Below are positions 1-64,000 of a stretch of DNA of 64,000 bases, piece after piece. The translations under genes were made by a program, and so were the position numbers. Source of the stretch: Acidipropionibacterium thoenii DSM 20276 (GTDB lineage: Bacteria > Actinomycetota > Actinomycetes > Propionibacteriales > Propionibacteriaceae). The first letter of the stretch is position 1, and every line of letters begins with the position of its first letter. Below the pieces are notes generated by a model. The model saw nothing but the letters and a program-made list of their open reading frames with translations, ran no database searches and was not told the DNA's origin. The stretch is taken from NCBI RefSeq assembly GCF_000423445.1, contig NZ_AUHZ01000005.1:62001-126000 (forward strand). Reading direction: 5' to 3'.

Positions 1-490
1 CGATACGGCGGGCCCCGGGCAGTGACTGCCCCGCAGCGCCTGTGGGCCCTGGGCTGTGGTCGCATGGCGTCACCGCGATCCCCGCAGAGTTCGGACTGGA
101 CTCAATGAATCCCTTGGCGCTCATCCCAGACCGGGCTGGCGTGGCGACCGTATCCACGCGCTGGTCCGTTGCGAACCCCTGCATCCCGCCGGGCACCCAC
201 GTGGCACGCCGCCCTCATATAGCGAACGCTGCGAAGTCTGGCTGTCGCATCCGAGTCCCGTCTGCAGACTCCCACTTCGTCTCCGCCTGATCTCTCGAGT
301 CCTCGACCCATTTCACAGACGTGGTTCCAGTTCTGTGTCCTTGGACTCGCTTCGTCCACCTACCCCAGGCCTTGCAACCTCGAACCGTCTGGTCTGATCC
401 AGTCGCCTCTGGTTTACCTGAACAGCCTTGGATGAGGCCCGTCCGCCTCTCCTGGCCCTTCGTCGGCGTTAGTCGGGAGTGCGCCGAGCG

Positions 491-550
491 GCCCCAGATC
501 GGGTGGCGGCCACCCCACCGGCCCCCGATCGGTCGGCAACCACCCCACCG
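491..550. repeat. 30-bp tandem duplication
   Basis: Two adjacent 30-bp copies (491-520 and 521-550) match at about 25 of 30 positions and share the ending CCACCCCACCG. They lie in non-coding DNA. No function is visible; slippage in GC-rich sequence is enough to explain them. Confidence 0.6.
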
Positions 551-1248
551 GCCGCCTGCCGAGTACTCCACCACCCATGGGGAAACAGGGGGGAGGCGCC
601 GGCGTTCCGCATCGGCCCGAGCGCTGAGCTCCACCGCGGCACGGCCCTGGTCTCGAGCACCTGAGCGGTGGGCACCGCAATCCGAAGTCCACCCATCGCA
701 GTTCTGAGTCAGCAGCAGGCGCACCCGCCCTGATCCTTCGGCGTATGCAGCTCCGCTGCGCGCCGCGACGTGGCCTTAGTTGTGGGGAGGCCGCACGAAA
801 GCTGTCCTGGATGGGGGCCCCGGGCCGATGTGGGCGAAGTCCCGAGTTGCATCGCTGGCACACCAGGCCGACTTGCGCCACGGGCAGATCCACCTACGGG
901 CCCGCGTGGAGCTGGGTGGGAGGCCAAACCGGACTGGATGGTGGACCGGGCCAACCGGGGTCCCGCCGCCCCGTCCTTTAAGGCTGGTGAGCGTTCAACA
1001 GAGGGGCCAACGGGGACAGTCGGACGTTCTTCTACGGCCCGTCCAGAGGGCGACCGATGGAGCCCCCTGGAAGGAACCTCTGACACCCGGGCAAGGGCGG
1101 CGCACCATGATCTGGGATCCCGACAGTGCGCATGCCACCTGCTGTGTCTTCGATCTCCCTGCGCCAGCGCCACCTGTCAGCTCCGATGGATCCCGCCGGG
1201 GGAGCGAACCCGCCGACGACGGAGCCCTCGAGGCGGAGGCGGCGGGTA

Positions 1249-1264
1249 TGTTTCACGTGAAACG
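1249..1264. promoter_or_regulatory. parS centromere site (one mismatch)
   Basis: TGTTTCACGTGAAACG matches the ParB-binding consensus TGTTTCACGTGAAACA at 15 of 16 positions. ParB loads at such sites to organise and segregate the origin region. It lies about 5.4 kb from dnaA, the usual distance class. Confidence 0.9.
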
Positions 1265-1284
1265 CCAGTGGTCGTCCGGAACCA

Positions 1285-1300
1285 TGTTTCACGTGAAACA
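1285..1300. promoter_or_regulatory. parS centromere site (perfect)
   Basis: TGTTTCACGTGAAACA is a perfect 16-bp parS palindrome, 36 bp from the first copy. Two closely spaced parS sites beside rsmG are typical of actinobacterial chromosomes and imply a chromosomal ParAB system encoded outside this window. Confidence 0.95.
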
Positions 1301-1461
1301 CTGCCCTGGATCTGGACCATCCCGGCATGTTCCACGGACTCACGCACCTCCGCCAAGACCCGGAACACCCTGCACGAATCAGCGGGTCCGCCTGCCGGAC
1401 ATGTCGCAGCTCCCATTACCGACAACCGGCCCCGATGCCCCGAAGTACTACGGCCGAGTGC

Positions 1462-2085
1462 TCACCGTGGCGAGATGCGCACCACGTAAGTAACATCGGC
1501 ATCCGGATGTGACCTCACTTGCAGCACCTCTGCAGTGAGATGGCCCGCCTTCAGAACCTTTTGTGCGCTCTGCACCTCAGCCTCGGCCGAGACTCCCTTC
1601 AGTGCGAGCAACTGACCATCGGGCATGAAGAGCTTCTTCGTCCACCCCAGCAGTGGCGGAAGCTTCGCCACGGCCCGAGCCGTGACGATGTCGAAGGTCT
1701 CGTGACAGTCCTCAGCACGCGCGCGAACGACATGCACCCGATCAGTGAGGCCCAGTTCCATCACCGTCTGCGTCAAGAAGTTGGACCGCCGCAGCAATGG
1801 TTCCATCAACGTCACCGTGAGATCAGGCCGCTGGATCGCCAACGGGATACCAGGAAGACCCGCACCGCTTCCGACGTCACCGACAGTCGAGGCCTCAGGA
1901 ATGAGGGAGGCCAGGGCAGTGCTGTTGAGGATGTGCCGCTCCCACACCCGCGGGGCCTCCTTCGGCCCCAGCACTCCCCACTCGACTCCCCGTGATGTCA
2001 ATATGTCGACATACTGCTTTATCTGCTCAAATCCATCTCCAAAGACGGTCTGTGCCACCTGAAGGTCGCGGTTCGCTGTTGCCAT
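1462..2085 (-). CDS. rsmG: 16S rRNA (guanine-527-N7)-methyltransferase RsmG
   Basis: RsmG transfers a methyl group from S-adenosylmethionine to N7 of G527 in 16S rRNA of the small ribosomal subunit. The SAM-binding loop is visible as [17 protein letters not shown], followed by the acidic VTLMEP strand and the [10 protein letters not shown] segment typical of GidB/RsmG. The length of 207 residues is normal. An in-frame ATG three codons upstream (2094) is possible, but AAGG lies at a proper distance only from the ATG at 2085, so I chose that start. The gene is on the minus strand beside parS and reads away from the yidC-rpmH group; a gap of about 0.9 kb separates it from khpB. Confidence 0.93.
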
Positions 2086-2986
2086 ACCGTCCATCCTTAC
2101 CGAGTTTCACGCCATCCGCATCCGAGATCCAGGGGAGCTCCGACTACCGCGCAGATGCCATACAGCGGCGGAGCAGCCAGATCATCCGGCTATTTCTTGT
2201 TTCAACTACTTCTCCCAATCGAGTTCTCCGCTCGCGCGGCGATACGGGCTTCTGCGGAACCGACTCTGTGCGAACCAGGGCCACGGGTCCTCGACATCGT
2301 GGTGCCGATGCCACGCGCCCTGCCGCATGATCTCAAGAGTCGGCGCTGATCCACCAACCCCTTGGCTGACGCCGGTCCGCCCAGGCACGGCGCCCACCCC
2401 GCCAGGCCACCGGGGCGCGCAGCGCCGGTTCAGGAGCACCTTCCGGTGTCCTCTACGCCATCGCCAGATGGAATCGTCATAGCACTTTGTCGATATATCG
2501 CTATATATCTTCATCGTCTCCCCATCCCACAGCTCCGCCCGCCCCGCCGGGGTTGCGACCATACTGTCGGCCAGCTCGCAAGGTGGGCATCATCCGGGTG
2601 GACGCTCCGCGACGCGATTGCGACATGGCGGCACGATCGCCACTCGACCAGGCCGCTCGTCTCCGCTGACGTCCGAGGTGCGAACTGGAATCTCCTCACC
2701 AAGGAATTGCCGTCCACGATCCCTCCCGCCACAGGTTGCACACAGCTCTCCCACGTGCAACGCAAGCTCGACGGGGGGGCGCCCCCACCTGATCTCCCGG
2801 GACCGCCGAGATCTCGTCGACCGCAGGCCCGCGACTCACTGCGTCCTGGCACAGTCCGGGCGGTCGAAGTGGCTGCCCCCGAGGAGACCGGGGTCCGCTA
2901 CTGTCGTCGGGCCGGCCGGCCTCCGGGGCTGTCAGTGCCCCCGACACCGACCGCACCTCAGCGCGGACAGGCTGCGTCGGTATCCC
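2086..2986. other. Gene-free gap between rsmG and khpB
   Basis: About 900 bp without a supportable gene. In related genomes rsmG directly follows khpB (jag), so this spacer is long. The only structured element is an AT-rich 18-bp palindrome at 2492-2509. A 227-codon plus-strand open frame (2362-3042) has no plausible ribosome-binding site or domain, runs into the 3' end of khpB on the other strand, and is rejected. Confidence 0.55.
2492..2509. promoter_or_regulatory. AT-rich palindrome, possible regulator operator
   Basis: Arms GATATAT and ATATATC flank the spacer CGCT, a perfect 7-bp dyad in very GC-rich surroundings. Similar CGATATATCG-type dyads are operators for PadR-like repressors in some Actinobacteria, but no regulated gene or PadR gene is adjacent. 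It may be a remnant of a lost gene. Confidence 0.3.
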
Positions 2987-3784
2987 TCAGACCGAGATCA
3001 CCACATGGCGCTTGGGCTCGACACCCTCGGACTCGCTGGTGAGCCCGGCAGCCGCCACGGCGTCGTGAATGATCTTGCGCTCGAAAGGGTTCATCGGCGT
3101 CAGGTGCTCGGGCTCGCCGGTCGACTTCACCGAGGCGATCGCCTCGGCCGCCAGCACCAGCAGCTCCTTGCGACGTACCTCTCGGAACCCGGCGACGTCC
3201 AACATGAGTCGCGAGCGATGACCCGTCTCAGTCATCACCGCAAGCCGAGCCAACTCCTGCAGCGCCTCAAGAACCTTGCCGTTCTTCCCGACCAGGACCT
3301 GGGAGTCGGTCACGATGGACACATGCGCCCGGCCCGCCTCGACATAGGTGTCGATGTCGCCATCCAGGTCGGCGATGTCCAGCAGCTCCTCGAGGTAGTC
3401 GGCAGCGATGTCGCCCTCCTCGTCCAAGGGATCCACCTCATCCTCATCCTCGGCGGTCTCGGTGGAGGCCTCACTGTCCTCGTCGGTGGAGTCCTCGGCC
3501 TCGACGGTCCCGTCAGCCTCCGCCCCGTCGACATCCACCCCGTCAGCCTCCGCAGTGTCCGTCTCCTCTGCGGCATCGGTCTTCTCGACGCCGTCGGTGT
3601 TCTGAGCAGTGTCGGCCTCCTCGACCGCCTCAGAGTCCTCCCTGTCCACAGTCTCCTGCGTGGCCACTGCGGCATCGGTGACCTCGGGGCTGGCGCCCCC
3701 ACTGACATCTGACTGCTCAGGCAGCTCATGGTCCAGCTGATCGACCTCACCGGATGCAACCGGCTGTGCACTCTCATCGCTCAT
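2987..3784 (-). CDS. khpB: KhpB/Jag/EloR RNA-binding protein (KH-R3H)
   Basis: A single-strand nucleic-acid-binding protein of the Jag/KhpB family, which in Gram-positives influences cell elongation through RNA binding with KhpA. The N-terminal ~145 residues are acidic and low in complexity (Glu/Asp/Thr/Ala-rich). The C-terminal ~120 residues hold a KH domain with the GKNGKVLEALQ loop and an R3H domain with MNPFERKIIHDAV. I chose the ATG at 3784 because AAGGA lies 7 nt upstream; earlier in-frame TTG and ATG codons lack a ribosome-binding site. It follows yidC on the same strand after about 190 bp, as in most Actinobacteria. The acidic N-terminal tail replaces the Jag_N domain seen in Firmicutes. 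Confidence 0.88.
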   Translation of the reverse strand: MSDESAQPVASGEVDQLDHELPEQSDVSGGASPEVTDAAVATQETVDREDSEAVEEADTAQNTDGVEKTDAAEETDTAEADGVDVDGAEADGTVEAEDSTDEDSEASTETAEDEDEVDPLDEEGDIAADYLEELLDIADLDGDIDTYVEAGRAHVSIVTDSQVLVGKNGKVLEALQELARLAVMTETGHRSRLMLDVAGFREVRRKELLVLAAEAIASVKSTGEPEHLTPMNPFERKIIHDAVAAAGLTSESEGVEPKRHVVISV

Positions 3785-3976
3785 TGGTTGTTCCTTCATC
3801 AAGCGGGGGATAGGCCCGCGAACTGGTGACGACCCCGTGGTCGCCCAAGACTATGCGGCTCACACACTCGGGTGTGAACGTTGGATTCCCGACAGCTGTG
3901 ATGGATCTGGGATGGCCGGTGGACACCGGCCCGCCGGCCGATCCCCCACGGCATCGCGTCCCGGCCCGGCCATCGG

Positions 3977-5062
3977 TCACTTCTTGCGATCGGCCCGGGT
4001 CTTGCGGGCCGGCTGCTGACGGCGCACCACCTGCTTGGTGCCATCGCTGCCCTTGCGGACGGTCTGGCGGGTCACGCCCTGGCGAGCCACGACCGGATGC
4101 TCGCCATCCTCGGAACTCGAGACGGCTGCCGGGGTGGCCTGCACCATCTTGCGCTTGCCCTTCTCCCGACGCCTGCGCTCGACCTCGTCGGGATCCTTCC
4201 CCTTCGCGCGCATCCTCTCCTGCCAGTCGACATAGGCCGGAGTATTCGGAGTCGGATTGCTGCGGATGAGGATCTCCTGCTGCCCCAGGGTCCAGATATT
4301 GGTCGTCGACCAATAAATCATGACGCCGATCGGGAAGCTCACGCCGGTGAACAGATACATCAGCGGGAAGAGATAGATCATCATCTTCTGCTGCTGCGCC
4401 ATCGGGCCGGTGAGGGCCTCGGGAGGCATATTCTTCCGCATCAGCTGGAGCTGCGTGTAGAAGAGCGTCACCACCATGATGATGATGAGCACAATGGCGA
4501 CGATCTGGGTACCGCCGAAGCCATTGTTGAGGGGCAGGAAGCGGCCCGACAGGTTCGCCCCGAAGATATGAGAGTGCCGCAACGATTCCAGAAGATCGGG
4601 GTTGTCCCGAAGGAACTTGCCGCGGGGAATCCCGCGCGAGGCACCGTCCAGCACCCGGAACAGAGCCAGGAAGATCGGCATCTGAAGCAGCAGGGGCAGG
4701 CAGGAGGCCGCTGGGTTGACGCCCTCCTCCTTGTACAGGTTCTGCATCTCGACGCCGGCTCGCTGTCGGTCGTCGCCGTACTTCTCCTGGATGGCCTTCA
4801 TCTTCGGCTGGATGAGCTGCATCTGCCGGGAGGTATTGATCTGCTTGACGAAAAGTGGGATCAGAATGATCCGGATCGCAACGGTGAGGAAGACGATCGC
4901 CAGCGTCCAGGACCAACCAGAATCGGCGCCGAACAGCGGCGACCACAGCTTGTGGAATAGTACAAGGAGTCCGGAGACAGCCCAGTACAGCGGAATCATG
5001 ACGGCGTGGCCAAGCGATTGGATTCCACTCCACAGGCCAAGAATGACCAGCGGGCTCAGCAT
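3977..5062 (-). CDS. yidC: Membrane protein insertase YidC
   Basis: YidC/Oxa1-family insertase that places proteins into the cytoplasmic membrane alone or with SecYEG. The 361-residue protein has a first hydrophobic segment near residues 20-40, then the 60kD_IMP core: WTLAIVFLTVAIRIILIPL, the amphipathic MQLIQPKMKAIQEKYG stretch, and later hydrophobic segments including LLLQMPIFLALFRVL. The core arginine (VAIRIILIP) is present. The C-terminal ~75 residues are basic (ERRRREKGKRKM and onwards), as expected for a ribosome-contacting tail in Gram-positive YidC. It starts 21 bp after yidD and is probably cotranscribed with rpmH-rnpA-yidD. Confidence 0.95.
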   Translation of the reverse strand: MLSPLVILGLWSGIQSLGHAVMIPLYWAVSGLLVLFHKLWSPLFGADSGWSWTLAIVFLTVAIRIILIPLFVKQINTSRQMQLIQPKMKAIQEKYGDDRQRAGVEMQNLYKEEGVNPAASCLPLLLQMPIFLALFRVLDGASRGIPRGKFLRDNPDLLESLRHSHIFGANLSGRFLPLNNGFGGTQIVAIVLIIIMVVTLFYTQLQLMRKNMPPEALTGPMAQQQKMMIYLFPLMYLFTGVSFPIGVMIYWSTTNIWTLGQQEILIRSNPTPNTPAYVDWQERMRAKGKDPDEVERRRREKGKRKMVQATPAAVSSSEDGEHPVVARQGVTRQTVRKGSDGTKQVVRRQQPARKTRADRKK

Positions 5063-5083
5063 CAGTTCTTCACCTCAGGGGTA

Positions 5084-5635
5084 TCAGTGGGCGTACACCG
5101 CGCACGGCGATCCCTCGCCGACGTGCGGGTACTTCCCGGACCGGCTGGTCCGGGAGTGGTTCAGGGCCGCGGTGCGATCCGCGGCATCGTCCGAGTCACT
5201 GGACTCGGGGACAGTGGCGGGCCCGGAGAGCCCTGATGACTCAGGAGGCACCGGACGGTGCTGGCCGGCGTCGGCCTGCACCGTGTCCCATTGTGCATCC
5301 TGGCTGCCCGGTGATGACATCGCATCCCCGGTCCGGCTCTCGGCCGCACCCACCTCGTGCCCAGTCTTACTGTCCGCCAGCTCCAGGGCCTCCGGGGTCC
5401 CGGGAACCGGGTCGTAGCCGCCATCGGACCACGGGTTGCACCGCAGGATCCGCCACACGATCAGCGGTGTCGCCCGGAACACGCCATGGACCTGCAGGGC
5501 GCGCAGACCGTATGCCGAGCAGGTCGGGTAGTACTTGCAGACATCGCCGTAGAGCGGGGACAGCAGCAGCCGCCAGGCCTTGACGAAGCCGATTGCCAGC
5601 CAGGTGAGGGGCCTGAACCTCGCGATCCTGTCCAT
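5084..5635 (-). CDS. yidD: Membrane protein insertion efficiency factor YidD
   Basis: YidD is a small peripheral membrane protein that assists YidC-dependent insertion. The diagnostic core is in the first ~75 residues: RLLLSPLYGDVCKYYPTCS followed by YGLRALQVHGVFRA and RILRCNPWSDGGYDPVP, including the conserved cysteines. The ATG at 5635 lies four bases after the rnpA stop, suggesting translational coupling. The protein is 183 residues, roughly 80-100 longer than most YidD. The extra is a polar, low-complexity C-terminal tail of no recognisable fold. Confidence 0.92.
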   Translation of the reverse strand: MDRIARFRPLTWLAIGFVKAWRLLLSPLYGDVCKYYPTCSAYGLRALQVHGVFRATPLIVWRILRCNPWSDGGYDPVPGTPEALELADSKTGHEVGAAESRTGDAMSSPGSQDAQWDTVQADAGQHRPVPPESSGLSGPATVPESSDSDDAADRTAALNHSRTSRSGKYPHVGEGSPCAVYAH

Positions 5636-5639
5636 CACG

Positions 5640-6125
5640 TCACTGCTCGGTGTGCGGCCGGACCGGCCGGGTTGAGCCGACCGACTGCGCCGACTGCCTC
5701 GACCGGGATCGGTCGAGCTTGCGCAAGGACTGCGACCAGGCCGAGGCCAGATCGGCCGCCAGGGCATCCGGATGGGAGGACGCCGCAGGCAGCGCCCGCA
5801 CCACCAGCAGGGTGCCCTGCGGAGTGGTGGCAAGCAGCTCGCGGCTCATATGACGAAGACGTCGTTTCACCCGATTACGGGTGACGGCGTTCCCGACTGC
5901 CTTGGACACGATGAAACCCACGCGAGGAGGGTCGTCATGGCCGGCCAAGGCATTCGCGAATACCGCCGAGTTGTCCACAGCGGCTGTGGACAACTCGGCC
6001 TGAACGGCCGCACCAGCGGTCCTGGAGGCATGTACCACCACGGACTGTCGCCCTGCCCGGGCACCACGATGCACCACGGCACGGAACTCACCGGGCCGAT
6101 GCACGCGGGAACGGGCGGGCAGCAC
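5640..6125 (-). CDS. rnpA: Ribonuclease P protein component RnpA
   Basis: Protein subunit of RNase P, which helps the catalytic RNA remove 5' leaders from pre-tRNAs. The conserved RNR segment is clear: GFIVSKAVGNAVTRNRVKRRLRH. The start is GTG at 6125 (LPARSRVHRPGEFRAVV), matching family N-termini. The protein is 161 residues, against about 115-125 for most homologues. Extra sequence lies between the first strand and the RNR region, about residues 38-66, and a basic tail follows. Part of the insert is encoded by a 35-bp palindrome built from two DnaA boxes (5965-5999). It sits between rpmH and yidD on the same strand. Confidence 0.93.
   Translation of the reverse strand: MLPARSRVHRPGEFRAVVHRGARAGRQSVVVHASRTAGAAVQAELSTAAVDNSAVFANALAGHDDPPRVGFIVSKAVGNAVTRNRVKRRLRHMSRELLATTPQGTLLVVRALPAASSHPDALAADLASAWSQSLRKLDRSRSRQSAQSVGSTRPVRPHTEQ
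5965..5999. promoter_or_regulatory. Palindromic pair of perfect DnaA boxes inside rnpA
   Basis: GCCGAGTTGTCCACAG at 5965-5980 and its exact reverse complement at 5984-5999 are separated by CGG. Each arm carries a perfect TTGTCCACA DnaA box (5971-5979 and, inverted, 5985-5993). It lies about 630 bp upstream of the dnaA start and codes for a non-conserved insertion in RnpA. A role in DnaA titration or as an upstream part of the origin is inferred. Confidence 0.75.
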
Positions 6126-6148
6126 GAGCCGTCTCAGACCGGGATGAC

Positions 6149-6283
6149 TCAGGCCGACAGGCTGGCGCGACCCTTGCGACGACGGGCCGCCAGGATGTTG
6201 CGGCCCGAGCGGGTGCGCATCCGGGAACGGAAGCCGTGGTTGCGGGCGCGACGACGATTACTGGGCTGGAAGGTACGCTTCAC
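6149..6283 (-). CDS. rpmH: 50S ribosomal protein L34
   Basis: Ribosomal protein L34, a 44-residue basic component of the large subunit. The translation begins (V)[17 protein letters not shown] and ends [11 protein letters not shown], with the family signature [10 protein letters not shown]. The start is GTG at 6283, preceded by AGGGAGAA at good spacing. It is the first gene of the minus-strand rpmH-rnpA-yidD-yidC-khpB group and diverges from dnaA, the conserved arrangement. Confidence 0.97.
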
Positions 6284-6627
6284 GGGATATTCTCCCTTGT
6301 GTATCGAGGATCACCCGGGGGAAACGGCGGGAACCGCAACCCTGTGCCCGGGGCGCCCGGTCGGGCGCAGGGGAAGGAATCGCCACAGAAGGCGACTTTC
6401 AAACGATACGAGCCGAACACCCCTTTCGGCAACTCCGGCCGAACCCGTATTGAATCACATCGACGTAGTCCACTCGACACGCCGACGCCGGCCAGCAATG
6501 ATGGCAGCAGCGACAGCGGGGGCGGTGAGAGCGGGGATCCTGTGACGGCACGGATCTGCGACCGACCCCCGCTACGATGTCCTGTGGACAAGGGTGTGGA
6601 AAAACCGTGTGGAAAAGGTGGGGGAGC
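6284..6627. promoter_or_regulatory. rpmH/dnaA divergent promoter region with DnaA boxes
   Basis: About 340 bp separate the divergent rpmH and dnaA genes and must hold both promoters. At the dnaA-proximal end are a perfect inverted DnaA box TGTGGACAA (6583-6591) and two weaker TGTGGAAAA copies (6595-6603 and 6608-6616), within 50 bp of the dnaA start. This fits DnaA autorepression. I could not fix -35/-10 elements with confidence. Confidence 0.7.
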
Positions 6628-8193
6628 ATGACGGAGGCGAGAGCCAATGACGATGCGTCCCGGCCGGGGGCTGATGGTCGGCCGATGTCCCGCAACGACC
6701 CCGGCGTCTCTCCCGCCACTCACCCCGACGCGATCCTGCCCCCACCGATGAGCTCCAAGGAGCCCGGAGATCCCACCGACGACCTCATCTCGGCCTGGTC
6801 CTCCGTCGTGCGCAAGGTCTCCCCGGCCAACAAGGCCTGGCTGGCCAACAGCCGTCCGGTGACGATGCACACCTCAACTGCGATGATCGCCGTCCACAAC
6901 GAGTTCACCCGGGACCGCATCGAGACGAAGATGCGCAGCGAGCTGGAGGAACTGCTGTCGGACTACTTCCGTCGGCCCATCCATCTGGCGATCACGATCG
7001 ATCCTGACATCGAGCTGGCGCTCGGCGTCCCCGAGACGGACCAGGACGACGAGGAGGAGGATCTGCCGCCCTCCCAGTTCGTTCCCAAGGTCAATCCCGG
7101 AGATCCGGACGCCCTCTCGGACCGGCTGCTGAGCACCGAGGAACGCCAGGCCGGTGAGGCCAATGGTCTGATGCGTCTGAATCCGAAGTACACCTTCGAC
7201 ACCTTCGTCATCGGCGCCTCCAACCGCTTCGCCCATGCCGCGGCGGTCGCCGTCGCCGAATCTCCCGGCAAGTCCTACAACCCGCTGCTGATCTACGGCG
7301 GTTCCGGGTTGGGGAAGACCCACCTGCTCCATGCCATCGGCCACTACGTCGTCAACTACTACGACAACGTCAAGGTGAGATACGTCTCCACCGAGGAGCT
7401 CACCAACGACTTCATCAATGCCATCGGCACCAACACCGCCAACGACTTCCGCCGTGCCTACCGCGATGTCGACGTCCTGCTGGTCGACGACATCCAGTTC
7501 CTGGAGAACAAGATCCAGACCCAGGAGGAGTTCTTCCACACCTTCAACACCCTGCACAACGCCCAGAAGCAGATCGTGATGACCTCCGACCGGCCCCCCA
7601 AGCTCCTGGAGGCCCTCGAGCCCCGGCTGCGCAGCCGCTTCGAATGGGGCCTGCTCACCGACATCCAACCCCCCGATCTGGAGACGCGGATCGCCATTCT
7701 GCGTCGAAAGGTCGCCTCCGAGCGACTGTCGGTCAGCGCCGAGGTGCTCGAGTTCATCGCCAGTCGGATACAGACCAATATCCGTGAGCTGGAGGGCGCT
7801 CTGATCCGGGTGACGGCCTTCGCCAGCCTCAATCGCCAGTTGGTCGACATGTCTCTGGCCGAGGTGGTCCTCAAGGACCTCATCCCGGACGGCCAGGAGT
7901 CCCCCGTGACGGTGGACCGCATCATCACCGAGACCGCCGCCTACTTCGGGATCAACCGCGATGATCTGCTGGGCACCTCCCGGACCCAGACGGTGGTCAC
8001 CGCCCGCCAGATCGCGATGTACCTGTGCCGTGAGCTGACCGACCTGTCGCTGCCCAAGATCGGTGCCGAGTTCGGCGGCAAGGACCACACCACCGTGATG
8101 CACGCCGACCGCAAGATCCGATCCCTGATGGGGGAGCGACGCCAGATCTTCAACCAGGTCTCCGAGCTCACCAACCGCATCAAGCAGAATTAG
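6628..8193 (+). CDS. dnaA: Chromosomal replication initiator DnaA
   Basis: DnaA binds DnaA boxes at oriC, forms an ATP-dependent filament and opens the duplex. The 521-residue protein shows domain I at about residues 45-125, a short acidic linker, the AAA+ domain with Walker A GGSGLGKTHLLHAIG and Walker B LLVDDIQFL, and the C-terminal helix-turn-helix with the signature FGGKDHTTVMHADRKI. I chose ATG 6628 (MTEARAND), directly after GGGGAG; an ATG 17 codons upstream lies within the DnaA boxes and has no ribosome-binding site. It is followed by oriC. Unusually, dnaN is not the next gene. Confidence 0.98.
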   Translation: MTEARANDDASRPGADGRPMSRNDPGVSPATHPDAILPPPMSSKEPGDPTDDLISAWSSVVRKVSPANKAWLANSRPVTMHTSTAMIAVHNEFTRDRIETKMRSELEELLSDYFRRPIHLAITIDPDIELALGVPETDQDDEEEDLPPSQFVPKVNPGDPDALSDRLLSTEERQAGEANGLMRLNPKYTFDTFVIGASNRFAHAAAVAVAESPGKSYNPLLIYGGSGLGKTHLLHAIGHYVVNYYDNVKVRYVSTEELTNDFINAIGTNTANDFRRAYRDVDVLLVDDIQFLENKIQTQEEFFHTFNTLHNAQKQIVMTSDRPPKLLEALEPRLRSRFEWGLLTDIQPPDLETRIAILRRKVASERLSVSAEVLEFIASRIQTNIRELEGALIRVTAFASLNRQLVDMSLAEVVLKDLIPDGQESPVTVDRIITETAAYFGINRDDLLGTSRTQTVVTARQIAMYLCRELTDLSLPKIGAEFGGKDHTTVMHADRKIRSLMGERRQIFNQVSELTNRIKQN

Positions 8194-8339
8194 TCCAAGG
8201 AGGGGACGACCCCTCCTCGTCGCTGCGCTCCTGCCTCCCCGAGCGCTGGCAGTCCGACTGGCGACCCGCCACCCGCCGACGGCCCGGCAGTGTCATCGAC
8301 CCGGGCGCACCACCCCGGCCTCGACCACCCCTCCTCGTC

Positions 8340-8640
8340 GCTCCACGCCTCGTCCACAATGCACAGCGGCCTGTGGACAACCGGGGGATGAGCGGGGGAC
8401 CACTGTTCACAGCCGGCGGGCGTCCACAGCGGGAGGGCCTCCCTGCACCGGCGTCCCCACCGCCATCCACACCGCTGATCGGCGTCTGACAAGCACGGAC
8501 TCCGGTTCTCCACAGGATCCACAGCGGTGATAATGACTACTGAAAGAGATACATCTATAGATCTTCCAAGTAACCGCGGTGGATCAGGTGGACAACCTCG
8601 CCGGACGGCATCATCACCGTGTCCACAGCACCGCAGCCCA
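8340..8640. other. Chromosomal replication origin oriC
   Basis: The 520 bp after dnaA hold a dense cluster of DnaA-box-like 9-mers: TCGTCCACA (8350), perfect inverted TGTGGACAA (8372-8380), CTGTTCACA (8403), GCGTCCACA (8420), CCATCCACA (8463), TTCTCCACA (8506), GGATCCACA (8515), inverted GGTGGACAA (8587) and GTGTCCACA (8619). An AT-rich segment at about 8526-8572 is a plausible unwinding element. Most boxes share TCCACA with a variable first triplet, as in other high-GC origins. The segment 8194-8340 shows nothing recognisable. Confidence 0.85.
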
Positions 8641-8713
8641 GGGCCCCGACCGCACTCGATTGCGGGCAAGGGCACACTGGACCCCGCCTAAGCTAACGGC
8701 ACGAGGAGGACAG

Positions 8714-9571
8714 ATGACCGCACCCGCCGCTCGCGCAGCAGGACTCACCAAGACCTACGGGCGCGACGACACCCTGGTCGTCGCCCTCGATGCCGTCGAC
8801 GTGGCCTTCGACCAGGGCTGCTTCACCGCTGTGATGGGGCCCTCCGGATCGGGCAAGTCCACCCTGATGCACTGCATGGCAGCTCTGGACCGGCCCACAT
8901 CGGGGCAGGCCTTCATCGGTGAGACCGATGTCGCCACGCTGTCCGACAACGGCCTGACCGAGCTTCGCCGCGATCGGATCGGGTTCATCTTCCAGTCCTT
9001 CAATCTGGTGCCGACCCTGACCGCCAGGGAGAACATCCTGCTGCCCCTGGCGATCGCCGGGCGCAGACCCGACCCCGCGTGGTTCGACTCGGTGATCGAC
9101 ACCGTCGGCCTGGCCGACCGGCTGTCCCACAAGCCGTCGGAGCTGTCGGGTGGCCAGCAGCAGCGGGTGGCCTGCGCACGAGCGCTGGTCGCCCAGCCCG
9201 AGATCATCTTCGCCGACGAGCCCACCGGCAACCTCGACTCGACCTCCTCGGCCGAGGTGCTGGCCTTCCTGCGCTCCTGCGTCGAGCAGATGGCCCAGAC
9301 CATCGTGATGGTCAGCCACGACCCGGTGGCGGCCTCCTACGCCGACCGGGCGCTCTTCCTGGCCGACGGGCGGATCGTCGACGACCTGTCCGACCCGACC
9401 CGCGACCACGTCCTGGACACGATGGCCCGGCTCGACCAGCGCGGCCCCGGCGTCAGCAGCCATCCCACCGGAAGGACGCCGTTGCCGGGCCCCCGGCCGG
9501 CCACGGGTCGGCCGGCAGGGGACCCGGGCCAGGGATCGGGGATCTCCGGCGTCTCGGTGTTGTCGAACTAG
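8714..9571 (+). CDS. ABC transporter ATP-binding protein (MacB/LolD type)
   Basis: ATPase subunit of a MacB/LolD-class ABC exporter, working with the FtsX-like permease encoded 60 bp downstream. Walker A is GPSGSGKST (near residue 41), the Q-loop is in FIFQSFNLVPTLT, the signature is LSGGQQQRVA, Walker B is IIFADEPTGNLDS and the H-loop is VSHDP. The first ~230 residues form the ATPase; the last ~50 are Pro/Gly-rich. The ATG at 8714 follows AGGAGGA. The gene lies between oriC and dnaN, where Actinobacteria usually have dnaN directly. The substrate cannot be read from sequence; lipoprotein or peptide release is known for the class. Confidence 0.9.
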   Translation: MTAPAARAAGLTKTYGRDDTLVVALDAVDVAFDQGCFTAVMGPSGSGKSTLMHCMAALDRPTSGQAFIGETDVATLSDNGLTELRRDRIGFIFQSFNLVPTLTARENILLPLAIAGRRPDPAWFDSVIDTVGLADRLSHKPSELSGGQQQRVACARALVAQPEIIFADEPTGNLDSTSSAEVLAFLRSCVEQMAQTIVMVSHDPVAASYADRALFLADGRIVDDLSDPTRDHVLDTMARLDQRGPGVSSHPTGRTPLPGPRPATGRPAGDPGQGSGISGVSVLSN

Positions 9572-9631
9572 TCGCCGAGAACCGCCCAGCATCAGAGCAA
9601 TCCAGCCATCACCGAGGAGGAACCGGCCACC

Positions 9632-12241
9632 GTGTGGACAGCCACCTGGAAGTCACTGTGGGCACGCCGCACCCGGCTACTGATGTCGACCCTGGCGGTG
9701 GTCCTCGGGGTCGCCTTCGTCGCCGGATCCTTCATCTTCACAGACATGCTCAAGGGATCCTTCGAGGGGATCGTCCGGGGCAGTGTCGCCGATGTCGAGG
9801 TGCAACCGCGCACCGACGTCGCAGTGACCGGCTCCGATACCGACGATCCGCTGATCAGCTCCGACATGGTCGCCAAGATCAACGCGGTGCCCGGGGTCAC
9901 CCGTGCCGTCGGGGTGATCACCGCCACCGGCGTCTACGCGGTGGGATCCAATGGCAAGGCGCTGGCCAGTTTCGGCCCGCCCCAACTGGGAATGGCCTGG
10001 ACCACCCTGCCGGCCTACGGCGGGCAACCTGGAATCGTCCTCAGATCGGGCCACGAGCCCAGGGCCGACGACCAGATCGTGGTCGACCCCACCACCCTCG
10101 AGAAGTCCGGTTACCGGCTCGGCGACCAGATGCGCGTCGTCACCCCCGACAAGGGCACCATCCGCGCCACCCTCGTCGGCACCGCCACCTGGGGCACCGG
10201 CGGCACCGCCGGGGCCTCCTACATCTTCTTCACCCCCTCGCGGGCCCAGGCCCTCCTGATCAACAGGACCGGGGCCGACCGCAACGCCTGGACCGGGGTC
10301 AGCGTGCAGACCGATCCCGGCGCCGACCGGGACTCCGTCGCCCAGGCCATCAACGGATTCCTGCCCTCGAACTTCAAGGCCACCAATGGCGCGACCATCG
10401 CCGACCGGGTCAGCTCCCAGATCAACGACTCGCTGAAGTACGTCAACACCTTCCTGCTGATCTTCGCCGGGATCTCCCTGGTGGTGGCGGCCTTCCTGAT
10501 CCTCAACACCTTCTCGATCCTGATCGCCCAGCGCTCCGGTGAGCTCGCCCTCTACCGGGCGATCGGCGCCTCCCGCAAGCAGTTGCGCAACTCGGTGCTG
10601 GTGGAGGCCGCGGTGGTCGGGCTGGCCGGATCGGCCCTCGGTGTGCTGGCCGGGATCGGCGTCGCCCAGCTCATCAAGACCTTCATGACGACGGCCGGGT
10701 TCGACCTCGGCGTCACCTCGATCCGGGTGCCACCCCGAGCCGTGGTGATCTCGGTGATCGTCGGGCTGACGGTCACGCTGACCGCGGCCCTGCTGCCGGC
10801 CCAGCGCGCCACCCGGGTGCCGCCGGTCCAGGCGATGACCGGGGCCCGGTCCGAGAAGCTCCAGGGGCTCGGGGCCAGGACGGCTCTGGGGTTGACGATG
10901 GCCGGTGTCGGGGTGGTGGGGATCCTGGTGGGGCTGTTCGGCCATCCTGGCCACGACGCCGTCTGGGCCGGGATCGGGATGGGGCTGGTCACCATCGGGG
11001 TGGCGATCGCCTCCCCGATGCTGGGACGCCCGGTGATCTGGGCAGTCGGACGCGGCTACCGTGCGGTCTTCGGGGAGGTCGGCCAGCTGGCCGAGCTCAA
11101 CGCCATCCGGCAGCCGAGGCGCACCGCGGCGACGGCCTCCGCCCTGATGATCGGTCTGACCCTGGTGAGCCTGATGACGGTCTTCGGCGCCTCGGCAAGG
11201 GCCTCGATCTCCGAGCAGGTGCACCAGAGCCTGCGGGGGGACTTCCTGATCGGTTCCCAGGGATTCAAGGACTTCCCCGCCGCGGTGGCCACCGACGCCG
11301 CCAAGCTCGACGGCGTCTCCTCGGTGCATGCGATGAGCACCGCGATCTTCCAGCTGGTGGGCGCCGACGGGAGGATCCAGGAGGCCCAGGGCAATGGCCA
11401 GGACCGCCAGCTGATGTTCACCGTCGGCGGGATGAAGGCCTCCGACCTGGACCAGATGTTCCCCCAGAAGATCACCTCGGGCAGGATGTTCCGGTCGCCG
11501 GGGGAGGTCATCGTCTCCCAGGACGCCGCCAGCTATCGCAGCCTGCACACCGGGTCGACCTTCACCGGCTACAACTCCGACAAGCAGAAGAAGATCACCT
11601 TCACCGTGGTCGGCCTGTTCAGCTCCGGGGATGGTCTGTCGGGGGCCGGGATCTGGACCTCCCAGGACACCTTCGACCGGGTCGGGCTGGGCAGCCAGGA
11701 CAGCTTCGTCTCGGTGGACCTGGCCCCGGGGGCCGATCGGGAGGCCGTGCGCGCCGGGCTGGACCGGGCCACCGCCGACATGCCGCTGGTCTCGGTGATG
11801 GACATCGACGAGTACGCGGCCGAACAGATGGCCCAGGTGAACCAGATCCTGGTGTTCATCTACGCCCTGCTCGGGTTGAGCGTGGTGATCGCGATCCTGG
11901 GCATCGTCAACACCCTGGGGCTGTCGATCATCGAACGCACCCGGGAGATCGGCCTGCTGCGCGCGATCGCTCTGAAACGCCGCGATATCCGACGGATGAT
12001 CACCCTGGAGTCGGTGCTGATCGCCCTGCTGGGGGCGGTGGTCGGGCTGATCCTGGGAGTGTGTTTCGGGGCGGTGCTGCAGCGGTTGCTGGTCGACGAC
12101 GGGATCACCGTGCTGTCGGTGCCCTGGCTTCAGCTGCTGATCTTCCTGGTGGCCGCCGCGGTGGTCGGGGTGCTGGCGGCGGTGTGGCCGGCCCGGCGGG
12201 CGACCCGGGTGAATGTGCTCACCGCGATCGCGACCGAGTAG
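9632..12241 (+). CDS. ABC transporter permease, two FtsX-like domains
   Basis: An 869-residue MacB-like permease and partner of the ATPase just upstream. An N-terminal transmembrane segment (STLAVVLGVAFVAGSFIF, about residues 19-36) precedes a large extracytoplasmic domain. A first FtsX-like block of three segments lies near residues 270-400, followed by a second extracytoplasmic domain and a second FtsX block at about 745-865 ending in PARRATRVNVLTAIATE. This duplicated layout is typical of Gram-positive exporters acting on surface lipids, peptides or lipoproteins. The GTG start follows GAGGAGGAA. Codon and base use resemble the neighbours, so the insertion beside oriC is not obviously recent. 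Confidence 0.88.
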   Translation: MWTATWKSLWARRTRLLMSTLAVVLGVAFVAGSFIFTDMLKGSFEGIVRGSVADVEVQPRTDVAVTGSDTDDPLISSDMVAKINAVPGVTRAVGVITATGVYAVGSNGKALASFGPPQLGMAWTTLPAYGGQPGIVLRSGHEPRADDQIVVDPTTLEKSGYRLGDQMRVVTPDKGTIRATLVGTATWGTGGTAGASYIFFTPSRAQALLINRTGADRNAWTGVSVQTDPGADRDSVAQAINGFLPSNFKATNGATIADRVSSQINDSLKYVNTFLLIFAGISLVVAAFLILNTFSILIAQRSGELALYRAIGASRKQLRNSVLVEAAVVGLAGSALGVLAGIGVAQLIKTFMTTAGFDLGVTSIRVPPRAVVISVIVGLTVTLTAALLPAQRATRVPPVQAMTGARSEKLQGLGARTALGLTMAGVGVVGILVGLFGHPGHDAVWAGIGMGLVTIGVAIASPMLGRPVIWAVGRGYRAVFGEVGQLAELNAIRQPRRTAATASALMIGLTLVSLMTVFGASARASISEQVHQSLRGDFLIGSQGFKDFPAAVATDAAKLDGVSSVHAMSTAIFQLVGADGRIQEAQGNGQDRQLMFTVGGMKASDLDQMFPQKITSGRMFRSPGEVIVSQDAASYRSLHTGSTFTGYNSDKQKKITFTVVGLFSSGDGLSGAGIWTSQDTFDRVGLGSQDSFVSVDLAPGADREAVRAGLDRATADMPLVSVMDIDEYAAEQMAQVNQILVFIYALLGLSVVIAILGIVNTLGLSIIERTREIGLLRAIALKRRDIRRMITLESVLIALLGAVVGLILGVCFGAVLQRLLVDDGITVLSVPWLQLLIFLVAAAVVGVLAAVWPARRATRVNVLTAIATE

Positions 12242-12449
12242 CCGGAGCCGGCGGCCACCGGCGGGCCGGGCGCTGCGGAGGTGGGGGTCCGACGGCCGGC
12301 GGCGTCTCGCGGCGGCGTGCTGGGAGCAGATACTGCCGTGGAGTTGCTGTCGACCGGCAGGCGGATCCCCCGAGAGCTGGATATGATCGACTCGCTTGCA
12401 CCATGTGTGGTGCCCAGACTCAAGTCCGACAATCAGAAGAGGCGATCCT

Positions 12450-13610
12450 GTGAAGATCCGGCTGGAACGCGATGTCATGGCCGACGCGGTCTCCTGGGTC
12501 GCCCGAACCCTGCCGAACCGTCCGGTGGTCCCGATCCTCGCCGGCCTGCTGGTGCGCGCCGAGGGCGACACCGTCGTGATGTCGGGTTCCGACAACGAGA
12601 CGACGGGCCAGATGACGCTGACCGCCCAGGTCGACGAACCCGGCCAGGCACTGGTCTCGGGCAAGCTGCTGGCCGACATCGCCAAGTCGCTGCCGGACAA
12701 GCCGGTCGAGATCACCGCCGACGCCGCCCGGATGGAGCTGGTCTGCGGATCGGCGCGATTCACCCTGCAGGGACTGCCCGTCGAGGAGTACCCGGCCCTG
12801 CCGGCGATGCCCGAGGCCACCGGAACGGTGGCCGCCGACGTCTTCGCCAAGGCTGTCGCCCAGGTGGTGGTGGCCGCCGGGCGCGACGAGCTGCTGCCGG
12901 TGTTCACCGGCGTCCGGGTCGAGATCGACGGGGACACGCTGTCCCTGCTGGCCACCGACCGCTATCGGATGGCGCTGAAGGAGATCACCTGGCGACCCTC
13001 GGCCACCGACCTGGAGGCCACCGCCCTGGTGCCGGCCAAGGTGCTCAACGAGACCGCCCGCTCGATGACCGCCGGGGAGAACGTCACCGTCAACCTGTCC
13101 TCCGGGGCTACCGGCGACGGGCTGGTCGGCTTCGAGGGCAATGGCACCGGTGGAAACCGCCGGATGACGACCAGGTTGCTGGACGGCGAGTTCCCCAAGG
13201 TCCGCCACCTGATGGACATCAAGGCGACCCGTTCGGTGCGGGTGCGCACCGATGAGCTGATGGCCGCGGTACGCCGCGTCGCCCTGGTCGCCGAGCGCAA
13301 CACCTCGCTGAGGATGGGGATCAACGAGGACGACGTCGCCCTGTCGGCGGCCACCGGCGACCAGGCCCAGGCCTCCGAGGCGATCCAGGCCGTGGTCACC
13401 GACCATCTGGGCGGCGATCCGACGATCACCGCAGCCGGCTTCAACCCGCACTACCTCACCGATGCGCTGGGGGCCCTGGACACCCCGTTCGTCGACTTCT
13501 CCTTCACCGCTCCGGGCAAGCCGTGCCTGGTGCGGGGAGTCAACTCCCTGGAGGGTGAGCCGTTGCCCGACTACCGCCACGTCATCATGCTGATGAGGCT
13601 TCCCAACTGA
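12450..13610 (+). CDS. dnaN: DNA polymerase III beta subunit (sliding clamp)
   Basis: DnaN forms the ring that tethers the replicative polymerase to DNA. The 386 residues start KIRLERDVMADAVSWVARTLP and end LEGEPLPDYRHVIMLMRLPN, the classical C-terminus of the clamp. Three repeated clamp domains of about 125 residues are recognisable (LLATDRYRMALKEI opens the signature of the middle part). The GTG at 12450 is preceded by AGAGG and is in frame with the family N-terminus; a start 18 codons earlier would add non-conserved residues. It is separated from dnaA by the ABC exporter and has its own upstream spacer of about 200 bp, with a possible -10 TATGAT at 12382. Confidence 0.97.
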   Translation: MKIRLERDVMADAVSWVARTLPNRPVVPILAGLLVRAEGDTVVMSGSDNETTGQMTLTAQVDEPGQALVSGKLLADIAKSLPDKPVEITADAARMELVCGSARFTLQGLPVEEYPALPAMPEATGTVAADVFAKAVAQVVVAAGRDELLPVFTGVRVEIDGDTLSLLATDRYRMALKEITWRPSATDLEATALVPAKVLNETARSMTAGENVTVNLSSGATGDGLVGFEGNGTGGNRRMTTRLLDGEFPKVRHLMDIKATRSVRVRTDELMAAVRRVALVAERNTSLRMGINEDDVALSAATGDQAQASEAIQAVVTDHLGGDPTITAAGFNPHYLTDALGALDTPFVDFSFTAPGKPCLVRGVNSLEGEPLPDYRHVIMLMRLPN

Positions 13611-13771
13611 TCTCGACCGGTCGGGGCCGGCCACCGGTCCCGAGTCCCGGTGGGCCGATCTCCGGCTGATCCCCGCTCGGGCGGTTCCGGGCCCCTTGTA
13701 CCACCCGGGCCCTGCAGTAGATCCCACGGGGGGCCGCCAAGTGCGCAGAAGGCCCATGCCAGACTGCACGC

Positions 13772-14416
13772 ATGAGCAAGATCGACGAGGTCATCTCCTC
13801 GGTCGATGCTGTCTTCAGCCGGCTGAGGGCCCCCTGCTGGCCCGATCCCCACGCCGGGCGGCGGGCCGATGAGGAGGAGTACGGCAGAGTCACCGACCCG
13901 GGCCGGTTCAGGGCCCTGACGCTGCGGCTGGCAGCCTGGCGCAAGTACCTCACCGGCAGCTGGGGGGTCGAGGTCGAGGGACCCAGGCAGTCGGGGGCGA
14001 CGCTCGCCAGCCTGTGGACCAGTCCACGGCCCAGCACCCTGGCGCTGCGGGTCACGGTCTCGCGGACCGGTGAGCTGAGTTGGGTGCAACTGGCCATCGG
14101 CGCCGATCCGGTGGGTTTCGGCTCACTGCCCGAGTGCGCCTGCGACGCCTGCGACCGCGGATCGGCGGCCCTGCTGGCTGACCTGGACGCCCTGGTGATC
14201 TCGGTGCTCACCGGCAACCTGGTGGTCGTCGTGGGTCCCCGTACCGAGGGCGGACCGGGACCTGGCTTCCTCATCGTGGCGACCGGGGAGGACTGGTCGC
14301 TGGAGGGTGAGGGCCCCGCCGAGACCGCCGAGATCGTCGACGCGGTGCGCTCCGGTGACGATCCGCAGCTGCCTGCCGGCTCGGTGGTCCACCACGGCAG
14401 GGCCTGGCTCGACTGA
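13772..14416 (+). CDS. DUF6226-like protein of unknown function
   Basis: A 214-residue soluble protein without signal peptide or membrane segment. The middle holds a cysteine cluster, CACDACDRGSAALLADLD (about residues 126-143), resembling the CGCDACD stretch I associate with the DUF6226 family of Actinobacteria, followed by VLTGNL. No catalytic function is known to me. It stands between dnaN and recF with short gaps, a place usually empty or taken by gnd in related bacteria. The cysteines could bind a metal, but only one tight CxxC-like group is visible. Confidence 0.6.
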   Translation: MSKIDEVISSVDAVFSRLRAPCWPDPHAGRRADEEEYGRVTDPGRFRALTLRLAAWRKYLTGSWGVEVEGPRQSGATLASLWTSPRPSTLALRVTVSRTGELSWVQLAIGADPVGFGSLPECACDACDRGSAALLADLDALVISVLTGNLVVVVGPRTEGGPGPGFLIVATGEDWSLEGEGPAETAEIVDAVRSGDDPQLPAGSVVHHGRAWLD

Positions 14417-14461
14417 GACAGGCCACGGTTCCTCGCCGTCTGGTCTTCTAAGATCGTCAAG

Positions 14462-15829
14462 ATGTTTGTCGAGCGCCTCTGGTTGACCGATTTCAGGTCC
14501 TACGTGCGCGCCGACGTGCCCATGGGCCCTGGGGTGACGATCTTCCTGGGAGCCAACGGCCAGGGCAAGACCAATCTGGTGGAGGCCGTCGAGTACCTCT
14601 CCCGGCTGGCCTCCCACCGGGTCCGCCAGGACCTCCCGCTGATCCGGATGGGCACCGAACAGGCGGTGGTGCGGGGCAGGATCCGAGCCGGCCATGGCGA
14701 CGACCGGTCCCTGCTGCTGGAGATCGAGATCAACTCCCACCGCGCCAACCGGGCACGGATCAACCGAGCCCCGCTGCCGCGCACCCGAGACCTCCTCGGG
14801 GTGCTGAGGACGGTCGTCTTCTCCCCCAACGACCTGGCCATCGTGCGCGGCGATCCGGCCGACCGGCGCGACTTCCTGGACGGCCTGGTGATCACTCGCT
14901 GGCCGCGGATGGCCGGGGTCAAGGCCGACTACGAGAGGGTGCTGCGTCAACGCAACGCGCTGCTGAAGTCGCTGTCGGGACGCGGCCCCTCGGCCGGCGC
15001 GGAGATCGGCGCCACCCTGGAGATCTGGGATGACCAGTTGGCCACCGTCGGCGCCGAGCTGCTGTCGGCCCGGCTGGACACCCTGACCGACCTGATGCCG
15101 CTGGCCTCGGTGGCCTACCGCGAGATCGCCCCGGTCAACGACCTGGCCGGCGCCGACTACCGGGCCAGTATCGACCTCGACGGACTGTGGTCGCCGCCCG
15201 GCTCGGCGCAGACCTCCCAGGTTGACCGCGGTGCCCTCACGGAGCGTTTCCTGGACGCGCTGGCCGACAGACGCCGCGACGAGCTGGTCCGTGGCCTGAC
15301 CCTGATCGGTCCCCACCGAGACGACGTGCTGCTGTCGATCGGCGAGCTGCCGGCCAAGGGGTACGCCTCCCACGGCGAGTCCTGGTCGTTGGCGCTGGCC
15401 CTGCGGCTGGCCTCCTTCCAGTTGCTGCGCCACGACGGCATCGAGCCGGTGCTGGTGCTCGACGACGTCTTCTCCGAGCTGGACGCCACCCGCCGCGACC
15501 GGCTGGCAGCCAGCGTGATCGGCGCCGACCAGGTGCTGGTGACCGCCGCGGTGCCCCAGGACGTCCCCGATCAGCTGGCCGGGGCCCGGTTCCGGGTCGG
15601 CGGAGGTCAGGTGCTCGCCGAGCAGGGGACGGCCACCGCACCTCGGGAGGATGCCGGCCCTGCAGATCATGGTGGCCCCGCAGAGGATGCCGGTGCTGCG
15701 CGGGAGGATGTCGACGCGCACAGTGTCGGTGCGATGGACCACAATGAGGAGCAGCAGACCGGGCATCACCCTGATGACGACCAGACCGGTACCGCCGAGC
15801 AGACCGCGGGGGGCACAGACGATGACTGA
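14462..15829 (+). CDS. recF: DNA replication and repair protein RecF
   Basis: RecF is an SMC-like ATPase that helps load RecA at single-strand gaps and stalled forks. Visible motifs are Walker A LGANGQGKTNLVEA near residue 31, the signature region SWSLALALRLASFQLL, and Walker B VLVLDDVFSELD. The catalytic body ends near residue 390. The last ~65 residues are a polar Asp/Glu/Gly/Ala-rich tail (GPADHGGPAEDAGAAREDV) absent from most RecF and probably unstructured. The gene overlaps dciA by eight bases, so the two are coupled. Confidence 0.95.
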   Translation: MFVERLWLTDFRSYVRADVPMGPGVTIFLGANGQGKTNLVEAVEYLSRLASHRVRQDLPLIRMGTEQAVVRGRIRAGHGDDRSLLLEIEINSHRANRARINRAPLPRTRDLLGVLRTVVFSPNDLAIVRGDPADRRDFLDGLVITRWPRMAGVKADYERVLRQRNALLKSLSGRGPSAGAEIGATLEIWDDQLATVGAELLSARLDTLTDLMPLASVAYREIAPVNDLAGADYRASIDLDGLWSPPGSAQTSQVDRGALTERFLDALADRRRDELVRGLTLIGPHRDDVLLSIGELPAKGYASHGESWSLALALRLASFQLLRHDGIEPVLVLDDVFSELDATRRDRLAASVIGADQVLVTAAVPQDVPDQLAGARFRVGGGQVLAEQGTATAPREDAGPADHGGPAEDAGAAREDVDAHSVGAMDHNEEQQTGHHPDDDQTGTAEQTAGGTDDD

Positions 15830-16433
15830 ACCGGGCACTCCCAGCCCTGACCCCGAGGACACCCCCGACGAGTCCGACCTCGACGCGCTGGCCGACCACG
15901 ACGACGAGGGCACCGACCTGGCTCGTCTCATCGCTCTGTCGGCACGGGGGGATCCGGCCGGGACGCCACGGCCGCGCAGCGATCACGACGTCACCCTGCC
16001 TCCGCCGAGGGGCGTCACCCGGCAGCGCAGACGCCGCCGCCAGCGCAGTGCGCAGTGGTCCGGATCGGGACCGGACCGGCGCGACCCGGTTCCCCTGGCC
16101 AAGGCTGTCGATCGGCTGGTCTCCGACCGCGGCTGGGGTCGCCAGATCAGCCTGCGGATGGTGCTGGCCCGCTGGCCAGAACTCGTCGGCCCCGCCAACG
16201 CCGGCCACTCCCGCCCGGTCGGATACCAGGACGCCGTGCTGACGGTGCAGGCCGAGTCGACGGTGTGGGCGACGTCGTTGCGCTCCATCGCTGCCAACCT
16301 GGTCGCCGAGCTCAACTCCAGGCTCGGCGAGGGAACCGTCACCCGGGTGGTGGTCCAGGGCCCCACCGCGCCGAGCTGGAAGCACGGCATCCGCAGCGTC
16401 CCGGGCCGCGGACCCCGCGACACATACGGCTGA
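15822..16433 (+). CDS. dciA: DciA-family (DUF721) helicase loader
   Basis: DciA is the ancestral loader/activator of the DnaB replicative helicase in bacteria lacking DnaC, and this position after recF is its usual actinobacterial site. The 203-residue protein has an acidic, then basic, disordered N-terminal half (RQRRRRRQRSAQW near residue 70). The DUF721 domain occupies about residues 90-190, with RMVLARWPELVG and the VQAESTVWATSLRSIAANLVAELNS region. The ATG at 15822 overlaps the recF stop (ATGACTGA). Confidence 0.88.
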   Translation: MTEPGTPSPDPEDTPDESDLDALADHDDEGTDLARLIALSARGDPAGTPRPRSDHDVTLPPPRGVTRQRRRRRQRSAQWSGSGPDRRDPVPLAKAVDRLVSDRGWGRQISLRMVLARWPELVGPANAGHSRPVGYQDAVLTVQAESTVWATSLRSIAANLVAELNSRLGEGTVTRVVVQGPTAPSWKHGIRSVPGRGPRDTYG

Positions 16434-16510
16434 GGGCCTGCGCGCGGCCTCGCGCAGTGGTTGACTTCCCCGTGGGGCGCGGACGGGCCCGCCCCGTGGA
16501 AGGAGCCGGT

Positions 16511-17755
16511 ATGAGGCCGCTGACCGGACGGGTCCAGCACTACGCCTGGGGATCGACGGATGCCATTCCGCAGATCCTCGGAATCCCCGCCGACGGCACC
16601 CCGTGGGCCGAGTACTGGCTGGGAGCGCATGCCTCGGCCCCCTCGATCCTGGATGCCCCCTCCGACCTCGCCGGGTCAGGAACGGTCCTGGACGAGTACC
16701 TCGCCGGCCACAGCCAGGAGATCGGCGAGGCCTCCTGCCGGACCTTCGGGCCCCGGCTGCCCTACCTGGTCAAGATCTTGTCGGCCGGTCATTCGCTGAG
16801 CCTCCAGGCCCACCCCTCCAGGGCCCAGGCCGAGGCCGGTTTCGCCGCCGAGAACGCTGCCGGAGTCCCGCTCGACGATGCCGGCCGGCTGTTCCGCGAC
16901 GACTGGCCCAAGCCGGAGATGATCGTCGCCCTCACCGACTTCGATGCCCTCGCCGGCTTCCGCGACCCCGCCATCTCGCTGGAGATGATCTCGGCCGTCG
17001 GCCCGATGCCGACGGTCGAGGCGGTGCTGGAACCCCTGCACGACGCCGATCCACGCATCGGGCTGGCCACCGTGATCCGCGACTGCCTCACCGGCTCCGA
17101 CCGGGTGCGCCAGGCTCTCGCCGAACTCCTGGACGCCGCCCGTGCCGTAGTGGCACGGGGTGGAGCGGACCGCAGCGACCCGGCCGGGGAGATCGCCCGG
17201 ACCGCCATCGAGCTGGACGCCGATCATCCGGCGGATCCGTCGATCCTGGCGGCTCTGCTGATGAACCGGGTGCTGCTGCATCCCGGCCAGCAGATCAACC
17301 AGCCGGCCGGCACCATTCACGCCTATCTGCGCGGCACAGGCATCGAGATCATGGCCAACTCCGACAATGTGCTGCGCGGTGGGCTGACCATCAAGCACAT
17401 CGACATCGACCAGCTGCTGGAGATCGCCGATCTGCAGCCCCGTGAGATCGTTCCCGCCGACCCTGAGCCGCTCGGCGAGGGGATCGCGGTGTACCGGACC
17501 CGGTACCCGGAGTTCCGGCTGTGGAGGGTGACCCCGGCCGGACCGAGTGGGGAGCGCGGCACCTCGCCGGTGGAGCTGCCCGCCACAGATCTGGGTCGGA
17601 TCATCCTGGTCACCTCTGGAACCCTGATCTGTCGTTGCGATCAACGGGAGCTGGAGGTGGCCCCGGGCCAGGCCGCGTGGCTGGCCGCCGGGGAGACCGT
17701 CCAGGTCCGTGCCACCGAGCCGGTGCTGGCCTTCCTGGCAGCTCCGGGAGTCTGA
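16511..17755 (+). CDS. manA: Mannose-6-phosphate isomerase, class I
   Basis: ManA interconverts mannose-6-phosphate and fructose-6-phosphate with zinc in the cupin active site. The 414-residue protein begins MRPLTGRVQHYAWGS. Zinc-binding elements are visible as SLQAHPSRAQA, KPEMIVALTDF and NQPAGTIHAYLRGTGIEIMANSDNVLRGGLT. ATG 16511 follows AAGGAGC. It converges on the beta-mannosidase gene, so the pair would cover mannan-derived mannose: glycosidase, phosphorylation elsewhere, then entry to glycolysis. It may also serve mannosylated lipids and glycans. Confidence 0.94.
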   Translation: MRPLTGRVQHYAWGSTDAIPQILGIPADGTPWAEYWLGAHASAPSILDAPSDLAGSGTVLDEYLAGHSQEIGEASCRTFGPRLPYLVKILSAGHSLSLQAHPSRAQAEAGFAAENAAGVPLDDAGRLFRDDWPKPEMIVALTDFDALAGFRDPAISLEMISAVGPMPTVEAVLEPLHDADPRIGLATVIRDCLTGSDRVRQALAELLDAARAVVARGGADRSDPAGEIARTAIELDADHPADPSILAALLMNRVLLHPGQQINQPAGTIHAYLRGTGIEIMANSDNVLRGGLTIKHIDIDQLLEIADLQPREIVPADPEPLGEGIAVYRTRYPEFRLWRVTPAGPSGERGTSPVELPATDLGRIILVTSGTLICRCDQRELEVAPGQAAWLAAGETVQVRATEPVLAFLAAPGV

Positions 17756-17870
17756 CCGCGCAGACCTGCCACCGGGTCGGGCGGCTGTCCTCCACCACCC
17801 TGATGGCAGCCTGCCAGGGCGCGGCTGCCCGCTCGAAGACTGTGCCCAGGCCACGGCCAGGGGGCGAGGC

Positions 17871-20531
17871 TCAGACCCGCCGCGCGGCCTCGAGCAGGTC
17901 GTTGACGCAGCGGAAGTCCTTGCGGGACACCGACGGTGCGGGCTGTCCGAGGCCCCCGACGATGCGAGGACGAGGCAGCGGGTAGGTGTGGAAGGTCACC
18001 GACTCCCCCGGCAGCAGGGTGGCCCGGCGCGGGCCCCGGGAGATCTGTCGGGCGCCGGGACCGCCCAGCAGGCAGAGATCCTTGACGAGCCGGTGGGCCG
18101 TCACGGTGATACTGAGATCGTCGCTGACGATCTCCAGGGCGGCCGGCTCCAGGGCGAGATCGAGATCCTCGGCGAACCACCACAGCGCACGGCGGCCGGC
18201 CAGCTCGGCGACCAGCAGTTCCCGGGTCGGATCGACCGATCGGGTGAGACGGGCCGGTAGCTCGATGGTGACGTTGGTCCTGGGGTCGGCGTCGATCGCC
18301 GACTGGAAGCTCTCCAGCAGCTGGCCGTCGAACCGGCACCGGCGCACCCTTAGGGTGGCCTGCCAGGGTGCACCGGCCAGGTTGCTGGCGATCACCGTCG
18401 GCACCCCGGCCCGGTTGAGCGTGGCCGCTGACTGCTCGCCGACCTCCTCGCCGCGCGGCTGGATGGTGAGGAAGTGGTCGTCGTAGAGGTCTCGCAGCGC
18501 GAACCAGAGCAGCTTGCGGCGTCCTGCACTGTCGACCGCCGCCCAGGAGCTGACCGGCCAGCAGTCGTTGAGCTGCCAGATGATCGATCCTGCGCAGCGC
18601 GGCCACCAGGATCGGAACCAGGAGATGCCTGTCTCGATCGCGCGCGCCTGGTTCAGCGAGGTGGTGAAGTGCCAGTCCTCGAAATCGGTCGGCGCGGGCA
18701 GGTGCGGGGCGAAGCCCGCGTCGAGTTTGCGCAGTCCGTCGGCGGCCTTCTCGTGGAGGACCATCCCCGGGGAGTCGGCGGCCATCGGGTCGTCGTCCAG
18801 GTACTCGGCCAGGGTGGCTCGCTCGGCCGGGCCCTGGAAGCCGAACTCCGCGCAGAAGCGGGGCACCGAGTCGCGGTAGTGGGTGTAGTCGATCCGGTTC
18901 CAGACCACCCAGGAGTGCACCGACCCGTGGTCGGGACTGCGGGGATCCATCAGGTCGGTGGGGTTGAACGGGGAGGTGGGGGTGTAGGGCCGGGTGCCGT
19001 CCCAGGCCGCCACCACATCGGGCAGCAGGCTGGTGTAGTAGCCGAGCCCCCAGGTCTGGCCGGGGGCCAGCTGATCCTGCCACCCCCAGTGGACATACCC
19101 CTCGACGTTCTCGTTGGAGCCGTTCCACAGGATGAGGGCGGGGTGGCCGGCCATCCGGATGACATTCTCGGTGGCCTCGGCGGCGACCTGGTCGGCCAGT
19201 TCGGCGTCCTCGGCGTAGGCCGCACAGGCGAAGGGGAAGTCCTGCCAGATCATCAGACCGGCCTCGTCGCAGCGGGCCAGCATGGTGTCGTCGGCGAACA
19301 GCCCACCACCCCAGATCCGCAGCACATTCATGTGGGCGTCCAGGGCGTCGGCGATGCCCCGCTCGATGTCGGCGGGGCTGATCCGCGAGACGAAGACGTC
19401 GTCGGGGATCCAGTTCGCCCCGCGCAGGAACAGGTCGCGGCCGTTGACCCGCACGGTGAAGGAGGTGCCGTGGTCGTCGTCCCGGTTGATCAGTTCGACG
19501 GTGCGGAAGCCGATGCTGCGCCGGCGGCTGTCCAGCAGGGTGCCATCGGGTGCCAGCAGGCGGATGTCGACCCGGTAGAGAGGCTGACCGCCCTCTCCGA
19601 CCGGCCACCACAGCTGCGGGTCGGGGATCTCGAGGGTGATCTCGTCGGTGCCGGTCAGCCGCCGGCGGGTGGTGGCGACCGGCTGGCCGTCGGGGTCGGT
19701 GAGGGTGACCTCGATCGCCAGGCCGGCGTCAGCGGCGGTGACGGCCGGGGCGAGGTCGACGAAGGGGCGGACGCGCAGGGTTCCGACCCGAGCAGCGGGT
19801 CCGGGGGTCAGGGATGCCACCACACTGAGCGGATCGGTGAGGCGGGCGGTGTGCCAGCAGATCAGGGTGACCGGGCGGAAGATGCCGGAGGTGATCAGGT
19901 CGGGGCCCCAGTCCCAGCCGAAGTTGCAGGCCATCTTGCGGATCGCGTTGAAGGGGTGGGCGTTGCCGTCCTGGGGCCTCTCGCCCATCCGCCCGGCAGC
20001 CGCGCGGGCCTCGGTGAGTGGGGCATGGATGACGACGTCCAGGACGTTCTGCTGGGCCTGACCCGCGGGATCGGCGGGCAGCAGCAGGTCGGTGACGTCG
20101 AACTGGTAGCTGCGATGCATGTCACGGACCCGGCCCAGCGGGGTGCCGTTGAGGGTGATCTCGGCGATCGTGTCGATCCCCTCGAATCGCAGTGCGCAGC
20201 GCTCCCGGTCGCAGCCGTCGTGCTGTGGGTCCGTCACCTCGCCAGAGCCGGGATCGGCCTGGGTATCGCCCTCGGCGGGGACCCTGGCCGGGGTGGTGAA
20301 ACGGCACCGGTAGCGGAAGTCCGACACGCCGATCCAGTCGGTGAGGTGCTCATTGGTGCCGTGGAAGGGGTCGGCGATCAGACCGGCGTCCATCAGGTCG
20401 GTGTGCACGCAGCCGGGCACCCGGGCGGCAAGCTCCTGGATGGCGAAGGGGGCCCGGCCGCCGCCCAGATGGCTGAGGGTCCAGCCCGAGTCGAGGACGG
20501 TGACGGTGGGCGGCGCTGCGCAGGTGTGCAT
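17871..20531 (-). CDS. Beta-mannosidase, glycoside hydrolase family 2
   Basis: An 886-residue exo-acting beta-mannosidase of the GH2 fold, with no signal peptide and therefore probably cytoplasmic. Order: sugar-binding domain at about residues 15-220 (PFHGTNEHLTDWIGVSDFRY), immunoglobulin-like domain at about 220-320, TIM barrel from about 320, then C-terminal beta domains. The acid/base glutamate is in ILWNGSNENVEGY and the probable nucleophile in RFCAEFGFQG. The ATG at 20531 is the first that leaves a family-like N-terminus; its ribosome-binding site is weak. It would release mannose from imported beta-mannosides, consistent with manA next to it. Confidence 0.9.
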   Translation of the reverse strand: MHTCAAPPTVTVLDSGWTLSHLGGGRAPFAIQELAARVPGCVHTDLMDAGLIADPFHGTNEHLTDWIGVSDFRYRCRFTTPARVPAEGDTQADPGSGEVTDPQHDGCDRERCALRFEGIDTIAEITLNGTPLGRVRDMHRSYQFDVTDLLLPADPAGQAQQNVLDVVIHAPLTEARAAAGRMGERPQDGNAHPFNAIRKMACNFGWDWGPDLITSGIFRPVTLICWHTARLTDPLSVVASLTPGPAARVGTLRVRPFVDLAPAVTAADAGLAIEVTLTDPDGQPVATTRRRLTGTDEITLEIPDPQLWWPVGEGGQPLYRVDIRLLAPDGTLLDSRRRSIGFRTVELINRDDDHGTSFTVRVNGRDLFLRGANWIPDDVFVSRISPADIERGIADALDAHMNVLRIWGGGLFADDTMLARCDEAGLMIWQDFPFACAAYAEDAELADQVAAEATENVIRMAGHPALILWNGSNENVEGYVHWGWQDQLAPGQTWGLGYYTSLLPDVVAAWDGTRPYTPTSPFNPTDLMDPRSPDHGSVHSWVVWNRIDYTHYRDSVPRFCAEFGFQGPAERATLAEYLDDDPMAADSPGMVLHEKAADGLRKLDAGFAPHLPAPTDFEDWHFTTSLNQARAIETGISWFRSWWPRCAGSIIWQLNDCWPVSSWAAVDSAGRRKLLWFALRDLYDDHFLTIQPRGEEVGEQSAATLNRAGVPTVIASNLAGAPWQATLRVRRCRFDGQLLESFQSAIDADPRTNVTIELPARLTRSVDPTRELLVAELAGRRALWWFAEDLDLALEPAALEIVSDDLSITVTAHRLVKDLCLLGGPGARQISRGPRRATLLPGESVTFHTYPLPRPRIVGGLGQPAPSVSRKDFRCVNDLLEAARRV

Positions 20532-20705
20532 GGACTCGAGTATCGCGCCTGGGCCGAGGGCCGCTGGTCGCCGATCGGGATTCGTCGAACCCGCATCCTG
20601 GCAGCCCGATGACGGAAGAATGGGCCGGGTGGGCCGCGGCGCGGGGCTGGATGCGGCCACCCGGGGTCCGATCGGCGACCTCGCATCACAGAGAGGTGAA
20701 TCACG

Positions 20706-21671
20706 ATGAGTGACGTGCTGGCGATCGACTGCGGCCAGAGCGGGTCGCGGGCCCGATGGGTTCCCGGTGACCCGATGGCGACCGGGGCGGCGGTCTCGGA
20801 GGCCGAGTACGGCCCGGTGTTCACCCAGCGGCCGCTGGAACCCCAGCTCGCCGAGTTGATCTGCCGGGCGGTCGAGGACCTGCCGCAGTCGGTCACCGAT
20901 CTGACGGTTGCGGTCGGCTCCTCCGGGTGGTCCGACGACGGCGATCCGGACGAGGTGGTGGCCCGCATCGACCAGGCCACCAGTCCCCGGGTGGCCCAGG
21001 TGATCCTGGCCCACGACTCGGTGACGAGCTATCTGGGGGCCCTCGGCACCCAGGACGGGGTCCCGCTGGGAGCGGTGGTGGCCTCGGGGACCGGCGTCGT
21101 CACCTTGGGGGTCGGTGACCACCGGGTCGCCCGGGTTGATGGCTGGGGTTACCTCTTCGGGGACGCCGGTTCAGGGTTCTGGATCGGGCGGGCCGCCATC
21201 GAGGCGGTGCTGCGGGCCTATGACGGCCGCGGCCCCCAGACCACCCTCACCGGACCGGTGAGCGCCGAGTTCCCCGACCTGTCGACCCTCTACCTCCAGG
21301 TCCAGGCCGATCCGCAGAAGGTCTCCCGGGTGGCCCGGTATGCACGGATCACCGCCGAGCATGCCGACTCCGATCCCGTTGCAGCAGACATCTGCCGGGA
21401 GGCAGGCAGGGTGCTGGCCGAGTCGGTCACCGCAGCCCTGCGGGTGGTGGGACTGGGTCCCCGGACCACTCCGGCAGTGGCCCGGGTCGGCAAGGTCTTC
21501 GGCTCGGCCATCATCTGCGGCTCCTTCGATGAGCACCTTCGCCATGCGGTCCCCGAGGTCCGGATCGCCCAGCACCCCGGCACCGCCCTGGCCGGCGCCG
21601 CCCTGCTGGCTGATCTTCCGACCACCTCGGCGCTGTACCCGGCGGTCCAGCACCGGTCCGGGCGGAACTGA
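20706..21671 (+). CDS. BadF/BcrA-type ATPase, N-acetylglucosamine-kinase-like
   Basis: A 321-residue member of the BadF/BadG/BcrA/BcrD ASKHA family. The phosphate-1 loop is VLAIDCGQSGSRARW, the phosphate-2 region is AVVASGTGVVTLGV, and a conserved GWGYLFGDAGSGFWIGRAAIEA segment matches bacterial N-acetylglucosamine and glucosamine kinases of this family. It is divergent from the beta-mannosidase gene (175 bp apart) and upstream of gyrB, so a sugar-kinase role in glycan use is likely. The exact sugar cannot be read from sequence; activators of radical dehydratases share the fold but usually carry an iron-sulfur cysteine pair not evident here. Confidence 0.8.
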   Translation: MSDVLAIDCGQSGSRARWVPGDPMATGAAVSEAEYGPVFTQRPLEPQLAELICRAVEDLPQSVTDLTVAVGSSGWSDDGDPDEVVARIDQATSPRVAQVILAHDSVTSYLGALGTQDGVPLGAVVASGTGVVTLGVGDHRVARVDGWGYLFGDAGSGFWIGRAAIEAVLRAYDGRGPQTTLTGPVSAEFPDLSTLYLQVQADPQKVSRVARYARITAEHADSDPVAADICREAGRVLAESVTAALRVVGLGPRTTPAVARVGKVFGSAIICGSFDEHLRHAVPEVRIAQHPGTALAGAALLADLPTTSALYPAVQHRSGRN

Positions 21672-22070
21672 CCGCGGCCGGCCGATCACGGTGCGGTGGT
21701 CGGCACCCCCGGCAGGTCGAGCCTGCCAGGGAGTCGTTGGGGGAGGCGTCTCGGGCAGCCCTGGCGGCAGAGTCACCCGACCCATCCGGATGACGCCTTT
21801 GCCGAACTGAACCCCCTCAGTGGTCCCCGGACTCAGGAGCGGGGGTCGAGGGACTCCAAGCGGCCCTCACGGCGTCCTGAGGTCAATGCCGACCCGTGAG
21901 CCGCTGCGCTGAGCGCGCCCGTGACGCGAATTCGGCGGTGAAGAGGAGTAGGGTGGGACCGATATCGGGAGACGCCGCAGGGCCAGCTCCCGAACCCGAG
22001 AGGTCCTCTCTCAGATGATTCCCGATCACTGGATCGGGAATCGTCCAGATCACACAGGAGCGCATTGCCC
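21672..22070 (+). promoter_or_regulatory. gyrB leader region with an 11-bp perfect hairpin
   Basis: A 400-bp spacer holding the gyrB promoter. At 22017-22042 the arms GATTCCCGATC and GATCGGGAATC enclose the loop ACTG, ending 28 bp before the GTG start and 14 bp before the CAGGAG ribosome-binding site. There is no T-run, so an intrinsic terminator is unlikely; an mRNA structure or protein-binding dyad is inferred. No other gene is seen in this spacer. Confidence 0.65.
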
Positions 22071-24170
22071 GTGAGTCAGTCGCCGAACCCCGAATCGTCC
22101 CAGGACCCCCAGATCGACGACCTCCTGGTCGACGTCACCTCCACGACTGGCACCCCCGCAGCCGACCGCAGCGAGGCCGGTATCGCCGCCGAGACCCCTG
22201 CCGACGTCACCCCCGCGATGGTCGACGGGGCCTACGACGCCGAGCAGATCCAGGTCCTGGAGGGCCTGGAGGCGGTCCGCAAGCGACCCGGGATGTACAT
22301 CGGCTCGACCGGCGAGCGAGGCCTGCACCACCTGGTCTACGAGATCGCCGACAACTCCGTCGACGAGGCGCTGGCCGGTTACTGCGACACCATCTCCATC
22401 GAGCTGCTGGACGACGGCTGGTGCCGGGTCACCGACAACGGCCGCGGCATCCCGGTCAAGGAGCACCCGGTCGAGCACATCCCCACCGTCACCCTGGTGC
22501 TCACCGTGCTGCACGCCGGCGGCAAGTTCGGCAATGGCGGCTACAAGGTTTCCGGTGGCCTGCACGGCGTCGGCTCCTCGGTGGTCAACGCGCTGTCGAG
22601 CCACTACATCGTCGAGGTCCGCCGTGACGGCCACCGCTGGCGCCAGACCTTCACCCTCGGCGATCCCGACGCCCCCCTGGAGATGCTGGAGGAGACCGAC
22701 AAGACCGGGACCACCACCACCTTCCAGCCCTCTCCCGAGATCTTCGACACCACGACATTCGACTACGAGACGCTGGCCACCCGGTTCCGCGAGTACGCCT
22801 TCCTCAACAAGGGCCTGTTCATCAGCCTCACCGACCGCCGCGAGGGACGGGTCGGCGAGGACGGCGAGCCGCTGCATGACGAGTTCTGCTACAAGCAGGG
22901 CCTCAAGGACTACGTCCGCTTCCTCACCGGATCCAAGGAGGTCATCAACCCCACCGTGATCTCCCTGGAGGAGCACCGCCCCGAGGAGGGGATGGGCCTT
23001 GAGATCGCGATGCAGTGGAACACCTCCTACGCCACCAGCGTGCACACCTTCGCCAACACCATCAACACCATCGAGGGAGGCACCCACGAGGAGGGCTTCC
23101 GGGCGGCACTGACCGGCACCGTCAACAAGTGGGGGGAGACCTGGGGCCTGATCAAGAAGCGCGAGGACCGGGTCTCCGGCGACGACATCCGCGAGGGTCT
23201 CACCGCGGTGTTGTCGATCAAGCTCACCGAGCCCCAGTTCGAGGGTCAGACCAAGACCAAGCTGGGCAACACCGAGGCCCGCTCCTTCGTCCAGAAGGTC
23301 CTCAACGACCGGCTCTCCGACTGGTTTGAGGAGAATCCCGCCGAGGGCAAGAACATCGTCCGCAAGTCCCAGGCCGCCGCCCAGGCCCGGGTGGCCGCTC
23401 GCAAGGCCCGCGACATGGCGCGCAGCCGCAAGGGCCTGCTGGGCTCCACCTCACTTCCCGGCAAGCTCAAGGACTGCTCCTCCACCGACCCCCGGGAGTG
23501 CGAGATCTTCGTGGTCGAGGGCGATTCGGCCGGTGGTTCGGCCTCCCAGGGCCGCGATCCCAGGATCCAGGCGATCCTGCCGCTGCGCGGCAAGATCCTC
23601 AACGTCGAGAAGGCGAGGCTGGACCGGGCGCTGAACTCCGAGACCATCGAGAGCATCATCAACGCCCTGGGCACCGGCGTCCACGAGGAGTTCGACCTCG
23701 ACAAGCTGCGCTACCACAAGATCATCCTGATGGCCGATGCCGACGTCGACGGCGCCCACATCCGGACCCTGCTGCTGACCCTGTTGTTCCGGTTCATGCG
23801 GCCCATCATCGACGCCGGTCACGTCTACCTCGCCCAGCCGCCGCTGTTCCGGCTGCGCTGGACCAACTCCCCCCACGAGCTGGCCTACTCCGACGAGGAG
23901 CGCGATGCGCTGCGCGACGACGGCATCGCCCATGGCAAGAAGCTGCCCCAGGTCAACCCGATCCAGCGCTACAAGGGGCTGGGCGAGATGGACGCAGAGG
24001 ACCTGTGGGACACCACGATGGACCCCGACAAGAGGCTCCTGCTCCAGGTCACCCTGGAGGACGCCTCGATGGCCGACCAGATGTTCTCCATCCTGATGGG
24101 CGAGGACGTCGAGCAGCGCCGCCACTTCATCCAGCGCAATGCCAAGGACGTCCGCTTCCTCGACATCTGA
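22071..24170 (+). CDS. gyrB: DNA gyrase subunit B
   Basis: ATPase and TOPRIM subunit of gyrase, which introduces negative supercoils together with GyrA. The N-terminal ATPase has the GHKL motifs ([35 protein letters not shown]). The TOPRIM part shows [14 protein letters not shown] and [19 protein letters not shown], and the C-terminus ends [20 protein letters not shown] 22071 lies 10 nt from GGAG; a TTG two codons upstream (22065) is the alternative. The first ~50 residues are a poorly conserved extension. A compound hairpin follows, then gyrA. Confidence 0.97.
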
Positions 24171-24171
24171 G

Positions 24172-24241
24172 GAGCGGGGGGAGGACCCCTCGAAGCCTGC
24201 CGTCGGCGGGTTCCCAGCAGGCCGGGTCGTCCTCCCCGCTC
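24172..24241 (+). terminator. Compound hairpin between gyrB and gyrA
   Basis: GAGCGGGG-AGGAC at 24172-24186 (with two bulged G) pairs with GTCCTCCCCGCTC at 24229-24241. An inner GCCTGC/GCAGGC stem lies between. It begins three bases after the gyrB stop and lacks a T-run, as usual for high-GC terminators. It may reduce rather than abolish read-through into gyrA. Confidence 0.6.
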
Positions 24242-24358
24242 ATCGGCCGCGGCTCGGGTCCGCCACCCGAGCCCCGGGCCCTCGGACCGGCGGGTTCCGA
24301 CCAGGGCCCGAGGGCCGGAAGACAACAACTTCATGCATGATCACTGACAAGGAATTCC

Positions 24359-27067
24359 ATGGCTGACGACGAGACCGGTCCCAACGAGCAGAACCAGGCC
24401 GACACCCAGGGCCTGGTGACCGGGCGCCACACCGGCGTCCAGCCCGTCGAGATCCGCGATGAGATCCAGAACGCCTACCTCGACTACGCGATGAGCGTCA
24501 TCGTCGGGCGCGCCCTGCCCGACGTCCGCGACGGCCTCAAGCCGGTGCACCGTCGCGTCATCTACGCCATGTACGACTCCGGCTACCGCCCCGACCGCGG
24601 CTGGAACAAGTGCTCGCGAGTGGTCGGCGATGTGATGGGCAAGTACCACCCGCACGGCGACTCGGCGATCTACGACACCCTGGTGCGGCTGGCCCAGCCC
24701 TGGGCGATGCGCTACAAGCTGGTCCAGGGGCAGGGCAATTTCGGTTCCCAGGGCAACGACGGTGCCGCGGCGATGCGGTACACCGAGTGCAAGATGGCGC
24801 CGCTGGCGATGGAGATGGTCCGCGACATCGACCAGGGCACCGTCGACTTCCAGCCCAACTATGACAACAAGGAGACCGAGCCGGTCGTCCTGCCGGCCCG
24901 GTTCCCGAATCTTCTGGTCAACGGGTCCAGCGGCATCGCGGTCGGGATGGCCACCAACATCCCGACCCACAATCTGCGGGAGGTCAACGACGCCGTGCAG
25001 TGGTCGCTGGCCCACCCCGAGGCCTCCCAGGAGGAGCTGCTGGAGGCCTCGATGGCCCGCATCAAGGGTCCCGACTTCCCCGGCGGGGCGCTCATCGTGG
25101 GCCGCCAGGGGATCGAGGACGCCTACCGCACCGGTCGCGGTTCGGTCACGATGCGCGCGGTGATCGACATGGAGGAGGACAAGGCCGGCCACCAGTGCCT
25201 GGTGGTCAGCCAGCTGCCCTACATGTGCAACCCCGACAACCTGGCCCAGAAGATCGCCGACCTGGTGAACTCGGGACGGATCAACGGGATCGCCAACATC
25301 CGCGACGACTCCTCAGCCCGTACCGGGCAGCGTCTGGTGATCATCCTCAAGCGCGACGCCCAGCCGCGGGTGGTGATGAACAACCTGTACAAGCACACCG
25401 CTCTGCAGGACACCTTCGGCTGCAACATGCTGGCGCTGGTCGACAATGTGCCGCGCACGCTGCGGCTGGATCAGTTCATCAGCTACTGGATCGCCCATCA
25501 GCTCGAGGTGATCCGGCGACGCACCGAGTACCGGCTGGCCCAGGCCGAGAAGGACGCCCACATCCAGCGGGCCCTGGTCAAGGCCCTGGACATGCTCGAC
25601 GAGGTGATCGCCCTGATCCGGCGGTCCCCCAACACCGAGACGGCCTCCACCGGCCTGCAGCAGTTGCTGGACATCGATGAGATCCAGGCCCGGGCGATCC
25701 TCGACATGCAGCTTCGCCGACTGGCCGCCCTGGAGCGCCAGAAGATCATCGACCGGCTCACCGAGCTGGAGCGCCAGATCGCCGACTTCAAGGACATCTT
25801 GGCCCACGAGGCCCGCCAGCGCCAGATCGTCTCCACCGAGCTCAGTGAGATCGTCGACAAGTACGGCGACGACCGGCGCACCCGCATCATCGCCGCCGAC
25901 GGGGACTTCTCCGAGGAGGACTTCATCCCCGACGAGGAGGTCGTCGTCACCATCACCCGGGGCGGCTACGCCAAGCGCACCAGGACCGATCTGTACCGGG
26001 TCCAGAAGCGCGGTGGCAAGGGGGTCAGGGGGGCGGCCCTGAAGGCCGACGACGAGGTGGCCCAGCTGTTCGCGACCACCAACCATCAGTGGCTGCTGTT
26101 CTTCACCAACATGGGCCGGGTCTACCGGACCAAGGTGTGGCAGCTCCCCGAGGCCGGCCGCGACGCCCGCGGCGGTCACGTCGCCGGACTGCTGAGCTTC
26201 CTGCCCGAGGAGAAGATCACCCAGGTGATGACCCTGCGCAGCTACTCCGACGAGCCCTACCTGCTGCTGGCCACCCGGGCGGGGCTGGTCAAGAAGACCG
26301 CGCTGAGCGCCTACGACTCGCCGCGTGCGGCCGGCGTCATCGCCATCAACTTCCGCACCGCCGACGATGAGCTGATCGGCGCCGAGCTGTGCTCCGCCGA
26401 CGATGACGTGCTGCTGATCTCCCGCAAGGGCCAGGCGATCCGGTTCGCCGCCTCCGACGAGCAGCTGCGGCCGATGGGCCGGGCCACCTCCGGGGTGACC
26501 GGGATGAAGTTCCGCGACGGCGACGAGGTCCTGTCGATGTCGATCATCTCGGCCGACACGCCCGAGGACGACCGCTTCGTGGTGACCGTCACCGACGGCG
26601 GATTCGCCAAGCGGACCGCGGTCTCGGAGTACCGGCGTCAGGGCCGCGGTGGGCTCGGGATCAAGGCGATGGCGCTGTCGGAGAATCGTGGGTCGCTGGT
26701 CGGCGGGCTGGTGGTCAGCGAGGCCGACGAGATCATGGCGATCAAGAACTCCGGCCAGGTGACCCGCTCCCAGGTGGCTGAGATCCCCGTGAAGGGGCGC
26801 TCCACGATGGGGGTCAAGTTCGTGGCGGTCAAGGGGAACGACGCCGTCTCGATCATCGCTCTGAACCCCGAGCGGGACGACGAGGAGCCCGAGGAGGAGG
26901 CCGTCGAGGCCGCCTCGGATCAGGCCGTCACCGGTGGCGCCGATGAGGCCCCGGCGTCGGCCCGGGACGGATCGCCGGCCACCGCCGGCGAGCAGCATTC
27001 GGAGCAGGACGGTACCGTGGTGCCCGACCAAGACGGCGTCGCGACCCGAGAGGACGACGGTGAGTGA
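24359..27067 (+). CDS. gyrA: DNA gyrase subunit A
   Basis: Breakage-reunion subunit of gyrase, 902 residues. The quinolone-region motif is [19 protein letters not shown] and the catalytic tyrosine lies in [10 protein letters not shown]. The C-terminal domain shows repeated beta-pinwheel blades, with the GyrA box as [10 protein letters not shown]. The last ~60 residues are an acidic, low-complexity tail. ATG 24359 follows AAGGAA. The stop overlaps the start of the DUF3566 gene by eight bases, so the two are coupled. Confidence 0.97.
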
Positions 27068-27734
27068 CTACACGACGCGGCAGAATCCGCGTACAGGGGC
27101 GGGTGGCCAGGACCCGGACGCAACTCACTGGACCGCCAAGGACGCCCGTGAGGCCTTCGGCCCGGGCGCTGGACGCGGTTCGGGCGCTGCCGGCGGGTCA
27201 GGTGTGAGCCAGACCCCTGCGGGCAGCCAGCACTCCGCCCAGCCGACCCACTCCGCTCCCGAGCCCCAGGCCCCCGCCAGCCCGCAGTCGGGTCTGCGGG
27301 GGGTCTCGGCCGCCGCGGGAGCCTCTGCTCCCGCCCGGTCCGCCAGCTCCCACGGGATCCGCCGCACCCGCAAGGCGCGGCTGAGGATCTCCCGGGTCGA
27401 CCCCTGGTCGGTGATGAAGACCTCCCTGCTGTTCGGGGTCGCCGGGGCGATCATCTTCTTCGTGGCCGTCTGGGTGGTCTGGGGTGTCATCGGGGCCTCG
27501 GGCGCCTTCGACTCGATGAACAAGGCCGTCAACGACCTCATCGCCTCGCCCACCTCCCAGGACAAGTTCCAGCTCTCGGACTACCTCAACACCGGCCGGG
27601 TGCTGGGCCTGACCGCGATCATCGGGGCCGTCGACGCGGTGCTGTTCACCGCCCTGGCCACCCTGTTCAGCTTCCTCTACAACTTGGCCGCCCAGGTGAT
27701 GGGCGGCCTCGAGGTCACCCTCGCAGAGGACTGA
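27060..27734 (+). CDS. DUF3566 transmembrane protein
   Basis: A 224-residue membrane protein of the DUF3566 family that follows gyrA in most Actinobacteria; its function is unknown. The N-terminal ~110 residues are Ser/Pro/Gly-rich and disordered. The domain begins [31 protein letters not shown], with one transmembrane helix at about 121-145 and a second near 187-212. GTG 27060 overlaps the gyrA stop by eight bases. Confidence 0.88.
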
Positions 27735-27746
27735 GACCGGTCCCGG

Positions 27747-27768
27747 GCCGAGGGCCGATCCCCTCGGC
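27747..27768 (+). terminator. Hairpin after the gyrA-DUF3566 pair
   Basis: GCCGAGGG (27747-27754) and CCCTCGGC (27761-27768) form a perfect 8-bp stem over a 6-nt loop, 12 bp after the DUF3566 stop. No T-run follows, so this is a plausible GC-type terminator rather than a certain one. Confidence 0.5.
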
Positions 27769-27841
27769 GCACAGCGCATCCTGTCGTGGCCGGACGGCTC
27801 GTTCCGGTCGATGACTGGAGTCGGCGTCGTAGGCTTCGGAC

Positions 27842-28828
27842 ATGACTGGCCTTCGTTGGGGAATCCTGGGCACCGGGAGCATCGCGCACACCTTCACCTC
27901 TGACCTACGGACCACGGGGCGTGAGGTGGTCGCGGTCGGCTCCAGATCCGCCGACTCGGCGCGTGACTTCGCCGGCACCTTCGGCATTGCCAGGGCGCAC
28001 GGCAGCTACCAGGAGCTGGTCGCCGACCCCGAGGTCGACATCATTTACGTCGCCTCCCCGCACAGCCACCACTACGAGCATGCGAAGTTGGTGCTGGAGG
28101 CCGGCAAGCACGCCCTGGTGGAGAAGGCCTTCACCCTCAACGCCGCGCAGGCCGCCGAGCTGCGCGATCTGGCGGCCGCCGACGGGCTGTTCCTCATGGA
28201 GGCGATGTGGACCCGCTACCTGCCGACCATGATCCGAATCCGTGGGCTGGTGGCCGGCGGGGCCCTCGGCGAGATCCGGGCGGTCACTGCCGACCACACC
28301 CAGTTGATCACCGACGACCCGCACCACAGGCTCAATGACCCGGCGCTGGGGGGCGGGGCGCTGCTGGATCTGGGCGTCTACCCGATCTCCTTCATCTGGG
28401 ACATCCTCGGTGCACCGACCTCGATCAGTGCCCGGGCACGCCTGCAGGAGGTCGGCACCGACACCGAGGTGGCCACCGTGATGACCCACGCCTCCGGGGC
28501 GATCTCCACCTCGCTGTCGTCCTCCCGAGGGGTCGGCTCGAACACCGCGGTGATCATCGGGACCAGGGCCCGCATCGAGATCGATCCGGTCTGGTACACG
28601 GCGACCACGTTCCGGCTGGTGGCCACCGATGGCACCGTTATCGAGGACTACCGGACGCCGGTCGACGGTCGAGGCATGCAGTACGAGGCGCTGGCCGCCG
28701 AGCGGTACATCGCCGAGGGACGGCTGGACTCGGAGCTCGAACCCATCGACGAGACGGTGGCGATCATGGAGGGCCTCGACGAGATCCGGCGCCAGATCGG
28801 CGTCAGCTACCCCAGCCTGGAGGCCTGA
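27842..28828 (+). CDS. Gfo/Idh/MocA-family NAD(P)-dependent oxidoreductase
   Basis: A 328-residue oxidoreductase with an N-terminal Rossmann fold (GILGTGSIAHTF) and the family EKP-like motif as LVEKAFTLNAAQA. The C-terminal GFO/IDH-like domain includes GGGALLDLGVYPISFIWDILG. Members act on sugars, inositols or dihydrodiols; the substrate here is unknown. It is followed by an aldo/keto reductase on the same strand after about 165 bp. Confidence 0.87.
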   Translation: MTGLRWGILGTGSIAHTFTSDLRTTGREVVAVGSRSADSARDFAGTFGIARAHGSYQELVADPEVDIIYVASPHSHHYEHAKLVLEAGKHALVEKAFTLNAAQAAELRDLAAADGLFLMEAMWTRYLPTMIRIRGLVAGGALGEIRAVTADHTQLITDDPHHRLNDPALGGGALLDLGVYPISFIWDILGAPTSISARARLQEVGTDTEVATVMTHASGAISTSLSSSRGVGSNTAVIIGTRARIEIDPVWYTATTFRLVATDGTVIEDYRTPVDGRGMQYEALAAERYIAEGRLDSELEPIDETVAIMEGLDEIRRQIGVSYPSLEA

Positions 28829-28994
28829 GCTCCGGCTGTCGGATCGACCCGCGGCCGGAGCCGGCAGTTCCGGAACTGACCTACAGTGGCAGTCACTGGG
28901 CCACGACATCCCGGGACCATCCCGGCAGGCCGGCACACGGCCGGCACGAACAGTTCGCACGAGCCGTTCAGGGGGTCCCGGTGGGAAGGACGAC

Positions 28995-29825
28995 ATGAGG
29001 ACGCGTAACGCATACGACGGTTTCACCCTGCCGGAGATCGGCTTCGGAACCTACAAGCTGAACGGGGCATCGGGCCTGGAGACCCTGGAGCGGGCCATCG
29101 ACGCCGGCTACACGATGCTCGACTCGGCCTTCAACTACGAGAACGAGGGCATGGTCGGCAAGGCCGTCCGGGAGTCCGGGGTCGACCGCGACTCCTTGCA
29201 GGTGGTCTCCAAGCTCCCGGGTCGCCACCACGACCACGACGAGGCCGTCTACACGGTGGAGGAGAGCCTGTTCCGCACTGGCCTGGACCATCTCGACCTC
29301 TATCTCATCCACTGGCCGAATCCCAAGGTCGGCAAGTACGTCGAGGCCTGGCAGGCGCTCATCGAGGCCCGTGAGGCCGGGGTTGTCGGGGCGATCGGCG
29401 TCTGCAACTTCCTGCCCGAGCACATCGAGCGGCTCGAGAAGGAGACCGGGGTGCGCCCGGTCGTCAACCAGATCGAGCTGCATCCCTACTTCCCCCAGCA
29501 GGAGACCCTCGACTACGACGCCGAACACGGCATCCTCACCGAGTCCTGGAGCCCACTGGGACGCGGCAACAACCTGCTGAGCAATCCCGTCATCACCGAG
29601 ATCGCCAAGGCCCACGACGCCACCCCGGGCCAGACCGTGCTGGCCTGGCACATCGCCCGTGGCGCGATCCCGATCCCCAAGGCGGCCTCCCCCGAGCGTC
29701 AGACCGAGAATCTGCAGGCCGCCGATCTCACACTGTCACCCGGTGAGGTGGACCGGATCACCGCCCTGGGACGCCCCGACGGTCGTCTGGCCGACCAGGA
29801 CCCGGCCGAGTACGAGGAGTTCTGA
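28995..29825 (+). CDS. Aldo/keto reductase (AKR5-like)
   Basis: A 276-residue NADPH-dependent reductase of the AKR superfamily. The catalytic tetrad is visible: Asp and Tyr in MLDSAFNYENEG, Lys in VVSKLPG and His in YLIHWPNP. The cofactor-binding C-terminus has IPIPKAASPERQTENLQA. The family includes 2,5-diketo-gluconate and methylglyoxal reductases; the physiological substrate cannot be told. ATG 28995 follows GAAGGA. The 190 bp to the tRNA gene hold nothing recognisable. Confidence 0.9.
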   Translation: MRTRNAYDGFTLPEIGFGTYKLNGASGLETLERAIDAGYTMLDSAFNYENEGMVGKAVRESGVDRDSLQVVSKLPGRHHDHDEAVYTVEESLFRTGLDHLDLYLIHWPNPKVGKYVEAWQALIEAREAGVVGAIGVCNFLPEHIERLEKETGVRPVVNQIELHPYFPQQETLDYDAEHGILTESWSPLGRGNNLLSNPVITEIAKAHDATPGQTVLAWHIARGAIPIPKAASPERQTENLQAADLTLSPGEVDRITALGRPDGRLADQDPAEYEEF

Positions 29826-30018
29826 AGCAGTCCCGGGCCGCCCGCCGCGGCGATCGGCGTGCTGCGCCGATGGCCGGGGCGCGGTGGGAGGTCCGGTCCT
29901 GCACCGCGCTACACCAGTGAGGTCAGGTCCTCCCGTCTCATCGCCACGGTGCGGATTGGACCGCTCGGGAGCGGTGCGGTAACGTACTCACTCGCAGCCG
30001 GGAGACCGGCAGCGGTTC

Positions 30019-30092
30019 GGGCCTATAGCTCAGTTGGTTAGAGCGCCGCCCTGATAAGGCGGAGGTCATTGGTTCAAGTCCAATTAGGCCCA
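30019..30092 (+). tRNA. tRNA-Ile (anticodon GAT)
   Basis: A 74-nt cloverleaf: acceptor GGGCCTA/TAGGCCC, D-arm with AGCTCAGTTGGTTAGAGC, anticodon loop CTGATAA (GAT) and T-arm ATTGG-TTCAAGT-CCAAT. CCA is not encoded (the discriminator A is followed by CCG). In many Actinobacteria this tRNA follows gyrA and DUF3566 and is accompanied by tRNA-Ala; here two oxidoreductase genes intervene and no tRNA-Ala is seen nearby. Confidence 0.97.
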
Positions 30093-30101
30093 CCGGCGAA
30101 A

Positions 30102-30130
30102 CCCCTGGTCAAACACTGTTTGGCCGGGGG
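30102..30130 (+). terminator. Terminator of tRNA-Ile
   Basis: A 12-bp stem (30102-30113 with 30119-30130, two G-U pairs) closes a 5-nt loop and is followed by TCTTCC. It begins ten bases after the tRNA and ends before the convergent MFS gene. Confidence 0.75.
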
Positions 30131-30187
30131 TCTTCCGGTTCCTGCAGCAGATTGGGTGGTCACCGCGTCCCTGCTGGCGCCGCGGGA

Positions 30188-31558
30188 TCAGTCCTGCGCG
30201 GCTCGGGCGGACGCCTCAGCGCTCACCAGCGGCCGGCCACGATCGGTGAGCCCCATCCGGGCGTAGGCCCTGGGCACCGCCACCAGGACATATCCCACCC
30301 CCACCAGGGACAGCACCCCGGTCACCCACACCGAGGCGCCCACCCCGAAGCCAGCCACCATCGCGGTGACGATGAACGGCCCCGCCGTCATCCCGGCCTG
30401 CTGGACCGACTGCCAGATCCCCAGGAAGGTCGATCGGTTGACATCGGGGGACAGGTCGGCACCCATCGTCATCACGATGCCGGCGCCGAAGCCGTTGCCC
30501 AGCCCGATGAGGCAGGCACACACGATGAATCCGGTCAGGGTCTGCCAGATCGCCAGCCCGACGAACCCGGCGCCCATGATGAGCAGGGTCGGGATGAGCG
30601 AGGCGCGGCGTCCGAACCGGTCCGAGAGCCTGCCGCTGGGATAGAACACCAACGAGTCCATCACAGCGCTGGCGGCGAAGGTGGCGGTGATGGTGTGCGG
30701 GGCGATCCGCAGCGCAGCGCCCCACAACGGGATGACGACGTTGCGATTGGCGCGCACGATGGTCAGCACCACCACGCTCACCGCCAGCATGGTGGTGGCC
30801 CGCCGGTCGGCATGCTCGCGCGGCGCCGGCCGGACAGGATTCACATCCTCGGTGACGGTCCCGGTCACCTGGCCCAGCCGTTGGGGTGTCGGCAGGGTGA
30901 AGACCAGCACGAAGACCACTGCAGCCGCCGCCATCGCGATCTGCACCCAGAAGGATCCCGGGTAGGACCAGCGGGCGATCGCGACGCTGCCCACCCCGGG
31001 GCCGATGACCTGGCCCATTCGCTGCATCCCGCCCAGCATCGACATCGCGCGGGCTCTCATGGCCATCGGGATCGACTCGGCGACATAGGACTGCCGGGCC
31101 AGCGACCAGATGTTGTTGGAGACCGACAGCACCACGATGGCGACCAGATACACCGGCTTGGCCCAGCCGGTGGAGGGCCAGTGCATCGAGCCCAGCCCCG
31201 CCAGCAGGGCGGCGATGGCCATCGCGGTGCCGGCGACGAAGGCCGGCCGGTCCCCGAACCGGGTGATCTCGCGACCCACCCACGGCCCGGTGAGGACGCC
31301 GACCAGCCCGGAGACCCCGGCCACCGCCGCTGCCATCGTCTGGCTGAAACCGATCTGCAGGGCGGCCAGCACCATCACCGCGGTGAGTGCCCCGTAAGAG
31401 GTCGCCCAGATGATCGAGGGGATGTAGATCGGCAGCGCCAACTCGGTCAGCGGCGACCGATGCCTGCCGGGTGCGAGTCGGGTTCCGGAGGCGACCGGCT
31501 CGGCGCCGCCTCCGGAAGAGCTGTCGAGTGGGTCCTCGGGTGTCCCGGCGTCTGTCAT
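30188..31558 (-). CDS. Major facilitator superfamily transporter
   Basis: A 456-residue protein with about 12 hydrophobic helices, in two halves separated by a loop with EDVNPVRPAPREHADRR near residues 235-255. The MFS signature between helices 2 and 3 reads GPWVGREITRFGDRPAF, and an equivalent in the second half is YPSGRLSDRFGRRAS. This favours a drug:H+ antiporter or small-solute exporter, but the substrate is unknown. The N-terminal ~35 residues are polar. It converges on tRNA-Ile and has no operon partner. Confidence 0.88.
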   Translation of the reverse strand: MTDAGTPEDPLDSSSGGGAEPVASGTRLAPGRHRSPLTELALPIYIPSIIWATSYGALTAVMVLAALQIGFSQTMAAAVAGVSGLVGVLTGPWVGREITRFGDRPAFVAGTAMAIAALLAGLGSMHWPSTGWAKPVYLVAIVVLSVSNNIWSLARQSYVAESIPMAMRARAMSMLGGMQRMGQVIGPGVGSVAIARWSYPGSFWVQIAMAAAAVVFVLVFTLPTPQRLGQVTGTVTEDVNPVRPAPREHADRRATTMLAVSVVVLTIVRANRNVVIPLWGAALRIAPHTITATFAASAVMDSLVFYPSGRLSDRFGRRASLIPTLLIMGAGFVGLAIWQTLTGFIVCACLIGLGNGFGAGIVMTMGADLSPDVNRSTFLGIWQSVQQAGMTAGPFIVTAMVAGFGVGASVWVTGVLSLVGVGYVLVAVPRAYARMGLTDRGRPLVSAEASARAAQD

Positions 31559-31667
31559 CGACCCCTATTGTTACTCGCCTGGGCGGGGTCGCACCTCAGG
31601 CGAGAACCGGCGGAACGGTGCCGGCGATCGATATGGCTGGTGGATGTGGCTGTGCGATGCCTGCTGA

Positions 31668-31742
31668 TCAGTAGTGGCGTCGGTGCTTCTTCCAGTACCA
31701 GACGCCGCCGACGACCACTGCAATCACGATTACTGTTCCCAT
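31668..31742 (-). CDS. Possible 24-residue single-pass membrane peptide
   Basis: An ATG-started frame encodes a hydrophobic stretch (GTVIVIAVVVGGVWYW) followed by the basic end KKHRRHY and a stop, the layout of a tiny type I/III membrane peptide. It lies alone between the MFS gene and the ldh-like gene. No good ribosome-binding site is visible, so it may be fortuitous. Confidence 0.3.
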   Translation of the reverse strand: MGTVIVIAVVVGGVWYWKKHRRHY

Positions 31743-31884
31743 GGAGACCACGGTATGTGGCCAGCGGGTCGCACAACAGCGACCCGGGGAATCTGGGGGA
31801 GGACCCAGGGCTGCAGTGAGTGGCAGACTCGCAGCTGAGCAGTTGTCCCGTCATCGATGTGCTGTCGGCAAGATGAGGAGTTCC

Positions 31885-32841
31885 ATGCGCACCCGCACCA
31901 AGATCGCCATCGTGGGCACCGGCCAGGTCGGCACCGCGACCGCATTCGAGCTCATCATCACCGGACTGGTCGACGACCTCGTGCTGGTCGATCGCACCCG
32001 GCAGGTCGCCGCCTCCCAGGCGCTGGACCTCAACCAGGCCGCCTCGGCCCAGACCTTCGGCTCGACCGTGACCTCCGGGGACTACGCCGCCTGCGGGGAC
32101 GCCGACATCGTCGTCATCACCGCCTCGGCCCGGCTGGACGCCTCGGCCGGCCGCGACACCTTCCTCACCAGTTCATGCGCGATCGTCGACACCATCGTCC
32201 CGCCCATCGTGGCGGCCGGGTTCGACGGGATCTTCGTGGTCATCACCAATCCGGTCGACGTCATCACCGACCGGGTCATGAGGCTGTCGGGGTTCCCGCG
32301 GGAACGTGTCATCGGCACCGGGACGGCCCTCGACTCGCTGCGGATCCGTCTTGAACTGGCGCGCATCTTCGGGGTCGACGAGCAGTCCATCCAGGCCTAT
32401 GCGATGGGGGAGCACGGCGACTCCCAGATGGTGCCGTGGTCGGCGGTCTCCTTCTGGGGGAAACCCTTGGATCACGCGATCGAGGACAATCCCCAGAGGG
32501 CCCGCGGGATCGATCCCGACACCGTGCTCGACGACGCCAAGCAGAGCGCCTTCCAGATCGTCAAGGGCAAGGGGACGACGTCGTTCGGGATTGCCGCGAC
32601 GACCTGCACGATCATCGCCGCGATCGTGCGCAATGAGCACTCCATCATCCCGGTATCGGTGCGCCTGGAGGGGGAGTACGGCCACCGCGGGATCTGCGCC
32701 GGGGTCCCGGTGATCCTCGGCGTCAACGGGATCCAGGAGGTCGTCAACATTCATCTCAGCGAGGCTGAGAGGCGGGCCTTCGACGCGTCATTGGGTCATA
32801 TCCGGCAGATGCAGGAGAAATCCCCGGCATTGCCCGAGTAG
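31885..32841 (+). CDS. L-2-hydroxyacid dehydrogenase of the LDH family (HicDH-like)
   Basis: A 318-residue NAD-dependent dehydrogenase of the lactate/malate family. It has the Rossmann loop IVGTGQVGTATA, the NPVDVITDRV segment, the substrate arginine in DSLRIR and the catalytic histidine in MGEHGDSQ. The mobile substrate loop differs from true LDH: where LDH has Gln-102 this protein has Leu-84 in SARLDASAGRD, while the following arginine (Arg-90) is kept. Together with FPRERVIGTG and the long gap in that loop, this resembles L-2-hydroxyisocaproate dehydrogenases, so a bulkier 2-oxoacid than pyruvate is possible. ATG 31885 follows GAGGAG. It converges on the classical ldh. Confidence 0.8.
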   Translation: MRTRTKIAIVGTGQVGTATAFELIITGLVDDLVLVDRTRQVAASQALDLNQAASAQTFGSTVTSGDYAACGDADIVVITASARLDASAGRDTFLTSSCAIVDTIVPPIVAAGFDGIFVVITNPVDVITDRVMRLSGFPRERVIGTGTALDSLRIRLELARIFGVDEQSIQAYAMGEHGDSQMVPWSAVSFWGKPLDHAIEDNPQRARGIDPDTVLDDAKQSAFQIVKGKGTTSFGIAATTCTIIAAIVRNEHSIIPVSVRLEGEYGHRGICAGVPVILGVNGIQEVVNIHLSEAERRAFDASLGHIRQMQEKSPALPE

Positions 32842-32845
32842 GGCT

Positions 32846-32880
32846 GGGTGGAACCGGCTCGGGTGGAGCCGGTTCCACCC
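32846..32880. terminator. Bidirectional terminator between convergent dehydrogenases
   Basis: GGGTGGAACCGGCTC (32846-32860) and its exact complement (32866-32880) form a 15-bp stem with the loop GGGTG. It starts five bases after the stop of the plus-strand gene and ends 40 bases from the stop of the minus-strand ldh. No T-run is present on either side. Confidence 0.8.
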
Positions 32881-32919
32881 GAGCCGCCGCGGCCCGGTGA
32901 GGACCGGTCCTGGCAGGGC

Positions 32920-33882
32920 TCAGCTCTTGAGTGCCTCGAGGGTGTCGTGGAGGTTCTCGGCAGACTCCTGGAACTTCTTGATCTCGTCGGGGTTCATCGG
33001 AATCGGCACCGGCGCCCCCACCCCGTCGCGGGAGACCAGCCGCGGAAGCGACAGCGCCACGTCGGGAACCCCGTAGAGTCCGTGAACCATCGCCGAGACC
33101 GGTAGCACGGCGTGGCCGGCGCCCAGCAGCACCTCGGTGATCCGCGAGCCGGCGAGCCCGATGCCGTAGTTCGTGGCCCCCTTGCCCTCGATGATCTTGT
33201 AGGCCGCCTCAGCAGCCTCGTGGCCCAGGTCGTCGAGCACCTGCTCGGTGAAAACCCGCTCCCCATCGACCTTCCAGTCGGCGATCGGCACACCGGAGAT
33301 ATTCGCGGTCGACCAGATGGGGAACTCCGAGTCGCCGTGCTCACCGGCGATCACGGCATGCACATTCGGGCTGGTGACGTCGGCCCACTGGGAGATCAGG
33401 AAACGCAGCCGAGAGCTGTCCAGCAGAGTTCCTGAGGAGAACACCCGGTTCTCGGGCAGCCCGGAGACCTGCTGGGCGACCACTGCCAGCACATCGCAGG
33501 GGTTGGTGACGATGACGAAGATCGCATTGGGCGACTGCGGCACCAGCTGGCTCATCAGGCTCGAGATGATCCCGGCATTGACACCGACCAGATCCAGCCG
33601 GCTCTGGCCGGGCTTCTGGCGGGCACCGGCGGTGATCACCACGACGTCGGAGTTAGCGGTCTCGTTGACATCTCCGCCACCCATCACCCGGGAGGGCACG
33701 AACTCGCTGCCGTGGGCCAGATCGGCCACCTCGGCGTCGACCCTCTCCTTGGCGATGTCGTAGAGGGCGACGACATCGGCCGACCCCCTGATGAGGCAGG
33801 CGTAGGCCATCGAGCTTCCCACGCTCCCGGCCCCGACGATCGAGACCTTCGAAGGCCTCCTGGACTGGATTGCTGAACTCAT
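32920..33882 (-). CDS. ldh: L-lactate dehydrogenase
   Basis: Reduces pyruvate to L-lactate with NADH in the cytoplasm. The 320-residue protein has the NAD loop [12 protein letters not shown], the LDH substrate loop [15 protein letters not shown] (Gln-102 and Arg-109 equivalents present), NPCDVLAVV, the arginine in DSSRLR and the catalytic histidine in [13 protein letters not shown] 33882 follows AAAGGCG and overlaps the stop of a 35-codon ORF as ATGA. That ORF and a cobalamin riboswitch lie directly upstream on the same strand, so expression is probably tied to B12. It diverges from pyruvate carboxylase and ends at a strong terminator-like hairpin. Confidence 0.95.
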
Positions 33883-33986
33883 GATGACGCCTTTCTGTTC
33901 AACGCACTGTGACAACGCATTCCGGCAGTGCAATGCAGTTCTGGGCAATGGAGGATCCCGGCGGGTGGGGTGGTGGGGCCAGACAT
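33879..33986 (-). CDS. 35-residue leader ORF coupled to ldh
   Basis: A short frame begins ATG 33986, nine bases after a strong GGGAGGGAG ribosome-binding site (33996-34004). Its TGA overlaps the ldh ATG as ATGA, the classic geometry of translational coupling. The peptide starts [15 protein letters not shown], has three His/Cys pairs (HC, HC, CH) and ends in a basic tail. It resembles no family I know. The ribosome-binding site could pair with the nearby CCCTC, offering a target for riboswitch control. It could be a leader peptide, a small metal-binding peptide or chance. Confidence 0.5.
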
Positions 33987-34048
33987 GGTGCTCCACTCCC
34001 TCCCTGTTCGAGGGTCGCCGCCACGCGAGGGGACCCACATCCTGCACT

Positions 34049-34207
34049 CCGGTCGACAGGTTTTCGGACTCAGATCACCCGACGCCGGCACCTTCCCGGA
34101 ACATTCTTCCAGTGGTGTGCCGCCGGCGTCGTCACTTTCACCGCTGCGCGTCAGCCCCGGAATCTCACCGGCGTTCCCTGGCGCCCGTCCCGCGGGCGAT
34201 CGACCAG
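34049..34207 (-). ncRNA. Cobalamin (B12) riboswitch upstream of ldh
   Basis: Read on the minus strand, 159 nt carry the conserved elements of the cobalamin aptamer in order. GGGAACGCCGGTGAGATTCC (34159-34178) is followed by GGGGCTGACGCGCAGCGGTGA, matching the B12-box core. A GC-rich P6 arm follows, then CTGAGTCCGAAAACCTGTC (34055-34073), matching the AGTCxGAxxACCTG consensus. CTGGTCGA and TCGACCGG at the two ends pair as the closing P1 stem. The downstream gene is the 35-codon ORF plus ldh; the aptamer is 63 nt from the ORF start and 167 nt from the ldh start. Known cobalamin riboswitches turn expression off when B12 is bound. Confidence 0.9.
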
Positions 34208-34213
34208 CTGCAA

Positions 34214-34219
34214 CTCTAT
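34214..34219 (-). promoter_or_regulatory. Candidate -10 element for the riboswitch-ldh transcript
   Basis: TATAGA on the minus strand ends seven bases before the first base of the riboswitch P1 stem, so initiation there would start the transcript right at the aptamer. No convincing -35 is seen. Confidence 0.5.
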
Positions 34220-34589
34220 AGCACAACCCGGTTGGTCGGGCCCGCCCATTGCCTGCTGCCACGCCGCCGGTGGAGCCGCCGGAGGGCTCTGCTAGCGTTC
34301 TCACCACGTCCCCCAGGACGGGGCCGCGAGGCGTCGGGTCCCGGTCCCGGCTCGAGCAGGGAATCGTGGTGGAACTGCGCACAGTGCCGCAACGGCGATG
34401 CGCTCCCAGGAGCAGGACATCAGACCGCCTGCCGCCCCGGCTGGTTCCTGGACGAGGATCACAGTCAGGGTCGGCAGGATGCTGCTCGCCCAGCCGCCGG
34501 TGCGCGCGGGCTGAGCCATCAGCGGTGAGATCCCACGGCCCACTCGCACATCCGCCCACACGTTGATCCACCCGCAGATAGGAGTTGTC
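34220..34589. other. Spacer between riboswitch-ldh and pyc
   Basis: This 370-bp divergent spacer should carry the pyc promoter. I see no gene, repeat or second riboswitch in it. AGGAG at 34580-34584 is the ribosome-binding site of pyc. Confidence 0.5.
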
Positions 34590-37500
34590 ATGTTCACCAA
34601 GATCCTGGTGGCCAATCGGGGGGAGATCGCGGTCCGCGCCTTCCGCGCCGCCACCGAGCTCGGAGTGCGCACCGTGGCGGTGTTCACCCAGGAGGACCGG
34701 CAGGCCGAGTTCCGCCTCAAGGCCGACGAGTCCTACCAGATCGGGGAACCCGGCCATCCGGTGCGCGCCTACCTCGACGTCGAGGGGATCATCGAGGCCG
34801 CCCGGCTCGCCGAGGCCGACGCGATCTACCCCGGTTACGGCTTCCTCTCGGAGAACCCCGATCTGGCCGAGGCCTGAGCCGACGCCGGGATCACCTTCAT
34901 CGGCCCTCCCCAGCACGTCCTCGAGCTGACCGGCGACAAGGCCCGGGCGATTGCCGCGGCCCGCGAGGCCGGCCTGCCGACGCTGGCCGGTTCCGAGCCG
35001 AGCAACGACATCGACACCTTGATGGCCGCCTCAGCAGAGATCGGCTTCCCGCTGTTCGTCAAGGCCGTCAACGGGGGCGGCGGCCGCGGGATGCGCCAGG
35101 TCAACGATCCCGACCGCCTTCGCCCAGCCCTGGTCGAGGCGATGCGCGAGGCCGAGTCGGCCTTCGGCGACGACCGGATGTATCTCGAGCAGGCGGTCAT
35201 CAATCCCCGCCACATCGAGGTCCAGGTGCTGGCCGACGCCGCCGGAGAGGCCATCCACCTCTACGAGCGCGACTGCTCCCTGCAACGGCGTCATCAGAAG
35301 GTCCTGGAGATGGCCCCGGCGCCCAATCTGGACCCGGAGCTCCGCGACCGGATCTGCGCCGACGCACTGAGGTTCATCCGCCACATCCACTACGTCAACG
35401 CGGGCACCGTGGAGTTCCTGCTCGGTGAGGACGGCCGTTACGTCTTCATCGAGATGAACCCCCGGATCCAGGTCGAGCACACCGTCACCGAGGAGATCAC
35501 CGGGGTCGACCTGGTGCAGGCCCAGATGCGGATCGCCGGCGGCGAGACCCTGGCCGACATCGGCCTGGCCCAGGACACCATCACCATCCGTGGAGCCGCC
35601 CTGCAGTGCCGGATCACCACCGAGGACCCGGCCAACGGCTTCCGCCCCGACACCGGCGTGCTGTCGGTCTACCGGACCCCGGGCGGGGTCGGTGTCCGAC
35701 TGGACGGCGGTGTCGTCTTCGGCGGGGCGACCGTCGGTGCCAACTTCGACTCCCTGCTGGTCAAGGTGACCTGCCGCGGCCGCGACCTGGCCCAGGCCGC
35801 CGCCCGCGCCTTCAGAGCCCTCAACGAGTTCCGGATTCGCGGCGTCTCGACCAATATCCCCTTCCTGGAGGCGGTGATCTCCGACCCGGAGTTCCTGGCC
35901 GGGCATGCCACCACGGGATTCATCGATGCTCGCCCCGATCTGCTGAAAGCTCAGATCCCGGTCGACCGGGCCACCAAACTGCTCAGCTATCTCGCTGAGG
36001 TCAGCGTCAACCGGCCCAACGGCTCGGTCCCCGCCGACTTCTCGGGGGCGCGGCGTCGACTCCCCGAACTGCCGCCCGAGGTCCTCAAAGCCGCTCCGCC
36101 AGCCGGCTCACGATCTCATCTGCTGGAGGTCGGTCCGGTCCAGTGGGCGGCCGACCTGCGCGCGCAGACCGCTGTGGCGGTCACCGACACCACCTTCCGC
36201 GACGCTCACCAGTCCCTGTTGGCGACCCGGATCCGCACCCGCGACCTGCTGCACGCCGCCCCGATCGTGGCCCGGACCCTGCCCGAGCTGCTGAGCGTGG
36301 AGGCCTGGGGCGGAGCCACCTACGACGTGGCGCTGAGATTCCTCAAGGAGGATCCCTGGGACAGGCTGGACGCGCTGCACTCCGCCATGCCGAATCTGCC
36401 GATCCAGATGCTGCTGCGCGGCCGCAACACCGTGGGCTACACCCCCTACCCGCTGGAGGTCACCAGCGCCTTCGTCGCCGAGGCGGCACGCTCGGGGGTC
36501 GACGTCTTCCGGATCTTCGACTCGCTGAACAACGTCGACCAGATCCGCCCGGCGATCGAGGCGGTGCTGGAGACCGATCACGCCGTCGCCGAGGCGACGA
36601 TGTGTTACACGGGCAACATGACCTCCCCCGGGGAGACCCTCTACACCCTCGACTACTACCTGCACCTGGCCGAGCAGCTGGTCGAGTCCGGCGCCCATGT
36701 GCTGGCCATCAAGGACATGGCCGGGCTGCTGCGGGCGCCGGCCGCAGCCAAGCTGGTCTCAGCTCTGCGCAGCCACTTCGACGTGCCGGTGCACCTGCAC
36801 ACCCACGACACCGCCGGTGGCCAGCTGGGCACTCTGCTGGCGGCGATCAGCGCCGGGGTGGACGCCGTGGACGTCGCCTCGGCGGCGATGGGCGGCACCA
36901 CCTCCCAGGTCCCGATGGCAGCACTGGTGGCGTCCCTGGAGGGCACCGAACGCGACACCGGGCTCAGCCTGGACGCGGTCACCGACCTGGAGCCCTACTG
37001 GGCGGCGGTGCGCCAGCTCTACGCCCCCTTCGAGTCGGGACTGCGTGGGCCGACCGGGCGGATCTACCGCACCGAGATCCCCGGTGGCCAGCTGTCGAAC
37101 CTGCGCCAGCAGGCGAACTCGCTGGGCCTGGGGGATCGTTTCGAGGACGTCGAGGAGATGTATGCGGCGGCCAACCGGATTCTCGGCAATATCGTCAAGG
37201 TGACGCCGTCCTCCAAGGTGGTCGGAGACCTGGCCCTGGCCCTGGTGGGACGCGGCGCCGATCCGCGCGACTTCGAGGAGCACCCGGACCGCTACGACAT
37301 CCCGGAATCGGTGATCGGATTCCTCAACGGGGATCTCGGCACTCCGCCCGGCGGGTGGCCCGAGCCCTTCCGGACCAAGGCGTTGGCGGGGAGACGGACC
37401 CGGCCGGTGGTCGCCGAGTTGTCGGAGGCTGACTCCGCCGATCTGGCGGCCCACCCCCGCCATGCGTTGAACCGGCTGCTGTTCCCCGGTCCGCTGCGCG

Positions 37501-37979
37501 ACTACGAGGAGGCCTTCGAGGCCTACTCGGCGCTGTCGGTGATCCCCACCCGCGAGTTCCTCTACGGCCTCAAGCAGGGCGGCGAGGTCGAGGTGGTCCT
37601 GGAGAAGGGCCACTCGCTGGAACTGGGGATCTCGGCGATCGGCGATCCCGACGACCACGGCATGCGCCAGGTGCTGTGCTCGGTGAATGGCCAGCCGCGC
37701 ACCCTGGCGGTGCGCGACATGTCGGTGGACTCGGCGGTGCCCACCGCCGAGAAGGCCGACAGGTCGGTGCCCGGGCAGGTCCCGGCACCCTTCGCCGGGG
37801 TGATCACCCCGGTGGTGGAGGTGGGCGAGGAGGTCGCCGCCGGTCAGCAGGTGGCCACCATCGAGGCGATGAAGATGGAGGCCGCGATCACCACCCCGGT
37901 GGCCGGGGTGGTGTCGCGCTGGGCCGTCGGCCCGGCTCAGGCGGTGGAGGGCGGGGACCTCCTGGTGGTGATCGACTGA
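34590..37979 (+). pseudogene. pyc: Pyruvate carboxylase interrupted by an in-frame TGA at codon 96
   Basis: Pyruvate carboxylase makes oxaloacetate from pyruvate, bicarbonate and ATP using biotin. The 1129-codon frame is otherwise intact. The biotin carboxylase domain covers about 1-450 ([45 protein letters not shown]), the carboxyltransferase about 525-1000 (TDTTFRDAHQSLLATRIRTRD), and the biotinyl domain ends the protein (IEAMKMEAAITT). Codon 96 (34875-34877) is TGA inside PDLAEA*ADAGITFIGP. Homologues commonly have Cys here, so a single TGC to TGA change explains it; the frame resumes without shift. The result is a 95-residue fragment, and a downstream piece could begin no earlier than about 35019 from an ATG, lacking the first part of the carboxylase domain. 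A real nonsense mutation or a base-call error are both possible. Confidence 0.85.
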
Positions 37980-38102
37980 GGGCAGGGAGATCCGGGTGGC
38001 ATCGTCACCGGGTCGGGCCCACGGCGCGGGTGTACCTTCGCACTGATGCTGCCCGGCGCTGAGGGGTCGGGGCTGAGAGACCGGCACGGAGAGGACTGTC
38101 AG

Positions 38103-39296
38103 ATGACCATCCGGACCACCCACGTCGGCTCCCTGCCGCGCACCCCGGAGCTGCTGGCGGCCAACGCCCGACGGGCCCGCAAGGATCCCGGGATGAGCGA
38201 GGAGGCCTTCGCTGCCGTCCTGCGGTCCGCCGTCGGCGACGTCGTGCGTCGTCAGCACGAGATCGGCCTGAGCGTCATCAATGACGGCGAGTACGGCCAC
38301 ATCATGACCGAGTCGGTGGACTACGGCGCCTGGTGGTTCTACTCCTTCTCACGGCTGGGCGGCCTGGAGATGACCACCGACTCCCGCTTCGACATGGCCC
38401 CGCCAGCCCCCGGCGGGAAGGTGCGCCTGGCGCCCTTCTCCCAGCGGCGGGACTGGGTCCGTTTCCACGACGCCTACACCGACCCCAGCTCCGGAATCCA
38501 CATCGCCAATCAGAGAGCCACCGCCTTCCCGACCATCACCGGACCGCTCCGCTACATCGGGCAGGACGCCGTTCGCCGTGACATCGACGGGCTGCTCTCG
38601 GCACTGGCGGACAACGGTCTGAATGTCTCCGACGGGTTCCTCGCCGCGCTGTCCCCGGGCTCTGCCGCCCGGATCTCCAATGCCTACTACGCCAACGACA
38701 CCGAGGTGGTGCAGGCCTGCGCCGACGCGCTCCATCAGGAGTACAAGGCGATCACCGACGCCGGGCTCACCGTCCAGATCGACGACCCCTCGATCGCCGA
38801 GTCCTGGGATCAGATCAACCCGGCTCCCAGCGTCGCGGACTACCGCGACTACATCCAGGTCCGGATCGACGCCCTCAACCAGGCCCTGGAGGGGATTCCC
38901 GTCGACCAGGTCCGCTTCCACGTCTGCTGGGGGTCCTGGCACGGCCCGCACACCACCGACATCCCGCTGGCCGAGATCGTCGACAAGGTGCTGCAGGTGC
39001 ACGCCCACGGCTACTCCTTCGAGGCCGCCAACGCCCGCCACGAGCACGAGTGGACGGTCTGGCACGACGTGAAGCTGCCCTCCGACAAGGTGCTCATCCC
39101 CGGCGTGGTGGGCCACTCCACCAATGTCGTGGAGCACCCCCAGCTGGTCGCCCAACGGATCCAACGATTCGTCGACGCGGTCGGCCCCGACCGGGTGATC
39201 GCCTCGACCGACTGCGGGCTGGGAGGACGGGTCCACCCGTCGATCGCCTGGGCGAAGCTGGAATCCCTCGCAGCAGGAGCCGCACTGGTCGGGTGA
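38103..39296 (+). CDS. MetE C-terminal-domain-like protein (UROD/MetE family)
   Basis: A 397-residue protein corresponding to the catalytic C-terminal half of cobalamin-independent methionine synthase, which is about 750 residues in MetE. The N-terminus is TTHVGSLPRTPELL, and zinc-binding residues are likely in FHVCWGSWH and ASTDCGLGGR. Stand-alone members often transfer methyl groups from other donors or have unknown substrates. ATG 38103 follows GGAGAGGA. It lies downstream of pyc with a 123-bp gap. Real methionine synthase activity cannot be assumed. Confidence 0.82.
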   Translation: MTIRTTHVGSLPRTPELLAANARRARKDPGMSEEAFAAVLRSAVGDVVRRQHEIGLSVINDGEYGHIMTESVDYGAWWFYSFSRLGGLEMTTDSRFDMAPPAPGGKVRLAPFSQRRDWVRFHDAYTDPSSGIHIANQRATAFPTITGPLRYIGQDAVRRDIDGLLSALADNGLNVSDGFLAALSPGSAARISNAYYANDTEVVQACADALHQEYKAITDAGLTVQIDDPSIAESWDQINPAPSVADYRDYIQVRIDALNQALEGIPVDQVRFHVCWGSWHGPHTTDIPLAEIVDKVLQVHAHGYSFEAANARHEHEWTVWHDVKLPSDKVLIPGVVGHSTNVVEHPQLVAQRIQRFVDAVGPDRVIASTDCGLGGRVHPSIAWAKLESLAAGAALVG

Positions 39297-39372
39297 GGAC
39301 GCCCGACCTCCGCGACCAGGGCCCGGCGTCTGCCCCCGTGACCCGGGTCTGAGCCCGGTCGTGCTGCGTCCT

Positions 39373-39948
39373 CTAGTCGGCCGGGTGCCACCCCGGGACA
39401 GCGGGTCGGGCATCCATGCCGTGGCTGCGTCTGTACTGCCAGAGGGCAGCGACCCATGTGATGAGCGCGGCGGCCACGAACAGCCACAGGCCGAGCCCGG
39501 CCCTGGTGACGATCCTGACCTGCTCCGATACGTCTCTGGGGCGGTGTGTGATCTGAAGTGTCTGGACGACCCCGGCGATCGTCAGGAGAATGAGGAGCCA
39601 GGATCCGACAAGGGTGGCGGTGTCCCACCAGCTGGCAAGCCGCCTGTCGCGGACCAGCGCGACGGAGCCGAGGATCACCATCCCCAGAAGTACCGCCACG
39701 GTGAGGACCAGTCGGGCGTTCCAGAGTTCTGCGCTGATCTGTTGCGATGAGTCGCCGACAATCGTCCAGTCCAGCCCGTGTGTCACCTGGGTGAAGGGGG
39801 CCGAGTCGCCGTTGCTCATCCGCGTGACCACCCAGGGGCACAGCAGTGTGAAGAAGGCCAGCACCGGCCCGGCGAGCAGGAGCAGGCGAGGACCGGATCG
39901 CAGCCACTCCCGGGGTGAGAAGCCATCGACCGGCCCTTGCACTGACAT
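39373..39948 (-). CDS. Four-helix membrane protein of unknown function
   Basis: A 191-residue protein with hydrophobic segments at about 26-46, 81-102, 114-137 and 152-173. Its plan and several stretches (SPREWLRSGPRLLLLAGPVLAFFTLL, NARLVLTVAVLLGMVILGSVAL) match the protein encoded just upstream (40258-41496), so the two are tandem paralogues. ATG 39948 follows GAGGAGA. No known domain is recognised. Confidence 0.75.
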   Translation of the reverse strand: MSVQGPVDGFSPREWLRSGPRLLLLAGPVLAFFTLLCPWVVTRMSNGDSAPFTQVTHGLDWTIVGDSSQQISAELWNARLVLTVAVLLGMVILGSVALVRDRRLASWWDTATLVGSWLLILLTIAGVVQTLQITHRPRDVSEQVRIVTRAGLGLWLFVAAALITWVAALWQYRRSHGMDARPAVPGWHPAD

Positions 39949-40257
39949 TCGATCTCCTCGGTCTGACGGCATCGGCGGCGTCTCGCAGCCTGTTCTCGCA
40001 AGCCCCACGGTAGGACCCCCTGGCGTGGCCAGGACGCTGCGCGCGGGACGACCCCTTGGACACGGGCTGAGACCGGCACCTGGTGCCGGCAGCAGTGCGG
40101 CCTCGCACGGAGGGCTGTCGAGGTTCAGGACGCGAGAATCCCGGCGGTCAGGGGGCGGGACCCGATCAGGCCGCAGCACCCCGACTGCCGGGACCCCCAT
40201 ACCTCGGTGACGCCGGACCACTGGTCCGCGCAGCCGCGGCGGCTCAGCGCGCCGCGG

Positions 40258-41496
40258 TCACGTCGCGCTGGGGCTGGAACCACCGTTGTCCGGCGGAGGG
40301 ACCGGCGTCTGAGTCTGCCCGGGCCGATCGGCGTGGCCACCCCACGGATCCTGGTCGGGACCTGCGCTCCACGGGTTCTGCTCCGGTGGCCCGGGTCGGT
40401 ACGGGGTGGGCTGCTGTTGAGGTGGATAGGACTGCTGCCCGTACGGCGGCTGGGCGGGGCCCGGCTGCTGACTGTGGGCTGCCTGCGGGTTCGGGCCGGG
40501 CTGTCGAGCGGGGTAGGGCTGAACTCCGCCAGGCTGCTGGGGCTGCGGAGCCGGCCCCTGCTGGCCCGGATACCCCTGCTGGCCTGGGTAGTTCTGCTGA
40601 GCCGGGTAGCCCTGGGGCCCTCCGGCCGACGCCGGCCGGGCACCCCCACGCCGAGTGGTCAGGTACTGCCAGAGAGCCCCGGCAAGGGTGATCACCACGG
40701 TGACCATGAACAGCCACACGCCGATCCCCATCCGCGACGATGTCTGGAGTAACTGGCTCGGGGTCCTGTACTGGTTGGAGATCTGCGTGGCCTGCACCAG
40801 CCCGAGGATCATCAGGACCGTCAGCACGCCGGCCCCGATGAGACTGGCGAGGTCCCACCAGCGGGGCAGTTCCTTGTCCAGGGCCAGCGCGATCGCCCCG
40901 AGGATCACCAGACCGATGAGCACGAGCAGCGTGAGGACCAGACGGGTGTTCCAGGCCCCGGCGCTCACCGGGCCTGCCGACTCCCTGACCGAGGTCGCCC
41001 AGTTGAGTCCGTGGCCGGCGTAGCTCACTGATTGCGTACCCGTCCCCTGGAGCGTGTACACCGTCCACGGCCCGAGCAACGCGAAGAAGCTCAGCACCGT
41101 CCCGGCGAGCAGTACCAGGCGCGGGTAGCGCTGCATCCATGACCGGGGGGAGAGGCCGTCGGGTGGTGGGCTCTGCAGGGGACCCTGGGGGTTGTGGCCC
41201 TGGGGGTTCGCGGACTGCGGGTACTGCCCCAATGGGTTCTGGGACTGCTGGACCGGTTGAGGTTGCTGTGTCGGCTGCGGCTGCCAGGACTGTTGGGATT
41301 GCTGGGAGCCGCCCGGGGAGTAGGGCCGCTGATCCGGACCGCGCTGCCATCCTCCCTGCGGTGAACCTGGCTGAGGTTGCGGCTGGCCCGGGCCGGGGGT
41401 CCAGGGCGGGGGCACTGGTGATCCAGAAGGCGGCATTCCAGCGGAACCGTAGGAGTTGTCCTGAGGTCGTCCATCATCAGGCGGTTGGGCTGACAT
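40258..41496 (-). CDS. Membrane protein with Pro/Gln-rich tails, paralogue of the next gene
   Basis: A 412-residue protein. Residues 1-115 are Pro/Gln/Gly-rich (repeated SQQSQQSWQPQPTQQPQP-like runs), about 120-275 hold four transmembrane segments homologous to the 191-residue neighbour, and the rest is again Pro/Gln/Gly/Tyr-rich with NYPGQQGYPGQQG repeats. Such tails are typical of low-complexity cytoplasmic extensions on actinobacterial membrane proteins. The core likely carries the shared function, unknown to me. The gene is preceded by a 72-bp perfect palindrome that begins 69 bp upstream of its start. Confidence 0.75.
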   Translation of the reverse strand: MSAQPPDDGRPQDNSYGSAGMPPSGSPVPPPWTPGPGQPQPQPGSPQGGWQRGPDQRPYSPGGSQQSQQSWQPQPTQQPQPVQQSQNPLGQYPQSANPQGHNPQGPLQSPPPDGLSPRSWMQRYPRLVLLAGTVLSFFALLGPWTVYTLQGTGTQSVSYAGHGLNWATSVRESAGPVSAGAWNTRLVLTLLVLIGLVILGAIALALDKELPRWWDLASLIGAGVLTVLMILGLVQATQISNQYRTPSQLLQTSSRMGIGVWLFMVTVVITLAGALWQYLTTRRGGARPASAGGPQGYPAQQNYPGQQGYPGQQGPAPQPQQPGGVQPYPARQPGPNPQAAHSQQPGPAQPPYGQQSYPPQQQPTPYRPGPPEQNPWSAGPDQDPWGGHADRPGQTQTPVPPPDNGGSSPSAT

Positions 41497-41564
41497 CTGA
41501 TCTCCTCATCGTCGGTGTGCGGTCACCGTCCACAATAGAAACCACCGGGTCCTGCCCTTCAATC

Positions 41565-41636
41565 CCACGTTCGTCCTCAGATCTGGCGTTCGTCCTGGAA
41601 TTCCAGGACGAACGCCAGATCTGAGGACGAACGTGG
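41565..41636. repeat. 72-bp perfect loop-less palindrome
   Basis: Positions 41565-41600 and 41601-41636 are exact reverse complements with no spacer (centre GGAA/TTCC). Each arm contains two TTCGTCCT motifs and an AGATCT. It lies 69 bp upstream of a membrane-protein gene and about 200 bp downstream of the aminotransferase gene. Perfect palindromes of this size are usually unstable, so retention suggests a role or recent origin. Confidence 0.9.
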
Positions 41637-41655
41637 CCGGGGTGGAGTGGTCGGC

Positions 41656-41824
41656 GACGTCTGTCCAGGGTCTGTGCGGTCGGGACGTCTGCCCCGGCGC
41701 CCACCAGTCCGGGGGACGCCTGTCCCGGGGGTTCACCTGTCCGGGGGACGCCCGCCCAGGGTCCACCTGTCCAGGGTCTGTCTGCCTAGGGGACGTCCGT
41801 CCCCGGTGTCCACCTGTCCGGGGC
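41656..41824. repeat. Degenerate minisatellite, five units
   Basis: Five imperfect units begin with GAC at 41656, 41684, 41715, 41747 and 41792 and are 28, 31, 32, 45 and about 33 bp long. The pattern is GACGYCYGYCC then CACCTGTCCGGGG. It fills the space between the palindrome and the end of the aminotransferase gene. Spacing and identity are too irregular for a CRISPR array. Confidence 0.65.
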
Positions 41825-41833
41825 CGGAGGGCG

Positions 41834-43051
41834 TCAGCCCAGAAGCGCCGCAGGCTGCTTCGGCCGACCTGCCCGGTCTCGCGAGGACTGCTCCAGCAGT
41901 GCCGCGACGAAGACGCCGATTCTCCTGACGCCCTCCACGATCGCCTCCTCGGAGGTGGCGTAGGACAGCCGGATGTGGCCCTCGCCCAGGGCGCCGAAGT
42001 CGATCCCGGGGGCCACCGCGACCTTCTGCTCGGCCAGCAGCCGCATCGCGAAGTCGCGAGAGGACAGGCCGGTCGCCTCGATGTTGACGAAGACGTAGAA
42101 GGCGCCTCCCGGCGTCGGGCAGTGCAGACCCTCGATCGCATTGACGGCGTCGACGATGAGGTCGCGACGCCGCTCGTAACTGCGGCGCATCGTCTCGACC
42201 ACCGACTGATCGCCGGCCAGCGCGCAGGCAGCGGCCGTCTGGGCAGGGGAGTTGACGCAGCTCAGCAGGCACTCCTGCATCGCAGGCATGTAGCCGATGA
42301 TCTCCTGGGGACCGCAGATGAAGCCGACCCGCCAGCCAGTCATGGCATAGGCCTTGGAGACCGAGTCGACACAGAAGGTGCGCTCCTTCATTCCCGGGAT
42401 CCGGGCGATGTTGAAGAACTCCTGGTCGCCGTAGAGCAGGTGTTTGTAGACCTCGTCGAAGAGCACGTAGAGGTCATTCTCAATGGCCACCCGGGCGATC
42501 ATCTCGAGGTTCTCGCGGGAGGCCGTGGTGCCGGTCGGATTGGCCGGGGAGTTGATCATGATCACCTTGGTGCGTTCGGTGATCGCCTGCCTCAGGGAGT
42601 CCTCCTCGAAGCAGAAGCCGGTCTCCTCGCGGGTCGGGACGGAGACCGGGGTGCACTGGTTGAGAACGACGGCGCCCTGGTAGTTGGCGTAGCACGGGTC
42701 GGTGACCAGCACCTCGTCGCCGGGGTTGGTGAGAGTGGCCAGGGTGAGATAGACGCCTTCCATGGCGCCGTTGGTGACCATGATCTCGGTGCTCGGGTCG
42801 TAGTCGATCTGGTCGTAGCGCCGGAACTCGGCGTCGACGGCCTCGCGCAGCGGCCTGACCCCGGAGTTGTCGGTGTAGCCGATACGGCCGTCCAGAGCCT
42901 TCCTGGCGGCTGCGATGACGGCGGGAGGGGTGGCGAAGTCGGGCTCACCGACCGCGAAGGAGATGACGTCGTCCATCCCGATGATCTGGTTGAAGATGAC
43001 CCGGATGAGGGACAGAGGGGTGTTGGCGGCGGTGGTGCTGATCGGCTTCAT
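41834..43051 (-). CDS. PLP-dependent aminotransferase, class I/II
   Basis: A 405-residue fold-type I aminotransferase of the aspartate/aromatic type. PLP contacts are visible as NSPANPTGT (Asn), LFDEVYKHLLY (Asp and Tyr) and the Schiff-base lysine in VDSVSKAYAMTGWRVG; the substrate arginine is in HIRLSYATS. The substrate is uncertain. The start ATG 43051 gives a family-like N-terminus (MKPISTTAANTPLSLIRVIF). It lies between two large palindromes. The upstream neighbour is an aldolase on the same strand, separated by a strong hairpin, so it is probably an independent unit. Confidence 0.9.
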   Translation of the reverse strand: MKPISTTAANTPLSLIRVIFNQIIGMDDVISFAVGEPDFATPPAVIAAARKALDGRIGYTDNSGVRPLREAVDAEFRRYDQIDYDPSTEIMVTNGAMEGVYLTLATLTNPGDEVLVTDPCYANYQGAVVLNQCTPVSVPTREETGFCFEEDSLRQAITERTKVIMINSPANPTGTTASRENLEMIARVAIENDLYVLFDEVYKHLLYGDQEFFNIARIPGMKERTFCVDSVSKAYAMTGWRVGFICGPQEIIGYMPAMQECLLSCVNSPAQTAAACALAGDQSVVETMRRSYERRRDLIVDAVNAIEGLHCPTPGGAFYVFVNIEATGLSSRDFAMRLLAEQKVAVAPGIDFGALGEGHIRLSYATSEEAIVEGVRRIGVFVAALLEQSSRDRAGRPKQPAALLG

Positions 43052-43208
43052 TGTCTGTGGTGCCTTTCCTGCGTCCCCTGACTGTGGCCCTCCCACAGCG
43101 GTCACGGAGAAGTGTCGCTGATCGTCGTTACGCCCGTATGACACCGTGATGCCGGCTTGCAGTCTGGTTTCCGCTGGGCTCCATTCGCCTCGCCGGCGTG
43201 GTGAGCGC

Positions 43209-43266
43209 GAGCATGTGCGGTCGGGGGTTCTCGGCACGTGCCGAGAACCCCCGACCGCAGATGCTC
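43209..43266 (-). terminator. Large loop-less palindrome after the aldolase gene
   Basis: The inner 44 bp (43216-43259) are a perfect palindrome centred on GGCAC/GTGCC. One mismatch allows extension to 29-bp arms. It begins 13 bp after the aldolase stop and is best read as its terminator, although no T-run follows and a loop-less stem is unusual. Confidence 0.7.
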
Positions 43267-43279
43267 TCGATTCCTGGGC

Positions 43280-43921
43280 TCAGGCTTTGGAGGGCTTGTA
43301 TCCCTTGATGGCCTCCACCTGGAAGGCGATCTGGTCATCGGTGAGCACCTTGACGGAGTGCCCAGTGGACATTGCACGCAGCTGGACCTCACAGATGTAC
43401 TCAAGGTAGGGCAGCAGGGACAGCGCTTTGTCGAGGGTCGGCCCGATGGTGATGGCGCCGTGGTTGCTCATCAGTGCCCCGGATCGGCCCTGCAGAGCTG
43501 CGGCAACATTGTGGGCCAGCTGGTCGGTGCCGAAATCGGCATACGGGGAGACGCGGATCGGCCCGCCGAACATTGCCGAGTAGTAGTGCGAGAACGGGAT
43601 CGTCTCGCAGACGAGTCCCATCGCTGTGGACGCCGGGGCGTGGTTGTGCGTGATACCGCCGGCATCGGTGGAGTGATAGACGGCCAGGTGCAGAGGCAGT
43701 TCGCTGGACGGCTTGAGCTGGGCGTCGATCACCTTCCCGTCGAGATCATGAACGCCGACCATCCCAGCAGTGAGATCCTCATACTCCACCGCTGAGGGTG
43801 AGATGGCGACCTTGTCGCCCACGCGTACGGAGACGTTTCCCGCAGTACCGACCACAAGGCCCTTGCGCTGCATCTCCTGGCAAGCGTTGACGACCGCTTG
43901 ACGCTCCTCTTCGAGAATCAT
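43280..43921 (-). CDS. Class II aldolase (L-fuculose-phosphate aldolase family)
   Basis: A 213-residue zinc aldolase/epimerase of the AraD/FucA family, which cleaves ketose-1-phosphates to dihydroxyacetone phosphate and an aldehyde, or epimerises ribulose-5-phosphate. Zinc ligands are in THNHAPAST and SNHGAITIG, and the catalytic glutamate region is PSSELPLHLAVY. TAGNVSVR is the phosphate-binding part. It is divergent from the polyol PTS operon beside the PRD regulator and probably cleaves the phosphorylated ketose made by that pathway. Confidence 0.88.
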   Translation of the reverse strand: MILEEERQAVVNACQEMQRKGLVVGTAGNVSVRVGDKVAISPSAVEYEDLTAGMVGVHDLDGKVIDAQLKPSSELPLHLAVYHSTDAGGITHNHAPASTAMGLVCETIPFSHYYSAMFGGPIRVSPYADFGTDQLAHNVAAALQGRSGALMSNHGAITIGPTLDKALSLLPYLEYICEVQLRAMSTGHSVKVLTDDQIAFQVEAIKGYKPSKA

Positions 43922-43960
43922 CTATGCCCTTTCCTAGTAATGTGCTCACAGTGAATCTGG

Positions 43961-45880
43961 CTACTCGGTCTCGGACAACTCATTGTCCAAGAAATTCATG
44001 AACTCTTCATATGTCGTGACACGGCGCAGTTCTGAATACAGGTTGGGATCGTAAAGAAGGCTGATGAGTGGCTGATAGAAGTGAATAAAATCTTCATAGT
44101 CGTCGCCGTTGATAGCCAGCATCAGGACCAGGCTCGCGTCGGCGGACTCCCAGTTGATCGGTGCTGAGGGGATGAGCACCGCAACCTTGGTCTGGTGGGC
44201 GAGGAAGTCCATCGCATGGGGGACAGCGAACCTCCGGGCGAAAGCGGTGGGCGAGTAGGTCTCGCGGAGCAGCACGCTGTCGCGGAACTCCGCGGGGACG
44301 ACGCCACGCTCCTCCAATGCACTGCACAGGAAGTCGATCGCCTCCTTCGCGCTCTTCGGGGATACCCCGGTGAAAAAGAGTTCCGGATCCAGGAACCTGC
44401 GCACGGACTGAGCGATACGGGAGCGCGACTTCTGCTTGGCGGCACGCAGTAGCGCGTGGTCCACGGCACTGAGATCCAGGTCCGACAGCAGGGCACTGAC
44501 CTGGACGCAGGGATGGACACGGCTTGCCTCATCGATAGTGGAGATCACCAGATCGACATCCTGGGTATCGGCCTCGCCCTTGGTGGAGACAATGTCGAGT
44601 ATCTGGAGTCGATCCCCGAATCTCTCGACCAGCCCGGCCAGCAGCCAATCGCGCAGGGTCTGGTAACGAGGGCAGATCACGATAGCGGTGATCGTGTGGT
44701 CGTCGGGTGCCACGGGCCCGGAGTACAGTCCGAGGTAGATGGCCAGCAGGCCGATCTCATCATCGGGAAAAGCAATCCCCAGCATCTTGGCCAACCGATC
44801 AGCAAGATATACCGCGGCGTCATAGAGAAATGGCGATCGTGTGCGAAGTGATTCCTGGAGAGTGTTACGGAAGTATGGCAGAACCCGGGTGTGAAGGGCC
44901 AGCCGTTCCATGTGGTCGGAAACGCTGTCATAGAGCTTCTCGCTGGTCACAGTGAGGTTGAAGTGATCAGTGGTCTCGTCCAAGCAGACGCGGACCGCAT
45001 CGCTGATGCTTGTCCTTTCGGTTGGATGGCTGACGCAGTCCTCATGCGGGTTCAGCGCGACGCCGATAATCATGCGCAGATGATCTTGATCAGCCGGCAG
45101 CGGCGCATGCGCCGGGAATTTCTCCAGGAGCGCGTCGATCAGTGCGCTGGAGAGTTCCTCGGTGGCTGGGTTCATCTCGACTCTCTCAACCCGGGAGTCG
45201 GTATCATCGGCGATCGGGAATCTGCACCGCTGGAGGCAGATGGCGATATTGACCACAGCATTGCTCATCCTGATGTCGTCAATCTCCAGACCACGTGCTG
45301 CTACTAGATTCTGGAGTAGCGCCCCAACTTCTTGAAGACTGATATCAGGAAAATACCGATCAATCTTCTCCGTCTGGCCGACGGACACATCCATGGCATT
45401 GTGTACGAGGTCGCCCAGGAGCTTCCGGAAGCACATCTCAGGCCCCGACAGTCTTACTGCCGGGCCCTTGACGGTGAGCACGAGCTGGCTCGACTCCACC
45501 TGCGGCCGCAATCGCTGAAGCGCCGCCCGGGTCACAGACTCGCTGAGGTAGCAGTCTCTCATGATGTCGTAGACATCGGTGCTCGGGGTCTCCATGAGAT
45601 AGAGCAGTATTCGCTCATGGTGATCGAGTTGAGTGGCGAGCCTGGAGTTCCGGGCAAGAAAGTCGTTGTACAGCGGCCGGCTCAACCGGTATCCCTTTGG
45701 AGTGGCCTCAATTATGTCGACCTTGGTTACGCCATTGATCCTTGATATGTCATAGCGAAGAGTCCGTGTGCTGACGCCAAGAAGTGCAGCGAGGTCAGCG
45801 CCTATTGTGGCCTGATCCACCTCGCTGAGAAGTTGCAGCAACAATGCTTGCCGTTCGGAGAATAAAATCACTGGGAACAC
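43961..45880 (-). CDS. PRD-domain transcriptional regulator (MtlR/LicR type)
   Basis: A 639-residue PTS-controlled activator. Order: N-terminal helix-turn-helix (about 5-65, LGVSTRTLRYDISRINGV), second helix-turn-helix (about 85-150), PRD1 (about 180-285), PRD2 (about 295-400), an EIIB-like segment (about 400-485) and a C-terminal EIIA domain with the phosphohistidine in FAVPHAMDFLAH. Such proteins are phosphorylated by HPr and their cognate EII and activate the operon when the sugar is transported. The start is uncertain: GTG 45880 or GTG 45871, both with weak ribosome-binding sites. It diverges from the galactitol-type PTS operon over a 275-bp repeat-rich spacer. Confidence 0.88.
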   Translation of the reverse strand: MFPVILFSERQALLLQLLSEVDQATIGADLAALLGVSTRTLRYDISRINGVTKVDIIEATPKGYRLSRPLYNDFLARNSRLATQLDHHERILLYLMETPSTDVYDIMRDCYLSESVTRAALQRLRPQVESSQLVLTVKGPAVRLSGPEMCFRKLLGDLVHNAMDVSVGQTEKIDRYFPDISLQEVGALLQNLVAARGLEIDDIRMSNAVVNIAICLQRCRFPIADDTDSRVERVEMNPATEELSSALIDALLEKFPAHAPLPADQDHLRMIIGVALNPHEDCVSHPTERTSISDAVRVCLDETTDHFNLTVTSEKLYDSVSDHMERLALHTRVLPYFRNTLQESLRTRSPFLYDAAVYLADRLAKMLGIAFPDDEIGLLAIYLGLYSGPVAPDDHTITAIVICPRYQTLRDWLLAGLVERFGDRLQILDIVSTKGEADTQDVDLVISTIDEASRVHPCVQVSALLSDLDLSAVDHALLRAAKQKSRSRIAQSVRRFLDPELFFTGVSPKSAKEAIDFLCSALEERGVVPAEFRDSVLLRETYSPTAFARRFAVPHAMDFLAHQTKVAVLIPSAPINWESADASLVLMLAINGDDYEDFIHFYQPLISLLYDPNLYSELRRVTTYEEFMNFLDNELSETE

Positions 45881-45929
45881 CTGAATCGAAGTTTACAAGG
45901 GCAACAGGGTGCGGGCTCAACCATCGATT

Positions 45930-46021
45930 TGCCAGCCGGCAGGCAGCATCGTCCTGCCACATGGGTGGCAAGAGCGGTTGCCAGCCAACCGCTCGGCGCA
46001 GCTTGCCTGCCCGGTGGCAGG
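45930..46021. promoter_or_regulatory. Operator cluster between the PRD regulator and the PTS operon
   Basis: The divergent spacer (45881-46155) contains a cluster of dyads. TGCC-N4-GGCA occurs at 45930-45941 and, with longer arms CCTGCC/GGCAGG, at 46006-46021. TGCCAC/GTGGCA is at 45955-45970. A 9-bp dyad GAGCGGTTG/CAACCGCTC lies at 45972-45994. These are likely binding sites for the PRD regulator and overlapping promoters. Confidence 0.6.
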
Positions 46022-46155
46022 AACGCAACTGTGCGTCACTGCTTGTGACGGGCACCATCCTGTTGCAGACCGAAGGCACCCCCCGGCCACGCCGGGCCGA
46101 GGTGAGCACGGGGGCACAGCCGCCCCCATGCTGCAGAAGGAAAGGAGCAACCGGG

Positions 46156-47214
46156 ATGGCAGAGCTTATGGATGCCGCCTTGATGTACGGCCCAGGAGAC
46201 ATCCGTTTCGAACAGGTCCCACGACCCGAGTGTCCGGACGGGGGTTTCGTCCTCAGGGTTGAGGCCTGTGGGCTGTGCGGATCCGACATCCGGAATCTGA
46301 CCACGGACTCACGCAAGGGTGATTACCCCTTCATCTACGGCCACGAGGTTGTCGGCCGCGTCGAGGAGGTGGCACCGGGAGTCGACAAGTACCGGGTGGG
46401 CGACATGATCTACGTGTACCCGGAGGCGCACTGCCTGAAGTGCGAGTACTGCCGAGCGGGCCAAAGCAACCAGTGCATTGACGTGGAGTCCTATGTGACG
46501 CGACCGGGAGGCTTCGCCCAGTATCTGTCCTACACCGCCAAGCGAGTGGAGCGCGGGGCAACCTTTCTGGTCCCGGAAGGGGTTTCTGCGGTACATGCCA
46601 GCCTGGCCGAGCCGCTGTCGTCCACCTACGCGTGCGCCGAGAACATCGACATCAAGCTGGGCGATACGGTCGCGATCCTGGGAGCCGGACCTATCGGCGC
46701 CTTCCTGTCGGTCCTGAGCCGGATGCGCGGAGCTGCGAAAGTCATCCTGATCGACATCAACCAAGCCCGGCTCGACAAGTCGGCTCCCTTCGGCGTGGAC
46801 CACACGATCGACTCCAGCGTCCTCGACGCTGTCGACGAGGTGATGCGCGTGACCAACGGCCGCGGCGTCGACAAGGCGATCTCCGCCAATCCGACCACGA
46901 TCGGTCAGCAGCAGGTCCTCGAGATGGCACGGCCGGGCGGTACCGCGGTCTTCTTCGGCGGGGTGCCGAAGGGCAGGCTCGCCCAGATCGACTCGAACAT
47001 GGTCCATTACAAGAGCCTGTGGATATACGGCCACTACGGGGCCAGCAGCATGCAGGTCCAGAAGGCCTTCGAGCTTGCCATCGACCCGAGGTTCCCGGCC
47101 GAGAAGATCATCAGTCACGTTCTACCCCTCAGCAAGATCAACGAAGCGATCGAACTGACGCGAACCGGAGAGGCCCTCAAGGTCGTTCTCCAGCCCAACC
47201 AGAAAGAGCAGTGA
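46156..47214 (+). CDS. Zinc-dependent polyol-phosphate dehydrogenase (GatD-like)
   Basis: A 352-residue medium-chain dehydrogenase. Catalytic zinc ligands lie in EACGLCGSDIR and GHEVVGRVE, the structural-zinc cysteines are in AHCLKCEYCRAGQSNQC, and the NAD loop is VAILGAGPIGAFL. In galactitol PTS operons the equivalent GatD oxidises the incoming polyol phosphate to a ketose phosphate, and this position directly before IIB suggests the same job. ATG 46156 follows AAAGGAGC. It is the first gene of the operon. Confidence 0.87.
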   Translation: MAELMDAALMYGPGDIRFEQVPRPECPDGGFVLRVEACGLCGSDIRNLTTDSRKGDYPFIYGHEVVGRVEEVAPGVDKYRVGDMIYVYPEAHCLKCEYCRAGQSNQCIDVESYVTRPGGFAQYLSYTAKRVERGATFLVPEGVSAVHASLAEPLSSTYACAENIDIKLGDTVAILGAGPIGAFLSVLSRMRGAAKVILIDINQARLDKSAPFGVDHTIDSSVLDAVDEVMRVTNGRGVDKAISANPTTIGQQQVLEMARPGGTAVFFGGVPKGRLAQIDSNMVHYKSLWIYGHYGASSMQVQKAFELAIDPRFPAEKIISHVLPLSKINEAIELTRTGEALKVVLQPNQKEQ

Positions 47215-47220
47215 AGAGTC

Positions 47221-47523
47221 ATGGCTAACGAAGTTAAAATCCTTATCGCCTGCGGATCAGGAATTGCGACCTCCACGGTCGCTCAGGAGAAGGTCAAGGA
47301 GATCCTCAAAGAGGCAAAGATTCCGGCCAAGATCACCAAGGGTACCGTGGGCCAGTTGGCCGCCCTCCAGGACAGCGTCGACGTGATCATGCTCACCACT
47401 CGCTATGGCAAGCCCCTGACCAAGCCGATGGTTCAGGTCTTCGGACTCATCTCAGGGATCAATGAGGATGCCATCAAGCAGGAGATCGTCGACACCTGTC
47501 GAAAAGTGATCGAAGAGTCCTGA
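47221..47523 (+). CDS. PTS galactitol-type IIB component
   Basis: A 100-residue EIIB of the galactitol family. The phosphocysteine is in IACGSGIATSTVA, near residue 11. It takes phosphate from IIA and passes it to the polyol during transport through IIC. It starts six bases after the dehydrogenase stop and is followed by IIC. Confidence 0.92.
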   Translation: MANEVKILIACGSGIATSTVAQEKVKEILKEAKIPAKITKGTVGQLAALQDSVDVIMLTTRYGKPLTKPMVQVFGLISGINEDAIKQEIVDTCRKVIEES

Positions 47524-47547
47524 TCCCCTGAAAGGGAAACAATAATC

Positions 47548-48804
47548 ATGGAAATCATCAATGGCATTCTCAACATCGGTGCGGTGGTCATGCTGCCGAT
47601 CGTGATGTTGATACTCTGCCTCATTTTCCGAATGCCGTTCGGAAAGTCCCTCAAGGCCGGCCTGATGATCGGGATCGGCTTCGCTGGACTGACGATCGTC
47701 ATCAACTTCCTGATGGCATCGGTGGAGCCAGCAATCTCGTACTATCGCCGCATGGGTAGTGGTTTCACTACCGTTGACGTTGGCTGGGCAGCGGTCGGCG
47801 CCGCATCCTTCGGCGTCCCGTTTGCAGCACCCGCGATTCTCCTGGTGGTCCTCATCAACGTTGTGATGATCCTCCTCAAGTGGACGAACGTGCTCAACGT
47901 GGACATCTGGAATTTCATTCACTTCCTGGTCCCGGGAACTCTGGCCTACGCTCTCACCGGCAATCCGTGGATCGGGCTGGGGACTGTCCTGGTGCTGTCG
48001 GTGATCTGTCTCCTTGTGGCTCAGCGTGTCGCCCCCAGCTGGCAGAAGTATTACGGGCTGACCGGCACCACCTGCTCGACACTGTCCTTCATCACATCGG
48101 CGTGGCCGCTCGCGTTGGCGCTGAACTGGGTTATCGACAAGATTCCGGGCCTCCGGAAGATCGACATCTCGATGGAGAAGGTTGGCGACAAGCTGGGCTT
48201 CTTCGGTGATACCGCCTTTATCGGCCTCATCGTCGGCGTCTTCCTGGGTCTGATGACCCGCCAGCCCTGGGAAGGTGTCCTCATCATGGGCATGGGCATC
48301 GCGACCGTTCTGGTGCTGCTGCCGCGCATGGTCTCGGTGATGATGGAGGGTCTGTCGACCGTGGGCGAGGGGGCCAAGGCGTTCATGAAGCGCCACCTCG
48401 GCAAGGACAAGGACGGAAACGAGCGCGAGCTCAACATTGGTATGGATGTCGCACTGGCTCTCGGTGATCCAACCGCAATCACGATCACGGTGCTGATGAT
48501 CCCGCTGGCGATCGCGTTTGCTTTCATCATCCCCGGGATGAATTACTTCCCCGTCGGAATGCTCACGGTGATCGTGTACATGATGCCGATGATCGTGCTG
48601 GCCTGCAAGGGAAACATGTTCCGTTCGCTCATTATCGGTGCGATCTTCCTCTTCTTCGTGGAGTGGGGCGCAAGTGTGTTCGCCGCCGAAGCGACTGCGA
48701 TGATGCACGCTACCGGGGTCAAGGTAAACGGATCGGTGACCGATGCATTCTTCGGGTATAACCTGCCGAACGTCATCATTTCAACGCTCAACCGAATCTT
48801 CTGA
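47548..48804 (+). CDS. PTS galactitol-type IIC component
   Basis: A 418-residue integral membrane permease of the galactitol IIC family with about ten hydrophobic segments. It starts MEIINGILNIGAVVMLPIVMLILCLIFRMPF and includes the conserved GDPTAITI-like stretch (LALGDPTAITITVLMIPLAIAF). It forms the translocation path with the adjacent IIB and IIA. The base composition here is lower in G+C than in the origin genes, suggesting acquisition. Confidence 0.92.
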   Translation: MEIINGILNIGAVVMLPIVMLILCLIFRMPFGKSLKAGLMIGIGFAGLTIVINFLMASVEPAISYYRRMGSGFTTVDVGWAAVGAASFGVPFAAPAILLVVLINVVMILLKWTNVLNVDIWNFIHFLVPGTLAYALTGNPWIGLGTVLVLSVICLLVAQRVAPSWQKYYGLTGTTCSTLSFITSAWPLALALNWVIDKIPGLRKIDISMEKVGDKLGFFGDTAFIGLIVGVFLGLMTRQPWEGVLIMGMGIATVLVLLPRMVSVMMEGLSTVGEGAKAFMKRHLGKDKDGNERELNIGMDVALALGDPTAITITVLMIPLAIAFAFIIPGMNYFPVGMLTVIVYMMPMIVLACKGNMFRSLIIGAIFLFFVEWGASVFAAEATAMMHATGVKVNGSVTDAFFGYNLPNVIISTLNRIF

Positions 48805-48892
48805 TTTAGGTGTCTCGGCCGGCTCCCATGGTCAAAGGGATCGTGGGAGCTGGTCAGATACTCTTCGTACCATGGCAGGAGTTTTCACAACT

Positions 48893-49369
48893 ATGAGTGA
48901 CCTTATTGGGCCCGAACTGGTTCATGTCGGCGTCGAGGTGGCGAGTCGCGACGAGCTTCTCTCCCTCATGGCAGGGCGGCTTCAGGCGAATGGAAGGACA
49001 AGAGAGACCTTCCTTCAAGGGCTCATCGATCGGGAAGCCAATTACCCCACTGGGCTTCCCATTAATGGTGGTGTGGCCATACCGCACACCGATCCCGAGC
49101 ATGTCATCAATGATTCGGTCTCCATCGCCACCCTCTCCACGCCGGTGGGGTTCCAGGAGATGGCGGGGACTGACGACAGCGAGATCCCTGTGGACGTCGT
49201 GATCATGCTGGCTCTTGGTGGCGCAGAGAATCACTTGGACGTGCTCCAACAGATCATCGGATCGATTCAGGACGCGGAGTTCATGGCGTCCTTGAGGGCG
49301 TCGACCTCGCCGTCCGAGATCGCAGCGCTGGTGAAGGCCAAGCTCGGGCTGGCTCGACCGAGCCTCTAG
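48893..49369 (+). CDS. PTS fructose/galactitol-type IIA component
   Basis: A 158-residue EIIA with the phosphohistidine in GGVAIPHTDPEHV. It receives phosphate from HPr and donates it to IIB. ATG 48893 is preceded by AGGAG at slightly long spacing; an ATG seven codons upstream (48872) has none. It sits at the end of the PTS part of the operon. Confidence 0.88.
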   Translation: MSDLIGPELVHVGVEVASRDELLSLMAGRLQANGRTRETFLQGLIDREANYPTGLPINGGVAIPHTDPEHVINDSVSIATLSTPVGFQEMAGTDDSEIPVDVVIMLALGGAENHLDVLQQIIGSIQDAEFMASLRASTSPSEIAALVKAKLGLARPSL

Positions 49370-49416
49370 AATTGCAGGAGTGGCACTGCCGCCACCAGGA
49401 CAGGAAAAGGACACCG

Positions 49417-50991
49417 ATGTCAGCAGAAGCACGCAGCTCCGAGGGCCCCCTGGTGGTGGCCATCGACTCCTCGACCACGTCCACCAAGGCGATCGTCGTC
49501 GACGTCGATGGGAATGTCTGGGAGACCGCCAAGCGGGAGATCCAGCTCCACACCCCCGCGATGGACCAGTACGAGCACAACCCGATCCGGTGGTGGGAGA
49601 CCTCCCGCGACACCATCGGCGAGGTGCTCTCCCGACTCACCCCCGCCGACCGACAGCGGGTCGCCGCGATCGGCATCACCCAGCAGCGCGAGTCCTTCGC
49701 CCCGTTCGCCGCAGACGGCACCCCGTTGCGCAACGGGATCCTGTGGCTGGACGGCCGGGCCACCGACCAGATCCGCCGCTACGGCACCGAGCATGTCCAC
49801 GAGCTGTCCGGCAAGCCGGCCGGCGTCACCCCCGCCATCTACAAGATGACCTGGGTCAAGGAGAACGAGCCCGGGGTCCTGGAGAAGGCCGACAAGATCA
49901 TCGACGTCGGCGGCTACATCTCCTTCAACCTCACCGGCCGGTGGGCCACCTCGGAGGCCTCCGCCGACTCACTGGGCCTGTTCGACATCGAGGACCGGTC
50001 CTGGGCCGAGGAGCTGCTCGAGATCGCAGGGGTCCGCCGCGACCAGATGGCCGACCTGGTCCCCCCTGCCCAGCCGATCGCCGACCTTCGCCCCGAACTC
50101 GTCTCGCAGTGGGGCCTGCCCGGCCCGATCCCGGTGGTGGCCGGCCTGGGCGACGGCCAGGCCGCCGGCATCGGCGCCGCCGCCATCAACCCCGAGATCG
50201 CCTACCTCAACCTCGGCACCGCGGTGAACGCCGGCGTCGAGTCGCCGACCTACGCCTACGACTCTGGGGTGCGCACGCTGGTCTCCGGAATCCCCGGCGA
50301 GTACGTCTTCGAGGTACTGCAGTCCTCCGGTTCATATCTGGCCGGCTGGTTCCGGGAGGCGCTGGGCGACCCGAAGCTGTTGGGCGCTCCCGACCCGGCC
50401 CTGGACGCCGCGGCGGCCAGCATCCCGCCGGGCTGCGAGGGCCTCATCACGCTGCCCTACTGGAACGCGGTGCAGTCGCCCTTCTGGAACCCGGTGGCCC
50501 GCGGGGCCGTCGTCGGATGGCGCGGCACCCACTCGCGAGCCCACATGTACCGCTCCATCCTGGAGTCCATCGGCTTCGAGATGCGCGCCAATCTCGACTC
50601 CATCGAGCGTCGCACCGGCGTCAGGATCACCACTCTGCGCGCGATGGGTGGCGGCACCCGTTCCACGCTCTGGCGACAGATCATGTCCGACACCGCCGGT
50701 CTGCCGATCACCACCTGCGTCCAGGACGAGATCTCGGCCCTGGGCGCCGCGGTGCTGGCGATGGCCGCGATCGGCGCCCATGGCTCCCACGACGTCGCCA
50801 CCTCCGCGACCGCGATGGCTCATTTCGGTGAGACCACCGAACCCGACACCTCGCTGCACGACCAGTACAAGGACGTCGCCGCGGTCCAGCGCCGCCTCTA
50901 CCCGCAGCTCCAGGACGTCTTCGAGGACCTCCACATCCTCAGTGAGCGCTACCCCAGCACGAAACCGGAGTCGCCGAAGGTGGAGAGCTGA
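49417..50991 (+). CDS. FGGY-family carbohydrate kinase
   Basis: A 524-residue ASKHA sugar kinase of the FGGY family. The phosphate-1 loop is AIDSSTTSTKAIVVD, and the C-terminal domain has GLGDGQAAGIGAA and the FGGY-type GGGTRSTLWRQIMSDTAGLPI. It is nearer to xylulokinase-like members than to glycerol kinase by eye; the substrate is unknown. It follows the PTS genes by 47 bp and precedes a GpsA-like dehydrogenase, and would phosphorylate a sugar or polyol that enters unphosphorylated. ATG 49417 follows AAAAGGA. Confidence 0.88.
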   Translation: MSAEARSSEGPLVVAIDSSTTSTKAIVVDVDGNVWETAKREIQLHTPAMDQYEHNPIRWWETSRDTIGEVLSRLTPADRQRVAAIGITQQRESFAPFAADGTPLRNGILWLDGRATDQIRRYGTEHVHELSGKPAGVTPAIYKMTWVKENEPGVLEKADKIIDVGGYISFNLTGRWATSEASADSLGLFDIEDRSWAEELLEIAGVRRDQMADLVPPAQPIADLRPELVSQWGLPGPIPVVAGLGDGQAAGIGAAAINPEIAYLNLGTAVNAGVESPTYAYDSGVRTLVSGIPGEYVFEVLQSSGSYLAGWFREALGDPKLLGAPDPALDAAAASIPPGCEGLITLPYWNAVQSPFWNPVARGAVVGWRGTHSRAHMYRSILESIGFEMRANLDSIERRTGVRITTLRAMGGGTRSTLWRQIMSDTAGLPITTCVQDEISALGAAVLAMAAIGAHGSHDVATSATAMAHFGETTEPDTSLHDQYKDVAAVQRRLYPQLQDVFEDLHILSERYPSTKPESPKVES

Positions 50992-51081
50992 GCCGCCACC
51001 ACCACCGAGCCGCAGCCCCCTCGGCGTCCGCCGGGGGTGCTGCGCGAGACTGGACCGGATACTCACGAAAGGACATCATCA

Positions 51082-52125
51082 ATGCCGATCTTCACCGTCC
51101 TGGGAGCCGGTGCCATGGGCACCGCTCTCTGCAAGCCCTGGGTCGAAGCGGGCTGGGAGGTCCACCTGTGGGGCACCTGGCTCGACGACCACCTGCTGGA
51201 CGCCGTCGAGGCCGGCCGCCCCCATCCGCGGATCAAGGTCCCTGCCGCACCGGGGATCAAGACCTTCCGCTCCGGCCAGCTGGCCGAGGCGCTGGCGGGA
51301 GCCGATGTCGTCGACATCGCCGTCACCTCGGAGGGGCTGCCGAAGGTCACCGAGATGGCCCTGGAGCACATCGACGGTCTGCGGGCGCTGTGCCTGACCG
51401 CCAAGGGGTTCTGGACCGATCCGGAGGGCAGGATCCAACTGCTGCCCGATGCCATCCGTTCGATCGCCGACAGCAAGGGGGTCTCACTGCCCCCGTTGGT
51501 CGCCATCGGTGGTCCGGTCAAGGCCAATGAGTGCGCCGCCGGCGAGGTGACCGCCACCACCTACGCCTCCCTCGATCTGTCGGTCGCCGAGGCGCTGGCC
51601 CGCGAGGCCGCCACCGAGACCTACGGCATCCGGCCCAGCGATGACGAGATCGGGGTGGAGCTGTGCGCCGCGTTGAAGAATGTCTACGCCATCTCCCTGG
51701 GCATCGCCGACGGGCTCGGCGAGGCCACCGGGGTGCCGCGCCACAACCTCAAGGCCGCCGCCTTCGCCCAGGCGGTCCGAGAGATGTCGCTACTGGTGTC
51801 GGCGGCCGGGGGTAAGGCCGAGACCCCCTACGGACTGGCCGGGGTCGGGGATCTGGAGGTCACCGGGCTGTCGGGCCGCAACAAGCTCTACGGCGTCCGG
51901 CTCGGCAAGGGGGAGACGCCGGACGGCGCATTGGCGGAGATGAACCGGCTGGAGCAGACCGTGGAGGGCTACCCGGCCGCACCTCTGGCGGTCGCCTTCG
52001 CGCATCAGTTCGGGGCCGATGAGCAGGAGCTGCCGCTGCTGCACACGGTCGCCCGGATCCTGCGGGGCGGGGTCGACGACGTCTACTCGGCGGTGGCTGC
52101 CGCCGTGAAGCCCGTCAAGCCCTGA
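51082..52125 (+). CDS. GpsA-family NAD(P)-dependent glycerol-3-phosphate-like dehydrogenase
   Basis: A 347-residue member of the GpsA family. The Rossmann loop is FTVLGAGAMGTAL, the catalytic lysine is expected in VELCAALKNVYAISLGIADGL, and GPVKANECAAGEVTA replaces the usual GPSFA-type loop. That variation, and a location beside an FGGY kinase, argue for a specialised polyol-phosphate dehydrogenase instead of the housekeeping phospholipid enzyme. ATG 51082 follows GAAAGGA. It is the last gene of the unit and ends at a strong hairpin. Confidence 0.82.
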   Translation: MPIFTVLGAGAMGTALCKPWVEAGWEVHLWGTWLDDHLLDAVEAGRPHPRIKVPAAPGIKTFRSGQLAEALAGADVVDIAVTSEGLPKVTEMALEHIDGLRALCLTAKGFWTDPEGRIQLLPDAIRSIADSKGVSLPPLVAIGGPVKANECAAGEVTATTYASLDLSVAEALAREAATETYGIRPSDDEIGVELCAALKNVYAISLGIADGLGEATGVPRHNLKAAAFAQAVREMSLLVSAAGGKAETPYGLAGVGDLEVTGLSGRNKLYGVRLGKGETPDGALAEMNRLEQTVEGYPAAPLAVAFAHQFGADEQELPLLHTVARILRGGVDDVYSAVAAAVKPVKP

Positions 52126-52156
52126 CGATTCCTGTCCGCCGGCCAGGCGGGCCGTC

Positions 52157-52197
52157 GGACACCACCGCCGGGACCCGTCCGGCGGGCGGTGGTGTCC
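52157..52197 (+). terminator. Terminator after the polyol operon
   Basis: GGACACCACCGCC (52157-52169) and GGCGGTGGTGTCC (52185-52197) form a perfect 13-bp stem with a 15-nt loop, extended by outer GGGCC/GGCCC. It starts about 30 bp after the GpsA-like stop. Confidence 0.75.
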
Positions 52198-52625
52198 GGC
52201 CCGGTCGCGGGTCGGCCAGAGCTGTCGACCCGCACCGGCCGGCTTGATTCGGTTCCGGGTCGTGCTAAGGCTCCCGGTCCGGCCGGTGCCGCCATTCCGC
52301 GTCTCTCAACGTGTCATGGCCGGCGCAGAGGTGTCTCCGTCGAGGTCCGCGAGGGCTCCGGAACGTCCAACTGGGGGCGCTTCTCGTCAATCCTCGCGGA
52401 TTGTTATCAATTCGTGACAAACCCGTCTCAATCGCGCTACGGGCAGCGTTCTCTCTGCTCAGGGCCATCTCCGCAGTCCCTGGCGACCGCCCTGGCGAGA
52501 AATGTTGCGGTGGTGCGGGGAGTCACCACTGGCAACGTTGTCATAAATGTGATCGGATGACTCCGGGCCACAACCCGGTGACCCCAGGGGCCGTGGTGCT
52601 CCGATACACGCAAGGAGAACCAAGG
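52198..52625 (+). promoter_or_regulatory. Promoter region of the mannose-type PTS operon with a LacI-type operator
   Basis: A 430-bp spacer without a gene, relatively AT-rich at about 52385-52440. TGGCAACGTTGTCA at 52530-52543 fits the LacI/GalR pattern TGNNANCGNTNNCA exactly and lies 83 bp before the first PTS gene. The regulator is probably the LacI-family protein encoded at the end of the same gene string. AAGGAG at 52612 is the ribosome-binding site of IIA. Confidence 0.6.
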
Positions 52626-53063
52626 ATGGTTGCTCTGGTCATCGCCGCACACGGCGAAATGGCCCCGGCACTGCTGGCCTCCGCCGAGATGATCGCCGGC
52701 CCCTCAGAAGATGTGAGAGCCGTCACCTTCTCGAAGTCGGAGGGGCCGGATGACCTTCTCAAGAAGTATGAGGAGGCAAGTCAGGAACTCGGCTCCGATG
52801 TCCTCTTCCTGGTCGATCTGTTCGGCGGGAGCCCGTTCAACGCAGCGGCGCGCTTCGCGGCCGCTCACCCCGGCACGGACGTCGTCACCGGCGTCAACCT
52901 GCCGATGCTCGTCGAGGTCCTGATGAGCCGGGCCGTGCTCACCGACGTTCCGGCGCTGGTGCAGCAGGCCCGCACCTCCGGTACCTCCGGAGTGCGCACG
53001 TTCAGCGATATGAACACCACCTCGGCCAGCGATGCCGAGGACGATGAAGGAGATGAACTCTGA
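52626..53063 (+). CDS. PTS mannose-family IIA component
   Basis: A 145-residue EIIA of the mannose (Man) family. The phosphohistidine is in VIAAHGEMAPALLASA near residue 9, and VLFLVDLFGGSPFNAAAR is the family second motif. The acidic C-terminal tail is unusual but short. The stop overlaps the IIB start by one base (TGATG). Confidence 0.93.
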   Translation: MVALVIAAHGEMAPALLASAEMIAGPSEDVRAVTFSKSEGPDDLLKKYEEASQELGSDVLFLVDLFGGSPFNAAARFAAAHPGTDVVTGVNLPMLVEVLMSRAVLTDVPALVQQARTSGTSGVRTFSDMNTTSASDAEDDEGDEL

Positions 53064-53554
53064 TGAACATCAAGTTGCTGCGCATCGACTCCCGGTTGAT
53101 CCACGGTCAGATCGCGAACAACTGGGTCAACACGGTGGGCGTCCAGACCATGATCGCGGTCTCGGACCAGGCTGCCCATGATGACATCCGCAAGACCCTG
53201 CTGCTGCAGGTCGGCAAGGAGAACACGAAGACCTTCGTGCTCGACCTCGCCAAGATGATGAGGGTCTACAACAACCCGAAGTACAAGGACCTCGACGCCC
53301 TCGTCGTCGTGGAGTCCCCCCAGGACGTCATCCGGCTGATGGACGCCGGACTGCCCGTCGACAAGGTCAACGTCGGTGGTATCACCTACCGCGAGGGGAT
53401 GACCCGGGTCACCGAGTCGGTCTCCGTCGGCCCCGCCGAGATCGAGGCCTTCCAGGAGCTCGACAAGCGTGGGATCAAGCTCGAGGTCCAGCAGGTCCCC
53501 TCCAGCTCCCGCGCCAACATGATGGACAAGCTCCGCTCCGCGAAGCTCATCTAG
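53063..53554 (+). CDS. PTS mannose-family IIB component
   Basis: A 163-residue EIIB. The phosphohistidine is in RIDSRLIHGQIANNWV near residue 14, and GLPVDKVNVGGITYREGM is family-typical. It transfers phosphate to the sugar during transport through IIC and IID. Coupled to IIA by overlapping codons. Confidence 0.94.
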   Translation: MNIKLLRIDSRLIHGQIANNWVNTVGVQTMIAVSDQAAHDDIRKTLLLQVGKENTKTFVLDLAKMMRVYNNPKYKDLDALVVVESPQDVIRLMDAGLPVDKVNVGGITYREGMTRVTESVSVGPAEIEAFQELDKRGIKLEVQQVPSSSRANMMDKLRSAKLI

Positions 53555-53570
53555 GACGGGAGATCAGCAG

Positions 53571-54386
53571 ATGTCTGCAGTTCAGATGATTCTCGTCATC
53601 CTGGTGGCCCTGGTCGCCGGTATGGCCAGTGTGCTCGATGAGCGTCAGTTCCACCGTCCCCTGGTGGCCTGCACCCTGATGGGTCTGGTCCTCGGTGATC
53701 TTCACACCGGCGTCATCCTCGGTGGCTCCCTGGAACTCATCGCCCTCGGCTGGATGAACGTCGGCGCCGCGATGGCCCCGGACGCCGCGCTGGCCTCCAC
53801 GATCTCCGCGGTCGTCGTCATCTCCAGTGGTCAGGGGGTCGCGGAGGGCATCGCGATCGCCGTCCCGCTGGCCGCCGCCGGCCAGGTGCTGACGATCTTC
53901 GTCCGTACCATCAATGTGTTCTTCCAACATCAAGCCGACAACTTCGCGGCGAAAGCCAACTTCAGAGGCGTCGAGTTGATGCACTTCACGGCCCTGCTTT
54001 TGCAGGGTCTGCGAGTGGCCATCCCGACCGCCGTGGTGGCCGCCGTCTCCGGCACCAATGCGGTCAAGAACGCCCTTGACGCGATCCCCGATGTGGTCAC
54101 CGGTGGCCTTCAGGTGGCCGGCGGATTCATCGTCGTCGTCGGCTACGCCATGGTCATCAACATGATGCAGGCCAAGGCCCTCATGCCCTTCTTCTTCCTG
54201 GGCTTCGTGGTGGCCTCGTTCACCGACTTCAACCTGGTCGGCCTGGGCATCATGGGCGCCTGCCTCGCCGTGATCTATGTGCAGCTCAACCCGCTGTACC
54301 ACAACCAGATCAAGATGCCCGCTGCCGCCACCGGCGGAGGCGGATCAGCCGCTCTCGATGACGATCTCGACGACGAGCTGGACTGA
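53571..54386 (+). CDS. PTS mannose-family IIC component
   Basis: A 271-residue membrane subunit of a Man-family transporter with about seven hydrophobic segments. It has the typical LVALVAGMASVLDERQF start and LGGSLELIALGWMNVGAAMAPDAALAS, the conserved part that lines the sugar path. It ends in an acidic tail (DDDLDDELD). It begins 16 bases after IIB. Confidence 0.93.
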   Translation: MSAVQMILVILVALVAGMASVLDERQFHRPLVACTLMGLVLGDLHTGVILGGSLELIALGWMNVGAAMAPDAALASTISAVVVISSGQGVAEGIAIAVPLAAAGQVLTIFVRTINVFFQHQADNFAAKANFRGVELMHFTALLLQGLRVAIPTAVVAAVSGTNAVKNALDAIPDVVTGGLQVAGGFIVVVGYAMVINMMQAKALMPFFFLGFVVASFTDFNLVGLGIMGACLAVIYVQLNPLYHNQIKMPAAATGGGGSAALDDDLDDELD

Positions 54387-54397
54387 GGAGGACACCC

Positions 54398-55255
54398 ATG
54401 ACTACAGACACTGTTCCCGAGACCAGCGAGGCTCCCGTCGGGGCGCTCACCAAGAAGGACTACCGGTCGATCTACCTCCGGTCCACCTTCATGCTGGGAT
54501 CGTTCAACTTCGAGCGCTTCCAGGCGATCGGGGTGGCGGTCTCGCTGATCCCCTCGATCAAGCGGTTCTACCCTGACAAGCACGATCAGGCCGAGGCCCT
54601 CAAGCGGCACCTGGAGTTCTTCAACACCCATCCGTGGATCGCCTCGCCGATCTTCGGCGTCGTCTCGGCGATGGAGGAGCAGAAGTCCAAGGGCGAGCCC
54701 ATCCAGGACGCCGACGTCACCAACGTCAAGATCGGTCTGATGGGGCCACTGGCCGGCGTCGGCGACCCGATCTTCTGGGGCACCGCCCGACCCGTGCTCG
54801 CGGCTCTCGGCGCCTCGATGGCGGTCACCGGATCGGTCGTCGGACCCCTGCTGTTCTTCGTCGTCATCAACATCATCCGGATGCTGACGCGCTGGTACGG
54901 CTTCAAGCTCGGCTACGAGCGCGGCACGGCCATCGTCTCCGATCTCGGAGGTGGCCAGCTCAAGAAGCTCACCGCCACCGCCTCGGTGCTCGGCCTGTTC
55001 GTGATGGGCGCCCTGGTGTCCAAATGGACGACGATCAACTTCCCGCTGGTCATCTCCCGGTACAAGGGAAGTGACGGCAAGGAGGTGGTCACCACCCTGC
55101 AGAGCATCCTGGACTCCCTGCTGCCAGGCCTGGTCGCCCTGCTGCTGACCTTCCTGTGCATGTGGATCCTCAAGAAGAAGGTCAACCCGATCTGGATCAT
55201 CTTCGGCATGTTCGCCGTCGGTATCCTGGGCTACTGGACCGGATTCCTCGGCTGA
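54398..55255 (+). CDS. PTS mannose-family IID component
   Basis: A 285-residue IID subunit. The N-terminal half is cytoplasmic with LTKKDYRSIYLRSTFMLGSFNFER and the conserved GLMGPLAGVGDPIFWGTARP; the C-terminal half has four or more hydrophobic segments. Together with IIC it forms the channel. The sugar transported is not evident; family members take mannose, glucose, sorbose, N-acetylgalactosamine and others. Confidence 0.94.
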   Translation: MTTDTVPETSEAPVGALTKKDYRSIYLRSTFMLGSFNFERFQAIGVAVSLIPSIKRFYPDKHDQAEALKRHLEFFNTHPWIASPIFGVVSAMEEQKSKGEPIQDADVTNVKIGLMGPLAGVGDPIFWGTARPVLAALGASMAVTGSVVGPLLFFVVINIIRMLTRWYGFKLGYERGTAIVSDLGGGQLKKLTATASVLGLFVMGALVSKWTTINFPLVISRYKGSDGKEVVTTLQSILDSLLPGLVALLLTFLCMWILKKKVNPIWIIFGMFAVGILGYWTGFLG

Positions 55256-55276
55256 GGCCCCTGCGGGACGCTGCTG

Positions 55277-55312
55277 ACCGGGTCCCGGTGCCGATACGCA
55301 CCGGGGCCCGGT
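55277..55312 (+). terminator. Hairpin between IID and the HAD gene
   Basis: ACCGGGTCCCGGTGC (55277-55291) pairs over 15 bp (one G-U) with GCACCGGGGCCCGGT (55298-55312), loop CGATAC. It probably lowers expression of the downstream HAD, unknown and lacI genes relative to the transporter. Confidence 0.65.
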
Positions 55313-55379
55313 TCAGCCCTGGCCCCCATCACTTCATTCCACCACGATCCCGGCACCGAGGCCGGGGGACTGAGGCCCC

Positions 55380-56153
55380 ATGAGAACCGTGCTTGCCACC
55401 GACCTTGACGGAACAGTGGTCTTCGAGGACGGGGTCCACCCCGCCGACCGGGAGGCGCTGGCGACCTGGAAGAGGTCCGGGAACATCCTGGTGCTGGACA
55501 CCGGCAAGTCCGTCGATGCCGTGCGGCTCGTCTGGCACGACGCCGGGATGCCCACCCCCGACTTCGTCATCGCCTTCACCGGATCTGTCATCACTGACGG
55601 TGATCTCAGGCCGCTCGCGGTGACCGCGCACCAGCAGGGCCTGCTCGACGACATCGCCGCTCTGGTGGAGGGCGAGCAGTTGGTGCTCTACGCCTCCGAT
55701 ATCGAGCATGACTACGTCGTCTTCTCCCGGGTGGCCCAGACCTCCTCGATCGTGCCGCGGGCCTACCCCGGCGACCTCGACAGACTCCGACACACCGAGC
55801 TGTTCGGCATTCCGCTGTTCATTCCCGACCCGTCGGTGATGAGCCGGGTCGAACCTGCTCTACGAGAACTGTGCGACGGGCGGGCCGAGGTGCACCGCAA
55901 CCAGAACTTCCTCGATGTCGTGCCCCCGGGAGTCTCCAAGGGGGCCGGCCTGCGACGTGTTCTCGACGAGTTCGCTCCCGGACACGGCGACGTATACTCC
56001 ATCGGCGACTCATGGAACGACCTGTCCATGCACGAGGTCGCCGACCACCCCATCACGTTGACCGACTCGCCGGCGCAGGTGCGGGCGCAGTGCGAGGGCA
56101 GCGTCGACTGCGCCGCCCAACTCATCGACCGGATTCTCAAGGAGCAGCAATGA
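55380..56153 (+). CDS. HAD-superfamily hydrolase, Cof-like (IIB subclass)
   Basis: A 257-residue phosphatase. Motif I is LATDLDGTVV (nucleophile Asp), motif II is the FTGS segment, and motifs III/IV are KGAGL and SIGDSWNDLSMHE. Type IIB HADs hydrolyse sugar phosphates, so it may relieve sugar-phosphate stress or complete the pathway served by the mannose-type PTS. ATG 55380 is near a weak ribosome-binding site. Confidence 0.9.
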   Translation: MRTVLATDLDGTVVFEDGVHPADREALATWKRSGNILVLDTGKSVDAVRLVWHDAGMPTPDFVIAFTGSVITDGDLRPLAVTAHQQGLLDDIAALVEGEQLVLYASDIEHDYVVFSRVAQTSSIVPRAYPGDLDRLRHTELFGIPLFIPDPSVMSRVEPALRELCDGRAEVHRNQNFLDVVPPGVSKGAGLRRVLDEFAPGHGDVYSIGDSWNDLSMHEVADHPITLTDSPAQVRAQCEGSVDCAAQLIDRILKEQQ

Positions 56154-56596
56154 TGGCCATCATGGGCGACAAGGAGGACCGCCTCAGCAAGGAGGAGCGG
56201 CGCGCGGCCGCGGCCGAGTGGGTGCGCGGCGAGTACGGCCCCGGCGGATACACCTACGGGGTGAGCAAGCTGGTCACCGGACTGATGGTGCTCAGCGGGG
56301 TCCTCTACCTGCTCAGCCCGTGGGCCATGGCAGTGTGCCTGGCCGTCGCCATCATGGCGATCCTGGGACGCCGGATGCTGGAGCGTCAGGCGACCGGTGA
56401 TTTCTCGGACCTGGCCGAGGCGAAGAAGCAGTACAACCGGAGCCGCAACGGCGAGTACCTGGACTTCATCGTGGCCCGTTGCACGCAGATGCTGCGCGAC
56501 AACAAGGCGCTGCGTCCCGAGAGCAAGAAGGCGGTCTCCGACTATCTCGACTGGGCGGAGCGGCGACAGGCAGGCAACGCCCGGAAGGGTCGCTGA
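56150..56596 (+). CDS. Small membrane protein of unknown function
   Basis: A 148-residue protein with a charged N-terminus (DKEDRLSKEERRAAAAEW), two close hydrophobic segments at about 39-74 and a soluble charged C-terminal half (TQMLRDNKALRPESKKAVSDYLDWAERR). It overlaps the HAD stop (AATGATG), so it is coupled and likely belongs with this unit. Start codons at 56150 and 56153 are both in frame after AAGGAG. No family recognised. Confidence 0.7.
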   Translation: MMAIMGDKEDRLSKEERRAAAAEWVRGEYGPGGYTYGVSKLVTGLMVLSGVLYLLSPWAMAVCLAVAIMAILGRRMLERQATGDFSDLAEAKKQYNRSRNGEYLDFIVARCTQMLRDNKALRPESKKAVSDYLDWAERRQAGNARKGR

Positions 56597-56599
56597 CCG

Positions 56600-57646
56600 G
56601 TGGCCCCTCGCGGCACCCGTCGTCCCACGATTCGCGACGTCGCGCAGCTGGCCGGTGTGTCGATCAAGACGGTCTCGCGGGTGATCAACCAATCTCCCGA
56701 GGTGGCTCCCAAGTCCCGCACCCGGGTCGAGTGGGCGATCCACGAACTCGACTTCACCCCCAATGTCGCCGCGGCCGGTCTCCGGCGGAGCGACCGGTTG
56801 ACGCGTAGCATCGCGGTGGTGGCCCAGGACCTGGGCAACACCTTCTCCTCCCAGCTGCTGAGGTCGATGGAGCGCTCGGACTTCCTCAAGGACGTCGCGC
56901 TGCTGGCGGCCAGCCTCGACGAGGAGCCCGAGCGGGAGCGTCGGGTGGTCAAGGACCTGGTGGCCCATCAGGTGGACGGCCTGGTCCTGGTGCCGACCCT
57001 GGCCGACCAGTCCTATCTGCAGAGGGTGGTGGATTCCGGACTGGCGGTGGTCTGTGTGGACCGCCGGCCCCGAGGTCTGGCGGTCGATTCCGTCACCACC
57101 GACAACTGGCTCGGCGCGCACATCGCGACCGAGCACCTCATCTCCTCGGGGCACCGGCGGATCGCCTTTCTCGGTGATCTCACATCCATCGAACCGTCCC
57201 AGGATCGGTTGGCCGGATACCTCGACGCGATGCGCGAGGCCGATTGCCCGGTCGACCGTGGGCTGGTCTGCACCGGGGTGCGTACGCCGAGCGACGGCCG
57301 CCAGGCCCTCCAGGCTCTCATCGACTCCCGGAAGTCCTTCACCGCCGTCCTGGTCTGTCGCAACGACCTCACCATCGGCGCCCTGGAGGCCCTTCAGCGC
57401 AACGGACTTCAGCACACCGTGGCCCTCGTCGGTTTCGACGACATGCCGATGGCCCCATTGGTCGACCCGCCGTTGACCGTGGTGCGCCAGGAGATCGACC
57501 AGCTCGCCAGGGCGACCGTGACCTGCCTGGCGGAGCGGATGCGCGGCTGCTCCCTGCCCGCCCGCGACATCGTCGTCCGGCCCACTCTGCTGCGCCGCGG
57601 ATCCGGGGAGATCCCGGCCTCCCGTTTCGGCACCCTGCGGGCCTGA
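56600..57646 (+). CDS. LacI-family transcriptional regulator
   Basis: A 348-residue LacI/GalR repressor. The helix-turn-helix and hinge are TIRDVAQLAGVSIKTVSRVIN at about 10-30; the periplasmic-binding-like effector domain has VDGLVLVPTLAD and TAVLVCRNDLTIGALEAL, with VALVGFDDMPMAPLVDPPLT near the end. It is the last gene of the PTS string and probably acts on the dyad TGGCAACGTTGTCA upstream of the PTS IIA gene. The effector is likely a sugar or sugar phosphate of that pathway. Confidence 0.9.
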   Translation: MAPRGTRRPTIRDVAQLAGVSIKTVSRVINQSPEVAPKSRTRVEWAIHELDFTPNVAAAGLRRSDRLTRSIAVVAQDLGNTFSSQLLRSMERSDFLKDVALLAASLDEEPERERRVVKDLVAHQVDGLVLVPTLADQSYLQRVVDSGLAVVCVDRRPRGLAVDSVTTDNWLGAHIATEHLISSGHRRIAFLGDLTSIEPSQDRLAGYLDAMREADCPVDRGLVCTGVRTPSDGRQALQALIDSRKSFTAVLVCRNDLTIGALEALQRNGLQHTVALVGFDDMPMAPLVDPPLTVVRQEIDQLARATVTCLAERMRGCSLPARDIVVRPTLLRRGSGEIPASRFGTLRA

Positions 57647-57872
57647 GGGTCCGGTCTCTCCCTGCTGTCCGTCCGCCGGGATCGACGCCCGCAGGCTTCC
57701 GCTGAGGCGTCTCGATCCGGCAGCGCGACTCCCCACTGGACAACCCCCCGCCCTGCAGGCGTAGCCTCGTCATCGGTCCTACCTACGGATACGTAACCAA
57801 CAAGTAACGACTCGGTTGCGGCCGATCGCACCGATCTCACGGTGCCCCGGCCATTCTCAGGAGGAGGGTTTC

Positions 57873-60800
57873 TTGAGACTTCAAGTGCAGCCAGCGGCCT
57901 CGCCGCTCCACGGATACCTGGACATCCCCGTCTCGAAGTACCACGTCCACCGCGCTCTCATCCTCGCCGCGCTCGCCGACGGGCGGAGCCGGATCAGGGG
58001 CGTCTCCACCACCCGTCAGGTCGGCTGGACGATCGACGCGCTGCGGGCGCTCGGCGTCGGCATCGAGCAGCGCGGCGACGCGTACATCGTCGACGGCTGC
58101 GCCGGGCGGCCCCGGCTCACCGACTACCAGCACGCCGGCACCGACGCCCCCCACGGACTGATCGACGTCGGCTCCTCGGGCACCTCCCTCTACTTCCTCG
58201 TCGGACTGGTCAGCCTGGCCGACCGCCCGGTCACCGTCACCGGCATGAAGTACCTGCGCAACCGCCCCATCGAGGCCCTGCTGCGGGCGCTGCTCCAGAT
58301 GGGCGTGAGCCTCCAGACGCTGCACGAGGACTGGCGGCTGCCGGTGAGGGTCGAGCCCCACCGGCCCTCCGGCGGCCACGTCGAGATGCCCGGGACGCTC
58401 TCCCAGTGGCTCTCGGGGGTGCTGCTGCTGGCCCCCTTCGCCACCTCGGACACCACCGTCCACATCACCGGCGGGCCCCTCAAGGAGCGCACCTATGTGG
58501 AGCTCACCATCACGATGATGGCTCGCTGGGGGCTGCGGGTCGACCACGACGACGACTGGCTGACCTTCCACATCCCGGCCGACCAGAGCGCCCACCCCGC
58601 CCAGTACACGGTGCCCTCCGACATCGGCGCCTCGGCCTTCGGGGTCGCCGCCGCCGCGATCCACCCCTCCGACGTGCTGTTCCACGGTCAACGGGTGGTC
58701 CGCGGCTGCGAGACCGACCACCCCGAGGGGCACTTCCTCGACATCGCCCGGCAGATGGGGGTCGATCTCTTCCGGGACCCCGACACCGGCCTGGCTCGGG
58801 TGGTCAGCGACGGCTCCCCGCTGCGGCCCATCGAACTGGACTGCGGCACCGTCCCCGATCTTCTCCCGGTGCTCTCGGCGATGGCCTGCTTCGCCGAGGG
58901 CACCAGCCGGCTGTACAACGTGAGCCATATCCGGCTCAAGGAGACCGACCGGGTGGCAGCGATGCTGCAACTCAACAAGCTCGGCGCCCACCTGAGCCAA
59001 GGTGAGGACGAGTTGCGCATCACCGGCATCAGACAGCGCCCCGGTCCCGGCGCGGAGCACCTGCACGGCGCCGAGCTGTCCTCCTTCAACGACCACCGGG
59101 TGCTGATGTCGCTGGCGGTGGCCGCCACACGCGCCACCAGCCCCAGCACCCTCACCTATCCACGCGCCTACCGGATCTCGTATCCGACCTTTCTCGAGGA
59201 GATGCACCGCATCGGTATGAACATGTCCGTTGTTTCATCACAGAGCACCATCGGCGGCCCCGCTGGAGCCGCCGGCAGCACAGACAGCCCCCACACCCAC
59301 TCCGGCGCCGCACCGGCCCGGTCCAGGCGGGACTCCCGGCGGGACATCCCCGAGGGCCTCACACTGGCCAGCGAGGTGCTCACCGATCGGGTCCGTCGGC
59401 TCTCCATCGACCAGCCCGACGCCCCGGCCGTCATCGAGGTCGGCGACCCGACGCCGGTCACCATCAGCTGGTCCCAGCTCCAGGCCGAGGCCGACCAGGT
59501 CTCGATGGCCCTGCTCGACATGGGCGTGGTCAAGGGCGATGCCGTCGCCATCCAGGTCCCCAACTGGGTCGAGTTCGAGACGATCGCCGTCGGCGTCCTG
59601 CAGATCGGCGCCCTCATCACCCCGATCATGCCGGTCTTCGGTGCCCACGAGATCGCCAAGATCATCGGCATGTCGAGGGCCCGGGTCGCCTTCGTCACCG
59701 ACGAGTTCCGGCACCGTCACGGCCCGGCCGACCTGCTGGAGGCCGCCGAGGGGACCGACTTCCAGCTCGAGCACGTCGTCGTCGTCAACGCCGCCGACCG
59801 CCGCGGCCATCTGGCCCCGGCCGGATCCCGTCCGACAGCCCTGCCGGCGAGCCTGGTCTCCGATCCCCGCTCCCGGCAGTGGACCTGGAGCAGCTATCGC
59901 GAGGCGATCAGCGGACAGCAGCCGGACGCCGACCTGCTCGCCGCGTTGGCCCCCCATCCCCACGACCTCGCCGAGCTGCTGTTCACCTCCGGCACCACCG
60001 GTGATCCCAAGGGGGTCCAGCACGACCACCTCGGACCCGCCCTGGCCACCGCCCTGGAGATCGAGCACCTGGGTCTGGGCCCCGACGACCGGATCTACGT
60101 CCCCACCCCGATCGCCCACCAGACCGGCCTGCTCTACGGCGTCATGCTCGCCTGGCAGCTGGGGGTGGCCGCCGTCATCCAGCCCGTCTGGAATGTCGAC
60201 ATCGCCCTGGATCGGGCCTTCCCGAAGGCTCACGCCAGCTTCGTCCAGGCCGCCACGCCCTTCCTCGACGACCTCGTCGACGCGGTCCGCAACGGCGCCC
60301 CGGCCCCCGAGTCGCTGCGCATCTTCGTGGCCACCGGCGCCGCGGTGCCGCGGGCCCTGGCGCGTGGGGCGGCCGGCGTCCTGAACTGCTCGGTGCTGGG
60401 AGCCTTCGGCTCCACCGAGAGCTCACTGGCGGCGCTGGCCGCACCGACCGATGACCCGGCGCTGGCCCAGGGGGCCGATGGGAGAGCACTGCCCGGGATC
60501 CGGCTGAGGGTCACCGACGAGGACGGTGTGGTGCTGCCCACCGATCAGGAGGGCAACTTCGAGATCGACTCGCCGACCCTGTTCGTCGGCTACCTCGACC
60601 GTCCCGATCTCACGGAGCAGGCCTTCAGCCCGGACGGCTGGTTCCGCACCGGTGACCTCGCCCGCATCGACGAGAACGGCTACCTGCACATCACCGGGCG
60701 GGTCAAGGACATCATCAATCGCGGTGGTGAGAAGATTCCCGTCGTCGAGGTGGAGAACCTGCTCTACCAGCACCCCGGGCTGGCCGATGTCGCTGTCGTC

Positions 60801-61040
60801 GCGATGCCCGACGCCCGGCTGGGCGAGCGGGCCTGTGCCTTCGTGGTCGCCGCCGACGGGGTCGAGGGGCCCACCTTCGCGCAGATGCAGAAGTACCTGC
60901 TCGATCACGGCCTGTCCAAGTACTACTGGCCGGAGCGCCTGGAGTACCTCGACGCACTGCCGCGCAACACGGTGGGCAAGATCCAGAAGAACATCCTGCG
61001 TGAGAAGGCCAGGCATCTCACGGTGGAACGGAAGCACTGA
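57873..61040 (+). CDS. EPSP-synthase-like domain fused to an acyl-CoA ligase
   Basis: A 1055-residue bifunctional protein. Residues 1-442 have the AroA fold: PVSKYHVHRALILAAL with Lys-22 and Arg-27, GSSGTSLYF, VPSDIGASAF, Asp-329 in TVPDLLP, RLKETDR (356-360) and FNDHR (405-409). Two phosphoenolpyruvate contacts of true EPSPS are replaced: the Arg-124 equivalent is Tyr-107 and the Lys-411 equivalent is Ile-435. A Ser/Pro-rich linker (443-494) leads to an ANL acyl-CoA ligase with FTSGTTGDPKG (704-714), GAFGSTES, WFRTGDLARI, GRVKDIINRGGEKI and the C-terminal lysine in GKIQKN (Lys-1036). The TTG start at 57873 follows AGGAGGAGG. EPSPS-like and ligase genes occur in known cyclohexanecarboxyl-CoA clusters of Streptomyces; here they are one gene. 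Role inferred: activation of shikimate as a CoA thioester and elimination of water. Confidence 0.9.
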   Translation: MRLQVQPAASPLHGYLDIPVSKYHVHRALILAALADGRSRIRGVSTTRQVGWTIDALRALGVGIEQRGDAYIVDGCAGRPRLTDYQHAGTDAPHGLIDVGSSGTSLYFLVGLVSLADRPVTVTGMKYLRNRPIEALLRALLQMGVSLQTLHEDWRLPVRVEPHRPSGGHVEMPGTLSQWLSGVLLLAPFATSDTTVHITGGPLKERTYVELTITMMARWGLRVDHDDDWLTFHIPADQSAHPAQYTVPSDIGASAFGVAAAAIHPSDVLFHGQRVVRGCETDHPEGHFLDIARQMGVDLFRDPDTGLARVVSDGSPLRPIELDCGTVPDLLPVLSAMACFAEGTSRLYNVSHIRLKETDRVAAMLQLNKLGAHLSQGEDELRITGIRQRPGPGAEHLHGAELSSFNDHRVLMSLAVAATRATSPSTLTYPRAYRISYPTFLEEMHRIGMNMSVVSSQSTIGGPAGAAGSTDSPHTHSGAAPARSRRDSRRDIPEGLTLASEVLTDRVRRLSIDQPDAPAVIEVGDPTPVTISWSQLQAEADQVSMALLDMGVVKGDAVAIQVPNWVEFETIAVGVLQIGALITPIMPVFGAHEIAKIIGMSRARVAFVTDEFRHRHGPADLLEAAEGTDFQLEHVVVVNAADRRGHLAPAGSRPTALPASLVSDPRSRQWTWSSYREAISGQQPDADLLAALAPHPHDLAELLFTSGTTGDPKGVQHDHLGPALATALEIEHLGLGPDDRIYVPTPIAHQTGLLYGVMLAWQLGVAAVIQPVWNVDIALDRAFPKAHASFVQAATPFLDDLVDAVRNGAPAPESLRIFVATGAAVPRALARGAAGVLNCSVLGAFGSTESSLAALAAPTDDPALAQGADGRALPGIRLRVTDEDGVVLPTDQEGNFEIDSPTLFVGYLDRPDLTEQAFSPDGWFRTGDLARIDENGYLHITGRVKDIINRGGEKIPVVEVENLLYQHPGLADVAVVAMPDARLGERACAFVVAADGVEGPTFAQMQKYLLDHGLSKYYWPERLEYLDALPRNTVGKIQKNILREKARHLTVERKH

Positions 61041-61069
61041 TGACCAGTCAGGACATGAAGGGGAACGCC

Positions 61070-62242
61070 ATGATGAGCGACACAGAGTTCACGGCCCTCA
61101 GGACCGAGATCGCCGAATGGGTCGCGGGCCCCGGCGAGGAGTGGTCCCAGCGCATCGAGAGCAGCGGCGCGGTCCCCCAGGAGTTGGTCGACGAGCTGCG
61201 CGGCCATGGCTGGATGTCCCTGGCGGCACCCGAGGAGCTGGGCGGCCGTGGCGTCGGGTTCGAGAGGTTCCTGGAGCTGATGGAGTACTTCTCCCGGCTG
61301 CACGCCTCGATCCGGATGCTGGTGCACGTCAACAATGGCATCTGGCGCGCCCTGGTCGACTACGTCGACGACCAGCAGCGCGAGCAGATCCTCATCCCCA
61401 CCGTCAAGGGGGACAAGCGGATCGCCTTCACCCTCACCGAGGCCGACTCCGGCACCGGTGCCGACATCCGCACCACTCTGCGCCGCGAGGGCGACGTCTA
61501 CTACATGAACGGCGAGAAGCACCTCATCACCTTCGGGATGACCTGCGACTACTGGCTGCTCACCGCCCGCCTGGAGGGCACCACCGGCCACGACGGCACC
61601 GTCGCGCTTCTGGTGCCGAACACCGGACTGCCCGGGGTCGAGCTCATCGACGACTCCCAGACGATGGGGATCGCCGGCACCGACCACGCGATCATGCACT
61701 TCCACGACGTCCCGGTGCCGGTCTCGGCGCGGGTCGGCCAGGAGGGCCAGGGACTGGCCGTGGCCCTGGGCGGTTTCCTGCTGCCCAGCAGGATCTCGGT
61801 GGCGATGAGCTGTGTCGGTCTGGCCGAGCGGGCCCAGCAGCTCGCGGTGGAGTACGCCCAGCAGCGGGTGACATTCGGCAAGCCGCTGGCGAAGCGCCAG
61901 GCCATCCAGTTCCTGCTGGCTCGCAACCATGCCTCGATCCTGGCTGCACGGTCCCTGGTCCTGGAGGCCGGACGGGGCTACCAGGCCGGCCGTCCGGATG
62001 CTGGCGCACTGTCCAGCGCGGCGAAGATGACCGCCGTCGATATGCTTGCCGAGGTGACCGACAACGCCCTGCAGGTCTTCGGCGGGCGCGGCTACTTCAA
62101 GCGAGAGACCATCGAGCGGGTCTACCGCGATGCCCGTGCCCAGCGGTTCGAGGAGGGCACCAATGAGATCCAGTCCCTCATCGTCGCCCGCTCCGTGCTG
62201 GACGGCACCGCCCGCTACGCCGACGACGTCCCGGTGGCCTGA
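61070..62242 (+). CDS. Acyl-CoA dehydrogenase family flavoprotein
   Basis: A 390-residue FAD enzyme of the acyl-CoA dehydrogenase fold. N-terminal helices carry AAPEELGGRGVGFERFLELMEYFSR, the middle domain FTLTEADSGTGADIRT, and the C-terminal domain QQRVTFGKPLAKRQAIQFLLA and QVFGGRGYFKRETIERVYRDAR. The catalytic glutamate is in the FEEGTNEIQ segment. ATG 61070 follows GAAGGGGA; an ATG at 61040 that overlaps the previous stop is also possible. In the proposed pathway it would oxidise or isomerise a cyclohexenyl-CoA intermediate. On sequence alone a fatty acyl-CoA role cannot be excluded. Confidence 0.88.
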   Translation: MMSDTEFTALRTEIAEWVAGPGEEWSQRIESSGAVPQELVDELRGHGWMSLAAPEELGGRGVGFERFLELMEYFSRLHASIRMLVHVNNGIWRALVDYVDDQQREQILIPTVKGDKRIAFTLTEADSGTGADIRTTLRREGDVYYMNGEKHLITFGMTCDYWLLTARLEGTTGHDGTVALLVPNTGLPGVELIDDSQTMGIAGTDHAIMHFHDVPVPVSARVGQEGQGLAVALGGFLLPSRISVAMSCVGLAERAQQLAVEYAQQRVTFGKPLAKRQAIQFLLARNHASILAARSLVLEAGRGYQAGRPDAGALSSAAKMTAVDMLAEVTDNALQVFGGRGYFKRETIERVYRDARAQRFEEGTNEIQSLIVARSVLDGTARYADDVPVA

Positions 62243-62271
62243 GGGTCTGTCGCACGGTGTCGCGGCGCCGG

Positions 62272-62351
62272 CGTCCGGCCCCGCCTCGATCCGGCCCCGC
62301 CTGGATCCGGCACCGCCTCGATCCCATACCGCGTCCATCCCACACCGGGAC
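62272..62351. repeat. Five tandem 16-bp repeats
   Basis: Units of the form GATCCGGCCCCGCCTC are repeated from 62272 to 62351, decaying towards the right (the last two units are GATCCCATACCGCGTC and CATCCCACACCGGGAC). They fill the spacer between the acyl-CoA dehydrogenase and SDR genes. Slippage is the simplest origin. Confidence 0.75.
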
Positions 62352-62373
62352 ATTCTCAACCAGAGGACTCTGA

Positions 62374-63273
62374 ATGACTGAGCAGAACACCGAGAACAAC
62401 AATGTCGTGGTGATCACCGGGGGCTCCCGCGGGATCGGCCGCGAGCTGGCGCTGCGACTGGCCGCCCACGGCGACCGTCTGGTGCTCAACTACAAGAAGA
62501 ACGCCGAGATGGCCGAGCGCACCCTCGCCGATGTCCGGGCCGCCGGCGGCGACGGGATCACCGTCCAGGCCGATATCGAGACCGTCGAGGGGATCGAGAA
62601 GCTCTTCGACACGGTGGCTGCGAGCTACCCGACGATCACCGGTTTCGTCTCCAATGCCGCCGCCAGCGCCTTCAAGCCGGTCGACGGGATCAAGGCCCTG
62701 CACTTCGAGCGCGGCTTCAACATGAACGTCCGCCCCCTGGTGCTGGGTGCCGAGCGGGCCGCGGCCATGATGCCCCACGGTGGACGGATCCTGGCGGTCA
62801 CCAGCTACGGTTCCCAGCGGGCCTTCCCGACCTACGCCCTGCTGGGCGCCGCGAAGGCCGCCGAGGAGGCCTTCGTGCGCTACATGGCCGTCGAGTACGG
62901 CCCGCGCGCCATCACCGTCAACGCGGTCAACGGCGGGCTCATCGACACCGACTCGCTGGACTTCTTCTACAACCGGGTGCCGGGGATGGCTCCGGTGCAG
63001 TCGGTGATCGACAAGATCCCGCTGCGCCGGCCCGGCAAGGCCGCCGACATGGCGGCGGCGATGGAGTTCCTGCTGTCGGCCAACGCCGGCTACATCACCG
63101 GTCAGGTGCTCAACGTGGACGGCGGGATCACCGTCGTCGCCCCGCCCTACTGGGCCGACACCAGCTCTCCGCTGCGAGACGCCGTGCTGCCGGCGGACTC
63201 GGCCGTCACGATGCCCAGCTACGGGGCCGACGGGGACTCCGGCGATGCCTCGGGAGAGGCTCCCCGGAGCTGA
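62374..63273 (+). CDS. SDR enoyl reductase, FabL/ChcA-like
   Basis: A 299-residue short-chain dehydrogenase. The NADPH loop is VVITGGSRGIGREL, the NAA motif is FVSNAAASAFKPV, and the catalytic pair is Tyr-154 and Lys-161 separated by six residues (Y-x6-K), the enoyl-reductase spacing of FabL-type enzymes instead of the Y-x3-K of ketoreductases. AITVNAVNGGLIDTDSLDFF follows. ChcA, the 1-cyclohexenylcarbonyl-CoA reductase of Streptomyces, is an SDR of comparable size. The last ~35 residues are low in complexity. The stop overlaps the next start (TGATG). Confidence 0.87.
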   Translation: MTEQNTENNNVVVITGGSRGIGRELALRLAAHGDRLVLNYKKNAEMAERTLADVRAAGGDGITVQADIETVEGIEKLFDTVAASYPTITGFVSNAAASAFKPVDGIKALHFERGFNMNVRPLVLGAERAAAMMPHGGRILAVTSYGSQRAFPTYALLGAAKAAEEAFVRYMAVEYGPRAITVNAVNGGLIDTDSLDFFYNRVPGMAPVQSVIDKIPLRRPGKAADMAAAMEFLLSANAGYITGQVLNVDGGITVVAPPYWADTSSPLRDAVLPADSAVTMPSYGADGDSGDASGEAPRS

Positions 63274-64000
63274 TGACCGATCCGCTGACGAGCTGGCGGC
63301 TCGGCCCTCTGGAGGTGCCCAACCGAGTACTGATGGGCAGCATGCACACCGGTTTCGAGCGGGACGGCGAGCGGCTGGCGGCCTTCTACACCGAGCGGGT
63401 GCGCGGCGGGGCCGGGCTCATCGTCACCGGCGGCTACGCCGTCGAGGGGCGCGGCCGTTCGGTGCCCGATGACATCGTGCTCGGCGACCCCGCCCTCGAC
63501 CCCCCGCTGCGACGGTCGGTCGAGGCGGTGCACGCCGCCGGCGGGCTGATCGCCGTCCAGCTCTTCCATGCCGGTCGCTACTCGGCCGGGCTCCCCGACG
63601 CCGACGGCGTGCCGGTGCCCCCGGTGGCTCCCTCCCCGGTGGCCTGGCGGGCCGCCCGCGGAGTCGTGCCCGTGCAGATGAGCGAGGCCGACATCGCCGA
63701 GACCCTGCGCAGCTACGCCCGCGCCGGCGCCCATGCCGAAGAGCTCGGCTACGACGCCATCGAGATCTCAGCCTCCGAGGGCTACCTCATCAACGCCTTC
63801 TGCTCCCCACTGACCAATCTGCGCCAGGATGCCTGGGGCGGGGACGCCCACCGGCGTCGCCGATTCGCCCGCGAGGTGGTCTCCGCGGTGCGCGCCGCCA
63901 CCGGACTGCCGCTGATCGCGCGGATCTCCGGCGATGACCTGATGACCGGATCGTCCACCCGCCAGGAGGTCCTGGACCTGGCCGAGGAGGTGGTGGCGGC
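63273..64000 (+). CDS. 2,4-dienoyl-CoA reductase/Old Yellow Enzyme family, 5' part
   Basis: The frame starts ATG 63273 (overlapping the SDR stop) and is open to the window edge, about 242 codons. It matches the FMN TIM-barrel of FadH-type dienoyl-CoA reductases: VPNRVLMGSMHTGFERDG, RLAAFYTERVRGGAGLIVTGG, AVQLFHAGRYS and ISASEGYLINAFCSPLTNLRQDAWGGD. FadH also has an iron-sulfur cluster and a second flavin in its C-terminal half, which would lie outside the window. It fits reduction of a cyclohexadiene-carboxyl-CoA. Truncated only by the window edge. Confidence 0.88.
   Translation, partial: MTDPLTSWRLGPLEVPNRVLMGSMHTGFERDGERLAAFYTERVRGGAGLIVTGGYAVEGRGRSVPDDIVLGDPALDPPLRRSVEAVHAAGGLIAVQLFHAGRYSAGLPDADGVPVPPVAPSPVAWRAARGVVPVQMSEADIAETLRSYARAGAHAEELGYDAIEISASEGYLINAFCSPLTNLRQDAWGGDAHRRRRFAREVVSAVRAATGLPLIARISGDDLMTGSSTRQEVLDLAEEVVA

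Follow-up and report, generated by a model that had tools for sequence, protein, structure and literature searches.

A dispersed four-site palindrome of Acidipropionibacterium thoenii and its candidate role at the ends of converging transcripts

What is a perfect 72-bp palindrome doing in a bacterial chromosome, and how is it kept there? Palindromes as long as this one and without a loop usually count as unstable in bacterial genomes. The one considered here lies at 41565-41636 of the window, i.e., the whole stretch of 64,000 nucleotides analysed (C3:62001-126000), in the 2.94-Mb A. thoenii genome G000, an assembly of 45 contigs. It reads ccacgttcgtcctcagatctggcgttcgtcctggaa^ttccaggacgaacgccagatctgaggacgaacgtgg, with ^ marking the centre. 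In agreement with the initial annotation, all 36 pairs counted outward from the centre match without any loop or spacer; the next four pairs are mismatched. On base composition alone, about 1e-15 repeats with arms of 36 bp are expected by chance in 64 kb. The palindrome ranks as the strongest of ten inverted repeats in the window, and the block-shuffled window yielded none. Transcripts of either strand are predicted to form a 34-bp stem with a folding energy of -72.9 kcal/mol (z -18.6). The repetition of TTCGTCCT inside each arm, likewise pointed out at the outset, is real: one 9-bp site starts at 41568 and another at 41587. The idea read from it, that the arms grew by duplication, finds no support: although the sites recur at a constant 19-bp step, the 10-bp spacers bear no relation to each other.

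Table 1 The palindrome, its parts and its neighbours in window coordinates
Feature	Position	Strand	Remark
Left arm, 36 bp	41565..41600	+	36/36 pairs with right arm
Right arm, 36 bp	41601..41636	+	36/36 pairs with left arm
Site 1, CGTTCGTCC	41568..41576	+	conserved among family copies
Site 2, CGTTCGTCC	41587..41595	+	19 bp after site 1
Site 3, GGACGAACG on + strand	41606..41614	-	
Site 4, GGACGAACG on + strand	41625..41633	-	
Variable 10-bp spacer, here TCAGATCTGG	41577..41586	+	varies among copies in step with 41615-41624
Partner of variable spacer	41615..41624	+	varies in step with 41577-41586
G-rich outer flank (N4, then GGGGTGG-like)	41637..41660	+	skew common to family, left flank C-richer
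ORF, membrane protein judged by eye	40258..41496	-	start 68 nt from palindrome
Class I/II aminotransferase (PF00155)	41834..43114	-	ends 197 nt from palindrome; start codon approximate
Degenerate minisatellite	41682..41776	+	period ~32, 3.1 copies, 79% matches

Both flanking genes are encoded on the minus strand, with the palindrome past the end of the aminotransferase gene and before the start of the other reading frame (Table 1). The position upstream of a membrane-protein gene that had been ascribed to it holds for this copy as far as the reading frame is concerned, the membrane nature being a judgement by eye, and is not typical of the family, in which gene starts account for 13 of 50 flanking sides. 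The adjoining minisatellite is present but degenerate. The palindrome is about 34 kb from dnaA. The window spans the dnaA region, a dnaA domain (PF00308) being found at 7177-7662.

A palindrome family with four sites at a fixed step

A search of the genome for copies, proposed when the palindrome was first noticed, found 19 distinct places; all match on both strands, which makes them palindromic as well. Aligning them on the central point shows 18 full-length copies and a single one, C3:136846, that has lost most of one arm. Two more palindromes with the same layout and different letters emerged from a background sample comprising 20 stretches of 20 kb and the window. The layout consists of four 9-bp sites, CGTTNNTCC / GGANNAACG, which are 10 bp apart (19-bp step), the last two being inverted. 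The pattern CGTTNNTCC-(8 to 12)-GGANNAACG, where NN is CG or GA, was then searched in five genus genomes. It occurs at 25 places in G000 (19 CG and 6 GA, the latter forming a sister family), at five in G004 (GA), at two in G001 and at one in G002 (CG, with a letter altered in one site), and at none in G003. The central spacing is exactly 10 in all 33 places from the four genomes, where 8 to 12 was permitted, and a reversed-pattern control had no match in the same five genomes.

The direct pair CGTTNNTCC-10-CGTTNNTCC was looked for across the order, in 293 genomes, eight of which have matches. Four of these are genus members, with 47, 11, 3 and 1 matches; outside the genus, there are two matches in G060 and one in each of three further genomes, while the control gave two in total. 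The four-site layout thus appears essentially confined to the genus (four of five genomes). G060, which belongs to another genus of the same family, carries two decayed relatives on the minus strand near position 1500 of L155 and L159. They have a third site sequence, CGTTGCTCC, with the same 10-bp spacing; the layout is partly kept, the second halves are decayed, and the right halves are partly common to both.

Farther afield, the core pattern had no match in 84,980 named species genomes or in viral contigs, nor did the palindrome match plasmids and phages by blastn; in all these collections, entries close to the own genome may be missing. Rfam returned no model above its gathering score. The only hits were microRNA-precursor models far below it, which we regard as chance, and membership of a known RNA family was rejected. 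Outside palindromes, CGTTCGTCCT has single occurrences only. The site AGGACGAACG is also present at two contig ends of G000 (C14:30 and C32:118), presumably in the 5' region of 16S rRNA; as single 10-mers outside palindromes occur in about the number expected by chance, a 16S rRNA origin of the motif was dismissed and the match treated as a probable coincidence.

Copies hardly differ in their 9-bp sites or at the centre; it is the 10-bp spacer that varies. Nine of the 18 full copies pair fully (36/36), and 13 do so over the inner 34 pairs. Two-sided changes affect 11 of 40 pairs, a figure reached by 2 of 500 shuffles, and paired-change cells number 31 versus 20.5 ± 3.8 in shuffles, which 0 of 500 reached; note that kinship of the sequences inflates both comparisons. 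Two copies are chimeric. In C8:38971, one arm has the spacer of C1:263579 and the other that of the window copy, while the arms of C9:47054 have the spacers of C8:93086 and C4:26162. Because the neighbourhoods of both are collinear with other species, gene conversion, an exchange in which the flanks do not move, is likelier than inversion. In the sister-type orthologues L180 (G000) and L185 (G004), the 66-bp four-site stretch differs by one matched pair only, and three more differences lie just beyond one of its ends. The chimeras and this single matched double change suggest that the arms are homogenised as DNA. Template switching during replication makes and repairs such stems, according to PMC8794818. 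Template switching across the hairpin together with gene conversion between copies would keep the arms identical at the DNA level. With 25 places of one layout persisting and their arms changing in step, the family offers a natural record of palindrome upkeep.

Placement between convergent genes and absence from most sister junctions

According to a simple, crude codon-usage gene caller, all 25 places are extragenic: 15 are convergent, seven codirectional and three divergent. Among sampled junctions of at least 60 bp, convergent ones number 16 of 212 (Fisher p = 2.4e-9 against 15 of 25 palindromes), and they make up about 5% of the intergenic sequence in the sample (3312 of 62624 bp) yet hold 60% of the copies. 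In the 15 convergent cases, the palindrome lies near the middle of its junction (P = 0.0017). We take the three divergent cases to be real because all six flanking genes have Pfam matches; four weaker gene calls tested alongside had none. The palindrome is the sole strong hairpin in 24 of its 25 junctions, and four of ten other, non-family convergent junctions of the sample have a strong hairpin. One convergent junction with a sister-type palindrome also has, beside it, a long, imperfect, loop-less palindrome that is not of the family (L123:4422-4499). The flanking genes (ten proteins) are ordinary and mutually unrelated, e.g., arginyl- and class II tRNA synthetases, ROK family, HAD hydrolase, patatin, GDPD, S9 peptidase and transporters. 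Relatives of one copy's neighbour gene come from across the bacteria, none from the genus among those returned.

The single-contig genus genome G001, with dnaA at its start, served as chromosome map; 22 of the 25 copies could be placed on it and three could not. All 22 lie at most 1.24 Mb from dnaA, i.e., within 72% of the distance to the antipode (KS p = 0.0013; 0.009 when neighbours are merged and one copy is placed via its G002 neighbour). The copy-free arc on this map measures 1.22 Mb (P = 0.002).

Sister genomes allowed 69 comparisons, 45 of them two-sided and 24 one-sided, the latter not being judged. The family palindrome is found in only two of the 45 two-sided orthologous junctions (L180/L185 and L181/L206), and a strong hairpin of any kind in ten of the remaining 43. 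In 38 of these 43 comparisons, the own junction exceeds its counterpart by more than 72 bp, with medians of 310 versus 114 bp. Since the orthologous junctions are mostly shorter and hairpin-free, most copies, plus extra flank, appear to be gains in the own lineage or losses elsewhere, and hairpins do not appear to have been generally present at these junctions beforehand. At junction L031, G004 and G003 have different hairpins, which by itself suggested that these junctions need a hairpin; the overall count of 10/43 does not uphold this.

In our view, the family is probably, though by no means surely, a REP-like, non-coding palindromic repeat that multiplied in the species and is kept mainly as a two-way 3' hairpin for converging transcripts. 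Placement and predicted fold together suggest that transcripts end at the palindrome, and copy number and patchiness suggest that the repeat spread within the species. RNA of a gene transcribed beyond its stop codon would fold into the 34-bp hairpin and, because the element is symmetrical, transcripts from both sides would encounter an equal one. The hairpin could then either stop RNA polymerase with the help of Rho, which we invoke because a T-run is missing, or protect a trimmed 3' end. Two early guesses, an I-shaped terminator and the footprint of a palindromic mobile element, are in part supported and become compatible halves of one picture. For the former speaks the preference for convergent junctions, the transcript ends themselves being deduced; for the latter, the dispersed repeat family, while movement, a Y1 transposase and target-site duplications were not seen. 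If the hairpins do end converging transcripts, the repeat would spread as a ready-made two-way terminator, and the family could supply symmetrical terminators for use in Gram-positive hosts of high GC content.

Several findings argue against a terminator. The three divergent copies cannot end either neighbour's message, and the 43 non-family orthologous junctions mostly manage without a hairpin. The palindromes often lie 50-250 nt from the stop codon versus often 8-80 nt for ordinary gene-end hairpins. In the first 20 nt outward of the palindromes, there is an excess of G over C of 0.228 (control -0.004, sd 0.029). The C-over-G skew before the hairpin, taken over up to 60 nt, would suit Rho. 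It amounts to 0.171 on gene-end sides (37 flanks) and to 0.142 on gene-start sides (13). Given this similar strength, the skew belongs to the element and not to gene ends, and the idea that the C-rich flanks are Rho sites evolved at gene ends was rejected. To the right of some copies (e.g., L041 8083-8150 and L034 4473-4530), the flank contains several runs of at least four G, and such G-runs beside the palindromes might form G-quadruplexes.

Rival readings and known repeats

The main and serious rival, which we regard as possible rather than probable, holds that the palindrome is a selfish or neutral repeat that spreads, has no role in transcription and is simply tolerated at places free of promoters and coding sequence. 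Tolerance alone could produce the same placement, there being no promoter to break between convergent genes. The patchiness among species fits this (a model search found two places each in G001 and G002 and none in G003 or G004), and so do the orthologous junctions, mostly short and hairpin-free, the divergent copies and the arm-like pieces that adjoin four of the 25 palindromes (scores of 15-20, with a maximum of 13 among 120 controls). The convergent excess is harder to reconcile with it, considering the small share of intergenic length that such junctions provide, and the central position and the rarity of other hairpins in these junctions are more in keeping with use than with tolerance.

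It is doubtful that the four 9-bp sites at their 19-bp step are instead a protein-binding array acting as a roadblock or chromosome-organising site. The sites and the 10-bp spacing are indeed the most conserved features across the sister families while spacer sequence drifts, and the mappable copies gather on the origin side. However, the varying spacers stay palindromic, which is needless for a protein that reads only the 9-mers, and a drop from 25 copies to none within one genus is unlike a core organiser. More speculative still is a combination of ideas: a dedicated host protein would recognise the four-site, 19-bp lattice of a transposase-less element, template switching in replication would rewrite both arms of the element jointly, and the element would provide two-way transcript ends at origin-proximal convergent junctions, the site letters of the sister lineages (CG, GA) looking as if element and reader had co-diverged.

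A classical REP moved by a RAYT (IS200/IS605-type, Y1) transposase is very unlikely. Being palindromic, intergenic, located at gene ends and present in tens of copies, the family does resemble the REPs described in PMC3733652. A search with PF01797, however, gave no Y1 transposase in the own genome, for which RAYT-driven movement was excluded, and only one in the five genus genomes (in G002). Neither an unpaired GTAG or CGTC end tag nor a loop is seen, and the length is about twice that of a REP. An assembly fold-back, conceivable in a draft genome and raised as a concern at the outset, has practically no chance of being the explanation and is excluded on sequence grounds: the outer flanks are not inverted copies of each other, all 18 full copies have unique flanks, symmetry ends at nearly the same boundary across copies, and the single-contig genomes G001 and G002 carry related palindromes.

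How does the family compare with described repeats? The REPs of the GTAG and CGTC superfamilies are portrayed in PMC3733652 as dispersed extragenic palindromes with tens of copies or more, which lie for the most part downstream of a gene or between ORFs that converge or share one direction; CGTC REPs are without a dedicated transposase. In extragenic and dispersed location (25/25), gene-end bias and copy number, the present family is similar, and, as judged from the Y1 search, it shares the lack of a dedicated transposase with the CGTC type. REPs differ in that they span 20-40 bp and combine a short stem and a loop with an unpaired tag at one end (PMC3733652). The palindromes studied here measure 66-72 bp and are loop-less and mostly perfect in their arms, the CG type being spacer-less; their four sites keep the 19-bp step, and their untagged, symmetric ends (CCACG...CGTGG) are followed by a variable N4. 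The same text mentions untagged REP-like repeats in M. tuberculosis, D. radiodurans, Bordetella and Brucella (PMC3733652); these are likewise palindromic and tagless, and by comparison of descriptions only, the four-site layout is absent from what the available part says of them. The MITE hallmark of a target-site duplication is missing, with no perfect one of at least 4 nt in the 24 full copies at any boundary tried. No terminal inverted repeats held in common with an autonomous IS turned up either, in an analysis that covered transposases of the Y1 type and the single CGTTCGTCCT occurrences outside palindromes. An intrinsic terminator is excluded because the stem is followed by C-rich/G-rich, A/T-poor flanks and not by a T-run.

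In high-GC bacteria, I-shaped (tail-less) or Rho-assisted gene-end hairpins follow stop codons as stems without a T-run. Unique hairpins of this kind are common in the own genome, where 36 of 41 strong inverted repeats in the sample lie outside genes and are mostly gene-end hairpins without a T-run. The palindromes share the tail-less stem; unlike such hairpins, they form a near-identical family at many loci and are farther from stop codons. Compensatory stem changes and hairpins common to convergent genes are reported for intrinsic and bidirectional terminators in PMC5381666. Paired stem changes and a hairpin between convergent genes recur here, in contrast to the missing T-tail, the paralogous copies and the arms apparently homogenised as DNA. 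Putative short REPs have been counted in A. thoenii (2.9 Mb), and the available part of that report (PMC12306157) does not describe the present family. Nor was a description found in the literature consulted, including the accessible parts of PMC6060812, PMC5381666, PMC12306157, PMC3733652 and PMC8794818. As judged from sequence, the family is best read as REP-like in location and behaviour and as a new layout within palindromic repeats.

The window holds a second loop-less palindrome at 43209-43266, which spans 58 bp, is imperfect near its ends and is the second-best inverted repeat of the window. No second copy was found in the five genus genomes, and it was rejected as a repeat family. It lies 13 nt past a minus-strand stop codon, that of a gene which we take to be aldolase-like. 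Near dnaA, in a divergent junction, a 17-bp stem with TTGTCCACAGC/GCTGTGGACAA occupies 5965-5999.

Follow-up and report, generated by a model that had tools for sequence, protein, structure and literature searches.

The window analysed here, a stretch of 64,000 nucleotides from Acidipropionibacterium thoenii DSM 20276, contains a gene (57873..61040, + strand) that encodes, in one open frame of 1055 amino acids, an EPSP synthase (EPSPS)-like domain fused to a CoA ligase of the AMP-binding (ANL) type. Its TTG start codon at 57873 is preceded by the ribosome-binding site AGGAGG (57859..57864, + strand), read directly from the DNA, and given this start a longer mechanical open reading frame from 57816 is superfluous. 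The EPSPS-like domain, supported by PF00275, TIGR01356 and an AlphaFold model, extends over residues 10-449 (57900..59219, + strand); PF00275 matches the fusion protein in Pfam at residues 10-444 with 254 bits, while TIGR01356, the NCBI equivalog model for AroA, gives the domain 304.5 bits against a cut-off of 287.25. There follow an interdomain linker (59220..59372, + strand), predicted to be disordered and variable in length among relatives (alignment A3), and the ANL acyl-CoA ligase domain (59412..60980, + strand), with the Pfam families AMP-binding and AMP-binding_C matching at residues 514-1036. The ligase motifs LLFTSGTTGDPKG, GRVKD and the C-terminal lysine of GKIQK are present and mostly invariant in relatives and, judged by its sequence, this half of the fusion is intact. 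Among all NCBIfam models the window ligase is matched best by TIGR03208 (cyclohexanecarboxylate-CoA ligase), at 393 bits and below that family's cut-off of 792 bits. The same model is the best NCBIfam match of all five ligases scanned (393-536 bits against the 792-bit cut-off); the clade ligase differs from the TIGR03208 family in being fused, in most members, to the EPSPS-like domain.

A preliminary description of this DNA had reported the fusion, and indeed a single frame from 57873 to 61040 carries PF00275 followed by AMP-binding and AMP-binding_C. An origin by chance or through faulty assembly is ruled out by fused frames of ~1000 amino acids in independent genera and at 16 loci of the Streptomycetales. 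With a dN/dS of ~0.20 against an 89%-identical relative, the EPSPS-like domain is, on this measure, under purifying selection.

The final base of the fused gene is, from the sequence of the junction, the first base of the start codon of the next gene, which encodes an acyl-CoA dehydrogenase (ACAD) family protein (61040..62242, + strand) with the catalytic Glu position present in FEEGTNE. Downstream lie a short-chain reductase (SDR; 62374..63273, + strand) of the enoyl-thioester reductase type, closest to FabL and with a Y-x6-K motif, and the start of an OYE/2,4-dienoyl-CoA-reductase-like flavoprotein (63273..64000, + strand) of 673 amino acids, whose gene continues beyond the window (whole gene L004:7274-9295) and which matches E. 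coli 2,4-dienoyl-CoA reductase (FadH, 1ps9) with 358 bits. Genes of the CoA ligase, enoyl-CoA reductase and dienoyl-CoA reductase types are all together in this operon. An upstream LacI gene, considered as a further member, was set aside for lack of conservation among the first loci compared.

The gene order fusion, ACAD, SDR, OYE/2,4-dienoyl-CoA-reductase-like protein is kept in most of the fused loci examined, and the conserved block occurs in Propionibacteriaceae, Streptomyces and others. The identity matrices of the four operon parts are correlated at r = 0.91-0.97 over 20 loci, with 0 of 999 permutations as high, as would be expected under joint inheritance. No OYE was detected nearby in L088 and L092, and in L091 and L093, which are second copies in Streptomyces genomes with the full operon, no ACAD, SDR or OYE was detectable nearby; the latter two adjoin a crotonyl-CoA carboxylase/reductase-type gene (TIGR01751 in L093, a similar sequence in L091). 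Elsewhere a class-II DAHP synthase lies directly upstream (L084, L085), FabF-like ketosynthases lie downstream (L049, L080, L081, L087, L088), FabH-like proteins are encoded upstream (L089, L092) and a modular PKS adjoins the locus (L048). Because of these neighbours of its relatives, the unit seems to make a shikimate-derived acyl-CoA starter. Such genes for shikimate supply and starter use, present at the loci of relatives, were not seen in the window. The domains, the conserved neighbours and the co-varying identities support the coupling to a CoA ligase proposed in the preliminary description, and the gene context is consistent with chemistry on CoA-bound compounds derived from shikimate.

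When 392 genomes from the order to which G437 belongs, taken as the Streptomyces order, were scanned with a profile of the domain, 16 loci in 14 genomes scored 684-764 bits, all of them in frames of 997-1193 amino acids, and the next best score was 220 bits; the clade is sharply separable from ordinary AroA by this profile. It was present in 7 of the 197 Propionibacteriaceae genomes sampled and, within the window's genus, in only 2 of 5 sampled genomes. Four genomes of another class of the phylum contain a stand-alone version of 439-441 amino acids, which adjoins a separate CoA ligase gene (with an 8-base overlap in L102) and then an ACAD and an SDR; this unfused adjacent pair would be the two-gene form expected among the relatives of a fusion. 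In one genome of a further family (G233) a ketosynthase gene lies downstream of the fused form. In the tree the clade has a support of 100/100 and a long stem; it splits into a fused and an unfused group, the former weakly supported (78/51). A search of plasmids for clade members already named returned none, the best match having 32% identity, and the aroA copies of Streptomyces plasmids, considered as possible members, fall in a different cluster.

The 2.94 Mb assembly carries three EPSPS-fold proteins: the window protein, an HTH-MurA protein on contig C5 and a canonical AroA. The gene for the last, a second aroA whose presence elsewhere in the genome had been raised as a check, was found on contig C10 (G000:C10; TIGR01356, 351 bits), where it overlaps an rsgA-like frame.

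Residues of the EPSPS-like active site were assigned from an alignment with E. coli EPSPS, from a comparison of 17 clade members with 42 AroAs and, after addition of the four unfused relatives, from 21 members, all with concordant results. Invariant in 21/21 clade members (E. coli numbering) are K22, R27, G96, R124, S170, Q171, Y200, D242, D313, K340, E341, R344, D384, H385 and R386; they include the equivalents of Lys-22, Arg-27, Asp-313, Glu-341, Arg-344 and Arg-386, which had been correctly reported as present. Positions that are fixed or nearly so in AroA and changed in 21/21 members are S23 (Tyr), N26 (His), R100 (Tyr), S169 (deleted), S197 (Glu), I203 (Leu), Q271 (His), E351 (Gln), C408 (Ala) and K411 (Ile). 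The D49 position is His or Gln in the clade, and that of E240 is Pro in fused and Ser in unfused members. The main changes are beyond chance, because they are fixed in each clade member while the opposite residue is fixed in 42/42 AroAs, and because of the low dN/dS. Several of the larger differences between the window protein and AroA (S23 to Tyr, S197 to Glu, deletion of Ser-169, D49 to Gln/His and E240 to Pro) had been missed by the preliminary description.

That description had read Tyr-107 as the equivalent of Arg-124 and Ile-435 as that of Lys-411, and had taken both lost residues to bind PEP. The second equivalence stands, with Ile-435 (59175..59177, + strand) at a position that is Ile in 21/21 clade members and Lys in 42/42 AroAs. 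The first is ruled out by every alignment: Tyr-107 (58191..58193, + strand), within GSSGTSLYF, aligns with E. coli GNAGTAMRP and replaces Arg-100, whereas Arg-124 is retained as Arg-131 (58263..58265, + strand), within RNRPIEAL, which aligns with E. coli KERPIGHL. In an active-site model of tobacco EPSPS the phosphate of shikimate 3-phosphate (S3P) is held by the equivalents of K340, R100 and S197 together with the backbone of S170, and that of PEP by the equivalents of E341, R124, D49 and T97; tobacco Arg-105, equivalent to Arg-100, binds the S3P phosphate and tobacco Arg-131, equivalent to Arg-124, the PEP phosphate (PMC12256929), the tobacco-to-E. coli equivalences being assigned here by order and spacing. 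Only Lys-411 of the two lost residues is a PEP-site residue, and Arg-100 is a contact of the S3P phosphate.

Among the contacts of the S3P phosphate (R100, S169/S170, S197 and K340), S170 and K340 are kept, whereas in 21/21 members R100 is Tyr, S169 is deleted and S197 is Glu, the last being Glu-205 of the window protein (58485..58487, + strand; Ser in 42/42 AroAs). Tyr-23 (57939..57941, + strand) replaces Ser-23 in the same all-or-none manner (Tyr 21/21, Ser 42/42). The alignments thus place the strongest change clearly in the 3-phosphate pocket, with one arginine lost and one glutamate gained. The set of PEP contacts is itself incomplete, K411 being Ile in 21/21 members and D49 His or Gln; the contacts K22, G96, R124, Q171, D313, E341, R344, H385 and R386 are invariant, and the PEP site is changed at K411 and D49 and otherwise retained. 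The dismantling of the 3-phosphate pocket points to unphosphorylated shikimate as the likely substrate. Of the earlier suggestion that a shikimate site has been reused, there survives an altered site distinct from that of the organism's own AroA; the argument from two lost PEP contacts does not, as most PEP contacts are invariant.

An AlphaFold model of the EPSPS-like domain, built from a 17-member alignment, reached a pLDDT of 89.8 and a pTM of 0.90. Its best PDB matches are S3P-bound EPSPS structures, with TM scores of 0.85/0.89 to E. coli EPSPS (1g6s), and structures of the open form match it less well. Thus the window protein shares with EPSP synthase, in addition to R27 and the PEP contacts listed above, the fold; what sets the clade apart, besides its residue changes, is fusion or adjacency to a CoA ligase and a branch of its own. 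In the full-length model (pTM 0.49) linker residues 455-496 are disordered (pLDDT < 50), and the two domains look flexibly tethered; because of these two features no channelling is claimed.

Ansatrienin-type and asukamycin-type antibiotics, like omega-cyclohexyl lipids, are built on cyclohexanecarboxyl-CoA as starter. This thioester reportedly arises from shikimate by a 1,4-conjugate elimination, after which reductions and dehydrations alternate (Floss, Moore, Reynolds and co-workers; Moore and Floss 1994). Shikimate is also the reported origin of omega-cyclohexyl fatty acids (De Rosa 1972, cited in PMC3035248). To our knowledge, the enzyme of the first step from shikimate to cyclohexanecarboxyl-CoA has not been biochemically defined. 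We infer, with a probability of roughly 0.6, that the fusion is the entry enzyme of a route from shikimate to an acyl-CoA with a reduced six-membered ring, most likely cyclohexanecarboxyl-CoA or cyclohexene-carboxyl-CoA, which would serve as a starter for lipids or polyketides.

In the proposed mechanism an EPSPS-fold domain without its 3-phosphate pocket (Arg-100 to Tyr, Ser-197 to Glu, Ser-169 deleted and, nearby, Ser-23 to Tyr) would bind unphosphorylated shikimate, with Glu-205 and Lys-356 occupying the former position of the phosphate, and the 3-oxygen would be removed by 1,4-elimination, the EPSPS acid/base residues Lys-22, Asp-313 and Glu-341 having been retained. The fused ligase would make the CoA thioester, and the remaining dehydrations and reductions would fall to the ACAD, the FabL-like reductase and the 2,4-dienoyl-CoA-reductase-like flavoenzyme. 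For the first step the obvious candidate is the EPSPS-like domain: no other part has a shikimate site, Glu-205 is at the centre of its rebuilt 3-phosphate pocket, and its acid/base residues are kept. The exact reaction of the domain is speculative, as is the order of ligation and elimination; the retention of Arg-27, which we take to be the contact of the shikimate carboxylate in EPSPS, leans weakly towards the free acid as substrate and hence towards an elimination that would precede CoA ligation.

Several observations count against an entry enzyme of this kind: the ligase, at 393 bits, stays below the 792-bit cut-off of its family, most PEP contacts are kept and are not obviously needed for a PEP-independent elimination, and L091 and L093 carry the fused gene with no ACAD, SDR or OYE detectable nearby. 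In a rival reading the domain would still move the enolpyruvyl group from PEP, but to a hydroxyl of unphosphorylated shikimate, converting it into a better leaving group, to be lost later as pyruvate. Nine invariant PEP-site residues (K22 to R386, listed above) and the confinement of the dismantled part to the S3P-phosphate pocket favour such an activation. It should be emphasized, however, that Lys-411 and Asp-49 of the PEP site are lost and that some other anion, for example a CoA phosphate, could be the ligand of the retained arginines; we know of no precedent for PEP-dependent activation of unphosphorylated shikimate, and consider it unlikely here.

A 1,4-elimination of H-6 and the 3-OH is chemically hard, and the corresponding step of chorismate synthase depends on reduced flavin; the flavin-dependent dehydrogenase could therefore be the eliminating enzyme instead, leaving to the EPSPS-like domain another ring step, for example an isomerization, or the passing of shikimate to the ligase. 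Some ACAD-family enzymes do catalyse non-oxidative eliminations or 1,4-redox steps, and the second and third NCBIfam matches of the window ACAD are to 3-sulfinopropanoyl-CoA desulfinase and cyclohexane-1-carbonyl-CoA dehydrogenase. The EPSPS acid/base set, however, is retained under selection, which suggests catalysis, and the copies in L091 and L093 have no nearby ACAD; this division of labour is doubtful, to about the same degree as the PEP-dependent route.

It could also be argued that the protein still works as an EPSP synthase, the second of the genome, joined to a ligase and merely feeding chorismate to a local pathway, as its TIGR01356 score exceeds the cut-off and the main catalytic residues are retained. 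The changes at R100, S197, S169 and K411 are fixed throughout the clade, however, the clade stands apart on its long, fully supported stem, a canonical aroA is present elsewhere in the genome and no chorismate-using gene was recognised in the block, making this very improbable. Least probable of all is an operon for the degradation of cyclohexanecarboxylate or a related ring acid, whose catabolic enzymes the ligase and dehydrogenase do resemble, since the DAHP synthase, ketosynthases and PKS adjoining relatives are biosynthetic, the block contains no recognised ring-cleavage gene and that route offers no role for an EPSPS-like domain.

A close known system for the proposed entry enzyme and its operon is the Streptomyces cyclohexanecarboxyl-CoA biosynthetic cassette of the ansatrienin cluster, reportedly described by Cropp in 2000 (cited in PMC10295569) and consisting, we presume, of ansJKLM-chcA-chcB. 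Compared by description rather than by sequence, the two would be expected to share a shikimate origin, CoA thioesters, an enoyl reductase and a PKS starter as product; they differ in that a chcB-type isomerase was not identified among the genes of the window operon and no PKS was recognised near it. Propionibacterium cyclohexanicum has omega-cyclohexyl fatty acids (PMC4190135). This producer, which shares the omega-cyclohexyl route with Alicyclobacillus, is a propionibacterium like the window organism, in whose own genome there is one FabH-type (KAS III) match, and a use of the product in lipids is possible there. We know of no omega-cyclohexyl lipids in Acidipropionibacterium.

The pathway and a Streptomyces gene cassette are already published, and the fused protein is probably present in published Streptomyces clusters, because it is common enough in that order; the apparently new elements are the argument, residue by residue, for a re-tooled EPSPS, the existence of unfused relatives and the systematic misnaming. 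We propose tentatively, at somewhat below an even chance, that an enzyme of the EPSPS fold has been adapted to remove the 3-oxygen from unphosphorylated shikimate, either directly or once PEP has driven an enolpyruvylation, in the first committed step to cyclohexanecarboxyl-CoA, and that an EPSPS subfamily with different chemistry would thus be accepted as ordinary AroA by the NCBI model. The subfamily offers a concrete, expressible candidate for this step, with a short list of residues and with natural unfused versions. Annotation will mislead, because the NCBI aroA model accepts every member scanned (6/6 above the cut-off); standard annotation would name the fusion an ordinary enzyme of aromatic amino acid synthesis. 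Genes labelled 'aroA' by the curated model therefore comprise some whose product is probably not an EPSP-forming enzyme, and this has a bearing on the prediction of pathways and on surveys of the target of glyphosate. The bacterium has a second, altered copy of that target enzyme, and the neighbours of the gene suggest that it may begin the conversion of shikimate into a ring building block for lipids or antibiotics.

In the window, the gene that encodes the fused EPSPS-like domain and CoA ligase is preceded by a run of sugar genes (43961-57646) comprising a PRD-type regulator, a zinc alcohol dehydrogenase, galactitol-type and mannose-type PTS components, a xylulokinase-like kinase and a LacI regulator, all of these names except LacI having been assigned by eye. 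A LacI gene beside the operon is not conserved in the loci of the relatives compared. A PF00275 search of the A. thoenii genome (G000) returned only one MurA-type protein (contig C5, 131520-132770; L003:1246-2796), which carries a HipB-like helix-turn-helix domain at its N-terminus.

Two genomes that contain the full operon, G715 and G935, also harbour a second copy of the fused gene (loci L091 and L093, respectively). Next to these copies are a gene of the crotonyl-CoA carboxylase/reductase type and one for a large, regulator-like protein, but no ACAD, SDR or OYE gene, and the copies may be parts of PKS clusters. In the unfused operon (L102) the usual place of the OYE-like gene is occupied by an F420-dependent LLM-class oxidoreductase (L102:4777-5793; TIGR03617, above cut-off), which may catalyse the same reduction. 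On a Streptomyces microflavus plasmid (L047:14932-24237) an adenylation-domain gene is flanked by two genes annotated aroA; these were rejected as members of this clade, outside which they fall. Apparent frameshifts in an Acidipropionibacterium MAG copy (L005:11182-11199, 13446 and 16397-16409) and in the G106 copy (L040:10125-10171) lie in the EPSPS domain, ACAD or OYE, and appear to reflect either sequencing error or decay.

Within the Propionibacteriaceae, G033 (L036) is the sole carrier of the operon among the genomes sampled from its genus; as a guess, it could be Propionibacterium cyclohexanicum, the known omega-cyclohexyl lipid maker. The copies from another genus of the family (L037, L038 and L039) were placed in the tree among those of the Streptomyces order, away from the deep branch of the window copy, which suggests that the two versions were acquired separately, by transfer.
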